Shown here one piece after another: positions 1 through 64,000 of a stretch of DNA of 64,000 nt. Positions within the stretch are counted from its first letter, which is position 1. The number at the start of each line of letters is the position of its first letter. Source of the stretch: Imbricaverruca yamaguchii (taxonomy: Eukaryota > Arthropoda > Thecostraca > Neoverrucidae); contig JAOTOL010001661.1 of assembly GCA_034440575.1 (NCBI GenBank), positions 1,892,001-1,956,000 of the forward strand, written 5' to 3'. The notes under the pieces are model-generated. The model saw only the letters and a list, made by a program, of their open reading frames with translations, did not search any database and was not told the origin of the DNA. The translations under genes were made by a program, and so were the position numbers.

Positions 1-1439
1 AAACTGGTGCACTGCTAGCAGTGCCATGCTTGTCGACGTCTACTGGCAATGCGCTTACTGAAAATGGGACGCAAGTAGGCAGAGTCCCCAACATTGGTAC
101 CCATTTAAAGTTAGTCATTCAAGAAAATAATAGGTCAATAGCTTTATTATCTTGAGTGACTTGGATATTTGACTTGTAACACACTCCTGGGTGCACCTTC
201 AAAGACGTTATTTGGAGGTCTCGCAAAACTGATGCCACCGAGGTCAAAACGTACTGAAGACATGCCCTGGGAGGATAAAATGTAGTCCAGTTGTCCATCG
301 TACACTCCCATTCTCACGCAGAGGGAGAGCTTGAAAAAGATGCCTGAATGAGTCGATATGTCCTCACCCTGAGTACACTTCCGTCAACTTCCTCTCATGG
401 CTACACCAATTTGTGGCATGGAATGATAGTGATGCATATTTGAAGAGATATGGATGGGTGTCTGTTTCTGTTGCGTACATCTTAGCCTTCTGCTTGTTTT
501 GACTGCAAGAATTGTGGAATAGAACTAAGGATCCAATTCAGAAAGTAATTTCAGAGCGATAGCAACAACTAACAGTAGGATTACACTTACCCTCCGGCAG
601 CCTCAGCATTTTCATCGGATCGTTCTGCGCAAATGGAGAATTGCATATTTCTTAGGGTTTGGGCACCCCTCAAATTTTTAGGGGACCGCTAAAAATTGCA
701 AAGCACAACTTAAGTTGCCATGATGTTCTATGTGTGGGTACCCCTCGGCACTATGCCATTGCATATGTGACAGGGACCCGCAATGTTTCTTGAATTATCA
801 AAACAATGCTTTAAATAGACGGATTTTAGTTTGATTGACTATTTGGGCTTAAGGGCGCGCCGACTACAAGGTCATTTAGCGCCCATAGACGGATTTTAGA
901 ACTTCGGGTGTAAGTCACTCTTGAAAAGGTACTTTAATGGGAAGTGGAGGTGAATTTTAAAATGACCGCCGCCTCCAATAAGCCGACAAATGCAAAGAAA
1001 CACTTCGTTGCAACCAGAAAGCGTGTGTCGCTATGCATCAGTCGCGTGGGTTTGCCGACAGTCATTCGATCAGCCCTCGTCTGGCCTAGCCCCAGCCATA
1101 GAATATGCTCTTATAGGGACATAGCGTAATCTGCACTTACAGGTATCCGCACGTGCCTTTTCGTCAGAAAATGCAAAAGTAGGCGCGTTTGAACGAAGAG
1201 TACTCATTTCATTCCTCTCAGAAATACATGCGAAAGTGTACCTATTCGCTCCCCTTTTCCCGATAACGTTTCGTTGCGCTTGGGCAGCACCAGCTCCAGA
1301 ACTTGTCGCGCTAGCTTTTCAGACGATCTTCTACCTGTGCTTGCTGCCGGCGCTTTCCGCAATGCACACAGACATCACAGCGCTAAACCCCGAAGCCCCA
1401 CACATGGCCTACCTGGTGGGCATCCAGTCCAGGTCCCGC
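1..1439. other. Non-genic DNA, nothing recognised
   Basis: AT-rich sequence with no open frame that resembles a known protein and no splice-bounded exon that I can support. The only recognisable piece is the SINE 3' domain near 830-896, listed separately. Short open frames here look like chance. Confidence 0.5.
829..896 (-). repeat. SINE 3'-domain fragment
   Basis: The stretch GGGCGCGCCGACTAC, then GGTCATTTAGCGCCC, matches in order and orientation the 3' body of the intact SINE at 17022-17187. The flanking GATTGACTATTTGGGC corresponds to that SINE's tail. The outer GGGCGC and GCGCCC can pair. No tRNA-like head is visible, so this is a truncated copy. Confidence 0.5.
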
Positions 1440-1720
1440 TGCGGCCGTCCACGTGCCGGGCACACTCCAGCCATCCACGGCTCACAGTTCCTCACGCCAG
1501 GAGGCACACGACACGGTCGGATCACGACAAGCACGGAGCACGGAGCACGGAGCGCGCGCAGCGGCGGCGGCGACCTGCAGCGCCCGGGCCAGCTCAGCGG
1601 GCACCGAGGAAGCCGCAGCGGCCGGCTGGCTGCCGGCCGCCGCAGGCGGACCCGCAGCCCGCCTGGCCGGCACCGCACTTGGCCGGCTCTTAAGTTGGCG
1701 CCGCCACCGTGAGCTGTGTC
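1440..1720. other. GC/CpG-rich island of unknown role
   Basis: This block is far richer in CpG than its flanks and contains overlapping open frames on both strands that encode only Ala/Arg/Pro/Gly-rich low-complexity sequence. It could be a promoter-associated island or a low-complexity exon. No recognisable domain, start context or paired splice sites allow a gene call. Confidence 0.35.
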
Positions 1721-2440
1721 CAGAATGTGGCGGTCGTGAAATCGACAGGGGGATACGTGGAGGGTGGTGGGGCTGCGGTTCGGCTGTGCGAGAGAAGCAG
1801 ACCAGTGTTCACACAAATCACCCCGAAACTCGCACAAATCACCGGGCGCCGAGATGAGGTAGTTGAACCTGTCGTCGATAGATGGTGGCAGAGTCGTAGG
1901 CCGGAGAGCTCGCTCGATATGCGAGAGAACCACTGCTGGGGTCAATGCATTTGGGGATTACCGACTAGATTGTTTTGCGAAAGACATGCAGACGACAGTA
2001 CACTTCGCAAGTTATCGGCGTGACGACCTGGGATAATGAAAACCTGAGTGTCCTTGAGCGGCGCCCATATCTGCGTCGACTGTTAGACGTGTCACACTTT
2101 CCTGCGAGATACGAACTACTGAATCAGTGAATACAAGTATGCAATTAAGAAAAAGTAGCAACCAACAACAGCTCCATAGTCATTGGGTTCTTAAATATTT
2201 ATCACATTATACATTATATTTATGGCAGTTCCATTTATCGAGTCAAGTATTCCGGTGGTTCCTCGTCCCATACCAAGGCTTTCAACAACTATGTACATAG
2301 ATCAAGAAGAACGCAGGTGAACAGGTCTACAGGCACTGAACATCATGGCACACGATGACAAAACTAAACATTTTCAACTTTGCATGGCCTACGTGTCTTA
2401 AAATGGGCACATATCCAGGTACAGTTGATTTCCAGGTCCA
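1721..2440. other. Non-genic DNA, nothing recognised
   Basis: Mixed-composition sequence without a recognisable gene or a clear repeat. It becomes AT-rich after about 2100. Confidence 0.4.
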
Positions 2441-2449
2441 GGATCGGAC

Positions 2450-2885
2450 ATGTCATATGGTGTCCAAAAATATCGTCTCGTGGACAAAGGTGTAATCTAC
2501 AAAAGGTGTCATCCGTTGCACAGGAGTGACATCTGTCAGACAGAGTTTCCGTCTGGTAGCCAGAAGTAACGTCCCGCAGGCAGAGATGGGACCCTATCAA
2601 GTGTGTCCCCAATCAATTTGCGCAGCCAATTGCTTTTATGTTGTATGCCCCCACCCCAAATAATTTTCACAAATGAACTCCCCTACAGAGGTGCAAAGGT
2701 GTCGTCTGTCAGACAAGGGTGTCGTCTGTTAGATAGAGGCGTCATCTGTTGAACAGAGATGTTGTTTGTTGAATAGAGGTGTCGCATATTTTGACAGAAG
2801 CATTATCGGCTGAACCTAAGTTGTATTTGTTACCAGAGGTGCTATTTGTTCATCACAAGTATTTCTTGTTGAGCAGTGCCCCCAG
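2450..2885. repeat. Degenerate 20-bp minisatellite, part 1
   Basis: Units of about 20 bp follow the pattern gACAgAgGTGTCgTCTGTtg. They are recognisable at 2470-2600 and again at 2690-2880, with much substitution. The array belongs with the cleaner block at 3560-4090. The period is not a multiple of three, so short open frames across it are repeat artefacts. Confidence 0.65.
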
Positions 2886-2997
2886 TCTCGGAAACCCTCC
2901 AGTATTTTTTTACCTATCTGGGGGTGCTCTCGGGATCCTCTGTCAAAACACTTGATCTTGGACTTTCAAGCAAAATAAGGGGCCTCCTGGGTTTGTG

Positions 2998-3065
2998 GCT
3001 TTTTCGTTGGTTGGTTGGTTATTTGGGCTTAGGGGCGCCTCGACTGCTTCGGTCATGTGGCTTTT
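2998..3065 (-). repeat. SINE 3'-domain fragment
   Basis: GGTTGGTTGGTTATTTGGGC, then GGGCGCCTCGACT and GGTCATGTGGC, has the same order of blocks as the (ACCA)n-tailed SINE at 17022-17187. It is truncated at the head. Confidence 0.5.
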
Positions 3066-3559
3066 TCGTGAGCTCCATGGGCTTTCTGCTACGGCGAATG
3101 ACTTCATGGTCTGGAGCCACCATACAGACACGATGGTGCCCCCTGCTGATGTTGTTTTGGCTCTCCGCGGACTCCATGCGAACCTTCCGTCAAGACTAAT
3201 GGGTCTCCTGATTTGAGATCTCCGAACAGCATGTCGGGCCTCCAACTAGGAACTGGAATATTTTCGTGATCCCCGAGGCCTCCTGTTTGAACACTAATGC
3301 GTCTCTTGACCAGGAGCCTCCAGAAAAATGATCGGATCTCCTATTAGGTTTCTAAAGCGTTTCGCGAGCTATTAGGACGTCCTTTTCTGTAGTAGTTGGC
3401 CTCATATTATTGGGCTTCCGAACATTCTAGGGTCTCTATCGGGTGTTGGGGACTTCAGAACATCACGTGACCCTTGACCTGAGGCCCTCGAACACAGGTC
3501 GCCTGTCATCTACGGGCTTCCGAAATTTCCGGGGCGGAGGAAGCTGGAAGGTATTTGCC

Positions 3560-4092
3560 CTCGATCTCTCTTGGTGCCGCCTCCTCTGGGTGTCGTTTTT
3601 TATATAGAGGTGCCATCTGTTATCCGGAGGTGTCGTCCTCTAGACAGACGGATTTTTGCCATCTGTTCTGGACAGTCTGCCAGACGGATTTTTCGTTTGC
3701 TGGATAGAGGTGTCACTTGTTCGACAGGTGCGTCGCCTATTCGACACAGTTGTCATCTTTTCGACAGATGCATCGTCTATTCGACACAGATGTCGCCTGT
3801 TTGACAGATACATAGTCTGTTCGACATCGGTGTCGTCTGTTCGACACGGATGTCTTCTGTTTGACACAGGTGTCGTTTATTCTACAAAAGTGTCGCCTGT
3901 TCGACATATGCATCGTCGTTCGACAAAGAATGTGTCGTCTCCTCGACACATGTGTCGCTTATTCGACAGGCGCATCGTTTGTTCGATACAGGTGTCGCCT
4001 GTTCGACAGATGCATTGTCTATTCGACTCAAATGTCGTCTGTTCGACAGATGTGTCGTCTGTCCGGCACAAATGCCCTGTGTGGGACAGCCA
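3560..4092. repeat. 20-bp minisatellite, part 2
   Basis: About 18-20 consecutive units of 20 bp, consensus near CGACAGATGTGTCGTCTGTT, run from about 3715 to 4080 with more diverged units upstream. Each unit holds a dyad (CGACA / TGTCG), so neighbouring units can fold as hairpins. Units vary at many positions and there are no unique spacers. Open frames on both strands that rotate through three reading frames are a consequence of the repeat. Confidence 0.8.
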
Positions 4093-6190
4093 CCTGGTGG
4101 ACACTGACGTCCCCTGTTGTGGCGCCTCCTGTTATACATGAGAAGACTACTTGTCACCCTGCTGGAGAGCCTGGTATTGTTTGAAATTGCATCGGCGGAG
4201 TAGTGTGAAGGACCGGTGTTATCCGCGTGTCAATTATGTGTCTGGACACGGGGTAATAGTCCGAGTTCCGGGCGAGTGACAGCCAGAATTTTCACCGACG
4301 TCCTCATGCGTAACATGGGCCGTAAAAGTCCGTCACCGTCTGGTTGTTCAGGCGCAATGCACGGTACAAGCTGTTGTCTCGCGCTGGACTTAGCAACACG
4401 GTGGTTTTCCGGACACTGGAGTATGAGCACTTCACCTTCCCTGACAGCTGCGCAGAAGTACGGCTATCGTACATCGCTGCTTTAATCGGCACTGCATGTG
4501 TTGCCTGTCTGCAATGGACTGGGCTCTGTGAGGCGTGTTCATGTGTATACAATTCAGCCCTGCACCGTGATAGCCATATTGACTGCGTTGTGCATCGCGA
4601 CCGATCTTGAAGGCACACCTTGTCGTGCAGTATCCATGGTCAAACTGGAAGGGCACCAGACAGTGCCGCTGCGAAAAGTCGCTGAAGGTTCCCGATTCAA
4701 GATAGTCACGAAGGATTCCAAGACATTCACGGTAGCAATCCGCACATGCATGTGCGGTTGAGCGAACCTTCGTGTGGAGAGGCAGCACAGACCGAACACA
4801 GGCATCCGAGTATGCATTGAAATATCGTGCATCTTCACCTGTAGGAAATATGCGCGATTCGCGTAAATAGCACGTTAGTACAACGTTGAATTTCGATCTG
4901 CATCCTATTTCAGTTCGAACAAGTCAGATGAAATGATTCACAACGTTACTTCTCTTCTTAACGTCAGCTCGTTCAAAGAAACCACAAGAGGATCAGGGCA
5001 TGGATACCCGCCCAGCAGCGTCCGACATTTAGAAAGTGAAGCCCTTCCAGGTCTGCGTCACTATCTTATCACAGCCAGCATTTGCGTTCGGGGCCTATCG
5101 ACCAGCTCGTAATGGGTCGCTTAAATCATCCTTATCCACAACGGCTCTACGTGCCTCTGCCGGGTTGGACCTGCGATAACGGAGCCTCTGTTGTCGTTGC
5201 GTCTATGAACGTTGTTGTGTAAGCTCCGATCTCGCCACCCGATCGTACTCCAGGTTAACAGCACAAGCGAGGCGCCACGTAGACACGAGCGCCCTCTTTA
5301 TCAGCGGGGAACACGCCTGGTCAGTCTCCCAGAGGGTCGGAGCCCGTGCGCGGCGACGTCTGGTCTGAACATTCACCCACGAGCGAAGACTGAACTAGGA
5401 TCAATTCGTGATCCCCGGGCCTTCTGTTTTGAACACTAATGCGTCTCCTGGCTCGGAGCATCCAGAAAAATGGTCGAGTACACGAGTACACGATTATCTA
5501 TACTGGCATGGCTACGTTGGCTTTGCGCCTCAATTACTCTGCGGTAGGCCACTTATTTACTACAATGTCAGGTTATTAGGTTAGATTGCTAGTCATGGTT
5601 AGCATGGCATGGCCGGGTTAGCTAACGTTAGTTTAGGTTAATGTATAACAGACTACTATGGCCAAGGATTGTGTGTTTAGTGGATCGATTGCGTTGGCCA
5701 CAGGGTTACCGACGCTATCACCATGGCACCCACTCCAGACACTGTCAAGGAGCATTTGACGCAAAAATGACGTTAGACGAGATCCCAGACAGGTTTGGGG
5801 AGAAATGATCCCTGAAATATACCGAAAAAAAAATTATATTGGAGCAATCGGGCCAATCCATCACGAAGTTCCCCGTCTCGCAGTCATTTCGCTAAACACG
5901 AGTGCCACGTACTACGATAGCTCACGTTATTTCGCGCCGATTTTTTTTACAGAACGTTTGTGGACGCTGATTTTTCTGTCAGTTTTCCGCATCTTTACAC
6001 ATTACACAATCGGTGCGTCATCTCCAACAGCGGATTGGGTTCAGAACAGCTGGAGCCCGAGTCGCAATCACTACCCCGTTCACGCAACACCTGAAGCCCG
6101 AGTAGCGCGTCACCAACCATCGACAAAATGCACGAAACCCGCGTGTAGTTTCATGTCATCACCACTCGGCGACACCTGCAGCTCGAGTAG
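4093..6190. other. Non-genic DNA, nothing recognised
   Basis: Several short open frames occur at 4200-4840, 5200-5440 and 5800-6310, but none shows a recognisable domain or splice-bounded homology. TTAGG-like words are scattered around 5570-5640. I see no supported gene. Confidence 0.45.
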
Positions 6191-6197
6191 CGCGTCG

Positions 6198-6287
6198 TCG
6201 CCATCAGACGAGGTTGGTAGGTTGTCCTATTGGTTCGTCACCTCGCCATCAGACGAGGTTGGTAGGTTGTCCTATTGGTTCATCACC
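6198..6287. repeat. 45-bp tandem duplication
   Basis: Two near-identical 45-bp copies begin TCGCCATCAGACGAGG and continue through TTGTCCTATTGGTTC, at 6198 and 6243. More diverged relatives (CCATCAGACGACG) recur near 6375. Confidence 0.7.
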
Positions 6288-6299
6288 ATCAGATTGTTT

Positions 6300-7255
6300 G
6301 AGGGTTGAAGGGCTTCGAGTCGCAGACTACACGGCGCGCCATTACCGAGTGATAGGACGTTCTATCGAGCCGTTGCCATCAGACGACGCTGATAGTAGGC
6401 CCTATCGCTGTCTGCTTAATCTTCAAACGGTTCATCGACTCAAGTTCCGGTTCCATATTACCAGTTACGCTTCCGTTCGCCGCTTGACGGCGGTCATCCA
6501 TGCGGAAAATTGCATCAAACTGCGGAGCACGGTGCAGTGCGCACCGGACCAGTGCATTTGGCACCACAGGTCCGCCACCCTATCGATCCATACGAGACAG
6601 AGCGCATTTTCACAACCGTGAGCCGTCTGGTTCGGCCAACACGCGCGATTAAAGCGCACCGCAGAAAGCCAAACGAACACTCGGGAGTCGTCTTTGAAAG
6701 CTTGTGTCGTGAGGGCGGAATGTTTTTTTTTCCCAACGGCGTCAGTAATTTATATTCCTGACATCGGGTCCTATGAGCCGGCTCCCAATCGATTTCGCTC
6801 CCACTATTGCCTGTGTATTTCCCGACCGCACGATTGTTTTAAGTACATGAACGCCCCAGGCTGTGGTTCAGTAAATGTATTTATTTTCACGAGTCGTACA
6901 TAACTGCCGCCAGTCCCACCAACAGGAGTCGCCAGCCACCAACAAAGGCCTGGGCTTCGGTCTGGCGACGAAGCCCAGGCCACCACATACTGCACAGACG
7001 TCCGAATGTCCCACCAGTTGGGTAAAACGACCTCGGCTCACCTACTGGCCGGCGGCAGTGGGCGCCAGCGCCCCCCCCCCGGTGGCGACAGGTCTCAACA
7101 GGTGGTGATGAAGGCGAGGCGAGCGAGGGAGAGCGTGAAGTCCGCTGGAATGGTCGAAACACCTTTCGACACCTGCGCGCCGGCCAGCTAGCAGTCGAGC
7201 GATGAGGCGAGAGCCGGTACACATGGTAGGCGGCGCAGTGCACCGGCCAGATGTT
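6300..7255. other. Non-genic DNA 3' of the Caprin gene
   Basis: No protein is recognised. The sequence turns GC-rich from about 6900. This lies downstream of the Caprin stop codon on the minus strand and may include its 3' UTR. TTTATT at about 6879, AATAAA on the minus strand, is one possible polyadenylation signal, but nothing fixes it. Confidence 0.35.
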
Positions 7256-7261
7256 CTGTCG

Positions 7262-7640
7262 AATAGTCGAGGGAGGGGGCTCGTCCACCGTCCCAAGGGA
7301 CAGAGCGGGCCGTCCCACACCGACACCAGCCGTGTTCCGTCCACCGTCCGAAGGACAGGGAGGGGTCCGACACCGACACCAGCCGTGTTCCGTCCACCGT
7401 CCGAGGAACAGGGCGGGATCCCACGCCGACACCAGGGAGGGTCCGCCCGACACCGTGTTCCGTCCACCGTCCGAGGAACAGGGCGGGGTCCCACACCGAC
7501 ACCAGGGAGGGGTCCGACACCGACACCAGCCGTGTTCCGCCCACCGTCCGAGGGACAGGGCGGGGTCCCACACCGACACCAGGGAGGGGTCCGACACCGA
7601 CACCAGCCGTGTTCCGTCCACCGTCCGAGGGAGATGTGAG
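7262..7640. repeat. GC-rich minisatellite, about 57-77-bp units
   Basis: Five to six copies share the core CGTGTTCCGTCCACCGTCCG followed by an ACACCGACACCAG block. Spacing is about 57, 71, 73 and 77 bp because internal sub-blocks are gained or lost. Long overlapping open frames on both strands here are Pro/Arg/Gly-rich products of the repeat, not genes. It lies 0.5 kb beyond the Caprin stop codon and may be in its 3' UTR. Confidence 0.75.
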
Positions 7641-8113
7641 GCCACACATCGACACCGGCCGGTGGGAGCCCGACAGTTATGGCCGATCGTCTTCATGTGC
7701 GGCACTGGGGGCAGCCATCAACACCGAGACGCCAGCTCAGGAGCGGTACGCTCAGCTGGGCCGAGCACGAGCCGTCGCAAATCGGTACAAAGGCTGGCGC
7801 GCCACACTGTCCTTGGCTCTTGGCTATCAATTAGGTGTGAAAGACAAAAAATAAAGACACGGAACCGAATGAGGAGTACAAGTTACATTGGGCCATGTGT
7901 CGGTCGGTCGGACGCGCCCGCCGTCCGGCCGCCGGCTGCAGGTACCGGACACAAGCTGGCGCCCCAAGCACTCAAGTCACGGCCGGGCCGCCGCCGCTGC
8001 GGGCAGCGGTCCCGCGCCCTGGTCCGGTCTGGTGGTCGGTAACGACACCGAGCACTGATTCGGCCGACGGCCGGCCGCCCCCGTCGCCGGAGCGGCCGCG
8101 CCGACGGCCGTCG

Positions 8114-8394
8114 CTACTGCTGTCGAGCCGGGCCGCCGCGGCCGCCGCGCGGCGTGCCCCGGCCGCTGCCACCGCTGCCGCTGCCACCACCACCGCCGCC
8201 GCCGCCGCGGCTTCCCCGGAACGGCCGGTCGCCGCCGGCGCCCCGGCGCGGCTCGGGCCGCTCTCCGTAGCCGCTGCGGCCGGCGCGCGGCGGCCGGTCG
8301 TAGCTGCCCCGGCCGCGACTGCCGTAGCCGTTCGACTGGCCGCGACTGCGGCCGCCGCCGCTGCCGCTGCGGCCCCGATACCCTCCGCGGCGAC
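8114..8394 (-). CDS. Caprin: Caprin last exon: RGG/RG tail
   Basis: The acceptor CCCCGGCAG|GTCGCC matches the phase-1 donor of the previous exon, and the joined codon is GGT. The 281-nt exon reads RRGGYRGRSGSGGGRSRGQ, later GSRGRGSYDRPPRAGRSGYG and FRGSRGGGGGGG, and ends GGRGGPARQQ with TAG at 8116-8114. RGG/RG tails in Caprins bind RNA. No ATG-initiated frame covers it; the other two minus frames give only Ala-rich or Arg/Pro-rich low-complexity sequence. Confidence 0.87.
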
Positions 8395-11300
8395 CTGCCG
8401 GGGCGTGTCAACCGTCATACACCTGTACATACACACATACATACATACATACATACACACATACATACATACACACATACATATACATACATACATACAT
8501 ACATACATACATGCATACAGACATACATATACATACATACATGTGTGTGTGATCGTGGTTTTAGGGCGCATCGACCATGGTTATACATACATACATACAT
8601 ACATGCACACATACAAACACGCACACATACACAGTGTGGGTGGCGCCATTAGCCATGATCGTGCAACAGAGCCAACCAATAAACAAACAAGAACACATGC
8701 ATACATAGATGCATACATAAGCAGGAACAGCTCGGCAGTCTGCGCAAGTAGCTGCCCTATATCAGAGCTGAGCTCACCTGAGCCAGGTCCATACCTACCT
8801 ACCGTCTACCTCAAACATCGCCGTTGTTGTGTGCCACATGTCATCTAGACCAAGCCAATACAGCAACCAAAAACGGATTCCGAGCGGCAAGGCACCAGAC
8901 ATAAAAACTGGATAGCGCAGCACAGCAATCCTATAATCAGATGGCCGGAATCAACCATGCCGATCATGGAAAATAAAAACAAGAACACTTTAGGATAGCT
9001 CGTCTGTCATCACAAGTCACCCTGGTCTGGCCAAATATGCAACACTAGGAATAAGTTCATTATTTCTTGTGCGTGCCATAGTGTAGCTGGAAGAAGCATG
9101 CTCATTATTACGTAGAATATTGAATTGAATAGCGAAACATTAGGATGCAATGACTGCAGTGACTGGCGGTGTATAGCAGAGCAGCGGCCTGTGCATACCG
9201 ATAATATAATTAGTCAGCGCGTAGGCAGAATTAGTTGCCATATTTCACTGGCTGATTGGGATTCAGGCTAATTATGATGGGAGTTTAGGGCAAGAACTGT
9301 TATAGAGGTCTATCGGAGAACATATTGGACGGTGGGGAGGTACCAAGTAGATGCATTGGAAGAATAAGAGATGGGGCGGAAAACTTTAGCCATGTTAATT
9401 ATGGATACCATTAAAATGTTCGGGCGCGTCGACTAAAACATGGCCTTTCACTACCAACCTGGCAGGACTGATTAATCACGCTATGGGACGACTGCCATTT
9501 GGCGCCTACAATTATTTGTATCAAAGGAACACATTCGGTGTGCTTGATAACAGGCCTCAGAGGTTGTGAATTCCTACACCAACCGATAGCGATGTCTTTA
9601 CGGATTCATTCTACGTCAGCATCGCCTACGCTTCCACTACCCAATGCCGTCTGAAGGCCGGAAAATAGTCCGACAGAGTACAGAGAAAAAGAAACGAAGT
9701 ACAACGCAATATTTCCATGGAATTAACTGCAGAATATGGTCTGCAGTTTAATCTCACGCGATGGCTTCCCTTTTAGGAACTAGAAGTACCTGTTGCAAGA
9801 TACCTACGACGTAATGTGCCGAGTTCTTGGCCAAGAAAATAGATCCGTCCAGACCAAAGGAGAGCGTGTATGCATCTGAAGCCTTTTCCTGTTCTAGCAA
9901 AATGCAACATATCAGCAGTACATGGCAAAGGCTTGATCAGCACAGCAGGGTGAAAACAAGAAAAGCCTAGCGAGTTTCCTCACTCACCGTCCGCACCGCC
10001 CCAGTGGTTGTCGCCGTCGTTCTCCCAGGTGTCGTTTTTGCTGTTGTCCCAGGTGGTCTTGCCGCTGCCGCCGTCCCACTGTCCGATCTCGGTGTCGCCC
10101 TCGCCCTCGCCCCAGGCACCGCTCGAGTTGGCCGGTGGCGCACACTCCTGGCTCGGCGGCGCCGTCCACGCGTTCGTCTCGGACGCCGGTGGCGCGGGTG
10201 CGGGTACGGGTGCGGGAGCAGCGGGAGCAGCCGGTACCGGTACTGGTGGCGGTGCCGGTGCCGGTACCGGCACCGGAGCCGCTGGCGGGGGCGGGGCCGG
10301 CTGCGGCGCCGCAGGCGCCGGCGGGTCGTGCTTGGGGAGGGGGATGGGCGGAGGCGGGTTGGGCGTGGTGTCGACGACGCCGGCGCCGCCGCCGTACACG
10401 TACTCGGACAGTGTGGCGGTGGCGGGCAGGCCGGCGAAGTTGGTGTTTGTGAATGTCTGCGTCGGGATGTGGTGGTAGTCGGGCGAGGCGGTCGGCGTCG
10501 ACTGCGACTGGAACCGCACCACGGCCGGGTCGGCCACCACCGGGTCGGCGCGCAGCAGCTCCGACTCCTGCAGGAAGTTGATGCTGGGCTGCTGCGGCAC
10601 CGGCACCACCACCTGGATCGGCACCGGCACCACCGGGATGGTCGGCTGGGGCAGGCCGCCGGCCGGCAGCAGCACCTCCTGCGGGTAGGGCGGCGCGTCG
10701 CCGGCGGAGCCGGGAGCCGGGCCCGGCACCAGGTGCACCTCCTGCTCCGCCTCGGCGCGCTCCTCGGCCGGCGGAGCCGCAGTCGGAGCCGCGGCTGGGG
10801 CCGCGGCTGGGGCCGGAGCCAGGGCCGGAGCTGCAGCCGGCGCCGCGGCCGCAGCAGGCGCCAGCTCCGGTGCGGGGGCGGGGGCGGCGACGACCGGCGC
10901 CGGCGCCGGCTCGACCTCCAGCTCGGGCTCCCGTTCGGCTTCGGTTGGCTCCTCATCGTACTCGCCGACGCCGTTCTCGGCGGGGCTCGGAGAGTCCAGC
11001 ACGCCGCTCTCGAACACCGACTCGAGCGTCTTGGTCAGGTTGTCGTACGTGGTGCCGGTCACCTTCTTCTGGGAGCGGTCGGCCAGTCGCAGCAGGTGTT
11101 CGGCGGCCACCGCGATCTGCTCCTGCGAACGACCACACCGTAGCTTCCGTTGCTTGTCACACACCGCGGCTGGCCCGGCCGCCGGCGCAGCAGCACACAC
11201 ACGACACAGAGCAGATCTCGAGCCCGGCCACACCGGGGCATTACGCGCCGGCTACACGAACAATGCAGCAGGGACAATCATCAGGCGGCTGCAGCTCTGG

Positions 11301-14088
11301 CCAAAGAATTGCTGACGCCAAAAGCTAAAAAGCCAAACATTGCTATGACGTAGTCAGTCCAACCAGGAGGCAACGTTGCCGACCGCGGAATAGCTCTCTC
11401 CAAAGTACAGCAGTTTGCATGAATGGCAGTGACTCAAATGGCGAAAAAATAATCTGGTAAGACCAATGGAGTAATGCTGCGGTGGAGGACGCGTTGCAGT
11501 GACAGAGAAAACCTTCCGAAAGTTCCTTCAGCATAGGCACTCTTGAGGGCCTAAACGGATGGTTGCTACAAAGTGAAATGGCTATCATGGCTGACAAGAG
11601 TGATTTGCACGCTGATTGATTTGACAGGACGCGAAGGATGATGAGGTCAAAGTTCAAGGCTAAAAAGTCGCCGGAAACTTCGAGAATTTCCAAAGAGCAA
11701 AACAGGCATTGTTCTGGTGTCATCAATTCTTCATAGCAAAGCATAGTCTGTCAGCAAAACCAGCCTCAACAACCTTTCACATAATACTTTTAAACTGACT
11801 ATCACCTTGTTCTGTGAACGTAACCTTGGTACATGCCATGGTGCTTAGAATATCTTATTCACAGCATTTCGAGGCACACATTACGAGATTGTATTTGTCA
11901 CGACCAGTCTCCGCAAGCTATAGAGTGACTGTGAACCTGACCAATGGCCGTAAGTGTAAACAAAAACAAAATATCAGCATTCCATATACCTGGTATTTGT
12001 TTTAGACAGTGTCGCCTTGATCCATGTGTCGGTTTCTATTCGAAACGAACATTTCGTAGATATTGCATAACTTTCAATCGCTAAAGAATATGCAGACACC
12101 TCTGTTGCTTCTCTACCCACGGACATCTTCATGAATGTGACTGATGCATTTGTGAAGCGACGCCACGGCATTCGGTAAATGAGGTGAACGAAGCCACTAT
12201 ATACAAAAGTGTATGAGACATTAAACATAGAACTGGGGCACAATGTTCTGTTTCACATTTTTCCTTGTTCAATTTTCCGAGGCGAAAGAACTATATAATA
12301 CAGTACTTGTAAGACTACAAATGTACTTGTAAAAATGAACGATAACTGCAAACATATGCTTGGAATATTGCGGACGTGACTGAAATGGCTGCTTGACACA
12401 CTGACCTTGCTTTGCCACCCTAAGAATTGCCTGGTGGATAAAATCATAGACATATACTTAGCAATCTGCAGCAGACTTCTATGGCATTTCAGCTGACTTA
12501 AATACCACAAGGCATGTCTTAGGCATACTTTTTCAATCACAAAAACTCCCATTGCACCTCAAGGGGTGCTTGATGCAGCCTACAGCATCATCTTGCCTAG
12601 ACCATGACAAGGTGAGAGAGGGGTCGAATGGCCTGCATCCACAATGTGAGGAGGCACGATATTCTGCTGCTCTGTGAGGGTAGCCTCATTATAAGGAGCA
12701 TAGCCTAAAGTATCACAAGTGGCTCACGAGCAATGAAAATGATCACCCAAGGCATCACTATTACACCAACTGCATTTCCTGACAATTCTTACTATAAGTA
12801 GCATTGTACTCATATGAAGAAAAAAGCAGAACCAATGCATTGCATACACAAACTTCCTATCATTTCAGAGCATACACAACATGCCTTATTGTGATGTTAA
12901 CTTCAACATCCATCTGCTGACGTAGTGACGACGATGATGGATTGGGGTTTAAGGGTCGTCGACTATCTGGGCCATTTTGCGTCCAGGACGTAGCAACAAA
13001 GTTGGACTAGGCGAGCAGCTGGGGACGCGGATTCAAATTCTCATCGACCGCATTCACCGCGCGGCTCAAAATAGTCGGAGGTGCGGGGATCGCGATGACG
13101 CCATGACACCGCGCGCGCGCTGATGAGCGCAGACGCCACTCGCCACATCAGTCACCACATGTGGCGCGAGACACTGGCACACACACTGACCTTGATGGGC
13201 GTCTCCTCGTCACGGTTGGGCGTGACCAGCTTGAACACGTTGTCGATCTGCTCCAGGGTGGTGGCGGTCAGCTGCGGCGCGCCGCCCTGGCCCGACAGCA
13301 GGTCCGCCCGCACACGGTCGTCAATGTTCATCAGCGCATCCTGGCGGCCAACAGACCAACTACAGTTACACCGACGCTCGCCAGATGTCGGGCAGACGTC
13401 AGACCGCGTGCGGGAGCCACTACTCCGACAGCGGCTACAAACCGCGAGCGGGCCCATGCAGTACGCCACACAGCCTCAATATCCACATCAACCCCGGGGG
13501 CTAGTCCGAGGGACCCACCCAGCTAACCAGCTAAGCTTCACTAACTTTTCAGGAGCCTCTTGATCGCCAACGAGTTATGCGCCTGAATATGATTAGATTA
13601 GATTGTGGCTTTACGATGCACTCAGCAGCTGAGGCCATGTGGCGTCGCCCGTCTCTCACCCTGGCAAGAAGGGCGAGCATCGGGGGAATCGAACCCCATA
13701 CCTCTGGCTCGCCAGACGCTCAGCTTAACCAATGAGCTACAGACACCCCGCGCCTGAATATGAAAACAAACTTGCTTTGCTACATCGACAAAGAATTCTG
13801 CCAATAGAAGACGTCGCCAAAATGACCCGACTCGCCCACCTGTACAACCAGAATGCGTCGGATGCGCTCCAGGTCCATCTGCACCCGCTCCAGCTTGGCC
13901 TGCTGTTTGCGCGCGCGCTCCAGCTTGGTGTGCTCGTCGTGGTGCGTCTGCAGGCGCGCCAGCGTCTGCTCCAGGAAGGCGATGTTGCTCGTCACCTCGG
14001 GCAGCTTGGAGACGGCCTGCACCTGCGCCACCTCCAGGTTCTTCTCCATACCCGCCTCCAGCTTCTCGTGAATGGCCTCCAGGTTTTT
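8114..14088 (-). CDS. Caprin: Caprin RNA-binding granule protein, 3' four exons
   Basis: Caprins are cytoplasmic RNA-binding proteins that act with G3BP/Rasputin and FMRP in stress granules and translational control. The exons seen are 14088-13840, 13340-13191, 11122-9988 and 8394-8114, with intron phases 0, 0 and 1, all GT-AG. They give 604 residues of the C-terminal part. In order they encode a helical region containing QAVSKLPEVTSNI (human Caprin-1 has DAVSKYQEVTNNL), the conserved DDRVRADLLSGQGGAP and FKLVTPNRD segment, and a GTTYDNLTKTLESVF segment. An Ala/Pro-rich linker follows, then the G3BP-binding-type motif INFLQESELL and a Trp/Asp/Asn-rich stretch. The last exon is an RGG/RG tail ending at TAG. 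Long Ala/Pro insertion makes the middle longer than in vertebrates. The exon with the initiator ATG was not identified. Family identity is strong; which Caprin paralogue is not resolved. Confidence 0.9.
8421..8640. repeat. (CATA)n microsatellite
   Basis: Imperfect CATA/CACA tetranucleotide repeats in two blocks, 8421-8545 and 8583-8635. They are separated by a short segment that carries a SINE-tail-like piece (GGTTTTAGGGCGCATCGACC). The array sits 27 bp inside the last Caprin intron, upstream of its 3' splice site. Confidence 0.9.
8641..9987 (-). other. Last Caprin intron
   Basis: AT-rich intronic sequence between the GTGAGT donor at 9987 and the acceptor at 8395. A SINE-tail-like piece (GGGCGCGTCGACTA) is at 9422-9440. 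No other coding homology is seen. Confidence 0.6.
9988..11122 (-). CDS. Caprin: Caprin exon: linker, G3BP-binding motif, low complexity
   Basis: A 1135-nt exon with acceptor GTTCGCAG|GAGCAG and donor GCGGACG|GTGAGT, ending in phase 1. It opens with EQIAVAAEHLLRLADRSQ and GTTYDNLTKTLESVFESG, homologous to the end of the folded Caprin core. It then runs through an acidic and Ala/Pro-rich linker. Near 10510-10590 lies SINFLQESELLRADPVV followed by ADPAVV, the equivalent of NFIQDSML...DPAIV in human Caprin-1. The C-terminal end is rich in W, D, N, T and G. Confidence 0.9.
11123..13190 (-). other. Caprin intron
   Basis: A 2.07-kb phase-0 intron. It holds a SINE 3' domain at about 12938-12992 (GGGGTTTAAGGGTCGTCGAC, then GGGCCATTTTGCGTCC). 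No other recognisable coding sequence or long repeat. Confidence 0.6.
13191..13340 (-). CDS. Caprin: Caprin exon: conserved DDxVRxDL segment
   Basis: This 150-nt exon is phase 0 at both ends. The acceptor is TGGCCGCCAG|GATGCG and the donor ATCAAG|GTCAGT. It encodes DALMNIDDRVRADLL, GAPQLTATTLEQID and FKLVTPNRDEETPIK, which align residue for residue with the Caprin-1 segment around DDEVRTDL and FYKLVDPERD. Confidence 0.9.
13593..13749 (-). mobile_element. Full-length tRNA-derived SINE, (ATCTA)n tail
   Basis: On the minus strand the element begins GGGTGTCTGTAGCTCATTGG (box A) and carries GGTTCGATTCC (box B) about 40 bp later. A body with GTGAGAGACGGGCGACGCC follows, and the tail is AATCTAATCTAATC. 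It is flanked by perfect 14-bp target duplications GCGCCTGAATATGA at 13579-13592 and 13750-13763. It lies in the Caprin intron between exons 13340-13191 and 14088-13840, in the same orientation as the gene. Confidence 0.88.
13840..14088 (-). CDS. Caprin: Caprin exon: N-terminal helical dimerisation region
   Basis: This 249-nt exon is phase 0 at both ends. The acceptor is TTGTGTCAG|AAAAAC and the donor GTACAG|GTGGGC. It encodes 83 residues that start KNLEAIHEKLEAG, include QAVSKLPEVTSNI and end RRILVVQ. The run of charged helix (THHDEHTKLERARKQQAKLE) matches the coiled region of Caprins. At least one upstream exon is needed for the usual ILG/RNLEK segment and the start codon. Confidence 0.88.
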
Positions 14089-17007
14089 CTGACACAAGAC
14101 GAGGTGGTGTGGTCACGCTACATGGCGAGTTTCTTCGGTTGGGCTGGCCATCATGTTGGTTTGGCCGCAGGTCATTGATTTGGCCTTGGGAAAATGAACT
14201 GTCTGTGTCGGACACGGTTACACCTTTCATGCATGCAGCCGGCCAATCCCGATGGGTTGATACCTCTCGCTACTTGGTGGCTGCCATCCCGCCGCTGCCA
14301 AGAGACTCCAGGGATACATATCAGTGGGCTGCGTTCCACGAGGCAGATCCAATAGTGGTCAAATTCACACTTTGGGTTAACCAGCTTCCCTTCAGGGCAG
14401 CCGGGTTCTTCCAAAACGTCGAACCCGATAACCGGACCGAAGAATGGATGTATTTCAGATAGGCCCGCCTGCTAAATATCACAGCAGAGCAACGTCCTGG
14501 AACTCAAATATTTATGTGGAAAACGACACCATTCAGGAAATTGTTTTGATCTGCTGTGGGTACAATTTTAACTTCCTGAGCTACATTTACATGGAACAAA
14601 AAGGTCGTCTAGGATAAATTATCAAATAATATCGTGGTCACCGGCCTGATGTTGTGGCCGGATAGTATCCAAAACATAGCTTAACTGCAGAAACAGTGTA
14701 GGATTTTCATAATTTTTTCTTGGTAGTGTGCAGTACAGAATTTTTAGCTGGAGTAAGAATTTTTAAGCTGGATTCCAAAAAAATAGCTATGCACTTACTG
14801 ACAATTAACCTTGTTTTAGTGGGGCTGAAAACCAATGTTAGCATTTTTGTATGCATAAACATCTTGGCAAACTAAGCCATGTCCAAAATTTTGCTGCACT
14901 AAAAAATGAGTTGTCCATAACCAGGTAGCATTGCTTTAATGGAATTAAAAATATATGTTAGCATTTCATGCTGTATGTACCATGCAAACATATATGCACA
15001 TATAGCTAACTTCTAAGTCAGCAATATGTCAGCAAGCTAAGTCATGAATAGGTGCAATTGTGCCAAGGAATGCATCTTGTGGGAAATGCCCTCAGTAGCC
15101 AAAGTACTCCCAAAAGTACCCATGATATATGCAAATTGGATGGATATTGCCTGAGTGTAGGTGGGTGATGCATTCCCAAAGTTCACAAACAAATATTTAT
15201 GATAAATAGGCATGATGTGATGTAAATACACCAATAACATTTCTCCTGGCAGAGCTCAGGATGAATTGCACTCAAACTCATCTTGGGCGGACCACACAAC
15301 CGGGATCATCCGTCAACGAACACTTCTCCGAAGGTCTAGTCCCACAACTAATGAGCCGAGTTCACCCGCGATTCATTATAATTATTGCTAACTTCCGTCG
15401 TTGTCCAAGATCTCAAACACTCCCAAAATGCATTTCATGGCCCCGGTCAACTTTTGCACTATTGCGAGTTTGCGCGCACCATTCGCCACCGACGCATAAT
15501 ACACAGCTCTGCCTCGGACCTCAAAATTGGCAGTGATTAAATTATTACCGAAGGATGAGGTTATAAACCAACTTCATGAGCAATGGTAGAGAAAATGATC
15601 ACAAAAGTATACTTAATCGATGTCAACGAAGTTCACAAATGCGCACCCGACACCCGAGACCGGCTCACAGCACACACTTGATATTTGCAACAACCCCATG
15701 TGACTATTGGATATAGGTTTTGGAATATAAAATGGTTGAATGAAAATCATACTAAAACAATCCGTCTAAAATAGTTTTATTCTCACCACCAAGAAACAGT
15801 TATTTTGCATAAAAGAGCTGAAAAAAATGATGGAAACCGATTCTTTTCAGTATTAAAAGTTCCTTTATGCACTTGTTTAGTTCATGTCTGGAATGTTTAG
15901 TTGAAGTAAGGATCGATTTGGAAGGATCCCGAGCTGCTAGACAGGAGAGCAAATTGCCCCTGAAAAACCACTTATAGGCAGTTTTTTTTGTTAAATAGAG
16001 CTGGTCGGATTCGCTTTACTTGCACCAGAAGTACAGCTGATCACGGGGCGGGCAGACAGGTTATAACTCGGAGTAAATTTGGAACAAGTATTACAGACCC
16101 TTCACTGACACTGAGGAACCCCAAATGCAGTTATATTTCAAGGTGCATGATTTATCTTCACACACCTTCGACCTTCGATTGCACATTCAAAATGCCTTAA
16201 TGGTCAAGCAAGGCTTCAAGTATTTACTCTGGCAATATCAAGTACCCCCAGAATTGCCAACTAGGGATTTCTGGTACTTGTTGGCAAGCACTCCAGCACG
16301 AGTATCTAAAAATAAATATTAAATATATATTTATTAGTCTAAATATATTATGTATAAGAACAAATATTTATAAATATTGAATCAATATTGAATAAATATT
16401 TAATGAATTATTGACTATATTGACACAAATATAGCATCTCCACACATGTGAAGCGCCGCCAGTTGCGCATAGTTTTTTTTTAGCGCAACACCAACGAGCA
16501 CGTGTGGTTCGCTTTGTACTGCCTTCCAAAGATGTATTGTGATGTTGACTGGTCGGCGTGCAGGGATCGTTGAAACTGCTAGTTGTTTTCAGGTATGGAC
16601 TTTGAGTGGTAGCACTCGACCAAACAATGTTCTTCGTTTTCACTTCTGGGGTACAAAATATTACATTTAGTCTAGTCACAATCCTGGAGCACAAAATGTA
16701 TCGGTATGCATGACACCAACAAACATCAGTTTTTCCAGAACTGTGCAGAAAAGACAGACCCAAACAAAATACCCCATACATGCTCCCAGAAATAATGGCA
16801 TAGTTGGTGACTTGAAATGACCCGAGTCAAATATTCTCCAGTTCCGCGATATACATACGCTGTATTATACGGGAAACGGCACCGCCGCGAACTGTTTTTA
16901 TGTTGGTCGTCGCAGGTAGGGCGCTCGTTATTGAGGCAGTGTTCACAAATTCATTTTGTGTGGTGTCCGACTTCAGAAAAATGTTCCATGGAATGAACTT
17001 GATGTGC
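14089..17007. other. Non-genic or Caprin 5'-intron sequence
   Basis: AT-rich DNA, with a CpG-richer island at about 15250-15545. On its minus strand the island contains a short frame beginning MKCILGVFEIL, but a stop follows without a good donor (see findings). AT-rich tracts lie at 16310-16420. No gene can be supported. Confidence 0.4.
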
Positions 17008-17021
17008 CAAGGAAATTGATG

Positions 17022-17187
17022 TTTGGTTGGTTGGTTATTGGTTTCACGACACATCGACCATTGAGTCATGTAGCGTCGTCAATCTCTCACGCCGATTGGT
17101 CGCGGGCGAAGAGTGGCGACAGGTGGGACTCGAACCCACAACATTTCGATTGTGAGACGAGCAACTTACCCCTAGACTACTCGTCCA
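17022..17187 (-). mobile_element. Full-length tRNA-derived SINE, (ACCA)n tail
   Basis: Minus strand: the head GACGAGTAGTCTAGGGGTAA includes a box A, and GGTTCGAGTCC is box B. The body reads GTGAGAGATTGACGACGCTA, and the tail is ACCAATAACCAACCAACCAA. Perfect 14-bp target duplications CAAGGAAATTGATG flank it at 17008-17021 and 17188-17201. The body is shared with the SINE at 13593-13749, but the tRNA-like head and the tail motif differ. It is not a functional tRNA gene. Confidence 0.9.
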
Positions 17188-17870
17188 CAAGGAAATTGAT
17201 GAGGGAAATTGAGGGGGAAAACTAAAATGGAGGTGCATAGATGTACATTGTGTGGCATGTGAAATGTTAAATCCCAACTAGAGCTGCTGAATTTTATTGC
17301 AGGAGGGGATTGTTGCATGGAAGATGGCCATCATTCAGGAAGGCTCGAATGCACCCCTTCTCCCAATCTCTTTTTTCAGTGAGATGCACCTCTGGGAGGA
17401 AAACGGATTAGAGTGCACCAGAGTTACTTGAAATGTGATATTGAGCTCAAAGTAAAAACTTACTGCATTCTGACTTATGGATAACTTTTCAACAGCAACT
17501 CATAGTGCAATACATTTCACCAGGAAGGAATTTCCTACATGAACTTATTGGCTTCTGGTGAAAATGTTGGCTTTCATGTATAGGCATTAGTACCACATCA
17601 CCAGAAATAACATCATTACTGCCACTAATAATCTGAAACTTGAACAATATGCTATATTTTCCACCATTGTTTATGCTTCCAACCTGAATCTGCATCATAC
17701 TTAGGTGAGTACCCTGTTCAATTGTAAGTTATCACATATTCTGCATGCCAAAACTTTCAGATACAATAAAGACACAGTCATACCCAAAATCACTATGACA
17801 TAACCCAAACTGAATCCCCTGGGAACCTTGGCACTAACCCGCGCCGTCTTTCCGGTCAAATCCTCACACC

Positions 17871-18662
17871 CCGTCTCGGGGGGGGGGGGGGTTGAAGACC
17901 CCCTCTAAAAATCCAAACTAAGCATCGCACGAAAACGAAAGAGGTGTTATCAGAAAGCGCTCGACGGGTAGGGTTCGGGTCCACCCCCCCCCGAAATTTT
18001 TTTTCAAAAAGTGACATCACCAGGGGGATAAATTTTCATGACTTCACAACTTACATTATGTTTTTTACTCCGGGGAGTTCATTTTGGGGATATATGAAAA
18101 ACAAAATTTATTTGGAATGATAAAAGGACAGCAAAATTGACCACGGCTATAATTTCCCCCCCCCCCAAAAAAATGGGGGGGGGTTTCAAAATTTTAAGTT
18201 TTCAAGTTTTCTTTAATTTTCATTTTCCAATGGGTAGAGCAGACCGAGAAACGTTGTTGGAAGTCAACTTGCCCTAATAAAAAATGCTTACTTTAGCCAG
18301 AATCCTGTATTTAAACTGCAATATGGCAAATATGCAAAATTTATATGTAGTCAAAAACGGAAAAAATGCAAAATTGAACTCATGCATTTTCTTACAACCA
18401 TAAAGATAGGCAAACGCTGAAAGTTTCATTAAAATACCTGTATCCGTTAAAGTGTGACGACTGGTTGAACTTTTTTGGAGGTGACCTCACTTGACCTTGA
18501 CTAACTCGTCGACCCTAGATGACCTGACCTAAAATAATTGAATCAGCATGTCAAATTGATGTGGGAAAAGGTATGCCAAATTTGGGCGCGCTGCCGCGAG
18601 CCGTTCGTCCGCGATCCGCGAAAAACCTAAGGGGGGTGGTTGAAGACCCCTCCGAGACGGTA
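17871..18662. mobile_element. Possible inverted-repeat element
   Basis: The left edge has CCGTCTCGG followed by a G run and GGTTGAAGACCCC. The right edge has GGTTGAAGACCCCTCCGAGA followed by CGG. CCGTCTCGG/CCGAGACGG therefore form inverted ends. Poly-G and poly-C runs lie inside. No clear target duplication, so boundaries are tentative. Confidence 0.35.
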
Positions 18663-18984
18663 GGGTTAATCTGGGCACAAGTCAAATATGGGAGACAGTC
18701 TGCCCAGGCAGGTCATTCCATGACGTTATTCCATGATTTAAATAGACATAATATACATCTTGCTATTCACTCCCAGACAAAATGTGAGTCATTAATCATA
18801 AAGCCATCACACAAGGCATTTCATTCATACAACACCGGAAGTTGGCAGAACATCCATAGGGTCATTGAGGGGGACATTAACTGGGGGACTCATGAGTGGC
18901 TGTCAAAAATGGCTGATATCATTACTGGTACATTTTTACCAGCAATGCTGTACAGACAGACAGACAAACCCAACCCCACATCAA

Positions 18985-20560
18985 ACCAACAAAGCAGTAC
19001 TGCACAACATTGTCATTCCAGAAGCTGTGTTCAAGAATTTTGAGTGAGGTTGATGCTTCCTCCAGCATGAGTCCTGATGAGGTCCACACTCAATTACTTG
19101 CAGCTTGTTGTGAGGAGCTGGTAAAGTCAGCTTTCATCATCTTCAAATCATATCTTACTTCTGTAAGTCTCACTGACTGTTGGAAAAACATCCAAATTAT
19201 CCCAATCATAAAGTAGGGTTCAATTCAAAGGCTTTCCTTTTTGTGGGGATTTTTTCAATTTAAATCGCTTATTTCTGCCACATGTAAGTTAATGCTTAGT
19301 TGTTGAGAAACTGACATACTATTTGAAGGACCACCACTTGCTGGACCAAGGTAAAGATGGCTTCCATTGAAAATGTTTTGGGGAGTATCAGGTACTGTTG
19401 ACATAGCAGGACTCCCTCTCTACTTGAGAAGATGAGTGCTGCATGGTGGATGTAATTTTATTTGATTTTCACAGGCATTTGATGTTGTGAAATATGTTCT
19501 GCTATTAACAAAACTACTGAGGGCTCTGAGGGTTTCAGAAATAATCCTCATATTGATTGACAATCTTACATGTGGGAAGGAAATAAGTGCCTTTCTCTGG
19601 CTCTTCCAGCAAGCAAAAAGAAGCTCTGAGTAGTTCCCCATGGCTCTCTACTATGTGCTGTTATTCTTGATCTATGTGAATTATGTACCTTGTGGTGGTT
19701 TGTATGTACCTTAGTTAGTTACACTTGCAGTTCAAGGTGTTTTCAGATGACCCAAAGATATATATCAAGCCGAAACACAAATGTATCACAGACCTGGCTG
19801 GTACTACACAGGGCCGAACAGTGTATTCAACTGGTGTATTCAACTGGATACAACAGTTGAACCCAACAAATGTGCAGTTCCTAAAGCACAGTGGCTTTGT
19901 GATGACTGCTGTAGTCTTGGTTTTTATGCACAGTATCACAAAGATGGAATTCAGATAAGAAGTGTGGAGATGCATGCCAATTTAGGAATCACAGCAGATA
20001 GGAACCAGTACTTCCATCAACACATCAGTGGCATCACAATTTTTGGCTGGACTTTGGCCAGGAACTTAATAAGGTCCACTTACTGCCATTCTGTGTGCTT
20101 GTTTATTGGGGTTTAGGGGCACATAATGTCATTCTGAATTGATGAAACCAGGTACATTACTCATACCACACCTCCCTTGGAGTTTTTGTCATGTATCTAG
20201 AATACAGGATATACATGACTCCAGATGACTAGGTCACCACAGAGGTGAACATAGAGCATGGAGGGGATAGGTCAGGATCATGACACCAGATTGCAAATGC
20301 TACAATCATACTCTCTTAATGGCAGACCGGTCCAAGCAGACAGTATCAAATGTTGGAAGATTCTTCATGGCCATTTTGCCATCTGTATCCCTGACATGTT
20401 TGTGCTGGTGCCATTGGTAAACAAATTTGGACATTCACTGAAATTTCCTCAAACATTACTCAGTAGATTGCATAATTGTTTTTCCTCAGATGTGTTGTGG
20501 AAACTTAATTACTTATCATGAAGTAACCTAAATGTACCTGCTGTATTTAAAGCTCTACTG
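18985..20560 (+). pseudogene. LINE (CR1/Jockey-like) reverse transcriptase relic
   Basis: Translated fragments in order resemble a non-LTR reverse transcriptase. PEAVFK and DEVHTQLLAACCEELVKSAF, then WKNIQIIPIIK, match the segment before and into the RT fingers. FSQAFDVV and LLLTKLLRALRVSE match the FxxAFD region. FSDDPKIY corresponds to the FADD catalytic box, with the second Asp kept. A C-terminal tail follows with DTRLQMLQSYSL, IKCWKILHGHF and GHSLKFPQT. Many stops and frameshifts separate the pieces, and a SINE-tail-like piece sits near 20100-20120. Nothing here can be functional. Confidence 0.65.
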
Positions 20561-20821
20561 CACATGAATCCCTGCATACTACTGCATGAATATTATGCAT
20601 AAACTAACCATGAGAGCATACTAAGTGAATTTAGAAGAGCATCTTCTATTCTTTGCATTTCATTTTGGTGAAATCACCAAATAGGAATATTGTGTTACAA
20701 CCATCTACTAGCAGATGTAGTGGCTACTCTTAGATTTTAAATTCAGTGTTAATGCAATTTGAGATAACCACAAACCAAGTATTACACACATCTTACCTGT
20801 ATTAAGAATACAATGGGGGTT

Positions 20822-20935
20822 GCTGGGTTAGTTGGTCAGTTATTGGTTTTACAAAATATTGACAGTTGAGTTATGCAGCATCGCCAATCTCTCACTCTGA
20901 TTGGTCACAGGCGAAGAGTAGCTTCGCCTGTGAAG
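20822..20935 (-). repeat. Truncated SINE copy
   Basis: GGTCAGTTATTGGTTTTAC, then CGCCAATCTCTCACTCTGAT and TGGTCACAGGCGAAGAGTAG, align with the 3' two-thirds of the SINE at 17022-17187. The tRNA head is missing. Confidence 0.7.
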
Positions 20936-22270
20936 TTGAAAGTTGAAAATTTTGTGGAACAAATGTTTGGAACTTTTCCATTTAATAGTTTGCTTTTTTG
21001 CATGGAAGGTTGGGCTAGGTTAGGTAAGGTTAAGTTACATTTTTCAGTATTACTGGAGATCAAGGTTAAATGTGATACTTTGGATTATATATATGTATTT
21101 TAATGTTAAAAAGATGATTCAACTACTCATTTTCTCTGCAAATGGTTGCCTTTCATTTGGCAAGTAAATACATGATCACAATGTTTCCCTCTACAGACAC
21201 AGCCCATTGAGTATAATTACCCACACCTGGTGTATCACAGACATGACAAAGAAGAAATTCAATACTTCAGGCACTTGACTAAATACTTATTAATAATTTT
21301 TTTTTTTTTACTAATATTTTTTGATGCTAAATAACTTGAATAAACTAGAGTTCCTTCAGCAAAATTTTGTTAGATTCTGGATTTCCTGCTAGGTTAGGTT
21401 ATATTATACTATAATGTATTTTATATATGATGCTGCATGTTCAGTATAGGTTAGGTTAGGTTAGACTATTTTATGTTTTGTCTATGATATACCTATTCAT
21501 ATGCAATTTGTCAGCCCTTGATTCTTAGCAGAAGACTACCAGATAAACCAGATGCAGCCATGTGCAAGATATGCCACATATCAGGGTAAGTTTAGCTTAG
21601 CTGTGTGAGGGTTGTGCTCCAGTATCTCACATAATTATTAAGCTTTAGGAGCAGCACAAGTTTATATTTTTCAGACAACTCAGTGTTGTTCCCAGCAATG
21701 CTTGTCACTCACTGTTCCAAACTCTGCCAGTATTTGTTTTTTTAAAGGAATTTCATCACAAAATTCATGATATCCTTCTTGAAGCACCAAGCTATATAAC
21801 CCACAGTCTGAATGCTGTGCTGATTAGTCAGACACCAATGAGGTACAAACAGATGAGCCACAGACTGGACAATCCCATTAAGATATGTAAATGTTTGCAG
21901 TTAACTCATGAAATATTTTTCATACCATAACACATCTCCTCCATACCTTGCTTACAATGTCATCAATTGCATTGACTGCTGTTGATTTAAGAGTAATCAT
22001 ATGTGGAGAAAATCAGTAGTTATAATGTATTCACCACATAAAAACACATTAAAAATTCCAAAGAATTGAATTGTACCTTGATCTCCAAATGCATTATATT
22101 CTACATTACATTTTGATACACTACCCAACTTCAAGCCCCTTTCCTGGTGTTTGAAACCAAAAAGAATGTATTGGCAGAGAAAATGAATGGTTAAATCATA
22201 TTCAGCACATTCATAAACAATGCATGAATAATGATACAACATTCCAAGAAATAATCAAATAACCTTAAAC
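20936..22270. other. AT-rich non-genic DNA
   Basis: No gene seen. GGTTAGGTTAGGTTAG, a (TTAGG)3 tract, lies at about 21446-21465, with looser GGTTAGG words nearby. Confidence 0.45.
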
Positions 22271-22860
22271 CGCAAATTTACCTTACATTCTGCTTAAGGT
22301 GTGGATTTCCAGTCGTCACTGACCGTCAATCTAATAAGCCAATTATTGCTGTAATCTGCGGGATTTGCATACCTACAGATACGTGCTCCCCTCGATCAGC
22401 TACAGAAATGATCTTTGGGTGACGTGCATCTATACAAATTGTGAGACAACCAGGCGAGTCTTCATACACGTGGATATTGCCGAATTTAAGTGACAAAGGC
22501 GCAATGCGAGGCAATGACTGCGCAGGGACCAATACGCATTTGCACACAAATCACAGCAGACTCACCTTTCTCTGATCCATATTCTTTATTTTGAATTTTA
22601 GATATGTGATGGCCTTTTGGAATGGATCTGCATTCTCGGTAGTTGCCATGTTCTCCTGCTTTGTTTCCGCAGAAGGCATTATACGAAAACGCCACCGACC
22701 ATCACACGACGCCAGCGCCTCTTGCGGGAACAGAAATGAACGAAAGGTTCTTCAGGTATTTATCATCTGGTAACTTGTTCCTACGCAAACCATCGAAGTT
22801 AACCATCGTTAGTGCAAACCGTAATAATACAGATATTTTAATTGCATTTCAAAGTTAATT
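22271..22860. other. CpG-richer block with a possible minus-strand start exon
   Basis: On the minus strand, AAAGAATATGGATCAGAGAA then AG|GTGAGT gives a five-codon exon (MDQRK) with a good donor at 22565-22564. This could be the 5' exon of a minus-strand gene, conceivably Caprin, but no downstream partner proves it. Plus-strand frames across the same block have no recognised homology. Confidence 0.25.
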
Positions 22861-23409
22861 TTATTTGTATTATTGTTTTATATAAGAATAGGTCATAAGG
22901 ACTATCCGGTAGATTACTACTTGTGAATTACGAATTTTTTGGTTACTAGTTTAGCATTTGTTAGAAATATTTTCGGAATATTTTAGAGTTAGACTGAGCT
23001 TCCGTATCTTGCCTAGTCTATCCCAAGTTCAGCTATTGCTGTAGGCCAGGGGATGTTTAACGCATTGCGGAATGGGAAAGCTAAGTAGATCGTTAGCTAG
23101 GCGCCCATCTCTCCTTGTGATGCCTAATTGCAAATCTGTAGACTAGCAGATGGAGAGGTGTAAGCATGGAATGGGAGCTCAGAAAAATTAGAAGGTCGGC
23201 ATACCAAATTGATGCTTTTCATAAGATGGAAAGGAAGGCGCAATGTTTTTCTTCAAAGCATAAGCTGAGCAATTTCTTTTCATCGGCAGATCTACTAAGC
23301 TTATGGCCATATACAGGCTGAACCCCTGTTGCCATGAGCATGGGTTTCTGAAAATGATTGGTGTGAGAGCATAATACATAAAGGCAGTGGGTTGGTCACA
23401 ATGGATTGG
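22861..23409. other. Non-genic DNA, nothing recognised
   Basis: AT-rich sequence without recognisable coding potential or repeats. Confidence 0.4.
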
Positions 23410-23790
23410 AAGCAGGCGTACACCCAAGATTTTTTAATGGGGGGCCCGGACCGAAAAGGGCACTTGGCCGGCTCCAAAAGGGCACTTTGCGGCCCGGGGC
23501 ACACTGGAAGGTTCGTTGACCGGGGGCGGGGACGTGAATTTTCCATGCCGCATAGGACAGGAAGGGCACAGTGGAATGGCATTTTTAGGCCAGAAGGGCA
23601 GTTTTGGGCCCAAAGGGCACCTTTGGCACAGACGGGTCAAATAAGGCAGGTTATTTTTGGGCTAAAATTGAGACATTCCGGCCAAGAGGGGACTTTTCGG
23701 TCAAAAGGGCACTTTTGGCCAAAAGGGCACTTTTGTCTCACTCTTATTGTGCTTTGTCTTTTACCCCTGCCCCCTCCCGTGCGCCTATGA
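23410..23790. mobile_element. Small non-autonomous element with internal 18-27-bp repeats
   Basis: The ends AGGCGTACACCCAAG...GGGGGGC and GCCCCCTCCCGTGCGCCT are approximate inverted repeats. The inside is built from repeats of the type AAAAGGGCACTTTTGGCC. Open frames on both strands are repeat products. The ends recall the CAGGCGCGTA ends of the MITE at 25360-25604. No clear target duplication was found. Confidence 0.4.
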
Positions 23791-24317
23791 TTGCAGGGCA
23801 AAAAAAATGGGTTCGTGGTTGTCGTCCAAATATGGAATAGGCTTGATGGTTGTCACCTTTTGTTCAAACGATAACATTATGCTACATGGCCCGGAACAGG
23901 GGTTCCCAACTTGGGGTAATGCGCTGGCTTGTGGAGGGGTCGGGGTGGGGTTATAGCGGAGTTTCGTCAAACCTCGAGTATGGAGAGTACTGTGTACATT
24001 TGCAAAAAACCTGTGCACATATATCGGCAGGAAATACTACATGTTCTCAACCTTGAAAATGAACTTTGGTTATGAGGCATTCTCAATTTGATACGGGGTA
24101 ATCACGAGGTTGGCCTAACCCAAAGGGGGTAATGATAGCTTGGAAAGGTTGTGATTTCCAGGACCTATAACAAATTGCGTCGATTACCTTTATACAGAAT
24201 ATCTTGCCGCCAATGTCCTTTTCGGCAATTCGGCGTCGTCAATGCACCCATGGTTTGCAACACTGTCAATGCACCCATGGTTTGTGAGCCTTAATAATGC
24301 AAGGGCTTATAAGTGTC

Positions 24318-24400
24318 GTGAATTTAAGCCGGCTTAAATAATAAAGCCAATGGCTGGCATAAATTCAATTGAAGCCAGCTTTTTTCCATCCCTAAATATA
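24318..24400. repeat. End fragment of the TAGGGATGG inverted-repeat family
   Basis: GAATTTAAGCCGGCTTAAAT, GGCTGGCATAAATTCAATT and TTCCATCCCTAAATATA match, in reverse orientation, the ends of the element at 29289-31004. It abuts the left target duplication of the hAT element. Confidence 0.6.
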
Positions 24401-25054
24401 GGTAGGTAGGTACCTACCCATGGGTGTAACTTTATATATATATGGGGTGGCAGGTGCCACCCCATCCATGAAAAATGCCCCCCCATTCGATCCAAGTGCC
24501 CACCCATGACGGCAGGCGTTGTACCAACATCGGAGCTTTAATGTGCCTGGTGACATACCGTGCCGGACGGCAATGCTGTCGGCTTTCACGCTGCCATTTG
24601 CTATGAAGGGAAAATATCCATGCTACTGCGAATTGGCAGCAATTTGGCAGCGTGGTTGCGAAATCCGGCTAGTTTCCCTCCATATCTGTACCCGTAGTAT
24701 GTCCTGCCCATGAATTAGTTTTTTTCGTAATGGCAATTGCATTGCTTTACATGCATTACAACATAAATATTGAGTCAAATGGTTTGCAGTAATAATTTGA
24801 TCACGTCCGGAGGTGAATATGAAAACGATTATTTAACTTTCTAGAAAGTGAAGTGAAAGCTGCGCAGCATTTACCAAAAGAAATACGTGACCTTGGCGTC
24901 TTGGCGTGCATCAACAAAAGAAGAGTTGTGGAATGTGGATCTATGGGTGGCTGAAGCTGAGGTGCGAGGGTCAGCGTCAGCGTTCTGTTGCGACGCTTTT
25001 GTAACTGAGACTCATCCACATAGATGTGTTTGCTATACTTTCTAAACGTCAAAC

Positions 25055-28000
25055 ATGTCTCAAAAGAGGAAGAATGTGGAAAAGTCCATATTGGACATGT
25101 TTTCGAACAGCAAAAGGTAAGCACATAAGGGGCTCTCCCCTACATTAATTTCACCTTCCTGAAAAGCTTTCGTCCTAATAGAAGGGCGTTAAGGTTGCGA
25201 AATTGTATGGATTTAACCGGTTTTTTGCCATTTTCCTGAAACAGAATGATATGGGTAATGAAGTGCATCATGGGCATAGGAACGTTTAAAAAGTGGAGGA
25301 CATGGCACGCCCGCCCCCCCGTTCTTACTCATATAGAGTGCATGAGCAGCACAGGTAATCAGGCGCGTATCTATGGTGGGGGGCGAAGCTGGGGACCGCC
25401 GTCCCGCTACTCCCGATTTTTAAATAAAAATCACATGAAAGTACTATTTTCTCGAAACCTAAGCGTGTTTTATCATAAAACTATCTCCTACATCGCACGC
25501 TGCCCAAATCCGATGATTTTTTTTAATTGAAGGATATTTTTGAGATTTCGCCCGCCTCCAAGAAATTCCGCCCTCCCTCAAGAAAAATCCTAGATACGCG
25601 CCTGTAGGTAATTATCAGAAATCATTCGCCCCTACGAATGAACTGAATCGCACTGAGCGTTGATTAATACAGTTGTCACATCCTCAGGTCACATCCCGAT
25701 CCCGATCCATCTAATCAAGAGGACGATCCACAAAGTGCCGAGGCTGTCGGTGTCGAACCACCATCAACAGTCCAAGAGTCCGTCACCGAAGATCCAGGGT
25801 AAGCTGCGAACACTGCGAAATCATCCCTCGCGGGAAATCCGGAAATATTATTTCATTACTACCCATTAGATGGCCAGCTCATCCAAACCCCTGTTGTGCA
25901 GGCTGCACCGCCAGACCCGCCGTGCCCACAGCGCGCGCCCTGGGCGCCACCTCACAGGGCGCCGCACCTCACCCAGGCTTAAAAGTTAAATTGCGAGGTC
26001 CTGCGCATACAATTTCATACGAATGCATAACAATTTGTGCCGTTTCACGGCGCAAACCCAACCAACTGTGCTGCTTTCTGAGGCGTCCCGCATCGACAAT
26101 CCTATTGTGCTGATACATTTTGTGCGGATTGTGCGAAAATATCCATTTCCGCACTCGCACCGCTGGCGACGCGAACAGAACAAGCACGTGTCTTTTTTTC
26201 GCGACACCGACAGCCAGTTCCGAGACCCTTCTGCTGTCCTTAAACTTTGAGATTGGGCCACAAAATTCCTGCAAAATTAAACATTTCTGGGCCGCTTCGC
26301 GAAACAAACTATAAACCACAACCACACTAACTTTACCATGCTCTGCCCGTTTAGTTCCGGATTTCCGATTGGAACCAAGAAGAAAATTGATAGTCTTGCC
26401 ATACCAGCTGTACCTACTCGCGCACATGTGTCATGCAAATTGCAAACTAAGCGTTCTTGTGCATCTGTCATCGTTTTGAAAAGGTTGCTGAAACGGTCAC
26501 TTATGCATGGCTTTTTATTGTCGTTATCACGTCCACCACGTCCTTATCCTAATCCTTCTCTCTTCTTCCACAGCCCATGCGCTCCGTCCACGTCCGAGCC
26601 TGTCAAGCCGCGTCAGCCCGCGCCTGAACGTGGGAAGAACTTTCAGTTCTCAAAGTGGAAGAAGACCTACCCGTGGCTGGTCAACCACAATGGCAAGTAC
26701 GTCACCTGTCGCGAGTGCACCACAGCGCATGGGCTATGGCTTCTGTCAGGAGAGCCACATCTCGATCTGGCCTTCATCTCGCGGGGGTTCAAATCGTGGA
26801 AAAATGTGCCTGCTGGCTTCTCCCAGCATGCGAGATCACGGTCTCACCTAAGGGCTGTGGAAGCCCTGATCGGACGCGGACGTGAGAACCCTACCCAAGT
26901 CCAGGTACTAAGTGGGCATGCGAAGGCGGTGGATGAGGCGCGAACTGCGCTCGATGCTATCTTCGACGCAATCGAGTATCTCGCCCGCCAGTGCCTTCCG
27001 CTTCGCAATCGAGATAAGGGCTCCAGCAACCTGCAGGCGCTCCTGACCACGATGGCCAAGAAGAACCCAGCTCTGGAGAAGTGGCTGAGAAGGGACACGC
27101 AGATGTACCTCAGTCCGCAAATCCAGAATGAGATACTGGAGCTGATGGCCCACACCATACTGAAACAGACTGCGACGGAGGTCGGTGCTGCTGAGGCGTT
27201 CGCCATCATCGTCGACGAGTCGACCGACGTGTCCCGGCAAGAGCAGGTGTCGCTGTGTGCCAGGTTCGTGGATCCAGGCTGTGAGGTCCAGGAAGTGTTC
27301 CTCGGCTTTTACAGCACCGACAGAACCACAGCCGACACGCTGGCGAGGCTGATCCTGGACGTTCTCCAGCGCCTCAACCTGCCCATTGAGAAACTCAGGG
27401 GTCAGTGCTACGATGGGGCTTCAAACATGGCAGGGCGAATTAGCGGCGTCCAAGTCCGCATCAAGGAGAAGCAGCCGAAGGCGCTGTTCATCCATTGCGC
27501 AGCACACCGTCTCAACTTGGCCACCCTGACAGCCGCGACCCCTGCGCTCAGAAACACGCTCGGAGAGGCGTCGGGACTTATCGAGTTCGTTCACAGCTCG
27601 CCGAAGCGCCTGGCCATGTTCGAGCATCACCAAGAGGACACGGTCGCCGACTGACCTCATTCTGCCGCACCTGGTGGACCTGCAACGAGCGGAGCCTGAC
27701 GTCACTCCTGTCCAACTGGGCTGCCGTGCCGGCCACGCTGCACGCCATCGAGGAAGATCCCACAGCCTCACCCGAGTCGGCCGCCAAGGCCCATGGCTAC
27801 CGGCGGGCGATGGAAGAGTTTGACTTTTTCTTCATGGCGAGCCTGGGCCTGCGCGTCTACCAGCTGGTCACGCTGGTGATCACAGCGATCCAGAGCAGAC
27901 AGAAGTCTGTCACCGGCGTCCTCAGCAAGATCAGACTGATGAGGGAGGCCGTGCTGTCCCGGTGCAGCGAGGCCGTCTGCGACCGGTTCTGGTCCGACGC

Positions 28001-28642
28001 TGTCGCCAAGGCTGACTCGCTCGGAGTGGATGAGCCGCGCGTGAGACGGCCTGTCAAGAATCCGCAGCGGCTGAGGGACAACGACGATGAAGAAGCGCCG
28101 CCGAAAACACCCAAGGAGCGCTACAGCCGTGAGTACGACGGCGCTCTGCGCAGCCTGGCAGCTTCCATCAAGGACCGGTTCACCAAAGGCGACGACCAGG
28201 TTCTGCAAGGGGTAGAGGCAGCCCTGGCTGGAAACCAAGACGAGGGGCGGCGCGCAGCGCGGTTCTACGGTCTAGATGAAGAGCGAGTCGTCCTTCACCT
28301 GCGGTTTTTGCACGACGCTGGACGCAGGCCAAAGTCACTGCAAGATGCTGCCGAGATCATTAGTGAGCTGTAGGATCTGGTCCCGGAGGCGGCGCGTCTG
28401 GTGCGCCTGGCGCTCACAGCGCCGGCGACGAGCTGCTCCGCGGAGCGCTCTTTCAGCCTGTTGAGAAGGCTGCATGCTGCATGAAAACCTGCATGCGTGC
28501 AACAATGGGCCAAGCTCGGTTCAACCACCTCGCTGTGTGCGCGGCGTACGGGCGAGAGCTTGGGGCTCTTGATCGGAAGGAACTCCTGCGAGAGTTCGTT
28601 GGCCGCAGCGCTCAGAGGAGGCACGCATTCGGTCTGATCTGA
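25055..28642 (+). pseudogene. hAT transposase (ZMYM1-like, TTF zinc finger), decayed
   Basis: hAT transposases cut and paste DNA with an RNase-H-like DDE core. Three exons are supported by matching phases: 25055-25116 (ATG, N-terminal KILD/SILDMF-type start, phase 2), 25688-25798 (phase 2) and 26574-28642. Exon 3 contains a TTF-type zinc finger (FSKWKKTYPWL, YVTCRECTTAHG, RGFKSWKN, F-QHARSRSH), an IIVDESTD box (27205-27228), CYDGASNMAG with Asp codon 27412-27414, and the C-terminal dimerisation region SCSAERSFSLLRRL (Glu codon 28443-28445), MGQARFNHLAVC. Breaks are a frameshift just before the stop at 27652-27654, an in-frame TAG at 28371-28373, and a TGA at 28482-28484 with a further shift. 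The catalytic motifs survive but the protein cannot be made intact. Confidence 0.85.
25360..25604. mobile_element. 245-bp hAT-type MITE
   Basis: Terminal inverted repeats CAGGCGCGTATCTA / TAGATACGCGCCTG are perfect over 14 bp. The flanking 8-bp sequences CAGGTAAT (25352-25359) and TAGGTAAT (25605-25612) match at 7 of 8 positions. The internal sequence is non-coding with GC-rich subterminal blocks. It sits in intron 1 of the larger element's transposase gene, so it inserted after that copy existed or travels with the family. Confidence 0.82.
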
Positions 28643-29288
28643 GCAGAGCAGACACTGGATGTGTGACGTGACGCGTGACGCGCCATGCGTGTTGACGTGA
28701 GTGATAAGATTGCTCTGTCGTGGGGCGTCAGCACCGTTGGAACGTGTGACGTGTTAAATTGTGATGCACCCATGGGATACAGAAGTGCGCCGTCCTGTCA
28801 TGAGGCATGACGTAACGTTTTCATGGAAGATCTTCGCTGAAGTGATCAGCTCTAAGTTATGGACAAATAAAGATAAGCCTTTCCGCTAATTTTAAATGTC
28901 TAAGTACGCACTGCACAGCTGGATGAATGGATGTCAAATCTGCCGACAGAGACAGCGGCGGGCCGTAATGTATGTACATATATGGTGTGATTTGGTCCAA
29001 ATAGGTAGTTACTGCAATCGGGCCATTTCAACCTTACACTCTGGACGGAAAACCATTCAAGGTAGTCTTTCACACCAAATACTCAAAAACGTTGTCTCTA
29101 AACTGTGAAATAGAGAAGGCTCTGGCCTTTTCCAGAAAAGACAGGCGTTCAAAGTATTGGCCCTCTTTCGGCGTACCCTGTAATACCTAGTTCTGTATGT
29201 CTGTCCTGGGTCAGGTGAGGTATAAAAAATGGACGAAGTGCCCCCCCCATTGCAAAATGAAAAGTTACACCCCTGTACCTACCTATAT

Positions 29289-31004
29289 ATAGGGATGGCA
29301 AATTTAAGCCACCTGGTGGTTTAAACCAGTTTAAACCAGCTGGCATAAATTAATTTAAGCCACCCTGGCTAGTCAGATTTTTACCCATTGGGTACCTAGC
29401 CATTGTATAGCTAGGTACCTATTTTATGTTAGCTTAAAAGTAACTATATGAGCCAGACCAATTTGTGATGTGTTTTACATAGCTTTCACATTGTCTTACT
29501 GATAGTAGTATATGTAGGTAGGTATCTACCTACCCATATTCATAGATAACAGTAAGCAATCCGTTTGCTTATTGTTTGCTACAGTCAGCAATCTGTCCAC
29601 CTATTGCACATTTTGCACACATTGTCAACTATTGCACACCTTTCATGACATTGGATGGTAGCACATTATTTCCTGTTGGCACTAACACTTGTGGAAGTGG
29701 AGCATTAGATCCATTAGATGAGCATTAGATGAGCTTCAAAGCATTAGATGATAAGTGAATCAACCTAGTGTCCATACTTTGGGCTAGATATTATCTGCAG
29801 AATCTTGCTGCAGAAAGACTTAGACGAGCTTGTGAAGTGGTCCGAAAAATGGCAAATGAAATTTAATTTTGACAAGTGCAAAATCATGCATGTAGGTAGG
29901 TAGCATATCAAGGTTCCATACTTGATGGGTGGGCAAGTACTATCTGTGACTCAGCAGAAGGACTTAGGTGTTATTTTGAACACAAAATTGGGGGCATCAG
30001 GAAGGCACTATGAATGCTTGGGGCAATAAATAGGAATGTATCATACAAAAGTGAGGAAGTCATCAGGAAGCTTTATTGTGCATATGTCAGGCCACATCTA
30101 GAATATTGTGTCCAAGCTTGGTCCCCTAGTTATGAAAAAAGATTGTTGGCTTTTAGAGAGAGTACAAGAGGGCAACAAAAATGGTGAATGGTATGGGCAA
30201 CCTGGCATATGAGGAAAGATTGAAGAAATTGAATATGTTTTCACTTAGATATAGAAGGCTGAGAGATCTCATCCAGGTCTTTCAATTTGTACATGGTCAG
30301 GAACAGGGTTATCTCAGGGAACTGTTTGAATTTAACAGAAATGATGGAATTGAGGTCATCAATTCAAAATTAAAGTTAATCACAGCAGGACAAGGTTAAG
30401 ACAGTCCTTCTTCAACAACAGGGTAGTAGAACACTGGAACCAGCTGCCAAAACCATTATCAGTAGCAACACTCTGAACATCTTGAAGAACAGCATAGACA
30501 ATCATTACAAGAATAGTGGGCTTGTTTTTCTGTATTCCAGGGAGAGTTGATTAACACATTTGGTGGACAACTGGTTCAGTGTACAGAGTGCAACCAAGAA
30601 GGGCCCTTGTGGTTTATAGTTGCACTGATCTTTTATGTCTTTATGTCTTATCCTCAATGCCAGTAGTTGGATGTCAAAATCCTGGCATTTACAAACACCA
30701 CTTCTAACTACCAGCATCCAGGGGCTCATGTTAGACCAACTGTATCCTAATGGGTAAACATCTGGCTTGTGGAGTGCATACCCAGAACCCAGACAGAGTT
30801 TGGGAATTCTAGGGAGTGTTTTTTTGCAAATAAAATGGAGTGTAGCACATTTTGGAAATATAATTGATGCTTCCTAACTAATGTCCATCACTGCCCTCCA
30901 GCCATACCAGAAATATAATTTAAGCCAGAGTGGCTTAAATTAATTTATGCAGCCAGTTTAAACCATGGTTTAACCACCAGGTGGCTAAATTCGCCATCCT
31001 ATAT
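29289..31004. mobile_element. 1.7-kb element with about 85-bp inverted ends
   Basis: The left end reads TATAGGGATGGCAAATTTAA then GCCACCTGGTGG, GTTTAAACCAG and AATTAATTTAAGCCAC. The right end read inward is TATAGGATGGCGAATTTAGC then CACCTGGTGG and the same later blocks with small indels. The arms also contain short internal dyads (CCACCTGGTGG). A LINE fragment occupies the middle. A TA or TATA target duplication is possible but cannot be distinguished from the terminal TATATA. Confidence 0.65.
29800..30560 (+). pseudogene. LINE 3'-end fragment (RT C-terminus)
   Basis: Pieces resemble the end of a CR1/Jockey-like reverse transcriptase: KDLDELVKWSEKWQMKFN with DKCKIMH, then KDLGVIL, LYCAYVRPHLEYCVQAWSP, GNLAYEERLKKLNMFSLRYR, LIQVFQFVHGQE and VVEHWNQLPK in successive frames. 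Several frameshifts and stops are present. It is enclosed by the inverted ends of the 29289-31004 element. Confidence 0.75.
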
Positions 31005-32426
31005 TGTATGCATTGCCACCAACTGCAGTGCAATGGCTGCTGAGTAGGTACCTGCACACCAAAATATATCTTCTAATTACATTTAGGTGGCTATATTTTA
31101 CTCAAATGTGTTCATATACCAAGATTTTCACCTGAGCTTGATGGTTGATGATCCAGTGCTGGCTTCAAGTCCAGTCAAATCGCCTGCCAGGCCAAAATGG
31201 CTATCTTGCAGTACTTTAACACTGTAGACCTAGCTTTACTTTGAATGTTTGTAAATGCTCTGTGCAGTACCTTTCCAATCCAATGTCCACATCTACGATG
31301 ACCTTACTATCTTTGTCACCCTTACGCCCTGGCCCTGAATAGTTTGTTTCTGAGTCTGTTTAAGACCGAACCACTTCATTTCCTCATATAAGTCAGAAAA
31401 TGAAAAAAAATCGTTTGATTAACACTCCAGATAATTCGAACTTGGTAGTTTTATCTTGCCGCACTCATTCACCACTCAATTATAATGAACAGTGTTCAAT
31501 TCCCTATTTCACTCTTCCACGCACATCGTCGCGTTTAAGGGAAATGGAGATTTGAAAGCGATGGAATGCGCGTAAAATAATGATATTCTTCTAATTCTTT
31601 CCAACGTTAAGTATGATTGGAAGCGTAGCAAATACGCGACGGTTAGCGATCCCAGGCGTAGGATTAAGAGGTCTGACTCCCCCTCCCCTCCACAACTGGT
31701 TCCGTACCCTGTTGATGCTAACTTAACATTTTCAGTTAAGTTAGCTTAGTTAGTTAAGTTAAGCTTAGTTTAGTCCTTCCCAATCTGAAAGTGTATCATG
31801 GGAATAAGGAATTTGTCTCCCGGGTCCAAGTCCTTATTACCTAGGTAGGACCCAGGTACCTAGGTCCAACCTACATCTCTTGCAAAGTCCTGGCCTTGAT
31901 TTCGTCACAGTTCTCCAGCCCTGTTCATCGAGTCGCATGTCCATGGTTGAAATTATTGAGGGAGGGGCAGCCAAAATTTTAGGATGAGTAAGTACCCTCC
32001 CAAAGGCATGCAAATATACACCACTACTTGATGTCAGACGAATCATGTCTTGCTAGGGTATTTTTCTTCGCAGGAATATTTGACAACAAGATTACCTTCA
32101 AGACAGCAATATGGTAGCAACCTCTGCGATACCATAGTGACGAAAGAACGACGAATTGAAAGCGCCTGGCCATTGCCTAATACGCTCCTAATGCAAGGCT
32201 TGCATTGCATTCGTTCATTTGTGCTTAGTATCCCCATGAGCTTAATTGCGTTGCGTTCATTTGGAGTGTGAGGTGCGTCTGCGTTGGAATAGGGAAGAAA
32301 GATGTTTACGAATTTGTAAATATATTACAATCATCTATCTTGTAGCCATCTTCCAACGAACTGGCATATCTACCTAGGTCAGGGTACCTCATTCGTGTTC
32401 CTGAAGTGCTTAATTAACTTCCAGAC
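31005..32426. other. Non-genic DNA upstream of PAM16
   Basis: AT-rich sequence with GGTACCTAGG-type palindromic words at 31845-31870. The last 200 bp are less AT-rich and could hold the PAM16 promoter and 5' UTR. No TATA-type core promoter can be assigned with confidence. Confidence 0.35.
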
Positions 32427-32429
32427 ATG
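32427..32429 (+). CDS. PAM16: Proposed PAM16 start codon at end of exon 1
   Basis: CTTCCAGACATG|GTAAGC gives an ATG directly followed by a consensus donor. Exon 2 begins in phase 0 with the codon for the second residue (Ala of MAKYLAQ), so an exon 1 ending exactly in ATG is required. Other ATG|GT sites in the 4.2 kb upstream of exon 2 fit the donor consensus less well. A spliced read would settle it. Confidence 0.45.
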
Positions 32430-35400
32430 GTAAGCACGGATTCAACTCCACCATTGTCATCAACACTGTTGCACTCCATTGACCTGGACTGTGGTTCAGA
32501 CTTGGGGTTTATGTATGTGCAGATGCAAGCATTTGCAAATATTCTGTTCCATGTTGATTTTCTGGCTATTCATGAATACTGCATTTAGGTAGGTTGGTAG
32601 GTAGAGACCTACCTAGATACCTTGGTACCTGTGCAGGCACATATTCATACTTTTCAGCATTCATTTGTGATGAATGCCAAATCTGGGGTCAATCTGTGTA
32701 TTATTGTGCTTTAAGGTGGTAACAAGAAACGTTTTCACACATATTTGCCTCAGTAAGGCCAACAAATGGGTTAGGTTTGACTAGGTCAGGTTAGTTTAGG
32801 TTTTTAGGTTATACATTTTTTTATTTTTTCTCATATATTTACTTGGCTTTTTTCTTGCTCAAATATCAGGTTAGGTTTGGTTGGGTTAGGTTTTGTAAAT
32901 GATGAATTTCTCAGAAAATAGCTTACCTGGATTTGTTATCTCCAAAGGAAGGTTAGACTATGTTTGGTTATGTTATGCTGCATTTATTTTATTTTTTACA
33001 TTTTATCATACATTACCTAACTCAAAGCCCCCTTTTGGCATTATCTTGATCACAACAAATTCAAGAATGACATTCAAGAATGTTTCATTAAAGAACCTGA
33101 AGTGTTTGTTTATACCAACAATTTGTCCTCAATCATTCAGTTTGGGATGATGGTCATTGCAAATATGCAACTTGAAATGACTAACAAGCTTACACTTATT
33201 GCAATGTATCTCACATATCTATGTATGTTGGATTTGTGAATGGTCTTGAATATGATATCCTTGTATATTTAGGATAATGATGATAGCATAGCTGATATAT
33301 TTTTCAGCCTATATATGGCAGCAGAGCTCTGCTTTTGTTGCAAGTTATGCATCTCCTTCATTGATACCAGATATTGTCATTAGTTAATATAAATGTGTTA
33401 GTATCAGCTGAATAAAAGCATTTCTTTTTCTTTTTAAATGTCTTAATTTTATGTCCATGTATATTCTGGGCATATCGATGACAAAAATCATCTTCAAGAT
33501 TATTTTTGTACTGCACTTTGTGACATTTTCCTTCCAATGGCCAGTTGATGCTTTCCTTGAGATGTTGGTATGCCTTTTCTGCACAACCCATTGTACACAA
33601 TACATCTTTTCTAGCTATCTGCCATTTGCAGTTTGGTAGATTGCATGCATTGCATGCATTGCCATGCTTTGCAATTTGGCAGATACCTGTTGGCATTATT
33701 AGTCATTATTAGCTTCTTCATTGATCCACTCAGGTTATATTTCAGCTGTTTTAGGGTTGTTTTTATATCCATGAGATGAATTTGGGAATGCTCATGCTCA
33801 GAAATCATCATACATTTGATGGATGCATAAATGAAACTCCTAAGCCAGTTTTTGGTCAAAAATATATTCTGGTGCTTTCTGATATGGTTTGAATGAATTT
33901 TATCTTATTGCTATGGCCATGCCTATTAATTGCATCATGACATTCAAAACTGAAAATTGTGAATTGATTTGACAAGCAAAGATATGACATTGATATGCCA
34001 ATCTTGGTGTTGAGGCCCTGCACTCTGGTGAGAGGCTGCTCGGCATTGGTGGTCTCAGAGATGTGTAGGCAGCCAACTGGATGGTCCCAAGTGGATCGTG
34101 TCAGCATCAGAAGCACATATTGGGAGGGGTGTGGGCAGTATTGGGATCATCGCGGTGTCAGACGTGGATTACAGGTGGGGTCGTCGTCGATGGGGATATG
34201 GGCTGGAATGACGAATTACAGGTCTTGATCCAAGCATAGGCATTGGAGCGGTGTACTTGGATGTACTTGTCGAGGAAATTTCTGTTCCTCAGTGTGACCC
34301 ATCCGGAGCAGTTGACTCGCACTGCATACCGATTGTGTCGTCTGATCTCTGTGACAAGGCCAGTTTTGTCCAATTTGAGTGGTTAGAAACCGATTTGGTT
34401 TTGGAGTCGGACGCAGTCGCTGACCGCAAGCGGACGGAGGCGCCGGGTTGTGCTCCGACCAGCGTTCCTCGTCCAGTATGTGTCTGTTCCGCAGGTCGTC
34501 TTCTCGAGGCGCAACATCCCGATTCTGTAAATCCGTGATCAAATTCGTCCCCGTTCTCAGCCAAAACCTGGTGTTTTTTGACGGCTGTCCTGGACGCCCA
34601 TGTACCGTCCCGGCCGTTGTTTGGCACCCTATTGGTTTGTCATGTGGACGCCTACCGTCGAGATCTCACTACCCTCGTACGCCTGGTCTCTCCCGATCCG
34701 GTTGTATTTGGTTTATGGAACTCCACCCAGAAACACCAACCGGGACAAAAAATAACTGCTGCTAGATGATTTTCGCCGAAAATTATCACGCCTCGGATCT
34801 GATGAGGAACTGGGTGGCTCGGGGGATGGTTGCGCACCCACACTCCACGCTCCTAGATCCGTGGGGGGCCCTGAGAGCTGGCGATTTGTTTGACGGGTGT
34901 GAGCTGGGGGAGGTAGCGTCGGCGATGACACCATGTCGGTGGCGCACCGAGATGGGGGGCGATTGGGTGGGCTCCTTACTGCACAATGCATTGCCTCCGG
35001 AGATCGAGGCTACCCGGTGGTTCGGCCGAGTTTGAGGCCATATTGTTGGCGGCAGGGATGATTTATGCTATATGACCCATGTGTGTATACGGTTTTGCAA
35101 CTCATTTTTATAGGCATGTATGTTTTCCTTTGTTTGTACTGCATGATTTTAATTCTTGCTTTGGCCGTTAACCATGTTTTGGATGGTGTGTTGAGGCCAT
35201 TGTGCAGCGCCATGTGTCATGTGGCTGATAGTGTTCTGAAACGATGGGGATGAAATACCGGATGGGTCGGCCGAAGACGCACATCGCCGGAGCATAGCTT
35301 GTTGCCTTCTTTCCGGTGTATGTTATTGTGAACATATATGATAACACTCATTGTCTGCTTGACTGTTTATTGACAATGTTCACACTCGTATCTGGAACAG

Positions 35401-38400
35401 GCAAAAGAGTTGGCATTACTGACACATATTATTAACATATAATACTGAGTGATGGACGTAGGAACTGGGTGGGTGGTGGGGGGCAGCACCCTCCCCATCC
35501 CCAACTTTGGATGAGTTTATTAAATAATAATTGGCACTGTGGGCTTTGCAATGAAAATTGGATTTTGAAATGGCTCTTGCAATCTCAGTGATAAATTATT
35601 TGCAAACTAGGGTGAAATGCAACACTTACTGAACATTGAATCACATCCTTCCCAAGGAAGTATCAACACCATGCTTCTTGGTGCATGTTTGTGCTTCTTG
35701 GTAGTGGCAGCCTTCATTCCTTGTTTCTAACTGTATCTTGTTTACAACTGTACAAGTGTCATGATTATGCTAACTATAACGGATTTGGGATCGTGCTAAC
35801 GAACATCCCATAGCACAATTCGAGGTGAAAGGACTGCTTATGATATGATATGTTATACAATACCAATGTATGGCATGGGTGTTTATCGGATCGTTATTGT
35901 TGATATCGATGTCCCCAAATTTAATACCTCTCAAAACAGCAAGGCAGGAGCAGTGATATGCACCCAACTTTTTTTCTTCAAAACTGGGTGTGCTATGCTT
36001 AACATTTTTTACAACCGTTATTTCCAATGCAGTTTTGAGACCTTGTTGTACTCGTTCGACATCACGCATGTAACGGAAATTATTATTTAACAGCCCCTTT
36101 CCTAGCTTTGAATATAACTAACTTAGAACTCTAACTGGCTTAGAATCTGTAATGTCTAGTGTAAATGGCCATGCTCAGACATGCCAGCACTTGCTCATTC
36201 TATTCATGCTCAGAAATCGAAAAGAGAAACGTCAGGAAAATTTATAAGTACCATTCCATATTCAAGTGCTTATGACTGCATGATGAATGATTCTAGGGGA
36301 TGAAATTGATGATATTTAGTTTTGTCAAATTCCAGAGAAGACATTTTGTGCCACTCCAGTTTTATCCCACATGCTTTCAGGAACTCCAAAATGCTAAAGG
36401 TTTTATTTTAGTTTGGTGATGGGTGGGTGATGTGTTGGGTTAGGTTTTATGTGCTCCAAATATTTCCTGACACTAATTTGGAATCGCTCGATGGCGTGTT
36501 GGAATCAGGGCCTGCGCAAACAGCCTTTGGTTTTCTTGGACTGCAATCACATGAAGTCATTGTAGCAAATGCTATGATTGGCTTTTCAATGTTGAAATCC
36601 TTTGGGGATTTCAACGCTCATTTAAACGCAATTTTAGCGCTCCGATGCTCATCATAGCACTCTGTTTTGTTTCAGGCGAAGTACCTGGCACAGATAGTGA
36701 TCCAAGGTCTAAGAGTTGTCGGAAGGTCGTTCGGCCGTGCTCTAAAGCAAGAATTCGAAGGTGGGTTCCTAAGGAATGTGTTTCGTTGGTGCAAGATGTG
36801 CATCAGTATCATATCCAAAGAAGATACAAGGTCGTTTATCGAACTATAACTAGCTTAATCAGTGTTGTTCCAGGTAAAACCCCCAATAATGTCATGGATC
36901 GGAGGGGCACACTATATAGGATCTCATGTTAAAGGTTGAAATTAATGGGGTGGAAAGGAAAATTTTGAGGGGCCTCAAAGGTATATAAAAACAACACCCC
37001 TTCTTAGGATAACTTGCAAGTTTTTACAAAAAATCGTCTGCACCTACCACGAAGAATGCCATCAAGCTATGCATTGACAATTGCAATTATCTGGTTTAGT
37101 GGTATCCAAAGCTGTTAAAACGTATCTTGAAGTAGTGGCTGTTCCAGATGACTGGTATGGTATTTATGACTTTACAGGACAAGGCTATGAACCCTATGAT
37201 TTTCAACGTAGTTGTCGGTTTCGGTTGCGTTAATTATAATTAATTTAAGAGGCACAAGTCATATGGGAGGAAATTGTTTTTATCATCCTGTGGATCCATC
37301 AGTGGGCCAATGCTGATCAGCCTGCCATGGTTTACCAACCAATAAATAGTGGTCGCTAGAACAAGTACTAATTTAGTGCATGAATATGTCTGTTTCCTGT
37401 GGCTCATCTAAGCAGACCATTTTCGTCTGCTATAGAATGTCTATAGAATGCTCCCAAAATGCAGGCTATGCACAATTATACTTCACCTACCAATATCCCT
37501 CCTTCGTTGCCTTGCACGATGGGTGTTAAGCAAAATAAAATTGTCAGGGAGTAATTGTAACTTTTCTGTTTCTCGGGTATCGTTGGTATCGTTCTGCATA
37601 TCTCAGGATCCGATCTCCAATATCGGTATGTGCGCAAAGCTCCTCCCTACATTATGGAGAGGGGTTGAGGGTGTTTGACATGTTTGTTACCTTTTGCAAA
37701 GTTGGAAAAGCAATGGGCATAAACATGAGGAATATTAGTTTGGTTCTTATTCCGCAGCAAGCCACTAGTATGGTAAGCTTTTGACGTGAGGCTGTCTACG
37801 TGTGAAATTGCAATTTCATCTGCAGGCAGTGTGTGAAATGCTTAGCATGCTATTGTTCGCTTTTTTCATTGCAATCACAACATTCATTGGTATGTTACTG
37901 GTCATCACTTCTCCACTTTCTTTCAACATGATGTCGGTATTATATATGAATCATGGATTAATTTTGCTTTGAATATAAGCAAAATTAATCGATAAACCTT
38001 ATAATTATCCATTTATAGTTTATATCTAATAATCCTAATCATCATAAATTCCTCATATTACCTTTCTTCGCACAAGATAGGTGAATGGTATCTAGGTGTC
38101 ATTCATCACCTATGATAGCTGTTATAGTATATTCTTATTTTATCCTTGGTCTTACCATTTATCGAGGACATCCTTCATGTACGTTTTGCATATGGACGTG
38201 GTACCATCCTTTCTTTACCGTCCCAACCCCACTTCTGGTCCATGAATTTACGCGACTATGTGAAACAGGAGTGAAGTCACAGGGGCCTTAAGCTTCTCCT
38301 CCAGCATAATGGAAATGCATAAAATATGTATAATTGGAAATGAATCAACCGGCATAACATCGGGCATCAACATTTCTAATGCTTGGGGTATTTCATAATG

Positions 38401-41273
38401 CTCTTATTTTTCCTTGGTTCTCCAACGTGCACCTCTTGCATCCTCTGTTCTTGCACAACATTTAGGTTTCCTGCATGGCAATCGGCTATACATCATTGGT
38501 GCCTGGTGTCTGATCTGTGAGGAGGTGTGTTCCCAAGTTTATAATAGTCATCTAGTCATCGATCTGACCTGTCCGTCATTTTCAGCCAGCCAGCAGGCGG
38601 CCAAAGCACGCTCCAGCTCCGGTGCCCAGAAGTCCTCCAACTCCGCCACCCCATTCGGCGCACAAATATCACTGGACGAAGCGATGAAGATTCTCAACGT
38701 CGATAAACTCGACCCGGAGCACGTGCAGAAGAGCTACGACCACCTGTTCAGCATAAACGACAAGTCTAAGGGCGGCTCGTTCTACCTCCAGTCCAAGGTA
38801 CTTGTGCACAGCTCTGAATCGCCTGATGTGAGTCGCGTTCTGACAGGAATTTGCTACTCCATAGGCCGCCCGTGGAATGCCAACAGCTGAGTCCGAGCCT
38901 TTTTGTGTGTGGAGTGGTGTATGTGTATTTATGTAAGCATAGTAGTCGTGTGCCATTGGTTATTGTTGCACGACCTGCAGTGCCATTAGTTAATGTAATT
39001 ATCCAATCCCGCGTCCCACCGGCGAAACAGTGTGGGCCGTGATCCTGCATGAAGTGCGTCGTGAACCGCCCAATAACCGAACAAAGCGAATGTTGTGGGC
39101 AACCCTATTCACTGGAATGCTGTTGACAATCCTTGTAGCAGGAATGTTGTGGACAACCCTTGCAGCTGGAATATTGTGGATCATCCTTGTAGCTGGAATG
39201 TTCTGGACAGCCACTGTAGCTGGAATGACACAGCCAAGTGTTCATTCGCAGCGTTGGAGAACTCTTTAGAAGGTGCTAGTTCTAGTTATTGATGGTTATA
39301 TCGATGATACTTTGTTCCGCATGCCATTCGAGCCGTCGCCCTTCCCCGATTTCACGATGTTTTTCCAATTTCGCGGCTGTTGTTCCCATCTCCCGGCTGC
39401 CTTGTTCTGTGTGACTGCGGATTGGCGACAGATCTGTGAGAGTGAACCCCCAACCACTCAGCAGTGCCATCGATACTGCAGTGAGAAACACTAGCCAATC
39501 ACTCAGCAGTTCCATCGATACTGCACAGAGAAACTCTGGGTAAAAAGTGCGATGGCGGCTCTCGCAATCTTCAATGAATGTAATGAGCGCATTAAATGTA
39601 ATCCCTTCCAGTTCAATCCATTCTATTAACAAGCGCCCTGGAGGGGGCGGGCGAAATCCGCCCCCCCTCCGGTTTTTCGCAGGTAACTCCCGATTTTACC
39701 GGCCGATATACGCCATTATTTGTGTACCTGCTTAGAAATGAACGGCACGTTGTTTAAAGGAAGAAAAATGAAAATCGACCGAATTTTTTCCAGTTAGGGG
39801 TCGGTAAAGTAAAAACAAATCCACCGCCAGACCATAAATATCGGCGCTCATGCGCTTCCCGTATATTGGCAAAAAGGAAGTGTTCTTGGCAACACTAGCG
39901 ACTTTTTTATGTATATTGTTATGCTATATTGATTCCAAGTCATGTCAGGTCATCGAGGTCAAGTCAGGTCAAGAGGTCAAGTTCATGACAGGTTAACACA
40001 CACCCTGGAGGGATGGAGGACGAAATCCGCACACCCCTCCGATTTTTCGTACACAACTCCACATTGTACCGGCCGATATACGCCATTTTCCCGTGCCTGC
40101 TTAGAAATGACCGGCGCATTGTTTAAAGCAAGAAAAATGAAAATCGGCCGAAACGTTTTTAAGTTATGGGCCGTTGATGTTTTTACAAAAATCGCAGCGC
40201 CAGACCACAAAAATCTGTGCTGATGCGCTTCCCGTATATTGGCAAAAGGGAAGTGTTTTTGACAACACTAGCGACTTGTTTGGTGCATATTGTTATGCTA
40301 TATAATTTAAAAGTCATGTTAGGTCGCTGAGGTCATCATGACAGGCTAATGGAACCAAACTTGGTCAACTGGAATGTTGTCATAAATGGAAATGACTCTC
40401 GTGCGATTGATGTCACTTTGCAGTTACTCCCTACACATGCGGAAATCTACGATTTGTCATTGTGTGCTTAAGCGTTTCTATACTTCATTCATGTATTTCA
40501 CTCCTTTCTTTGCCAATCCGATTGTGGGAGCCGCCCAACGGAGCAGTCAGGTGGGCAGCCCGGTTCCGGTAACTGGAGCAGGTAATGACCTGATAAAGTG
40601 CTATATAGGTGACCTGAGGTCAAATGGCGGATCTGGCATATGTATTGCATCATTAGTAATGTCCAAAACAACATTAATGACAATTTTGGAGCATTTAAAC
40701 AATCATAGCGATCCATAACAATGACAAGCCAAGCCACGCAAAACCAGAACATTTAGTTATTCTGACCTCATTTTACCTTCAAGATTTTGACCTAAGGTCA
40801 CGAAATTTGTACACAATAGAGTTAACTATCGTGCCCATCCATCCTGCGAATTTCGTTGTTCTAGCCTTAATGGGAGCCGAGATCTTAGGGGCGGAATCCG
40901 CCCCCACCCCCCTCCAGTGCGCGTAAGTTTCAGAGGCACTCCATGACGCGTGTTAAGTTTAATCTCAACGACGTGAACCACGTCGTCACATTTTCTGTAC
41001 TGCTGGATGCCTTGCCCTGCATTCACTGCGTAATGGCTTCCATTGTGTTGTGCTATGTCTGTCTGTCTGTTTGGCCGCTGTAATTAAGCTTCAGTGTAGT
41101 ATCCGTCCTCGGCTGTGCTCCTCTCCCACCCACGTGCGGGAGAGCTGGACCATAATACCAGGTCACGTGCGTTGCAGGTGGTCAGAGCCAAGGAGAGGAT
41201 AGACGCCGACATGGCAGCTCAGAGCAGCCAGTCGAAAGACCGTGGTCCGTCTACGTCATCCGGTCAAGGCTAG
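32427..41273 (+). CDS. PAM16: PAM16/Magmas, TIM16 subunit of the mitochondrial import motor
   Basis: PAM16 is a J-like protein on the matrix side of the TIM23 inner-membrane translocase. It pairs with PAM18 and restrains its stimulation of mtHsp70. Exons: a proposed ATG-only end of exon 1 at 32427-32429, then 36676-36760, 38586-38797 and 41178-41273. Phases are 0, 1 and 0, all GT-AG. The product is 131 residues against 125 in human. The N-terminal [20 protein letters not shown] segment is followed by RALKQEF. A linker precedes the J-like domain [20 protein letters not shown], and [14 protein letters not shown] carries DKS where true J proteins have HPD. The C-terminus is [13 protein letters not shown] and ends GQG-TAG. 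Exons 2-4 are secure. Exon 1 is inferred from ATG|GTAAGC in a suitable place. AATAAA lies 190 bp past the stop. Confidence 0.9.
32430..34179 (+). other. PAM16 proposed intron 1, first part
   Basis: AT-rich intronic sequence with GGTTAGG words at 32762-32890. No coding homology recognised. Confidence 0.4.
34180..35050. other. GC/CpG-rich open region inside PAM16 intron 1, unidentified
   Basis: Unlike the AT-rich flanks, this block has high CpG and overlapping open frames on both strands, among them a plus-strand stretch at 34766-35035 beginning [14 protein letters not shown] recognise no family. A decayed transposable element, a processed gene fragment or an alternative promoter island are all possible. 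Confidence 0.3.
36676..36760 (+). CDS. PAM16: PAM16 exon 2: N-terminal membrane-associated segment
   Basis: Acceptor TTTTGTTTCAG|GCGAAG, donor TTCGAAG|GTGGGT, 85 nt ending in phase 1. It encodes [20 protein letters not shown] and then RALKQEFE, matching the first 29 residues of animal PAM16. Confidence 0.93.
37956..37990. repeat. Perfect 14-bp hairpin in PAM16 intron 2
   Basis: Arms GATTAATTTTGCTT and AAGCAAAATTAATC are exact reverse complements around a 7-nt loop (TGAATAT). Confidence 0.9.
38586..38797 (+). CDS. PAM16: PAM16 exon 3: J-like domain
   Basis: Acceptor CGTCATTTTCAG|CCAGCC, donor TCCAAG|GTACTT, 212 nt. It encodes the linker [14 protein letters not shown] and the J-like domain from [12 protein letters not shown] to [14 protein letters not shown]. 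The DKS tripeptide in place of HPD identifies PAM16 rather than PAM18. Confidence 0.95.
39631..40335. repeat. Tandem pair of about 370-bp element copies in PAM16 intron 3
   Basis: Two copies start CCTGGAGGG at about 39636 and 40004 and share TACCGGCCGATATACGCCAT, CCTGCTTAGAAATGA, GCGCTTCCCGTATATTGGCA and TGTTATGCTATAT in order. A related end, GGCGGAATCCGCCCCCACCC then CCCTCCAGTGCGC, lies inverted at 40888-40922. The whole 39631-40922 block could therefore be one inverted-repeat element with an internal duplication. Confidence 0.7.
41178..41273 (+). CDS. PAM16: PAM16 exon 4: C-terminus
   Basis: Acceptor GTGCGTTGCAG|GTGGTC in phase 0. It encodes [15 protein letters not shown] and a Ser/Gln/Gly-rich end with TAG at 41271-41273. 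Human PAM16 continues VVRAKERLDEEL at the same point. Confidence 0.93.
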   Translation: MVRAKERIDADMAAQSSQSKDRGPSTSSGQG

Positions 41274-41462
41274 CGTCTTTGTAGCGGGTGTCGGTGTACG
41301 TGCTAGTGTTGACGTGTACTGATGTGTGGTCAAGATGTCGGTTCTGAACGATTGACGTGGGAATGCTGCTGGCTGCATCGATAGCTCACTCATGATGCGG
41401 ATGAACTGGTGGCAACGCTGTGGGAAAAGGCACGACTTTTTCACAACGGCATCTCAGTGGCA

Positions 41463-41468
41463 AATAAA
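41463..41468 (+). promoter_or_regulatory. Polyadenylation signal, PAM16
   Basis: AATAAA 190 bp downstream of the PAM16 stop, followed by a GTGTGTGCGTG tract that could serve as the downstream GU-rich element. Confidence 0.6.
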
Positions 41469-41489
41469 ATACGGGTGTGTGCGTGCCGC

Positions 41490-43372
41490 TGCGAATCGCT
41501 TCTCCATCGGAGTACCCCAGATTAGTCCGGAGTGGTGTGTGGCGTTTTGGTGGGTTTAGACCAGCTGATACCAGTTATGGCCGGTTGTAGTCAGTTGAGT
41601 ATGGGATGGTGTGTGACGTTTTGGCGAGTTTTGATCAGGTTATGCCGGTCGTGGTCGGTCAGTTTCGGCCACCGACATGACTCGGGTTCCATATTTTATC
41701 ACCTTGCGGATGTCAATGCATCCTCAAGCCTGATGCGTTCATCTCCGAAACTGCTATTCGCATCAGTAGTGGTAAGTCTCGGAACATTATTGGGGAGGAA
41801 TTGTCTTTTTTGTGAATTTGGTCCAATCATTGCCCATAGGTCCCACGTTAATCTTCAGTAGCATTGTGGGGAGGAAACCCCTCGCCATCCCAAACAAAAT
41901 TATGATGAATTCCATTCTGGTGTACATCTACAAGCTTGCGTGTTATTGTAAGCTTACATTTTGTCAGCTAACTATACCACAAATGACCGAACATGTGATA
42001 GATCGATTCGTGGGTAGGAAATGTCATGGGGCGGGTGTGGTCTGTGCCACACAAAGGTTGCTTATGTCTAGCATGTGGTCCATGATTCTATGGGCATTGA
42101 TTAAAAATAATGCTATCAAGACCGTCGTTTTCCACACCAATTTCGACTGCGATTCTCCACCTATAGGCCGGCCTATAGGGTTGTGCCAACCTCGCCTACA
42201 GGGAGGTTCATTACGTGAATCCAGTACACCCAAACGAAATGAACGAATGTGTGAATCCAAACGAATTCCTAGTTGCTTTACCATACATATTTGCATGATA
42301 TGGAATGGGGTCCGAAATTAAAGTGGATAATGCTCATGGAAAAAGGATTTGGTGGAAAGCATCCAAACACAGGTTTCGTAAAAATTACATTTATAGATAT
42401 CAGAAAAATTGTTGTAAGCCATTTTTGGCTATCTTGCCCAAACATAAGATTTGCGTTAGTTTAACCGGTACAGGGCATAACGTGTTCAGTACATGGCCAT
42501 TTCTTGAACCCTTTCCTTCCAAGGGGCGCCCATTCCTCTCCGAGTGCCTCTGACTAAAAAAAATACGTTGAGCGGAGAGAGGAGGGGTGTACCCGAGCCC
42601 TCCTGGAGAGGCACCTTTTCCGAGGCCAGAGGAGCAGCGCCACACTTCCGCCACCAGGAGGGCACCGGGAGACATGTCCCTCTCAAAATTTATCCGATCT
42701 TATAAACATGAACCTTATAGTTTTAACTCGAAATAATGTTCCCAAATCTGTTTTCTCCCCCATTTGTGTATGCTAAGAGGAGCCACTGGCGCCCTCTATT
42801 CCCCAATCCCAACACCACTAATCATACTGAAGGAACCATTTGGCTTACGCTGTAGGTATATGGGCGCACACAAAATACCTAATCCTTATGGGCTTATAAA
42901 AAAAAAGGTATTTAGAACAGCTTTGGTCGTGCAAAAGATCATTTGATCCCAATCAATTTCATAGCGACGCCGATGATTACAAACAAGGCTGCAACTTTCA
43001 TTTAAGGAAATGCCATATGGAGTGGCATGCCACGACCGGAAATTATTTCGTCTTCTGAGCGCCCGGGGTTGGATCAAGAAACCTAGTTCAACGGGAACAA
43101 TATGGAAAATCTCCACTTTCGAAAAAGCAACTATCAGATTTGAACAGCTAATTATCTGTCGGATTTGTTTCGGACAATATCTGTATGATCGAAGTTTATT
43201 GTATTTACGGAATATACCATTTTAGTGCAAAATGTTGCAAGAATGGGCCTCTTGGGAGAATGGTCCCCCGTACCCCGATATCCGCCTCTGCGGGAGCATC
43301 CACAAACATTCTAGATTTATACAAAGGGCTCGTCAACTCTGTTTTTCGGTGCATACGTGAGTTGAGTTATAG

Positions 43373-43375
<3 letters not shown>
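41490..43375. other. Non-genic DNA downstream of PAM16
   Basis: Contains an imperfect 85-bp tandem duplication around 41530-41680 (GGTGTGTGGCGTTTTGG / GGTGTGTGACGTTTTGG). A GC-richer patch is at 42520-42690. Short open frames are not recognised. Confidence 0.4.

Positions 43376-43377
<2 letters not shown>

Positions 43378-43430
<53 letters not shown>
43378..43430. repeat. (AT)n microsatellite
   Basis: An uninterrupted AT dinucleotide run of about 50 bp. Confidence 0.95.
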
Positions 43431-43435
<5 letters not shown>

Positions 43436-43828
43436 CACGCAGTTTGCATAGGGATGTTTTATAGATATTTAGTACATCGCACATGATGCCACGCAGGCAT
43501 CAGCAGTAGCCTTGACCACAATAAACACTCGGCATGCTGAGTTCATCGCATGACAGGGATGGCAGCGCGTTATGTTACGGAGCTGGGCTACGACTTGGCG
43601 GCGATCGGCATCGTTGCGAAATATGAGGCGAGTAGGAATTGTACTACGGACTGGGCCCCGGTCCGGCTACAGATTGAGCTAGTGTTGCAGGTTTTGCCGG
43701 CGGGTGCGTGCTGGGCCGCCGTCAGTTTACGCAGTCACGTACTGTCAAAATACTGGTCCTGACTGAAAGGTAAAGGTGAAGAATACTTTTGTACGAAGTT
43801 ATCTCGAATTATGGCAATTATGGACCCC

Positions 43829-44810
43829 ATGGGTCTAAACCACGGGAACAGACCCCATGGGTCTGTTCCCGTGGTTCCACTAACCTCCACAAACCTCCAC
43901 TGGTCGTTCCCGTGGCCAACCCAGTGGAGATTTTTCCTCCACCAACCTCCACCAGTGGAGCAAAAGCTCCACCAGCCGAGGAGCAGGGTCCAATTGTGAT
44001 TTTTCAGTGGAGCTCAATCATGGCGCACTTGCTTCATATATTTGCGCGTAAACAACGTCCTCCGTCATATGAATATCATCTGCATGCATCAACTGATTAC
44101 CAGGATCATCCTTCGCAAAGAAAATATGAAATTACAACTATGAACAATAATCGAAGTAACAGATGCGGGCCACATAACATCCTTTTTGTGGCCTTTGATC
44201 TACGTCATTCGTCCAAAGGGGAAGATGTTACTTTACCGGCGGGATCCGCCACAATCTCTGTGCCGCGACTGCCGCAGTGCGGCGCCAATAAGATTCCACT
44301 CGAGCCTGATCGACGAGGTCGAGCAGGTTGAGATGGAGAAAAGCCAGCATCGGGCAGAAGAGCGTCTCGGGGCCCAGGTAGCCAGACATCAGATTATATG
44401 CTGTACATTAAGAAGGTAGGTTGTAACCAACCGCAAAACTGGGCAGACGATGCCTAGTGCTCAACCGAGAGGGAAGAGAGATTGCTTGGTTCATCCTACA
44501 GGGGAAAAGAACATCCGTTCTCCGCAGTCCCTGAGGGCACATATATTGCTAGAAATAAAGACAACTTTGGGACTTTGTATCATAAGTCATACTATATACA
44601 TTGTGCGATCATCTGGACAAACATTTCAGGAGCAATTTGACCAATAGCGCCAGATACAGCGCCAAACACTTCCTTTTTGTCTCGGAATTCAGACCACTGT
44701 CAGCTGATTTCTCCACCGGTCGTTCCCGTGGGCACGTCTCAACTAGCCTCAACTAACCTCCACTGAGTTCCTTCTGGTGGAGCCACGGGAACAGACCCAT
44801 GGTACCGGAT
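43829..44810. mobile_element. Fold-back element with CCACGGGAACAGACC ends
   Basis: The left end contains an 18-bp inverted pair, AACCACGGGAACAGACCC and GGGTCTGTTCCCGTGGTT, separated by 3 nt. Further CGTTCCCGTGG and CCTCCACTGG blocks follow. The right end has GGTCGTTCCCGTGGGCACG, CTCCACTGAG and then CCACGGGAACAGACCCATGG. The interior includes a short Cys/Arg-containing frame that I do not recognise. Boundaries are approximate and no target duplication is evident. Confidence 0.5.
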
Positions 44811-45202
44811 AAGTCAATCCTCGCATGACATGCTACCAAATTGTTTTACGCAGATAGTTATTTTACGGGCCTTGAGCAGGGTGAAGAAACCCGGCCGCCA
44901 ATGGTGGCGGTAATCAGTATAAAGAGGCTGGGCTATTTTCCAGATCTTGATCCAAGGATAAATTCGACTACTGCAAAAGTCTACTTAGCAGCTAGATAGG
45001 TAGGTACCAACCTTGGTGGGTGTATGCCTTCATGTCTGCCATGATTGTAGATCGGATTGTATTTTATTGTGTGCCAAGGACGCTACATCTAGTATTCTGT
45101 AATATTTTGCGATAAATTTCCAGTTGAAGGTATTTTTTGGTTTCTTCGAATTTTATCTTGTCCAATGCAATGTTTGTGAACATGCTTGACATGATATGAT
45201 CA

Positions 45203-45240
45203 CTCATTTCCTCTGCAAATGCATTTGCAGAGGAAATGAG
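45203..45240. repeat. Perfect 38-bp palindrome
   Basis: CTCATTTCCTCTGCAAATG is followed immediately by its exact reverse complement with no spacer. The centre TGCAAATGCATTTGCA holds two overlapping octamer-like (ATTTGCAT) words. A 20-bp (ATT)n run follows at about 45259. Confidence 0.97.
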
Positions 45241-45280
45241 AAAGGTGTGAACTAAAGGTTATTATTATTATTATTATTCC

Positions 45281-47205
45281 TTTCAGTTGGGAGCCAAAAT
45301 ATCGCCGAATATTGATAAGTGGCTTGGTGTTGGGTAGGTAGGTTGGTAGGTATACTACCTACCTAATTTTATAGCAAGTAGCATTCAAAATATTGGGAAA
45401 AATGTAGTGAATATAACCTATTCTTCTATGCAAGAAAGCATTCTATTTTTAAAAATGAGAAAAAGAATCCAACCAGCTAAAAAACCTAGCCTGCTTAGCC
45501 TAACCTATCCCTAAACTGTTTTGAGCAATAGAATTTGATTGAAAAACATTTTCCAATTAAAGATTTCTAGCTCACAACAGAACCCTAACCTTGCCAAACT
45601 TAGCCTAACCTAGCTTAACTTAGCCAAACCTGGCCCCTTTGTTTGCTCCATGGAGGTAAAATATTTGTCAAACTTGTCTCATGCTTGCCTTAAGCTGCCA
45701 TAATGCCTATTTTGTTCCTTGTGTATTCTTTTGTGGTCTATGTTTTATATGAAGTGTCCATTATCATGTCCTTCCATCATATATGTTTTATATATCATAT
45801 CTAGATGAGAAGATACATAGATATCTTCATTTTGATCCTATGTAGGTAGGTATGTGCCTATGTGGAAATGTTCTGCGTTGGTAATTATGCACAGTGCCAT
45901 TCTGCAAAATATGGCAAGTTCCAACAAGATTGTTAGTATGCAGATCCAAATTTAGGTATTCACTTGGCATATAAGGATGCTTCCAGGCATGCATCCAGCT
46001 GCATCAGGTGTGCAAAGCCACCAGGCATACAGGAGGCCAGTGCACCAGAAGCTGACAAGCACCAGGCATGAACTGGGCTAGTGCTGTAGCTTAATGCAGT
46101 ATTGAAATGTATTTCATTAAAAAAGCTACTCAAATTAGATACTCACAGAAGGGGACACAAGGATAAATCATGAGAGATAGTGCCCTAAAAATAATGCCAG
46201 TCCACCAAACTATCGTGCCGGATATTGAGAATTGCAGCTGCCACAAATTGTGTCAGAACCACAAAAATCATTATGGTATCCAGAGTTCAGGCTAGTGTCG
46301 TTTTCCTTGCTTACAAGAACAATTGTAGTCATCACACCCACTGACCCTGCAATTGCTCTTTTACAGTCAACTGTGTCAACAGTATAGCAACACTGGTTTC
46401 ATCCCATTGGTCAGGCTGAAATTAAATTAGGAGTCTTCCTACTATAAGCAAGAGTTGATTGCTATGCTGTAGGCATCATGTGGCCAGCCCTTGTCAAGGT
46501 ATCTGTTTCCACAGCCATGCTTGATGTGCCCATGTATTGAAACAGGGGCTAACAACAGTTGGTTGGCAATTGGAACTATCACATCCCCTATTGTTTCTTA
46601 AGCTTGTGCAGAGATGTGCATACCAAGATTTTATGTCATGAAGGCAGTTGGTCAGGCCAATGTACATTAACTGTCCTGTATTATATTAGTTATCCAGTAT
46701 GTGCACAACTCATTGCTCATTGCTCATCTTCTATAAACATGTAGTGGTGACCAATGAGTACTGTGTTATACTCCCAACATCAGTATCTGACCTATAGTTG
46801 AGAGAAACCTATAGTTGGCAAGCATCTACACACACTTTATCCTTCATGGCCTCCGACCATAAAAAAGGTCATTTTACACTAAGATGTCAAAAATGTATCA
46901 TGCTGCCTGAGATTAAATACCAGAAAGCATGAAAATGTGGAGCCAATCCAAAGCTATGATGGTCAGCTGAACTGTCAGCTTCCAAAAGTCTTTGGAGTAT
47001 GTAAATAGTTATGAATATGTCCTAAATGTTTGTGTAACCAAGGAGGTTTGTTGTGGCAAGATCCCTGGTAGGTGCTATCATACTAGCATGTCTGTTGACT
47101 TTATGAACCGGGCATATGCTACCATCCTGTCACATGCTCTTGTGAATATCAGTCATGTTCGGAGCATGCTCAGCAGTACAGCTCTTCGGGACTGCACATC
47201 AGCAA
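45281..47205. other. AT-rich non-genic DNA upstream of NAT9
   Basis: Contains GGTAGGTA/TACCTACC words at 45335-45365 and 45844-45852 and CCTAACC/AGCCTAACC words at 45490-45640. No coding homology. Confidence 0.45.
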
Positions 47206-47209
47206 CACC

Positions 47210-47336
47210 CGCGCACCATCATTCCACGGGCCGGCTCTGTTGCACCATCATCGCCCGTCCACAGGTCCACAGACGTGCTCTGTTGCACCACCATTGCCGT
47301 CCACAATTCCACGGGCCGGCTCTGTTGCAGCCGCCC
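47210..47336. repeat. Three imperfect 45-60-bp repeats upstream of NAT9
   Basis: CCGGCTCTGTTGCACCATCA, GTGCTCTGTTGCACCACCAT and CCGGCTCTGTTGCAGCCGCC are successive copies separated by GTCCACA-type blocks. Only the last has CTCTGTTGCAG, a plausible 3' splice site 18-20 bp before the NAT9 ATG. Confidence 0.6.
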
Positions 47337-47354
47337 CGCCATCTCCTGCGCACG

Positions 47355-48065
47355 ATGAAGATCAACGCGAACACGCGCATCTGGACCGAGCGCGTCGTGC
47401 TGGTGCCGTACCGACGTCGGCACGTGCCGCGCTACCACGGCTGGATGCAGTCGGCCGAGCTGCGCCGGCTGACCGCATCCGAGCCGCTCAGTCTGCAGCA
47501 GGAGTACGACATGCAGCGCGCGTGGCGGCTCGACGACGACAAGTGCACCTTCATCCTGCTGGACCGCACCCGCTTCGAGGCGACTGGCTGCGAGGAGGCG
47601 GCTATGATCGGCGACGTCAATCTCTTCCTGACTGGTGGCGGTGACGCGGACGATGGCGGTGGTGGTGGTGGTGACGGTGACGCAGACTGTGACGGTGGCA
47701 GTGGCGGTGGCAGGGCGGGTGCCGAGGTGGAGGCGATGGTGGCCGAACCGTGGGCTCGCGGAGCCGGCAGGGGGCGCCAGGCGACGGCCGCCATGTTGCG
47801 CTTCGGCTTCGAGACGCTGCGACTGGCGCGCTTCCAGGCCAAGATCGGGCTCGACAACGAGGCGAGCCGCGCCATGTTCGCCACGCTCGGGTTCGCCGAG
47901 GTGGGCCGCAGCGAGGTGTTCGGCGAGGTGACGCTCGAGGCGGTGGTGGACGCCGACTGGCGGCAGCTTGTGCAGGACCACAGCCGCGGCTACAGGCTCG
48001 AGGTGGTGCCGCACGACGATGACGACCAGGCGTGTCTGGAGGCCGCCGGCACGCGGACGGGCTGA
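47355..48065 (+). CDS. NAT9: N-acetyltransferase 9-like GNAT protein
   Basis: NAT9 is a GNAT-fold acetyltransferase implicated in N-terminal acetylation and microtubule stability. The 236-residue frame begins MKINANTRIWTERVVLVPYR and continues HVPRYHGWMQSAELRRLTAS then EPLSLQQEYDMQ. This aligns closely with human NAT9 (VVLVPYT...HVPSRYHEWMKSEELQRLTASEPL). DKCTFILLD and MIGDVNLFLT follow. The acetyl-CoA loop is RGAGRGRQ (residues 135-142), then RFQAKIGLDNEASRAMFATL and GFAEVG. A Gly/Asp-rich insertion of about 30 residues (94-123) splits the core where human NAT9 has a short acidic loop. The start at 47355 fits the family N-terminus; a longer upstream frame from 46992 crosses repeats and is unlikely. 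The coding region is in one exon here. Confidence 0.92.
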   Translation: MKINANTRIWTERVVLVPYRRRHVPRYHGWMQSAELRRLTASEPLSLQQEYDMQRAWRLDDDKCTFILLDRTRFEATGCEEAAMIGDVNLFLTGGGDADDGGGGGGDGDADCDGGSGGGRAGAEVEAMVAEPWARGAGRGRQATAAMLRFGFETLRLARFQAKIGLDNEASRAMFATLGFAEVGRSEVFGEVTLEAVVDADWRQLVQDHSRGYRLEVVPHDDDDQACLEAAGTRTG

Positions 48066-50200
48066 GTGGGTGTCGCGAGCTGTGTCTAGATCACGTTCCC
48101 TCCAGTGTGTCTTCTGGTATGTCAACCACTGTTTGTCAGGTGTGGCTCCACGAGCGGTGACGGCCGCTCTCATATGCGTCGTACTGGCTGGTTTCAGTCA
48201 ACGTATGCTTAATGTATCACACCAGGTCGTTTCAGTCACCATATGTTTAGTTCATCGTGCTGGGTGGTTCCACTCACCATATGTTCAGTTCACCATATTT
48301 CGTTGACATCGGATTCTTGTTTTTGCTCCGAGTTGTGCTGTTTTTTCGAGACGCAAATACCTATTTAATCATACTTACGGTGCCCTATTAACACATTATT
48401 AATGGACGTGTTCATGGCTACACATGGCTTTAATCACTTAGATATGGATCAAGCAAGCAGAAAAATGTAACCATTTGCTTTTTCATGAGTGTTTTATAGG
48501 TGATATTTAAGCTGTACTATATTGTAAAGTGGTAACTGGGCGCTTCACATATAATGGTGTTAGAACGCGTTTTGGTGAGGACGAATGACGAAATATATTG
48601 TCTAAATAACGTTTCTTTATTTATTAATTTAGCTTCAGGATATGCCTGCTGGGAAGACCGCAGTTCAATTTAGATAGGAGAAGCGGAAGGGTTTGCGTGC
48701 GCCCCTCGTTTCTGAATTGGTTGAGCGTTTAGTTTTAATCCCAATTAAGACTTAGTACTGCTCATTTAATGCAGTCAATGGTCAACGTCGCTAATGAAGA
48801 AATTAGATGGAAACAATAGACGGAGCACATTATGCTCACCATGCCATGCTGCCGAGACTGCAAATGCTGGAAGTTTGAACGGTCATTAGGAGGGTGCATC
48901 ATTGGAATCATAGTGCGGTATTCGAACGCGTTTTGCTAATTATTTTCACATACCCGGCGTTGTGTATATGTGTGATGACCTTCCGATGTTTTTGGCATCC
49001 TACGCTGAACCTCAACTCATCGGAACCTCAATGCTCAGTGTTTGTATAGAATGTCAGGCATGTTCCCCAGCTGCTTAAAATCCAACGTAACGCCCATGGG
49101 TTTCGTGTGAAAATATCGACTTCTCCCACTTTTCAGTGTTTCGACCATGGCCACCCGAACCCGAATCACACCTGTCGTGTGCGATGTTCACAATCTAGTA
49201 TAAAGTAGTTCGCACTTCATGTAATGCTTTCACTCTGCAATGCAGTCACTTTCTATACCTTTGTACGGCGAGTATCACCGATCAGTAGCTCGCGGACAGC
49301 CACAAGACAATCGACCAGTTCTTGAGCTTGCTGCTGCTTCCCTCTGCGGAGACACAGATCAACATATACGTGACGGACACTTGGACAGGTGCGGTCAATG
49401 GGAGCCTCCGGAAAGCATAAGCATGCATGGCCCACAAAGCGGTACATTTTTTTGTCGGTAGGTCGGCGAAGCGATTTAGCTTGCGATAAACAACACAAAA
49501 ACTGTGCACACACTTTGAATTAACCGTCCCAAAGGCAGACTCGGGCGAAACCTGCTTTACGCTTGTAGAAGTTGCATGCTATATCGCGAAGCTATCAGAC
49601 AAGCATTTGGGTTGCTGATCCTTAGGTTCAGCTACATAAATTCGCATATCCCCTGGGTGCCAATGTGCCGCAATTCATTTTCGATTGCGCCTCATGGAAA
49701 CGAAAATTCTTCTATTTTATTCAGGAAAGATGCAAATTTAGCATTGAATATCAAATGTTATACACAAGACATCTGACCCAAATAAAACAAATCGTACGTC
49801 AGTTTCTGGCTTGACTGATGTCCAGCGGCGCTGCGCAAACCTGAAACTTAGACGATATTATGACTTTCGTTTTTAGTTGATATATTATTACATTGAAATT
49901 GGCATGGGCTGCTCAAGATGTCAATAGGAAGCTAAACTTTTGACCGTGTATGTAGATATGTTCCAGGTTGAGTGTCGTTCGCCACTAAATGTCCGAATCC
50001 TGTCACACTGCTGGGTGCTCCCACCGACCGTGAGCACGAATACAGTCGGTCTTTCTGGCGCCCCCAAGTGACGCTGCTCTTTTTATAATTCCTTCCTAAT
50101 GCGGCATTTTTGTCGCGGTAGCTTTTTGCTCAGGTCTTCAGATGATTTTCGGCTAATTAAGCAGACACAGCCATAAACCGACAATTATGCGGTCATGTTG
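48066..50200. other. Intergenic DNA between NAT9 and heme oxygenase
   Basis: Mostly AT-rich. TGGTTTCAGTCA/CCATATGTTCAGTTCA-type imperfect repeats follow the NAT9 stop at 48190-48300. No second gene is recognised. Confidence 0.45.
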
Positions 50201-50204
50201 CTGC

Positions 50205-50370
50205 AAATGTATATATGTATATATATGCATGTATATATGTGTACACTTATACATATTTATATATATATATATATATGTATATATGCATATGTGTACATAT
50301 ATGTATACACATGTGCATATGTATATGTACGCAGGCATATATATATACGCATACATATGTACATGCAAAC

Positions 50371-50433
<63 letters not shown>

Positions 50434-50560
50434 TATCTTCTTTATATGTATGTATATATGCATATATATGCAGTCATACATATATGTATATATATATGTA
50501 TGTATATATGTCCCATGTCTGTGGATGTATGTATCTATATATGCATGGATGCATGTAAAG
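50205..50560. repeat. ATGTATAT/(AT)n low-complexity tract
   Basis: About 350 bp of TATA/TGTA/TGCA alternation with a pure (AT)n core at 50372-50430. It lies 50-400 bp upstream of the heme oxygenase start codon. Tyr/Ile-rich open frames on both strands are artefacts. Confidence 0.95.
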
Positions 50561-50613
50561 TGGAGTAATAATTATCGCGGTTATCGCTCTATTTCCAGAA
50601 ATTATAACGCGGC

Positions 50614-50728
50614 ATGGCGCCAAAACTAGAAGAAATGGAGGACATTCCATTTACAAAACAGATGAGGAAGGCGACCCGCGAAATACACGGAATGAGTGAC
50701 GCCCTCGTGAATGCCAAGCTGGGAATCG
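50614..50728 (+). CDS. HO: Heme oxygenase exon 1: proximal helix
   Basis: GGCATGG start context. Encodes 38 residues, MAPKLEEMEDIPFTKQ to NAKLGI, including the proximal His25. Donor GGGAATCG|GTGAGT, phase 1. The next 5' in-frame region is the AT microsatellite, so this ATG is the natural start. Confidence 0.9.
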
Positions 50729-53700
50729 GTGAGTTACGACAACAGCACGAAGCAAGTTTTCTGCCTGTTGCGTTTTGTTATTGTTCAGTGGATCGTGTTG
50801 ATGTACCGAACATCCCTGCCATCACGTGTGGTTTTGTCGCAGAAGTCTCCCGCAGAAGCCGCATCTGACATCACAACAGGCCGACACAACAGCAGGCTGA
50901 CCATGGCCGTAATATTGGCCGTTAGTCACACCTGTGTATTGTTATTCCCTGTCCGACAGAATAGGTTCCGAGGATGTTCGCTTACGAGCGCGTAGGATAG
51001 GCTAAGCTTCTTATCTGTTAGAAAGCGCTCGAGCCACTGCAATGTCCAGTCGAATCAATACAGTTGCTGCAGATATTAGCATTTTATCGCATGAGCATGA
51101 GCGTACGTATAGATCACCACCATGCACCACTAACCTTTAGCCATTTTGAATTTGTTAGCTTCAGCTTTGTGGGTCACTTGCAATGATTCGTATTTTAAAC
51201 TCCTGTACCCCGCATGTAGGTCTCGGAATTTGGCCTGTTACCGTGTAAATATATTCACTGTTGTCCATCCAGTCTGTTCACTGCGCCACCGCAATACTTG
51301 TAAATTTCTCTACTTTTCATTCTTCTCCACGCTGTCACCACATTGTTTCCACATATCACCACTATCCACCAGTTTCACTAATCCACTCCTTTATTCGTTT
51401 CTTCCATTTTTAACACCAATTTTCCCACTACGTCACCGAACTTCATCTTGATCCATGTCACCACTGCGCCACCAGTTCCATCCCCTTCCAGTCTTGTCTC
51501 CCCTCTCGGCGAGTCTTAAGCTCCTAAAATCAATGTACTTTCGCTGTTCTCCCTAGCCTTCGAATGCATCCGTCCGTCAGAAGCTCCATGCATTTCGCTG
51601 CGGCTCCGCCATCGTCCTGTAAGTTCATATAATTTTATATTGTCCCGTGTCCGGCGCCCTCCCGGTCCAGAAGCTGCCACCCCGTCCTCCCAGTTCCGTC
51701 CCGGTCCGCAGCCACCAGCCCCGTCCTGTCAGTTCCCTCCCGGTGCCGCAGCCACCACCCCGTCCTGTCAGCTCCCTCCCGGTGCCGCAGCCACCACCCC
51801 GTCCTGTCAGCTCCCTCCCGGTGCCGCAGCCACCACCCCGTCCTGTCAGTTCCCTCCCGGTGCCGCAGCCACCACCCCGTCCTGCCAGTTCCCTCCCGGT
51901 GTCGCAGCCACCACCCCGTCCTGTCAGCTCCCTCCCGGTGTCGCAGCCACCACCCCGTCCTGTCAGCTCCCTCCCGGTGTCGCAGCCACCACCCCGTCCT
52001 GTCAGCTCCCTCCCGGTGTCGCAGCCACCACCCCGTCCTGTCAGTTCCTCCCGGTGCCGCAGCCCTTGCCGCCACGTCCTGTCAGTCCCTCCCGGTGTCG
52101 CAGCCACCACCCCGTCCTGTCAGTTCTCTCCCGGTGTCGCAGCCACCACCCCGTCCTGTCAGCTCCCTCCCGGTGTCGCAGCCACCACCCTCGTCCTGTC
52201 AGCTCCCTCCCGGTGCCGCAGCCACCACCCCGTCCTGTCAGCTCCCTCCCGGTGTCGCAGCCACCAGCCCCGTCCTGTCAGTTCCCTCCCGGTGCCGCAG
52301 CCACCACCCCGTCCTGTCAGCTCCCTCCCGGTGTCGCAGCCACCACCCCGTCCTGTCAGCTCCCTCCCGGTGTCGCAGCCACCACCCCGTCCTGTCAGCT
52401 CCTCCCGGTGTCGCAGCCACCACCCCGTCCTGTCAGCTCCCTCCCGGTGTCGCAGCCACCACCCTCGTCCTGTCAGTTCCCTCCCGGTGTCGCAGCCACC
52501 ACCCCGTCCTGTCAGCTCCCTCCCGGTGTCGCAGCCACCACCCCGTCCTGTCAGCTCCCTCCCGGTGTCGCAGCCACCACCCCGTCCTGTCAGTTCCCTC
52601 CCGGTGTCGCAGCCACCACCCCCGTCCTGTTAGTGGTGCCCCAGCGTCCAGTCAGTCCAGCCACCCCCGTCCTGTCAGTTCCCTCCCGGTGTCGCAGCCA
52701 CCACCCCGTCCTGTCAGTTCCCTCCCGGTGCCGCAGCCACCAGCCCCGTCCTGTCAGCTCCCTCCCGGTGTCGCAGCCACCAGCCCCGTCCTGTCAGCTC
52801 CCTCCCGGTGCCGCAGCCACCACCCCGTCCTGTCAGTTCCCTCCCGGTGTCGCAGCCACCAGCCCGTCCTGTCAGCTCCCTCCCGGTGTCGCAGCCACCA
52901 CCCCGTCCTGTCAGTTCCCTCCCGGTGTCGCAGCCACCACCCCGTCCTGTCAGTTCCCTCCCGGTGTCGCAGCCACCACCCCGTCCTGTCAGCTCCCTCC
53001 CGGTGTCGCAGCCACCACCCCGTCCTGTCAGCTCCCTCCCGGTGTCGCAGCCACCAGCCCGTCCTGTCAGCTCCCTCCCGGTGTCGCAGCCACCACCCCG
53101 TCCTGTCAGCTCCCTCCCGGTGCCGCAGCCACGAGTCTCGTGTCCGGCACTCAGCCGGCGCTGCTGTGCCGCAGCGCTCTCGGACAACAGCGTGTGGACC
53201 GAGGGCCTGCTCGTCTTCTACGACATCTTCTCGTACCTGGAGTCGGCGCTGGACCGGCTCGGCGACTCGCTGGTGGGCGAGCTGGACATCGAGGGCATGC
53301 GGCGGCGGCCGGCGTTCGAGGCCGACCTCGCCTTCTACCTGGGCGTCGACTGGCGGCGCCGGCACGTGCCGCGGCCGTCCGTGCGCCGCTACCTGGACCA
53401 CCTGGCGCAACTGGAGCGCGACTCGCCACACCTGCTGATGGCCTACATCTACCACCTGTACATGGGTCTGCTGTCGGGCGGCCAGGTGCTGCGCGGCAAG
53501 CGCATGCTGCTGGGCCGTCTGCTGGGCGGCGGCGGCGCTGCCGATCGGCCCGGCAACGCGGTCACCAACTACGGCCGCCACCAGATCCGCCAGCTCAAGA
53601 CGCGGCTCGCCGCCGCCATGAACGACGTTGCCGACCAGCTGGATGACGTCACGCGCAGTCAGCTGATCGCCGAGAGTCGGGACGTGTTTGTGCGCAACAA

Positions 53701-53812
53701 CGAGCTGGTGGCGTCGGTGCGTGGCGCCGGCCACGTCGTGGCGAGGAAGGCGGTCATCGCCGTCGTCGTCATGCTGACGGTGGTCCTAGTGTACTGGGTG
53801 CTGCTCTCCTAG
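50614..53812 (+). CDS. HO: Heme oxygenase
   Basis: Heme oxygenase cleaves heme to biliverdin, CO and iron at the ER membrane. Two exons, 50614-50728 and 53175-53812, join in phase 1 to give 250 residues. Proximal-helix sequence FTKQMRKATREIHGMSDALV places the heme-ligand His at residue 25, the same number as in human HO-1. After the junction come ALSDNSVWTEGLLVFYDIF, EADLAFYLGVDW and the distal helix YHLYMGLLSGGQ, with Ser139-Gly140-Gly141. ESRDVFVRNNELV and a C-terminal hydrophobic anchor of about 20 residues close the protein. The residue equal to human Asp140 is Leu137. The single intron (50729-53174) holds a 39-bp minisatellite whose units resemble its own 3' splice site. The gene converges with the FASTK-family gene 1 kb downstream. 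Confidence 0.93.
50729..51649 (+). other. Heme oxygenase intron, unique 5' part
   Basis: About 0.9 kb of AT-rich, pyrimidine-rich sequence (TTCACTAATCC, CCACCAGTTCC words) leading into the 39-bp array. No coding homology. Confidence 0.6.
51650..53130 (+). repeat. 39-bp minisatellite in heme oxygenase intron
   Basis: About 37 units of 39 bp, core CCCTCCCGGTGTCGCAG|CC followed by ACCACCCCGTCCTGTCAGCT. Unit lengths of 38 and 40 bp also occur. Because 39 is 13 codons, long Pro/Ser/Arg-rich frames remain open on both strands and run into the heme oxygenase frame. Each unit contains a pyrimidine tract and CAG that mimic the true 3' splice site CTGTGCCGCAG|CG, 46 bp past the last unit's CAG. Confidence 0.95.
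53175..53812 (+). CDS. HO: Heme oxygenase exon 2: body and membrane anchor
   Basis: Acceptor GCTGCTGTGCCGCAG|CGCTCT restores the codon GCG (Ala39). 638 nt encode the rest of the enzyme to TAG at 53810-53812. The same frame remains open far upstream through the repeat array, which would falsely extend the protein. The phase-1 donor of exon 1 shows that 53175 is the exon edge. Confidence 0.92.
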
Positions 53813-54802
53813 GGCATGCTCTTTTTGCAGCCACGATTACACTGACAAATACCGGTACCCACACTTGATTTACCCATCAGGGAGTAGAGTGCGGCGATTA
53901 CTCAAGGTGTACCTCGCATGGGGGTACACCTGGTCAGCTGTGCCGGGGCTGTAACGCTCGGGCAGCGTAAGCGGTAGTAGACACGAGGCAGGCGCGTCAC
54001 GACTGGCTCAGTGAGGCTCGCCCACGCAGCGGCTGACGACTGAAACGCCAGTCTGGCCGGAGGCGTCAGTAGCGTGTGTGATGGCGCTGTCCTGTTGTGG
54101 TACGTGCGGGCGTCGGAGGCCACATCATGTCATAGGTCTTATTTTAAGAGATATATAATGTATTTGTATGAAGTTGCATGAAATAGACAATGCTATCGGT
54201 GTTCGCGTTTTGTTCCGTTGTATCGCAGATACGTCATATTCCAAGACACGCTGACCAGTTGCAAATTGTCACTTGAGTATCGACTATGATCACAACTAAC
54301 ACCACTCTCACATGGGAATGAATACTACGCATGGATAAAATCATGATTAGCAACGACGTATTAAATAATGCAACAACGTCAACATGGACAAATGAGGTCT
54401 CGTATCAGTTGTCACCGCTCCTCCCCATTGGCCCGACCCGACTGAGCGAAGGTGGAGGCCCATATACTTTTGATATCACCAATACAACACCGGATTATCG
54501 GAATCGCCACTCAATGCCAATATTTTGAGACCCTCGTATCGTCCATCCCATCCAAAGCGAGTGTCTGCACAATTTTAGTACATTCTGACCATTTACCAGG
54601 TGGAGACTCTTGTATCTTTAGTCCTGGCAAAGCAACACTGGAAATTATTGAAACATCGTCTTAGGTCTAGGGCATTGCGTGCAATAAACGGGTCAAAGCT
54701 ATGCTTTGACATAGCGAAAAAAGGGAGGCCTCCACCTACGCGATATTTGCATTGCACGCAATCTATTGACTGCAAAGTAGCACATACGATAGCCGTTCAG
54801 CG
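53813..54802. other. Convergent intergenic spacer
   Basis: About 1 kb between the heme oxygenase stop (plus) and the FASTK-family stop (minus). It must hold both 3' UTRs. No unambiguous AATAAA pair is seen; ATTAAA at about 54359 on the plus strand is a candidate. Confidence 0.4.
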
Positions 54803-55025
54803 TCACAAGTCACCATCTAACAGATTCCTGCCGTCTATGAGCGCCGCAAGGAAAGCGTGCTTATCCGCGGGCTCCGCCAGAGCCATACTGTTCCAATGGT
54901 GCGGGTGCACGAAGCGTACGGTGAAGCCGAGGATCTCCAGGTGTCGCTTCCGCAGCAGCTGCGCCCCGATCAGGTGTGGTGTGTTGATGCAGTAGTCGTT
55001 CGTCGACGGCACCAGCAGGGCGATA
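54803..55025 (-). CDS. FASTK-family last exon: RAP domain
   Basis: Acceptor GGTCTGTGTTGCAG|TATCGC restores a Ser codon. Encodes IALLVPSTNDYCINTPHLIG, AQLLRKRHLEILGFTVRFVH and PHHWNSMALAEPADKHAFLA, ending LLDGDL-TGA. RAP is a restriction-endonuclease-like fold found in organellar RNA proteins. The exon's first 10 nt are part of the 30-bp unit repeated through the upstream intron. Confidence 0.9.
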
Positions 55026-58000
55026 CTGCAACACAGACCGGCAGTCAGGGCGACGTTGCAACACGGATCAGTAGATAGGCCGATACCGCGACACAGGCCG
55101 GCAGTCAGGGTGATACTGCAACACTACCGGCAGTCAGGGCGATACTGCAACACAGACCGGCAGTCAGGGCGATACTGCAACACAGACCGGCAGTCAGGGC
55201 GATACCGCAACACAGACCAGCAGTCAGGGCGATACTGCAACACAGACCGACAGTCAGGGCGATACTGCAACACAGACAGACAGTCAGGGCGATACCGCAA
55301 CCCAGACCGATAGTCAGGGCGATACTGCAACCCAGACCGGCAGTCAGGGCGATACTGCAACACGGATCAGTAGTTAGGGCAATACCGCAATACAGGCCGG
55401 CAGTCAGGGCGGTACTGAAACACAGACCGACAGTCAGGGCGATATTACAACACAGACCGGCAGTCAGGGCGATACCGCAACACAGACCAGAGGGGCAGTC
55501 AGGGCCATACTGCAACACGGATCAGTTAGAACACCGGCAGTCAGGGCGATACTGACAGACAGACAGTCAGGGCGATACCGCAACACAGACCGGCAGTCAG
55601 GGCGATACTGCAACACAGACCGGCAGTCAGGGCGATACTGAAACACAGACCGGCAGTCAGGGCGATACTGAAACACAGACCGGCAGTCAGGGCGATACCG
55701 CAACACAGACCAACAGTCAGGGCCATACTGCAACACGGGTGTATGGCGATACCGCAACACACACCGGCAGTCAGGGCGATACTGCAACACAGACAGACAG
55801 TCAGGGCGATACCGCAACCCAGACCGATAGTCGGGGCGATACTGCAACCCAGACCGACAGTCAGGGTGATACTGCAACACAGACCGGCAGTCAGGGCGAT
55901 ACTGCAACCCAGACCGACAGTCAGGGATACTGCAACACGATCAGAGTTAGCAAGAACCGGCAGTCAGGGCGATAGGAACAGACGACAGTCAGGGCGATAC
56001 TGCAACACAGACCGGCAGTCAGGGCGATACCGCAACACAGACCAGCAGTCAGGGCGATACCGCAACACAGACCAGCAGTCAGGGCGATATTGCAACACAG
56101 ACCGGCAGTCAGGGTGATACTGCAACACAGACTGGCAGTCGGCATAACGATACTGCGACACAGACAACCACGGTGGTGGCAGTAAGCAGCGCCGTACTAT
56201 GTGTTCACGGGGTCGCCCGTGTCGGTGTAATCCGCCTGGTAGCCATGGGACTACCCTAATTCACCTCGTCTACATGGGGTTGCCCTAACCTACCTGGTAG
56301 CCATGGGATTGCCCTGACCAACTTCGCTATGAGGCTGTCCAACTCACCTGATGGCTACAGGGCTGCCTTAACCCACCTGGTGGCCATGGTGCTGCCCTAA
56401 CCCACCTGGTGGTCACGTAACCGCCCTAACCCACCTGGTGGCCATGGTGCTGCCCTAACCCACCTGGTGGTCATGTGACTGCCCTAACCCACCTGGTGGT
56501 CACGTAACCGCCCTAACCCACCTGGTGGTCACGTAACCGCCCTAACCTACCTGGTGGTCATCGTACTGCCCCAACCCACCTGGTGGTCATCGTACTGCCC
56601 TAACCCACCTGATGGTCATGTGACTGCCCTAACCCACCTGGTGGTCACGTAACCGCCCTAACCTACCTGGTGGTCATCGTACTGCCCTAACCCACCTGGT
56701 GGTCACGTAACCACCCTAACCTGTGGTCATGGAAGTGCCTAACCCACCTGGTGGTCACGTAACCGCCTAACCTACCTGGTGGTCATGTGACTGCACTAAC
56801 CCACCTGGTGGTCACGTAACCACCTAACCCACCTGGTGGTCACGTAACCGCCCTAACCTACCTGGTGGTCATCGTACTGCCCCAACCCACCTGATGGTCA
56901 TGTGACTGCCCTAACCCACCTGGTGGTCATGGAAGTGCCCTAACCCACCGGGTGGTCACGTAACCGCCCTAACCTACCTGGTGGTCATGGGACTGCCCCA
57001 ACCCACCTGGTGGTCACGTAACCGCCCTAACCCACCTGGTGGTCATGGAACCGCCCCAACCCACCGGGTGGTCACGTAACCTAACCTACCTGGTGGTCAT
57101 GGGACTGCCCTAACCCACCTGGTGGTCACGTAACCGCCCTAACCCACCTGGTGGTCATGGGACTGCCCTAACCCACCGGGTGGCCACGGAGCCACACCAG
57201 CCCACCTGGTGACCATGGGGCCGTCCGTGTCGGCGTAGGTGCCGTCCGGCCGGCGGTGGACCACCAGCTCGGCCGAGAAGTGGTAGCCGGCCGTGCGCAC
57301 GCCCCTGTGCACCAGGTGGCTGCCGCCCACCAGCTGCACCAGCTGGTCGTGCACGGCCGCCACCAGCTGCCGGCTGCCGGCGTCCGTCTGCAGGTCTGCG
57401 GCACACCATCAGACCGCCCGTCGGGCCACACACCGACTGTCGGAGATACTGGCGAACGGTGGATGCCCGCCCAGGTCATGGAAACCGGGATAGTCGTGCG
57501 TGTAGGCGGACGCCGTGTAAATGCCTTTGACAGAGATGGGCAACAAAGGCTCGCATCCCGTGAGCCATTGTCGACTCCCTTCTGCCGGTCTATGGACGCT
57601 GAGCGGAGTAGATTAGGGCCCTGGGGTAACATCGCAACTGCAATTCATGCACCGTGAGGTCATATATCCATCCAACCCCACTGTTACATCTCACTTCAAA
57701 ATCAGCTAAGTCATTAAAACACGACTGTAAAAAATATCACCGCATTGTTACCTTCTGTGTTCCTCACTTTAGATAAAAAAACGACCAACTTCTTTCCACA
57801 TCGCACATATTCTGGAATGACTGACATATATTATCACGCATAATTGGTAACTTGTGTATCCGCACTTCGATTCTGTCGCAGTTCATGATACATCGCGACG
57901 TTCTTAAATGTTCTGCGAGCTAGCATTTGGAAATTGCATGTCCGGCAACAATAACCACCACTGTATTCATGGCACTCAAAATATCAGGGAAACCCACTCC

Positions 58001-61000
58001 GAAGACAGACGTAAGAGTACACGCACAACCCTATTCAGCAGGCACACCACTTAGTCGACTGAAACGTCGTTCATATAACAGTTTAATTCTTTGCACTTCT
58101 AGAGCAAACAGGATAGTGTATCATAGCCAGCTTTACATCGTTCAGTTAGTGGTTAAAACTCAATACATAATTTCAACAAACATTATGTGATAATCATATT
58201 CAGAACCAGATGCAGATCCGTACCAACAGAAGGGAATCCTACCGGGAACCAGATTCAGACCCACACCAACTGGACTGCAATGGATCCTCCCGGGAAATCG
58301 CCTGTGTTCTCCAAATTCAGTCGTATAGATCCTTCCTTTCGGGAGAGGGTGGCCAACTGGATCAGTCAGAGCAGTGCCCCCACCCCCCAGTTAGTGGCCA
58401 TTCCTCCTGGTTTCCTCGGATGGTTTCCCCGCGGTGGCCAATGAGGCGACTCCAGTCAAAATTCCTCAGACGAGGCGCCGGATGTAGCCAAATTCACCCT
58501 TGTGGTCGCCTTCAAATCTGCCTTCATGCCTATCTTCTACTCCGTTTCTAAACATTATTCCCACCATTTATTTTTAATCCTGAGCGTCAGGTTATCATGA
58601 GCGGGAGAGCTGACCGGACGTGACCTGGTGACCTGACGTAGCGCGCTGGTCAGGATATCCAAGTATCGCCGTCCTCCTGACCTCAATCTCTGAAGACCCG
58701 CCACGTCGTGATGTGCAACACGACGCGTGCGACAACATTAACGCTATGTTGTGCGACACCGGTGCGCAGTTCCGCGGCGGCTCCGCTCACCGGGCAGGCC
58801 CTGGGCGTACACGCCAGTGAACCAGGGCATGTTCTCGTCGGGCAGGTTCAGTCGGATGGCCCTGTTGACCTCCATCTGCAGGTGGCGCAGTCGGTGGCCG
58901 GCGCGGTTAGTGCGGTGGTGCTGCTCCGCCCCTGTGGCTCCGTCCTGCCGACAACCCCGCCGTCACAGCGCAGCCCGAGACGTCCCCACCACAACACCAC
59001 ACAACATTTTCCTCGGAGATATCAAAAATTACAATGCCATCATCAGGCCACCCTTACGTCATCCTACGATACACCCCGACCCTCACATCCTCCGAGACAG
59101 CCAGGCCACGACACCATCCGATGACCCTCAAACAATCATCCGATACATTTCGATGATATCACATGTACCCAACATCCACCAAACTTCTTTGGAACTCCAG
59201 ATGACACCCTTCCGCTTCATTGACATCACAATGACGCTCGACAAACAAGCATGTCTGGCATCGTACGGACAACCTGAACCGTTCTACTGGTCGGCCTGAC
59301 TTCCAGAATTGGAGTTGGAATTGGAACCATTACATCAGTCAGCCTGCGTTCAAAGTTCGCGTGGTGCGGATCACTTACGTTGGCAGCTGACTGCCGAATT
59401 TCGCGCTCCGTCTGGTCGAGGAATGCCTGACTGAGCACAGTCCTGGCCAGACCGACCGGCAGCTCGCCGTACAGACACAGCGCCTGGCACGCGCGCAGCG
59501 TCTTCTCGGCCGGCATCCGGTACACGCTCCTGCGGTGGCACCGCGGCTGTCAGCGGGACCGGGACTGTGGGCGCATCTGGGACTGCCAGCAGGACGGAGA
59601 GAATGTCAGCAGTACGGAGAGACTGTCAGCAGAACGGAGAAGCTGTCAGTGGAGCCGGAGCTATCAGCGGAACCGGAGAGACTGTCAGGAGGACGGAGAC
59701 GCCGTCAGTGGAGTTCGAGCTCTCAGTTGAGCCTCGGCTGTCAGTGGGACCCGGAATGACAAACCGCGCCAACACGACACACAGTGCGGTTGGGATCGGA
59801 TCTGTTTGCGATCATGCGACCGTCAGCAGGACCGAGACAGTCGGTGGGATGGGGACCATCGGTCCCGCACGCGTCCTGCCAGCTGGACACACCACCACGG
59901 CGGTGTCGGAACTGTGTACTGTTGTCGGCCGCTCTACAGGTCGCCTCATGTCCTGACCCAGGAGTTAGCATCTGCACACGCTACCGTGGTGGCATCGGAG
60001 CTGCGCACTGCCGCCAGCGACCCTACAGGACACCTGATGATCTGATACTCGATACCCGATAGGGACGGTGGCCCGCGGAGCCGTAACTCAGTGGCGATCG
60101 AGTCGGCTACGACCCGCTGGATAGACAGCCATACCAAGGGGCCGAGCCACTGGCACATACAAATACAAACACTTTGGCATTTAATATTGCACTCGTAGGC
60201 TTAACTATTCGTGTGAATTGTGAATGGGTCTATTTGGCGATAAAAATACTTCAGTCACACATGGTTAGCTGTACTAAGCTGCACTAATGAGGGGAAACTT
60301 CGGATAGTCAGACAGCGCTACCCACCTGGACATGATATCGGCTGCGGTGGCGAGAAAGTCCTCCAGCTCAGAGTCGTCCAGCGGCCAGTAGCCGGTACTG
60401 AAGACCATTGCCAGCACAGGCTCCACAGCCACGCCCGTCACGTGATCGCGATGCTGCACAACGTGCCTGTGGAAGGTTAGTCACGTGATCGCTGAGTTAC
60501 ACAACGTAGCTGTAGAAGATCAGTCACGTGATCGATGCGCCGTACGTGTCTGTGGAAGGTTAGTCACGTGGTCGCTGTGCTGCACAGCGTAGCTGTAGAA
60601 GATCAGTCACGTGGCAATTCGCACACCCAGTCGTCCTGTTCCTTTGTGTGGTTGTAGACTCGTCTGTACACGGTAGGCTCTCCACAAGATCCATTATCCC
60701 GCCACACTATGCCACTGCATGCAACATTCAGAAATTGCTAAGGTCTCCGCGATCGCTGCAGCGAACGCTTTGGCGGCCTTGAGGCTTGGCTAAAGGTTGT
60801 TTGTGTTGGCAGCGATTCGTGTACGAGCCACGACCTTCCTCAACCACTGATGAATGTTCGAGGCACACGTCTTCTATCACGTTCACACAAACATTGAAAA
60901 AGCTGCATGTTGTCCATCAGTGGCATTCGTACGACATTAATGAACACTGTGACGGCATCAAATTCCAGCGTGCATAACCGTTTTGCTTCACCAGCTGCGC

Positions 61001-63617
61001 TCATGTCACGCACCCACATGCTCGTCTCCTGCGGGACTTCTTCGCACTTATATTTTCTACTTCTTCTCTAAATCTTCTACCCGATTTCCGGAAAGCCGAT
61101 GATATACTAGATTGTCGGCCACGCCCCCTGCCCTTCCCCTCTGGACCACCGAATCACTACATAGTTACCCCGGCGACCACCCGCCAACTCATAGGTGCCC
61201 AGTGGCGCCTCCACCCAACCGATTTTGGCAATGCTGCACTAGTTTCTCCCACGCATCCAATGCAATATCGCGTTTTTTTAAGCGCACATAGCTATTCCTC
61301 TTTGACACGCGCGCCAGAGGGATTTTCACATTACGGGCACTGGAGGAGGATTCGCTCCCCCTTAATATATCGTTAACTACTGAAGTTAGAAGCACAAGAT
61401 TTGGAATGTGGATTACGGCGGCAGTGAACTTCCTTCAGTACAAATATCATGACCCTGGATTCAGCCCAGCCTTCAGGGTCGAATGAGGTCAACATCAGCC
61501 GCGGCTCCACCGCACCGACGAAACCCTTGACCTTGGAATTTCGGCGGCGGGCCGATCGGGTCGGCTTTGCACCCCGCAGGTCGTATATTTACCGACGGAA
61601 ATATATTCTTGTTGCATGGGATGTGCTAATCAGTGTTTAGCAGTCACAAGATTTCATTACAATATCCCAGCCCTTTTGTGTGCTGTCGAAAAAAAACAGA
61701 AGTGGGTGGATTCCGCCCCCCTACACACACCTCTGCTGCGCGTACTAACTGAGTTCGGCGCCGACACTGGCGGGATGTCGCCGTCTGCCCGCGTGTCGCT
61801 CACCTGCACAGCCGCCGTATGACGTCCGGGTCGCGGTAGCGCAGGTAGCCCAGTCCCAGCGAGAGGGTGCCGACCGACCGCGAGCTGAGCGAGTCGCTGC
61901 AGAGCTGCGGCGCCGCCATCAGCTCCTTCAGCCGGGTCACCACGGCGTCCAGCACGACCGTGTTGCCGCGCACCACGCCGCTCCGCTGGATGATGCCCTG
62001 CACCAGGCCGGCCATCACCCCTGCCGCCCACCGGCACACGTCAGGGTACAGGTACACGGCGGTACATCCACGGTCACTGCCGTCCATCGGCACACGTCAG
62101 GGTACAGGTACACGGCGGTACATCCACGGTCACTGCCGTCCACCGGCTCACGTCAGGGTACAGGTACACGGCGGTACATCCACGATCCCTGCCGCCCACC
62201 GGCACACGTCAGGGTACAGGTACACGGCGGTACATCCACGATCCCTGCCGTCCATCGGCTCACGTCAGGGTACAGGTACACGGCGGTACATCCACGATCC
62301 CTGCCGTCCATCGGCTCACGTCAGGGTACAGGTACACGGCGGTACATCCACGATCCCTGCCGTCCATCGGCACACGTCAGGGTACAGGTACACGGCGGTA
62401 CATCGACGATCCCTGCCGCCCACCGGCACACGTCAGGGTACAGGTACACGGCGGTACATCCACGGTCACTGCCGTCCATCGGCTCACGTCAGGGTACAGG
62501 TACACGGCGGTACATCCACGATCCCTACCGTCCATCGGCTCACGTCAGGGTACAGGTACACGGCGGTACACTCCACTATACCACTGCCGTCCACCGGCAC
62601 ACGTCAGGGTACAGGTACACGGCGGTACATCCACGATCCCTGCCGTCCATCGGCTCACGTCAGGGTACAGGTACACGGCGGTACATCCACGATCCCTGCC
62701 GTCCATCGGCACACGTCAGGGTACAGGTACACGGCGGTACATCCACGATCCCTGCCGTCCATCGGCACACGTCAGGGTACAGGTACACGGCGGTATAGCC
62801 GAGATTCCTACCGCCCACCGGTACACGTCGGGGTACAGGTACACGGCGGTACATCTGAGATCCATGCCGCCTCCCGATACACGTCAGGATATAGGTGCAC
62901 GGCAGTATATCCGATATTTCTGCTGCCCACCGGTACAAGGACAAACAATATAGAAACAATAGAAACAGATTTCAAAATAAATACTCCTATTCCCGAAGAG
63001 CATTACAAGAATATTGACACCGGAAACGATTCGCAGTGCGAGTAGAAACCGAGGTTCATTCGTGACATTATAATGTGATACCTAGTATGCCATGGAGAAC
63101 CTACAACAGATTAAAGACAAATGCCAAGCTCTTCCTTCACTGGGCCATGGAACGACATCACTCATCATCAGCCTTCACGCTATCTTCATTTCAATCCATA
63201 ATGCCCTTGAACTGAATGATTCCGTATATTTCAGTGGATGTAGCTCGAAACAATCGTTTGCCAAACTCTGTCCCTGTCCCCCTCTCTTCTGTCTCCGTCT
63301 CGTCTCCGTCTCCGTCTCTGTCTCTGTCTCTGTCTCTGTCGTCTGTCTCTGTCGCTGTCTCTGTCTCTGTCTCTGTCTCTGTCTCTGTCTCTGTCTCTGT
63401 TCTGTCGTCTGTCTCTGTCTCTGTTCTGTCTCTGTCTCGTCTCTGTCTGTCTGTTCTGTCTGTCTGTCGTGTTGTGTTTCTCTGTCTCTGTTTGTTCTGT
63501 TTGTCTCTGTTCTGTTCTGTTCTGTTCTGTCTCTGTCTCTGTCTCGTCTCTGTCTCTGTCTGTCTCTGTCTTCGTCTCGTCTCTGTCTGTCTGTCTCTCT
63601 CTCTCTGTCTCTGTCTG

Positions 63618-63716
<99 letters not shown>

Positions 63717-64000
63717 AATTTCTCTCTCTAAAACAAGTGAACTACCATTAACTACATACCATAACCAGAGTTCCTTTAACACGGAGAACACTAACAAACG
63801 CCGAGGGGTCGGCAGCCAATGATATTCACTCGGTGCGTGAGCAGGCGTCCGCGGAGAGGCGTGTTATCTGACCGATGGACGTGAGTGTGGGCAGCCGGCG
63901 CAGTGTCCAGTTATTGAGACCAATGTTGAGCTGGGTCAGCTGGTGCAGATAGCTGTGCGAGTTGGGCTCAACCATGCTTCGGGCGCGCCGCTTGCCTAGG
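54803..64000 (-). CDS. FASTK-domain (FAST_1/FAST_2/RAP) mitochondrial RNA protein, 3' seven exons
   Basis: FASTK-family proteins act in mitochondrial RNA processing and stability. Seven exons read on the minus strand: 64000-63873 (cut by the window end), 62020-61804, 60466-60326, 59529-59379, 58875-58791, 57395-57206 and 55025-54803. Intron phases 1, 2, 2, 0, 1 and 2 all agree across GT-AG junctions, giving 377 residues to TGA. FAST_1-type sequence includes SLGLGYLRYRDPDVIRRLC, GYWPLDDSELEDFL and TLRACQALCLYGELP. The FAST_2 part has EVNRAIRLNLPDENMPWFTG and LVQLVGGSHLVHRGVRTAGY. The final exon is a RAP domain: YCINTPHLIGAQLLRKRHLE then ILGFTVRFVHPHHW. The N-terminal half and mitochondrial leader lie beyond the window. 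The family is clear, but the member (FASTKD1-5) is not. Most introns carry minisatellites containing the adjacent splice site. Confidence 0.85.
55021..56165 (-). repeat. 30-bp minisatellite of the 3' splice site
   Basis: About 38 units. On the gene strand the unit is TATCGCCCTGACTGCCGGTC then TGTGTTGCAG. The unit includes the polypyrimidine tract and AG acceptor and the first 10 nt of the RAP exon. The true acceptor is the first member. Thirty is a multiple of three and the unit reads (I/V)ALTAGLCC(S/G/N) in the RAP-exon frame without stops. Several units have lost the AG (GCAA, GCGG) and some have indels. Confidence 0.95.
56217..57205 (-). repeat. 29-bp minisatellite of the 5' splice site
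   Basis: About 34 units. On the gene strand the unit is GTGGGTTAGGGCGGTTACGT then GACCACCAG. The junction CACCAG|GTGGGT repeats the real donor GTCACCAG|GTGGGC at 57206/57205. Some units read CATCAG|GTG or have lost the site (CACCCGGTGG). Only about 50 bp of unique sequence (56166-56216) separates it from the acceptor array. Confidence 0.95.
57206..57395 (-). CDS. FASTK-family exon: FAST_2 domain
   Basis: Acceptor GGTGTGCCGCAG|ACCTGC, donor GTCACCAG|GTGGGC, 190 nt. Encodes DLQTDAGSRQLVAAVHDQLV, QLVGGSHLVHRGVRTAGYHF and SAELVVHRRPDGTYADTDG. The donor is the first member of the 29-bp array that fills the adjoining half of the intron. Confidence 0.87.
57396..58790 (-). other. FASTK-family intron without minisatellite
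   Basis: 1.4 kb of mixed composition. A plus-strand frame near 58200-58440 is open but not recognised. No tandem array is seen at either splice site. Confidence 0.6.
58791..58875 (-). CDS. FASTK-family exon: FAST_1/FAST_2 junction
   Basis: Acceptor CGCCACCTGCAG|ATGGAG, donor CTGCCCG|GTGAGC, 85 nt. Encodes MEVNRAIRLNLPDENMPWFT, GVYAQGLP. The LNxAxxL..P....PWF pattern is typical of this family. Confidence 0.85.
58876..59378 (-). other. FASTK-family intron without minisatellite
   Basis: About 0.5 kb phase-0 intron. No repeat array or foreign gene seen; open plus-strand frames overlap the antisense of exons. Confidence 0.6.
59379..59529 (-). CDS. FASTK-family exon: FAST_1 part
   Basis: Acceptor GTGCCACCGCAG|GAGCGT, donor GCCAAC|GTAAGT, 151 nt. 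Encodes SVYRMPAEKTLRACQALCLY, GELPVGLARTVLSQAFLDQT and EREIRQSAAN. Confidence 0.87.
59538..59760 (-). repeat. 20-22-bp acceptor-like repeats
   Basis: Gene-strand units such as TCTCTCCGTACTGCTGACAG and TCTCCGTTCTGCTGACAG, about 10 in all, precede the real acceptor of exon 59529-59379. Each has a pyrimidine-rich stretch and CTGACAG, which supplies both a branchpoint-like CTGAC and an AG. Confidence 0.75.
60326..60466 (-). CDS. FASTK-family exon: FAST_1 part
   Basis: Acceptor TAACCTTCCACAG|GCACGT, donor ATGTCCAG|GTGGGT, 141 nt. Encodes HVVQHRDHVTGVAVEPVLAM, VFSTGYWPLDDSELEDFLAT and AADIMS. Its first 30 nt are duplicated, with the acceptor, in the upstream intron. Confidence 0.85.
60467..60620 (-). 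repeat. Three extra tandem copies of an acceptor plus exon start (40-43 bp)
   Basis: On the gene strand, CACGTGACTAACCTTCCACAG or CACGTGACTGATCTTCTACAG is followed by (G/C/A)(C/T)ACGTTGTGCAGC-like sequence three times upstream of the real acceptor. Each copy holds a branchpoint-like CTAAC/CTGAT, a pyrimidine tract, CACAG/TACAG and a version of the first 30 nt of exon 60466-60326. CACGTG occurs in every unit. Confidence 0.85.
60621..61803 (-). other. FASTK-family intron, unique part
   Basis: About 1.2 kb without recognised features, CpG-rich at its 5' end near 61750-61803. The array next to the 3' acceptor is listed separately. Confidence 0.5.
61804..62020 (-). CDS. FASTK-family exon: helical repeat region
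   Basis: Acceptor GTGGGCGGCAG|GGGTGA, donor CTGTGCAG|GTGAGC, 217 nt. Encodes VMAGLVQGIIQRSGVVRGNT, then DAVVTRLKELMAAPQLCSD and SLGLGYLRYRDPDVIRRLC. Its acceptor lies at the start of the 56-bp array. Confidence 0.85.
62021..62935 (-). repeat. 56-bp minisatellite containing the 3' splice site
   Basis: About 16 units. On the gene strand the unit has ATCGTGGATGTACCGCCGTG, TACCTGTACCCTGACGTGTG and CCGATGGACGGCAG|GG. The true acceptor, GACGTGTGCCGGTGGGCGGC then AG|GGGTGA, is the first member. The 56-bp period rotates through three frames, which creates a nearly 1.2-kb open frame on the plus strand that is not a gene. Confidence 0.95.
63290..63718. repeat. (TCTCTG)n / (CT)n microsatellite
   Basis: Compound GTCTCT, GTCT and TTCTG repeats grading into pure (CT)n at 63620-63700, in the FASTK-family intron. 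Ser/Leu/Cys-rich and Arg/Glu-rich open frames are artefacts. Confidence 0.95.
63873..64000 (-). CDS. FASTK-family exon, partial at window edge
   Basis: Reads LGKRRARSMVEPNSHSYLHQ, then LTQLNIGLNNWTLRRLPTLT and SI, with donor TCCATCG|GTCAGA in phase 1. Upstream continuation is outside the window. Leucine-spaced helical sequence fits the FASTK repeat region. Confidence 0.75.

Follow-up and report, generated by a model that had tools for sequence, protein, structure and literature searches.

How an intron could come to consist almost entirely of copies of its own donor and acceptor sites, and how the sites bordering the exons could still be chosen among them, are questions raised by a FASTK-family gene (FAST_2/RAP) found in a 64,000-nucleotide stretch of barnacle DNA, referred to here as the window. 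The intron between exons F and G of this gene (the FG intron) is a phase 2, GT-AG intron of 2,180 nt, lying at window positions 55026-57205 on the minus strand. Its real donor reads CACCAG|GTGGGC (57206|57205, minus strand) and its real acceptor TGTGTTGCAG|TATCGC (55026|55025, minus strand). According to TRF, two arrays fill 95.7% of the intron (2,086 of 2,180 bases). The relevant features are as follows.

57206..57395, minus strand: exon F, containing the FAST_2 part as judged from the ortholog (joined frame, ortholog)
56235..57218, minus strand: donor array, with a 29-bp unit containing CACCAG|GTGGGT and reaching 13 nt into exon F (TRF, cut points, homology)
56206..56229, minus strand: diverged copy of the end of exon F (20/24), mid-intron (shuffles and random 60-mers)
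55016..56140, minus strand: acceptor array, with a 30-bp unit containing TGTGTTGCAG|TATCGCCCTG and reaching 10 nt into exon G (TRF, units, homology)
54803..55025, minus strand: exon G, the last exon, containing the RAP domain and the stop codon (Pfam, joined frame)

On the acceptor side, TRF delineated 30 bp x 37.0 at 55016-56140, while on the donor side it delineated 29 bp x 3.2 at 56235-56326 and 29 bp x 28.9 at 56363-57189, with 87 bp x 10.0 at 56365-57218 as an alternative reading of the donor array. Splitting the intron at the motifs yielded 31 donor-type cut points, while the number of acceptor units came to 34 with one pattern and 35 with another. Conservation of the donor GT inside the array is not drawn on as evidence, since GT was demanded by the cutting pattern. 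The first-pass annotation of this DNA, which described two different arrays at 55026..57205, is thus borne out by both TRF and motif splitting; its estimates of about 34 donor and about 38 acceptor units are fair by length, and its proposal that amplification proceeded separately from each exon edge is upheld. Homology to the arrays extends 7-16 nt into downstream exon G and up to 21 nt into upstream exon F, in both cases far above the values from 200 shuffles. Between the arrays lie 94 bp assigned by TRF to no array. Within this middle portion, 24 nt resemble the 3' end of exon F at 20 of 24 positions, a score equalled in one of 300 shuffles and in two of 3,863 random 60-mers of the window. 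As such, the truly unique part of the intron is smaller still.

Arrays of this sort are hard to assemble, and the copy number, taken from one assembly, may be in error. Still, it is scarcely conceivable that an assembly artefact is the source of the arrays, and this explanation was rejected: the units have a mean pairwise identity of about 0.80, divergence which argues that the assembler did not invent them, neighboring units differ from one another, and the exons read through in a single frame.

Exon A, followed to the window edge, and exons B-G, separated by GT-AG introns, together give a single open frame that codes for 377 residues. Pfam identified the RAP domain in exon G (E 1.1e-6), while exon F by itself gave no Pfam match, its FAST_2 part being assigned by the ortholog. 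All that the initial protein search returned was a Pollicipes protein stopping short of the FG junction; a chimeric query then found an Amphibalanus protein of 971 residues (232/408 identities), the likely ortholog, whose accession is tagged with RAP (PF08373) and FAST_2 (PF08368). Across the FG junction, this protein reads ...TDGPRVTS-LALLVPST..., with no insertion and with both exon edges fitting. The remaining modelled junctions are likewise ungapped relative to Amphibalanus, save for D/E, where the Amphibalanus protein has 34 residues more than the model. As far as protein evidence goes, the outermost FG sites are therefore the real ones, as had been proposed in the first-pass annotation.

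That annotation had also foreseen that the splicing machinery would face many near-equivalent donors and acceptors, an expectation upheld, at the level of sequence, at both ends of the intron. Among 51 counted GT sites in the donor array, 27 are predicted to pair more strongly with the 5' end of U1 than does the real FG donor. Specifically, the calculated pairing energy of the real donor is -10.3 kcal/mol, as compared to -10.9 for CAGGTGGGT and -11.3 for CAGGTAGGT, decoys present in 19 and 7 copies, respectively. The acceptor half of the intron offers 22 unit-type CAGs, the real one counted in. The AG is kept in 15 of 27 full-length acceptor decoys and gone in the other 12, and most acceptor units contain a branch-like CTGAC motif 20 nt before the end of the unit. 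The decoys nearest to the real sites match them in quality, and the real acceptor has no distinctive AG-free zone. Indeed, such a zone was rejected as selector of the real acceptor, given how its 88 nt are exceeded at two of the 21 other unit-type CAGs. The reading frame stays open into exon G from just three of the 51 donor GTs and one of the 24 other AGs, such that splicing at a decoy would in most cases introduce a stop in frame.

Arrays at splice junctions are not the peculiarity of one odd intron but recur at other junctions of the same gene and at least at one of another gene, a recurrence that escaped the first-pass annotation. The gene was followed 9 kb past the window, with five further exons being placed using the Amphibalanus protein. 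Of the 21 junctions listed in this manner, 20 show GT or AG as placed; the X2 donor is set 2 nt off, and the X1 and X2 acceptors were left out. Arrays overlap the exon edge at seven of the 21, namely, the FG donor and acceptor, the AB and BC acceptors, the X1 donor, the X3 acceptor and the X4 donor, and at each of these homology continues across the real junction. The overlap at the AB acceptor is just 2 nt, the X3 acceptor unit holds 4-7 nt of exon, and the X4 donor is accompanied by 31 exact copies of CTGCAGGTAGGT. The X4-X3 intron, like the FG intron, is amplified from both ends. The remaining 14 junctions are not spanned by arrays, although two of them, the X3 donor and X5 acceptor, are abutted by arrays that come within 15 nt yet hold no copy of the splice site. 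A strict test over 40 nt, with the threshold set at 20, showed extra copies at four of 14 junctions (the AB, BC and FG acceptors and the FG donor) and at none of the other 10. The window contains the following additional arrays near splice junctions of this gene and of a plus-strand heme oxygenase gene. The closest match to the latter is from Amphibalanus amphitrite (80% identical across 92% of the query), with Pollicipes pollicipes (71%) second among the named matches, which places the host among the thoracican barnacles and makes it probably an acorn barnacle.

62019..62912, minus strand: 56-bp array ending at the exon B acceptor (62021|62020), most of its units including just 2 nt of exon (TRF, homology)
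60437..60613, minus strand: 43/83-bp array spanning the exon C acceptor (60467|60466), its unit including 30 nt of exon (TRF, homology)
59581..59726, minus strand: 20/59-bp array, 51 nt before the exon D acceptor, with partial junction likeness only (TRF, homology)
51677..53132, plus strand: 39-bp array in a heme oxygenase intron, stopping 42 nt short of the acceptor (53174|53175; TRF, homology)

Neither of the two heme oxygenase junctions is spanned by its array. Elsewhere in the window, 20/40-bp arrays occur at 3718-4074 and 2694-2783 with no identified gene alongside. Exons at 9983-14112 (minus strand) and 46971-48062 (plus strand) look to us like those of Caprin and N-acetyltransferase 9, respectively; the two Caprin-like exons viewed (11060-11330 and 13100-13520) have no adjoining TRF array. 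A dispersed repeat at 39626-40956 has two more copies in another stretch of the genome (L012), with 88.7% and 82.6% identity.

Such repetition of splice sites could be thought to serve a selected function, with donor units (CAG|GTGGGT) acting as ratchet points for recursive splicing or as a buffer of redundant sites. The adjoining AG and GT in these units would suit such a role, as would the 31 exact copies found at the X4 donor. However, TGACCACCAG, which precedes the AG in donor units, is by eye not pyrimidine-rich, while acceptor units run on as AG|TATC, with no GT, and have lost the AG in the 12 full-length decoys noted above. A selected function is given very little credence.

The distribution of such arrays beyond this gene was considered in the genome (767 Mb, 1,430 contigs) and in an outside sample of 200 kb, comprising 20 stretches of 10 kb (L015-L034) taken at round coordinates on four contigs. 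Minisatellites, defined by a period of 10-150, at least 3 copies and at least 100 bp, make up 22.3% of this sample vs. 8.4% of the window. One clear case was met outside the FAST_2/RAP gene among the few exons viewed with their flanks, namely an ALG10 exon (Pfam DIE2_ALG10, E 1.1e-12), the acceptor position of which was inferred from the Pfam match and the AG. Upstream of this exon lie four intronic copies, spaced 85, 85, 85, and 90 bp, each comprising the first 54 nt of the exon (WDDKITTLPGLYLLSVGL) and 31 nt of the intron end; the copies have substitutions within or stops after them. The other exons viewed with flanks (two in L019, one in L016, and two in L018) show no spanning array, while the L016 donor is abutted by one. 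The L019 exons, which we take to belong to liprin, and the L016 exon, which we take to be spectrin-like, gave no match in Pfam.

Among 72 Myosin_head matches in the genome, 12 are short exons lying within open frames of 594-1,080 aa (for example, C1171:288936-291518, C1376:1866589-1869612, C1082:452662-455742, C1138:563141-564751 and C1307:921267-923201). In five pairs of exon matches, both members are listed with the same frame length, as if the intervening intron were open end to end; an intron filled by arrays that lack stops and have a period divisible by 3 would be expected to look like this. For Kinesin, seven of 126 matches fall in frames of over 500 aa (for example, C1294:125339-127369 and C1362:849473-851002).

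Given that introner elements are repeats that carry splice sites and occur in dispersed copies, it could be asked whether the arrays derive from an introner-like element spread to many genes. An array on contig C968, beside a possible exon, matches the FG acceptor array at 69% over about 1.1 kb, the best match in the genome search other than the window, and speaks for such dispersal. Nonetheless, neither FG unit matched above shuffles elsewhere in the window, and the genome search, which skips common words, returned just 15 weak matches, two above 80 bits, one of these being the window itself. Moreover, while splice-site content is common to introners and the barnacle arrays, the latter are local and tandem, and each junction has its own unit. 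As judged from that search and from this anatomy, an introner-like origin is highly improbable. The 29-bp array about 69% like the FG acceptor array (L009 5233-6358; L002 about 1500-2710) lies beside a possible short exon with a weak Pfam match to INTS2 (E 0.056, below cut-off).

The direction of copying can be read from the exonic portions of the units. The exon part of the FG acceptor unit codes for residues conserved in Amphibalanus; the 30 nt of exon in the BC unit (HVVQHRDHVT) are conserved in both Amphibalanus and Pollicipes. In all, the coding sequence included in units at FG, BC, X1, X4 and ALG10 is conserved either in other genera or in Pfam. Because coding sequence common to several genera predates the local array, copying ran from the exon edge into the intron. 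This bears on whether ordinary intronic minisatellites, growing anywhere, simply met an exon in some instances, with the splice site being captured or mimicked in the array. In a genome so rich in minisatellites (22% of the arbitrary 200-kb sample), encounters of this kind could be expected, and the arrays that abut the X3, X5 and L016 sites without copying them, like the CD and heme oxygenase arrays that stop short of the junction, could be so explained. Conserved coding sequence within units at FG, BC, X1, X4 and ALG10, however, argues otherwise, as does the clustering of arrays at exon edges of the FAST_2/RAP gene. When the same 11 arrays, each with a period of at least 15 and at least 3 copies (a CT-rich simple repeat at 63282-63729 was set aside), were placed at random, with up to 31 nt of exon permitted and with the 5' ends of X1 and X2 being approximate, a mean of 1.09 and a maximum of five edges were overlapped in 5,000 runs, vs. 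the seven observed. Chance encounter thus seems an unlikely origin for the junction-spanning arrays.

Instead, we are largely confident that these are arrays of the type termed 'mirages' in amphioxus, which arise when a stretch across a junction is duplicated in tandem and which are tolerated so long as the exon-proximal copy is spliced. A short segment straddling the exon-intron boundary, made up of flanking intron and, in the cases measured, 2 to 54 nt of exon, would undergo tandem duplication followed by amplification, with slippage or unequal exchange as the presumed mechanism. In the case of an acceptor, the resulting order would be intron, exon piece, intron piece, and full exon. The extra copies would all end up inside the intron, where the array could grow and homogenize. 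Were the copy next to the full exon used, the mRNA would be unchanged, which could explain why junction arrays are tolerated whereas duplications within exons are purged. Such tolerance is probably the reason for arrays sitting at junctions; exclusive use of the outer sites, loss of any mis-spliced RNA and a very high rate of minisatellite birth as the driver all appear probable as well. Junctions may also be true mutational hotspots, with survival bias in an array-rich genome being the alternative. A still broader proposal, about which doubt outweighs confidence, is that junctions are the preferred birthplaces of minisatellites genome-wide, that arrays extend from exon edges into introns, in some cases from both ends, that introns thereby become largely decoys of their own sites, and that the exon-proximal copy is picked among dozens of equal sites with exon context alone deciding.

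How one of several equal splice sites comes to be chosen is usually investigated by means of designed constructs. This barnacle genome seems to have built such constructs, in which donors or acceptors near-identical over tens of bases are repeated many times and the true site differs from them mainly in its position. A route of intron growth is suggested by the arrays as well, with its direction, from exon to intron, being readable from sequence. If the genome-wide reading were true, the lineage would amount to an experiment of nature, on a large scale, in how splice sites are chosen and how introns grow.

Our literature search found no report of splice-site minisatellites in barnacles, which is not proof of their absence from print. 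A word search of three barnacle genome papers (PMC8917513, PMC8270832, PMC11331182) met neither 'minisatellite' nor 'tandem repeat', and PMC8724738, checked for duplicated splice sites, held nothing usable. The Rogers model, as cited in PMC3087553, has introns being gained when AG/GT proto-splice sites are duplicated and, like the present arrays, involves tandem duplication of sequence with splice signals. The FG intron itself could have been so made, from an exonic AGGT segment, an origin with which the exon-derived copies at either end and in the middle of the intron would agree. In that model, however, the intron arises between two copies of one segment, whereas the barnacle donor and acceptor were amplified separately. 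The two FG units are unlike each other, each with true intron sequence, and the joined exon reads ACCAG|TATCGC, with AG|TA rather than the AGGT of a two-copy boundary. Such an origin of the FG intron is therefore improbable.

The closest parallel is offered by the amphioxus mirages. The first-pass annotation, which knew of no standard element class that does this, was mistaken on this point, since mirages had already been published. As described in passages of PMC3087553 and PMC3902484, they are minisatellite-like tandem duplications of 5' or 3' exon-intron boundaries, with AG/GT in many units, found in Adh3, the globins BflGb6 and BflGb9, and TnC, with similar repeats in PGBD5, and reported not to disturb regular splicing. 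The barnacle introns likewise contain tandem repeats of minisatellite type (TRF, units), their units span the boundary with both exon and intron sequence (at both ends of FG and at BC, X1, X4, X3 and ALG10, with AB, at 2 nt, being marginal), and AG/GT is kept in many, not all, units. Unlike the amphioxus examples, the host is a crustacean. Whereas the globin mirages comprise 3-6 units of about 150 bp, the units at each end of the FG intron measure 29-30 bp and number about 30 or more, and the barnacle gene has introns amplified from both ends and arrays at seven of its 21 listed junctions. Tandem duplication of exon boundaries is thus known, if rarely described; what differs here is the crustacean host, the scale relative to the globin cases and the amplification of introns from both ends, with mirages being extended beyond amphioxus to another animal group unrelated to it.
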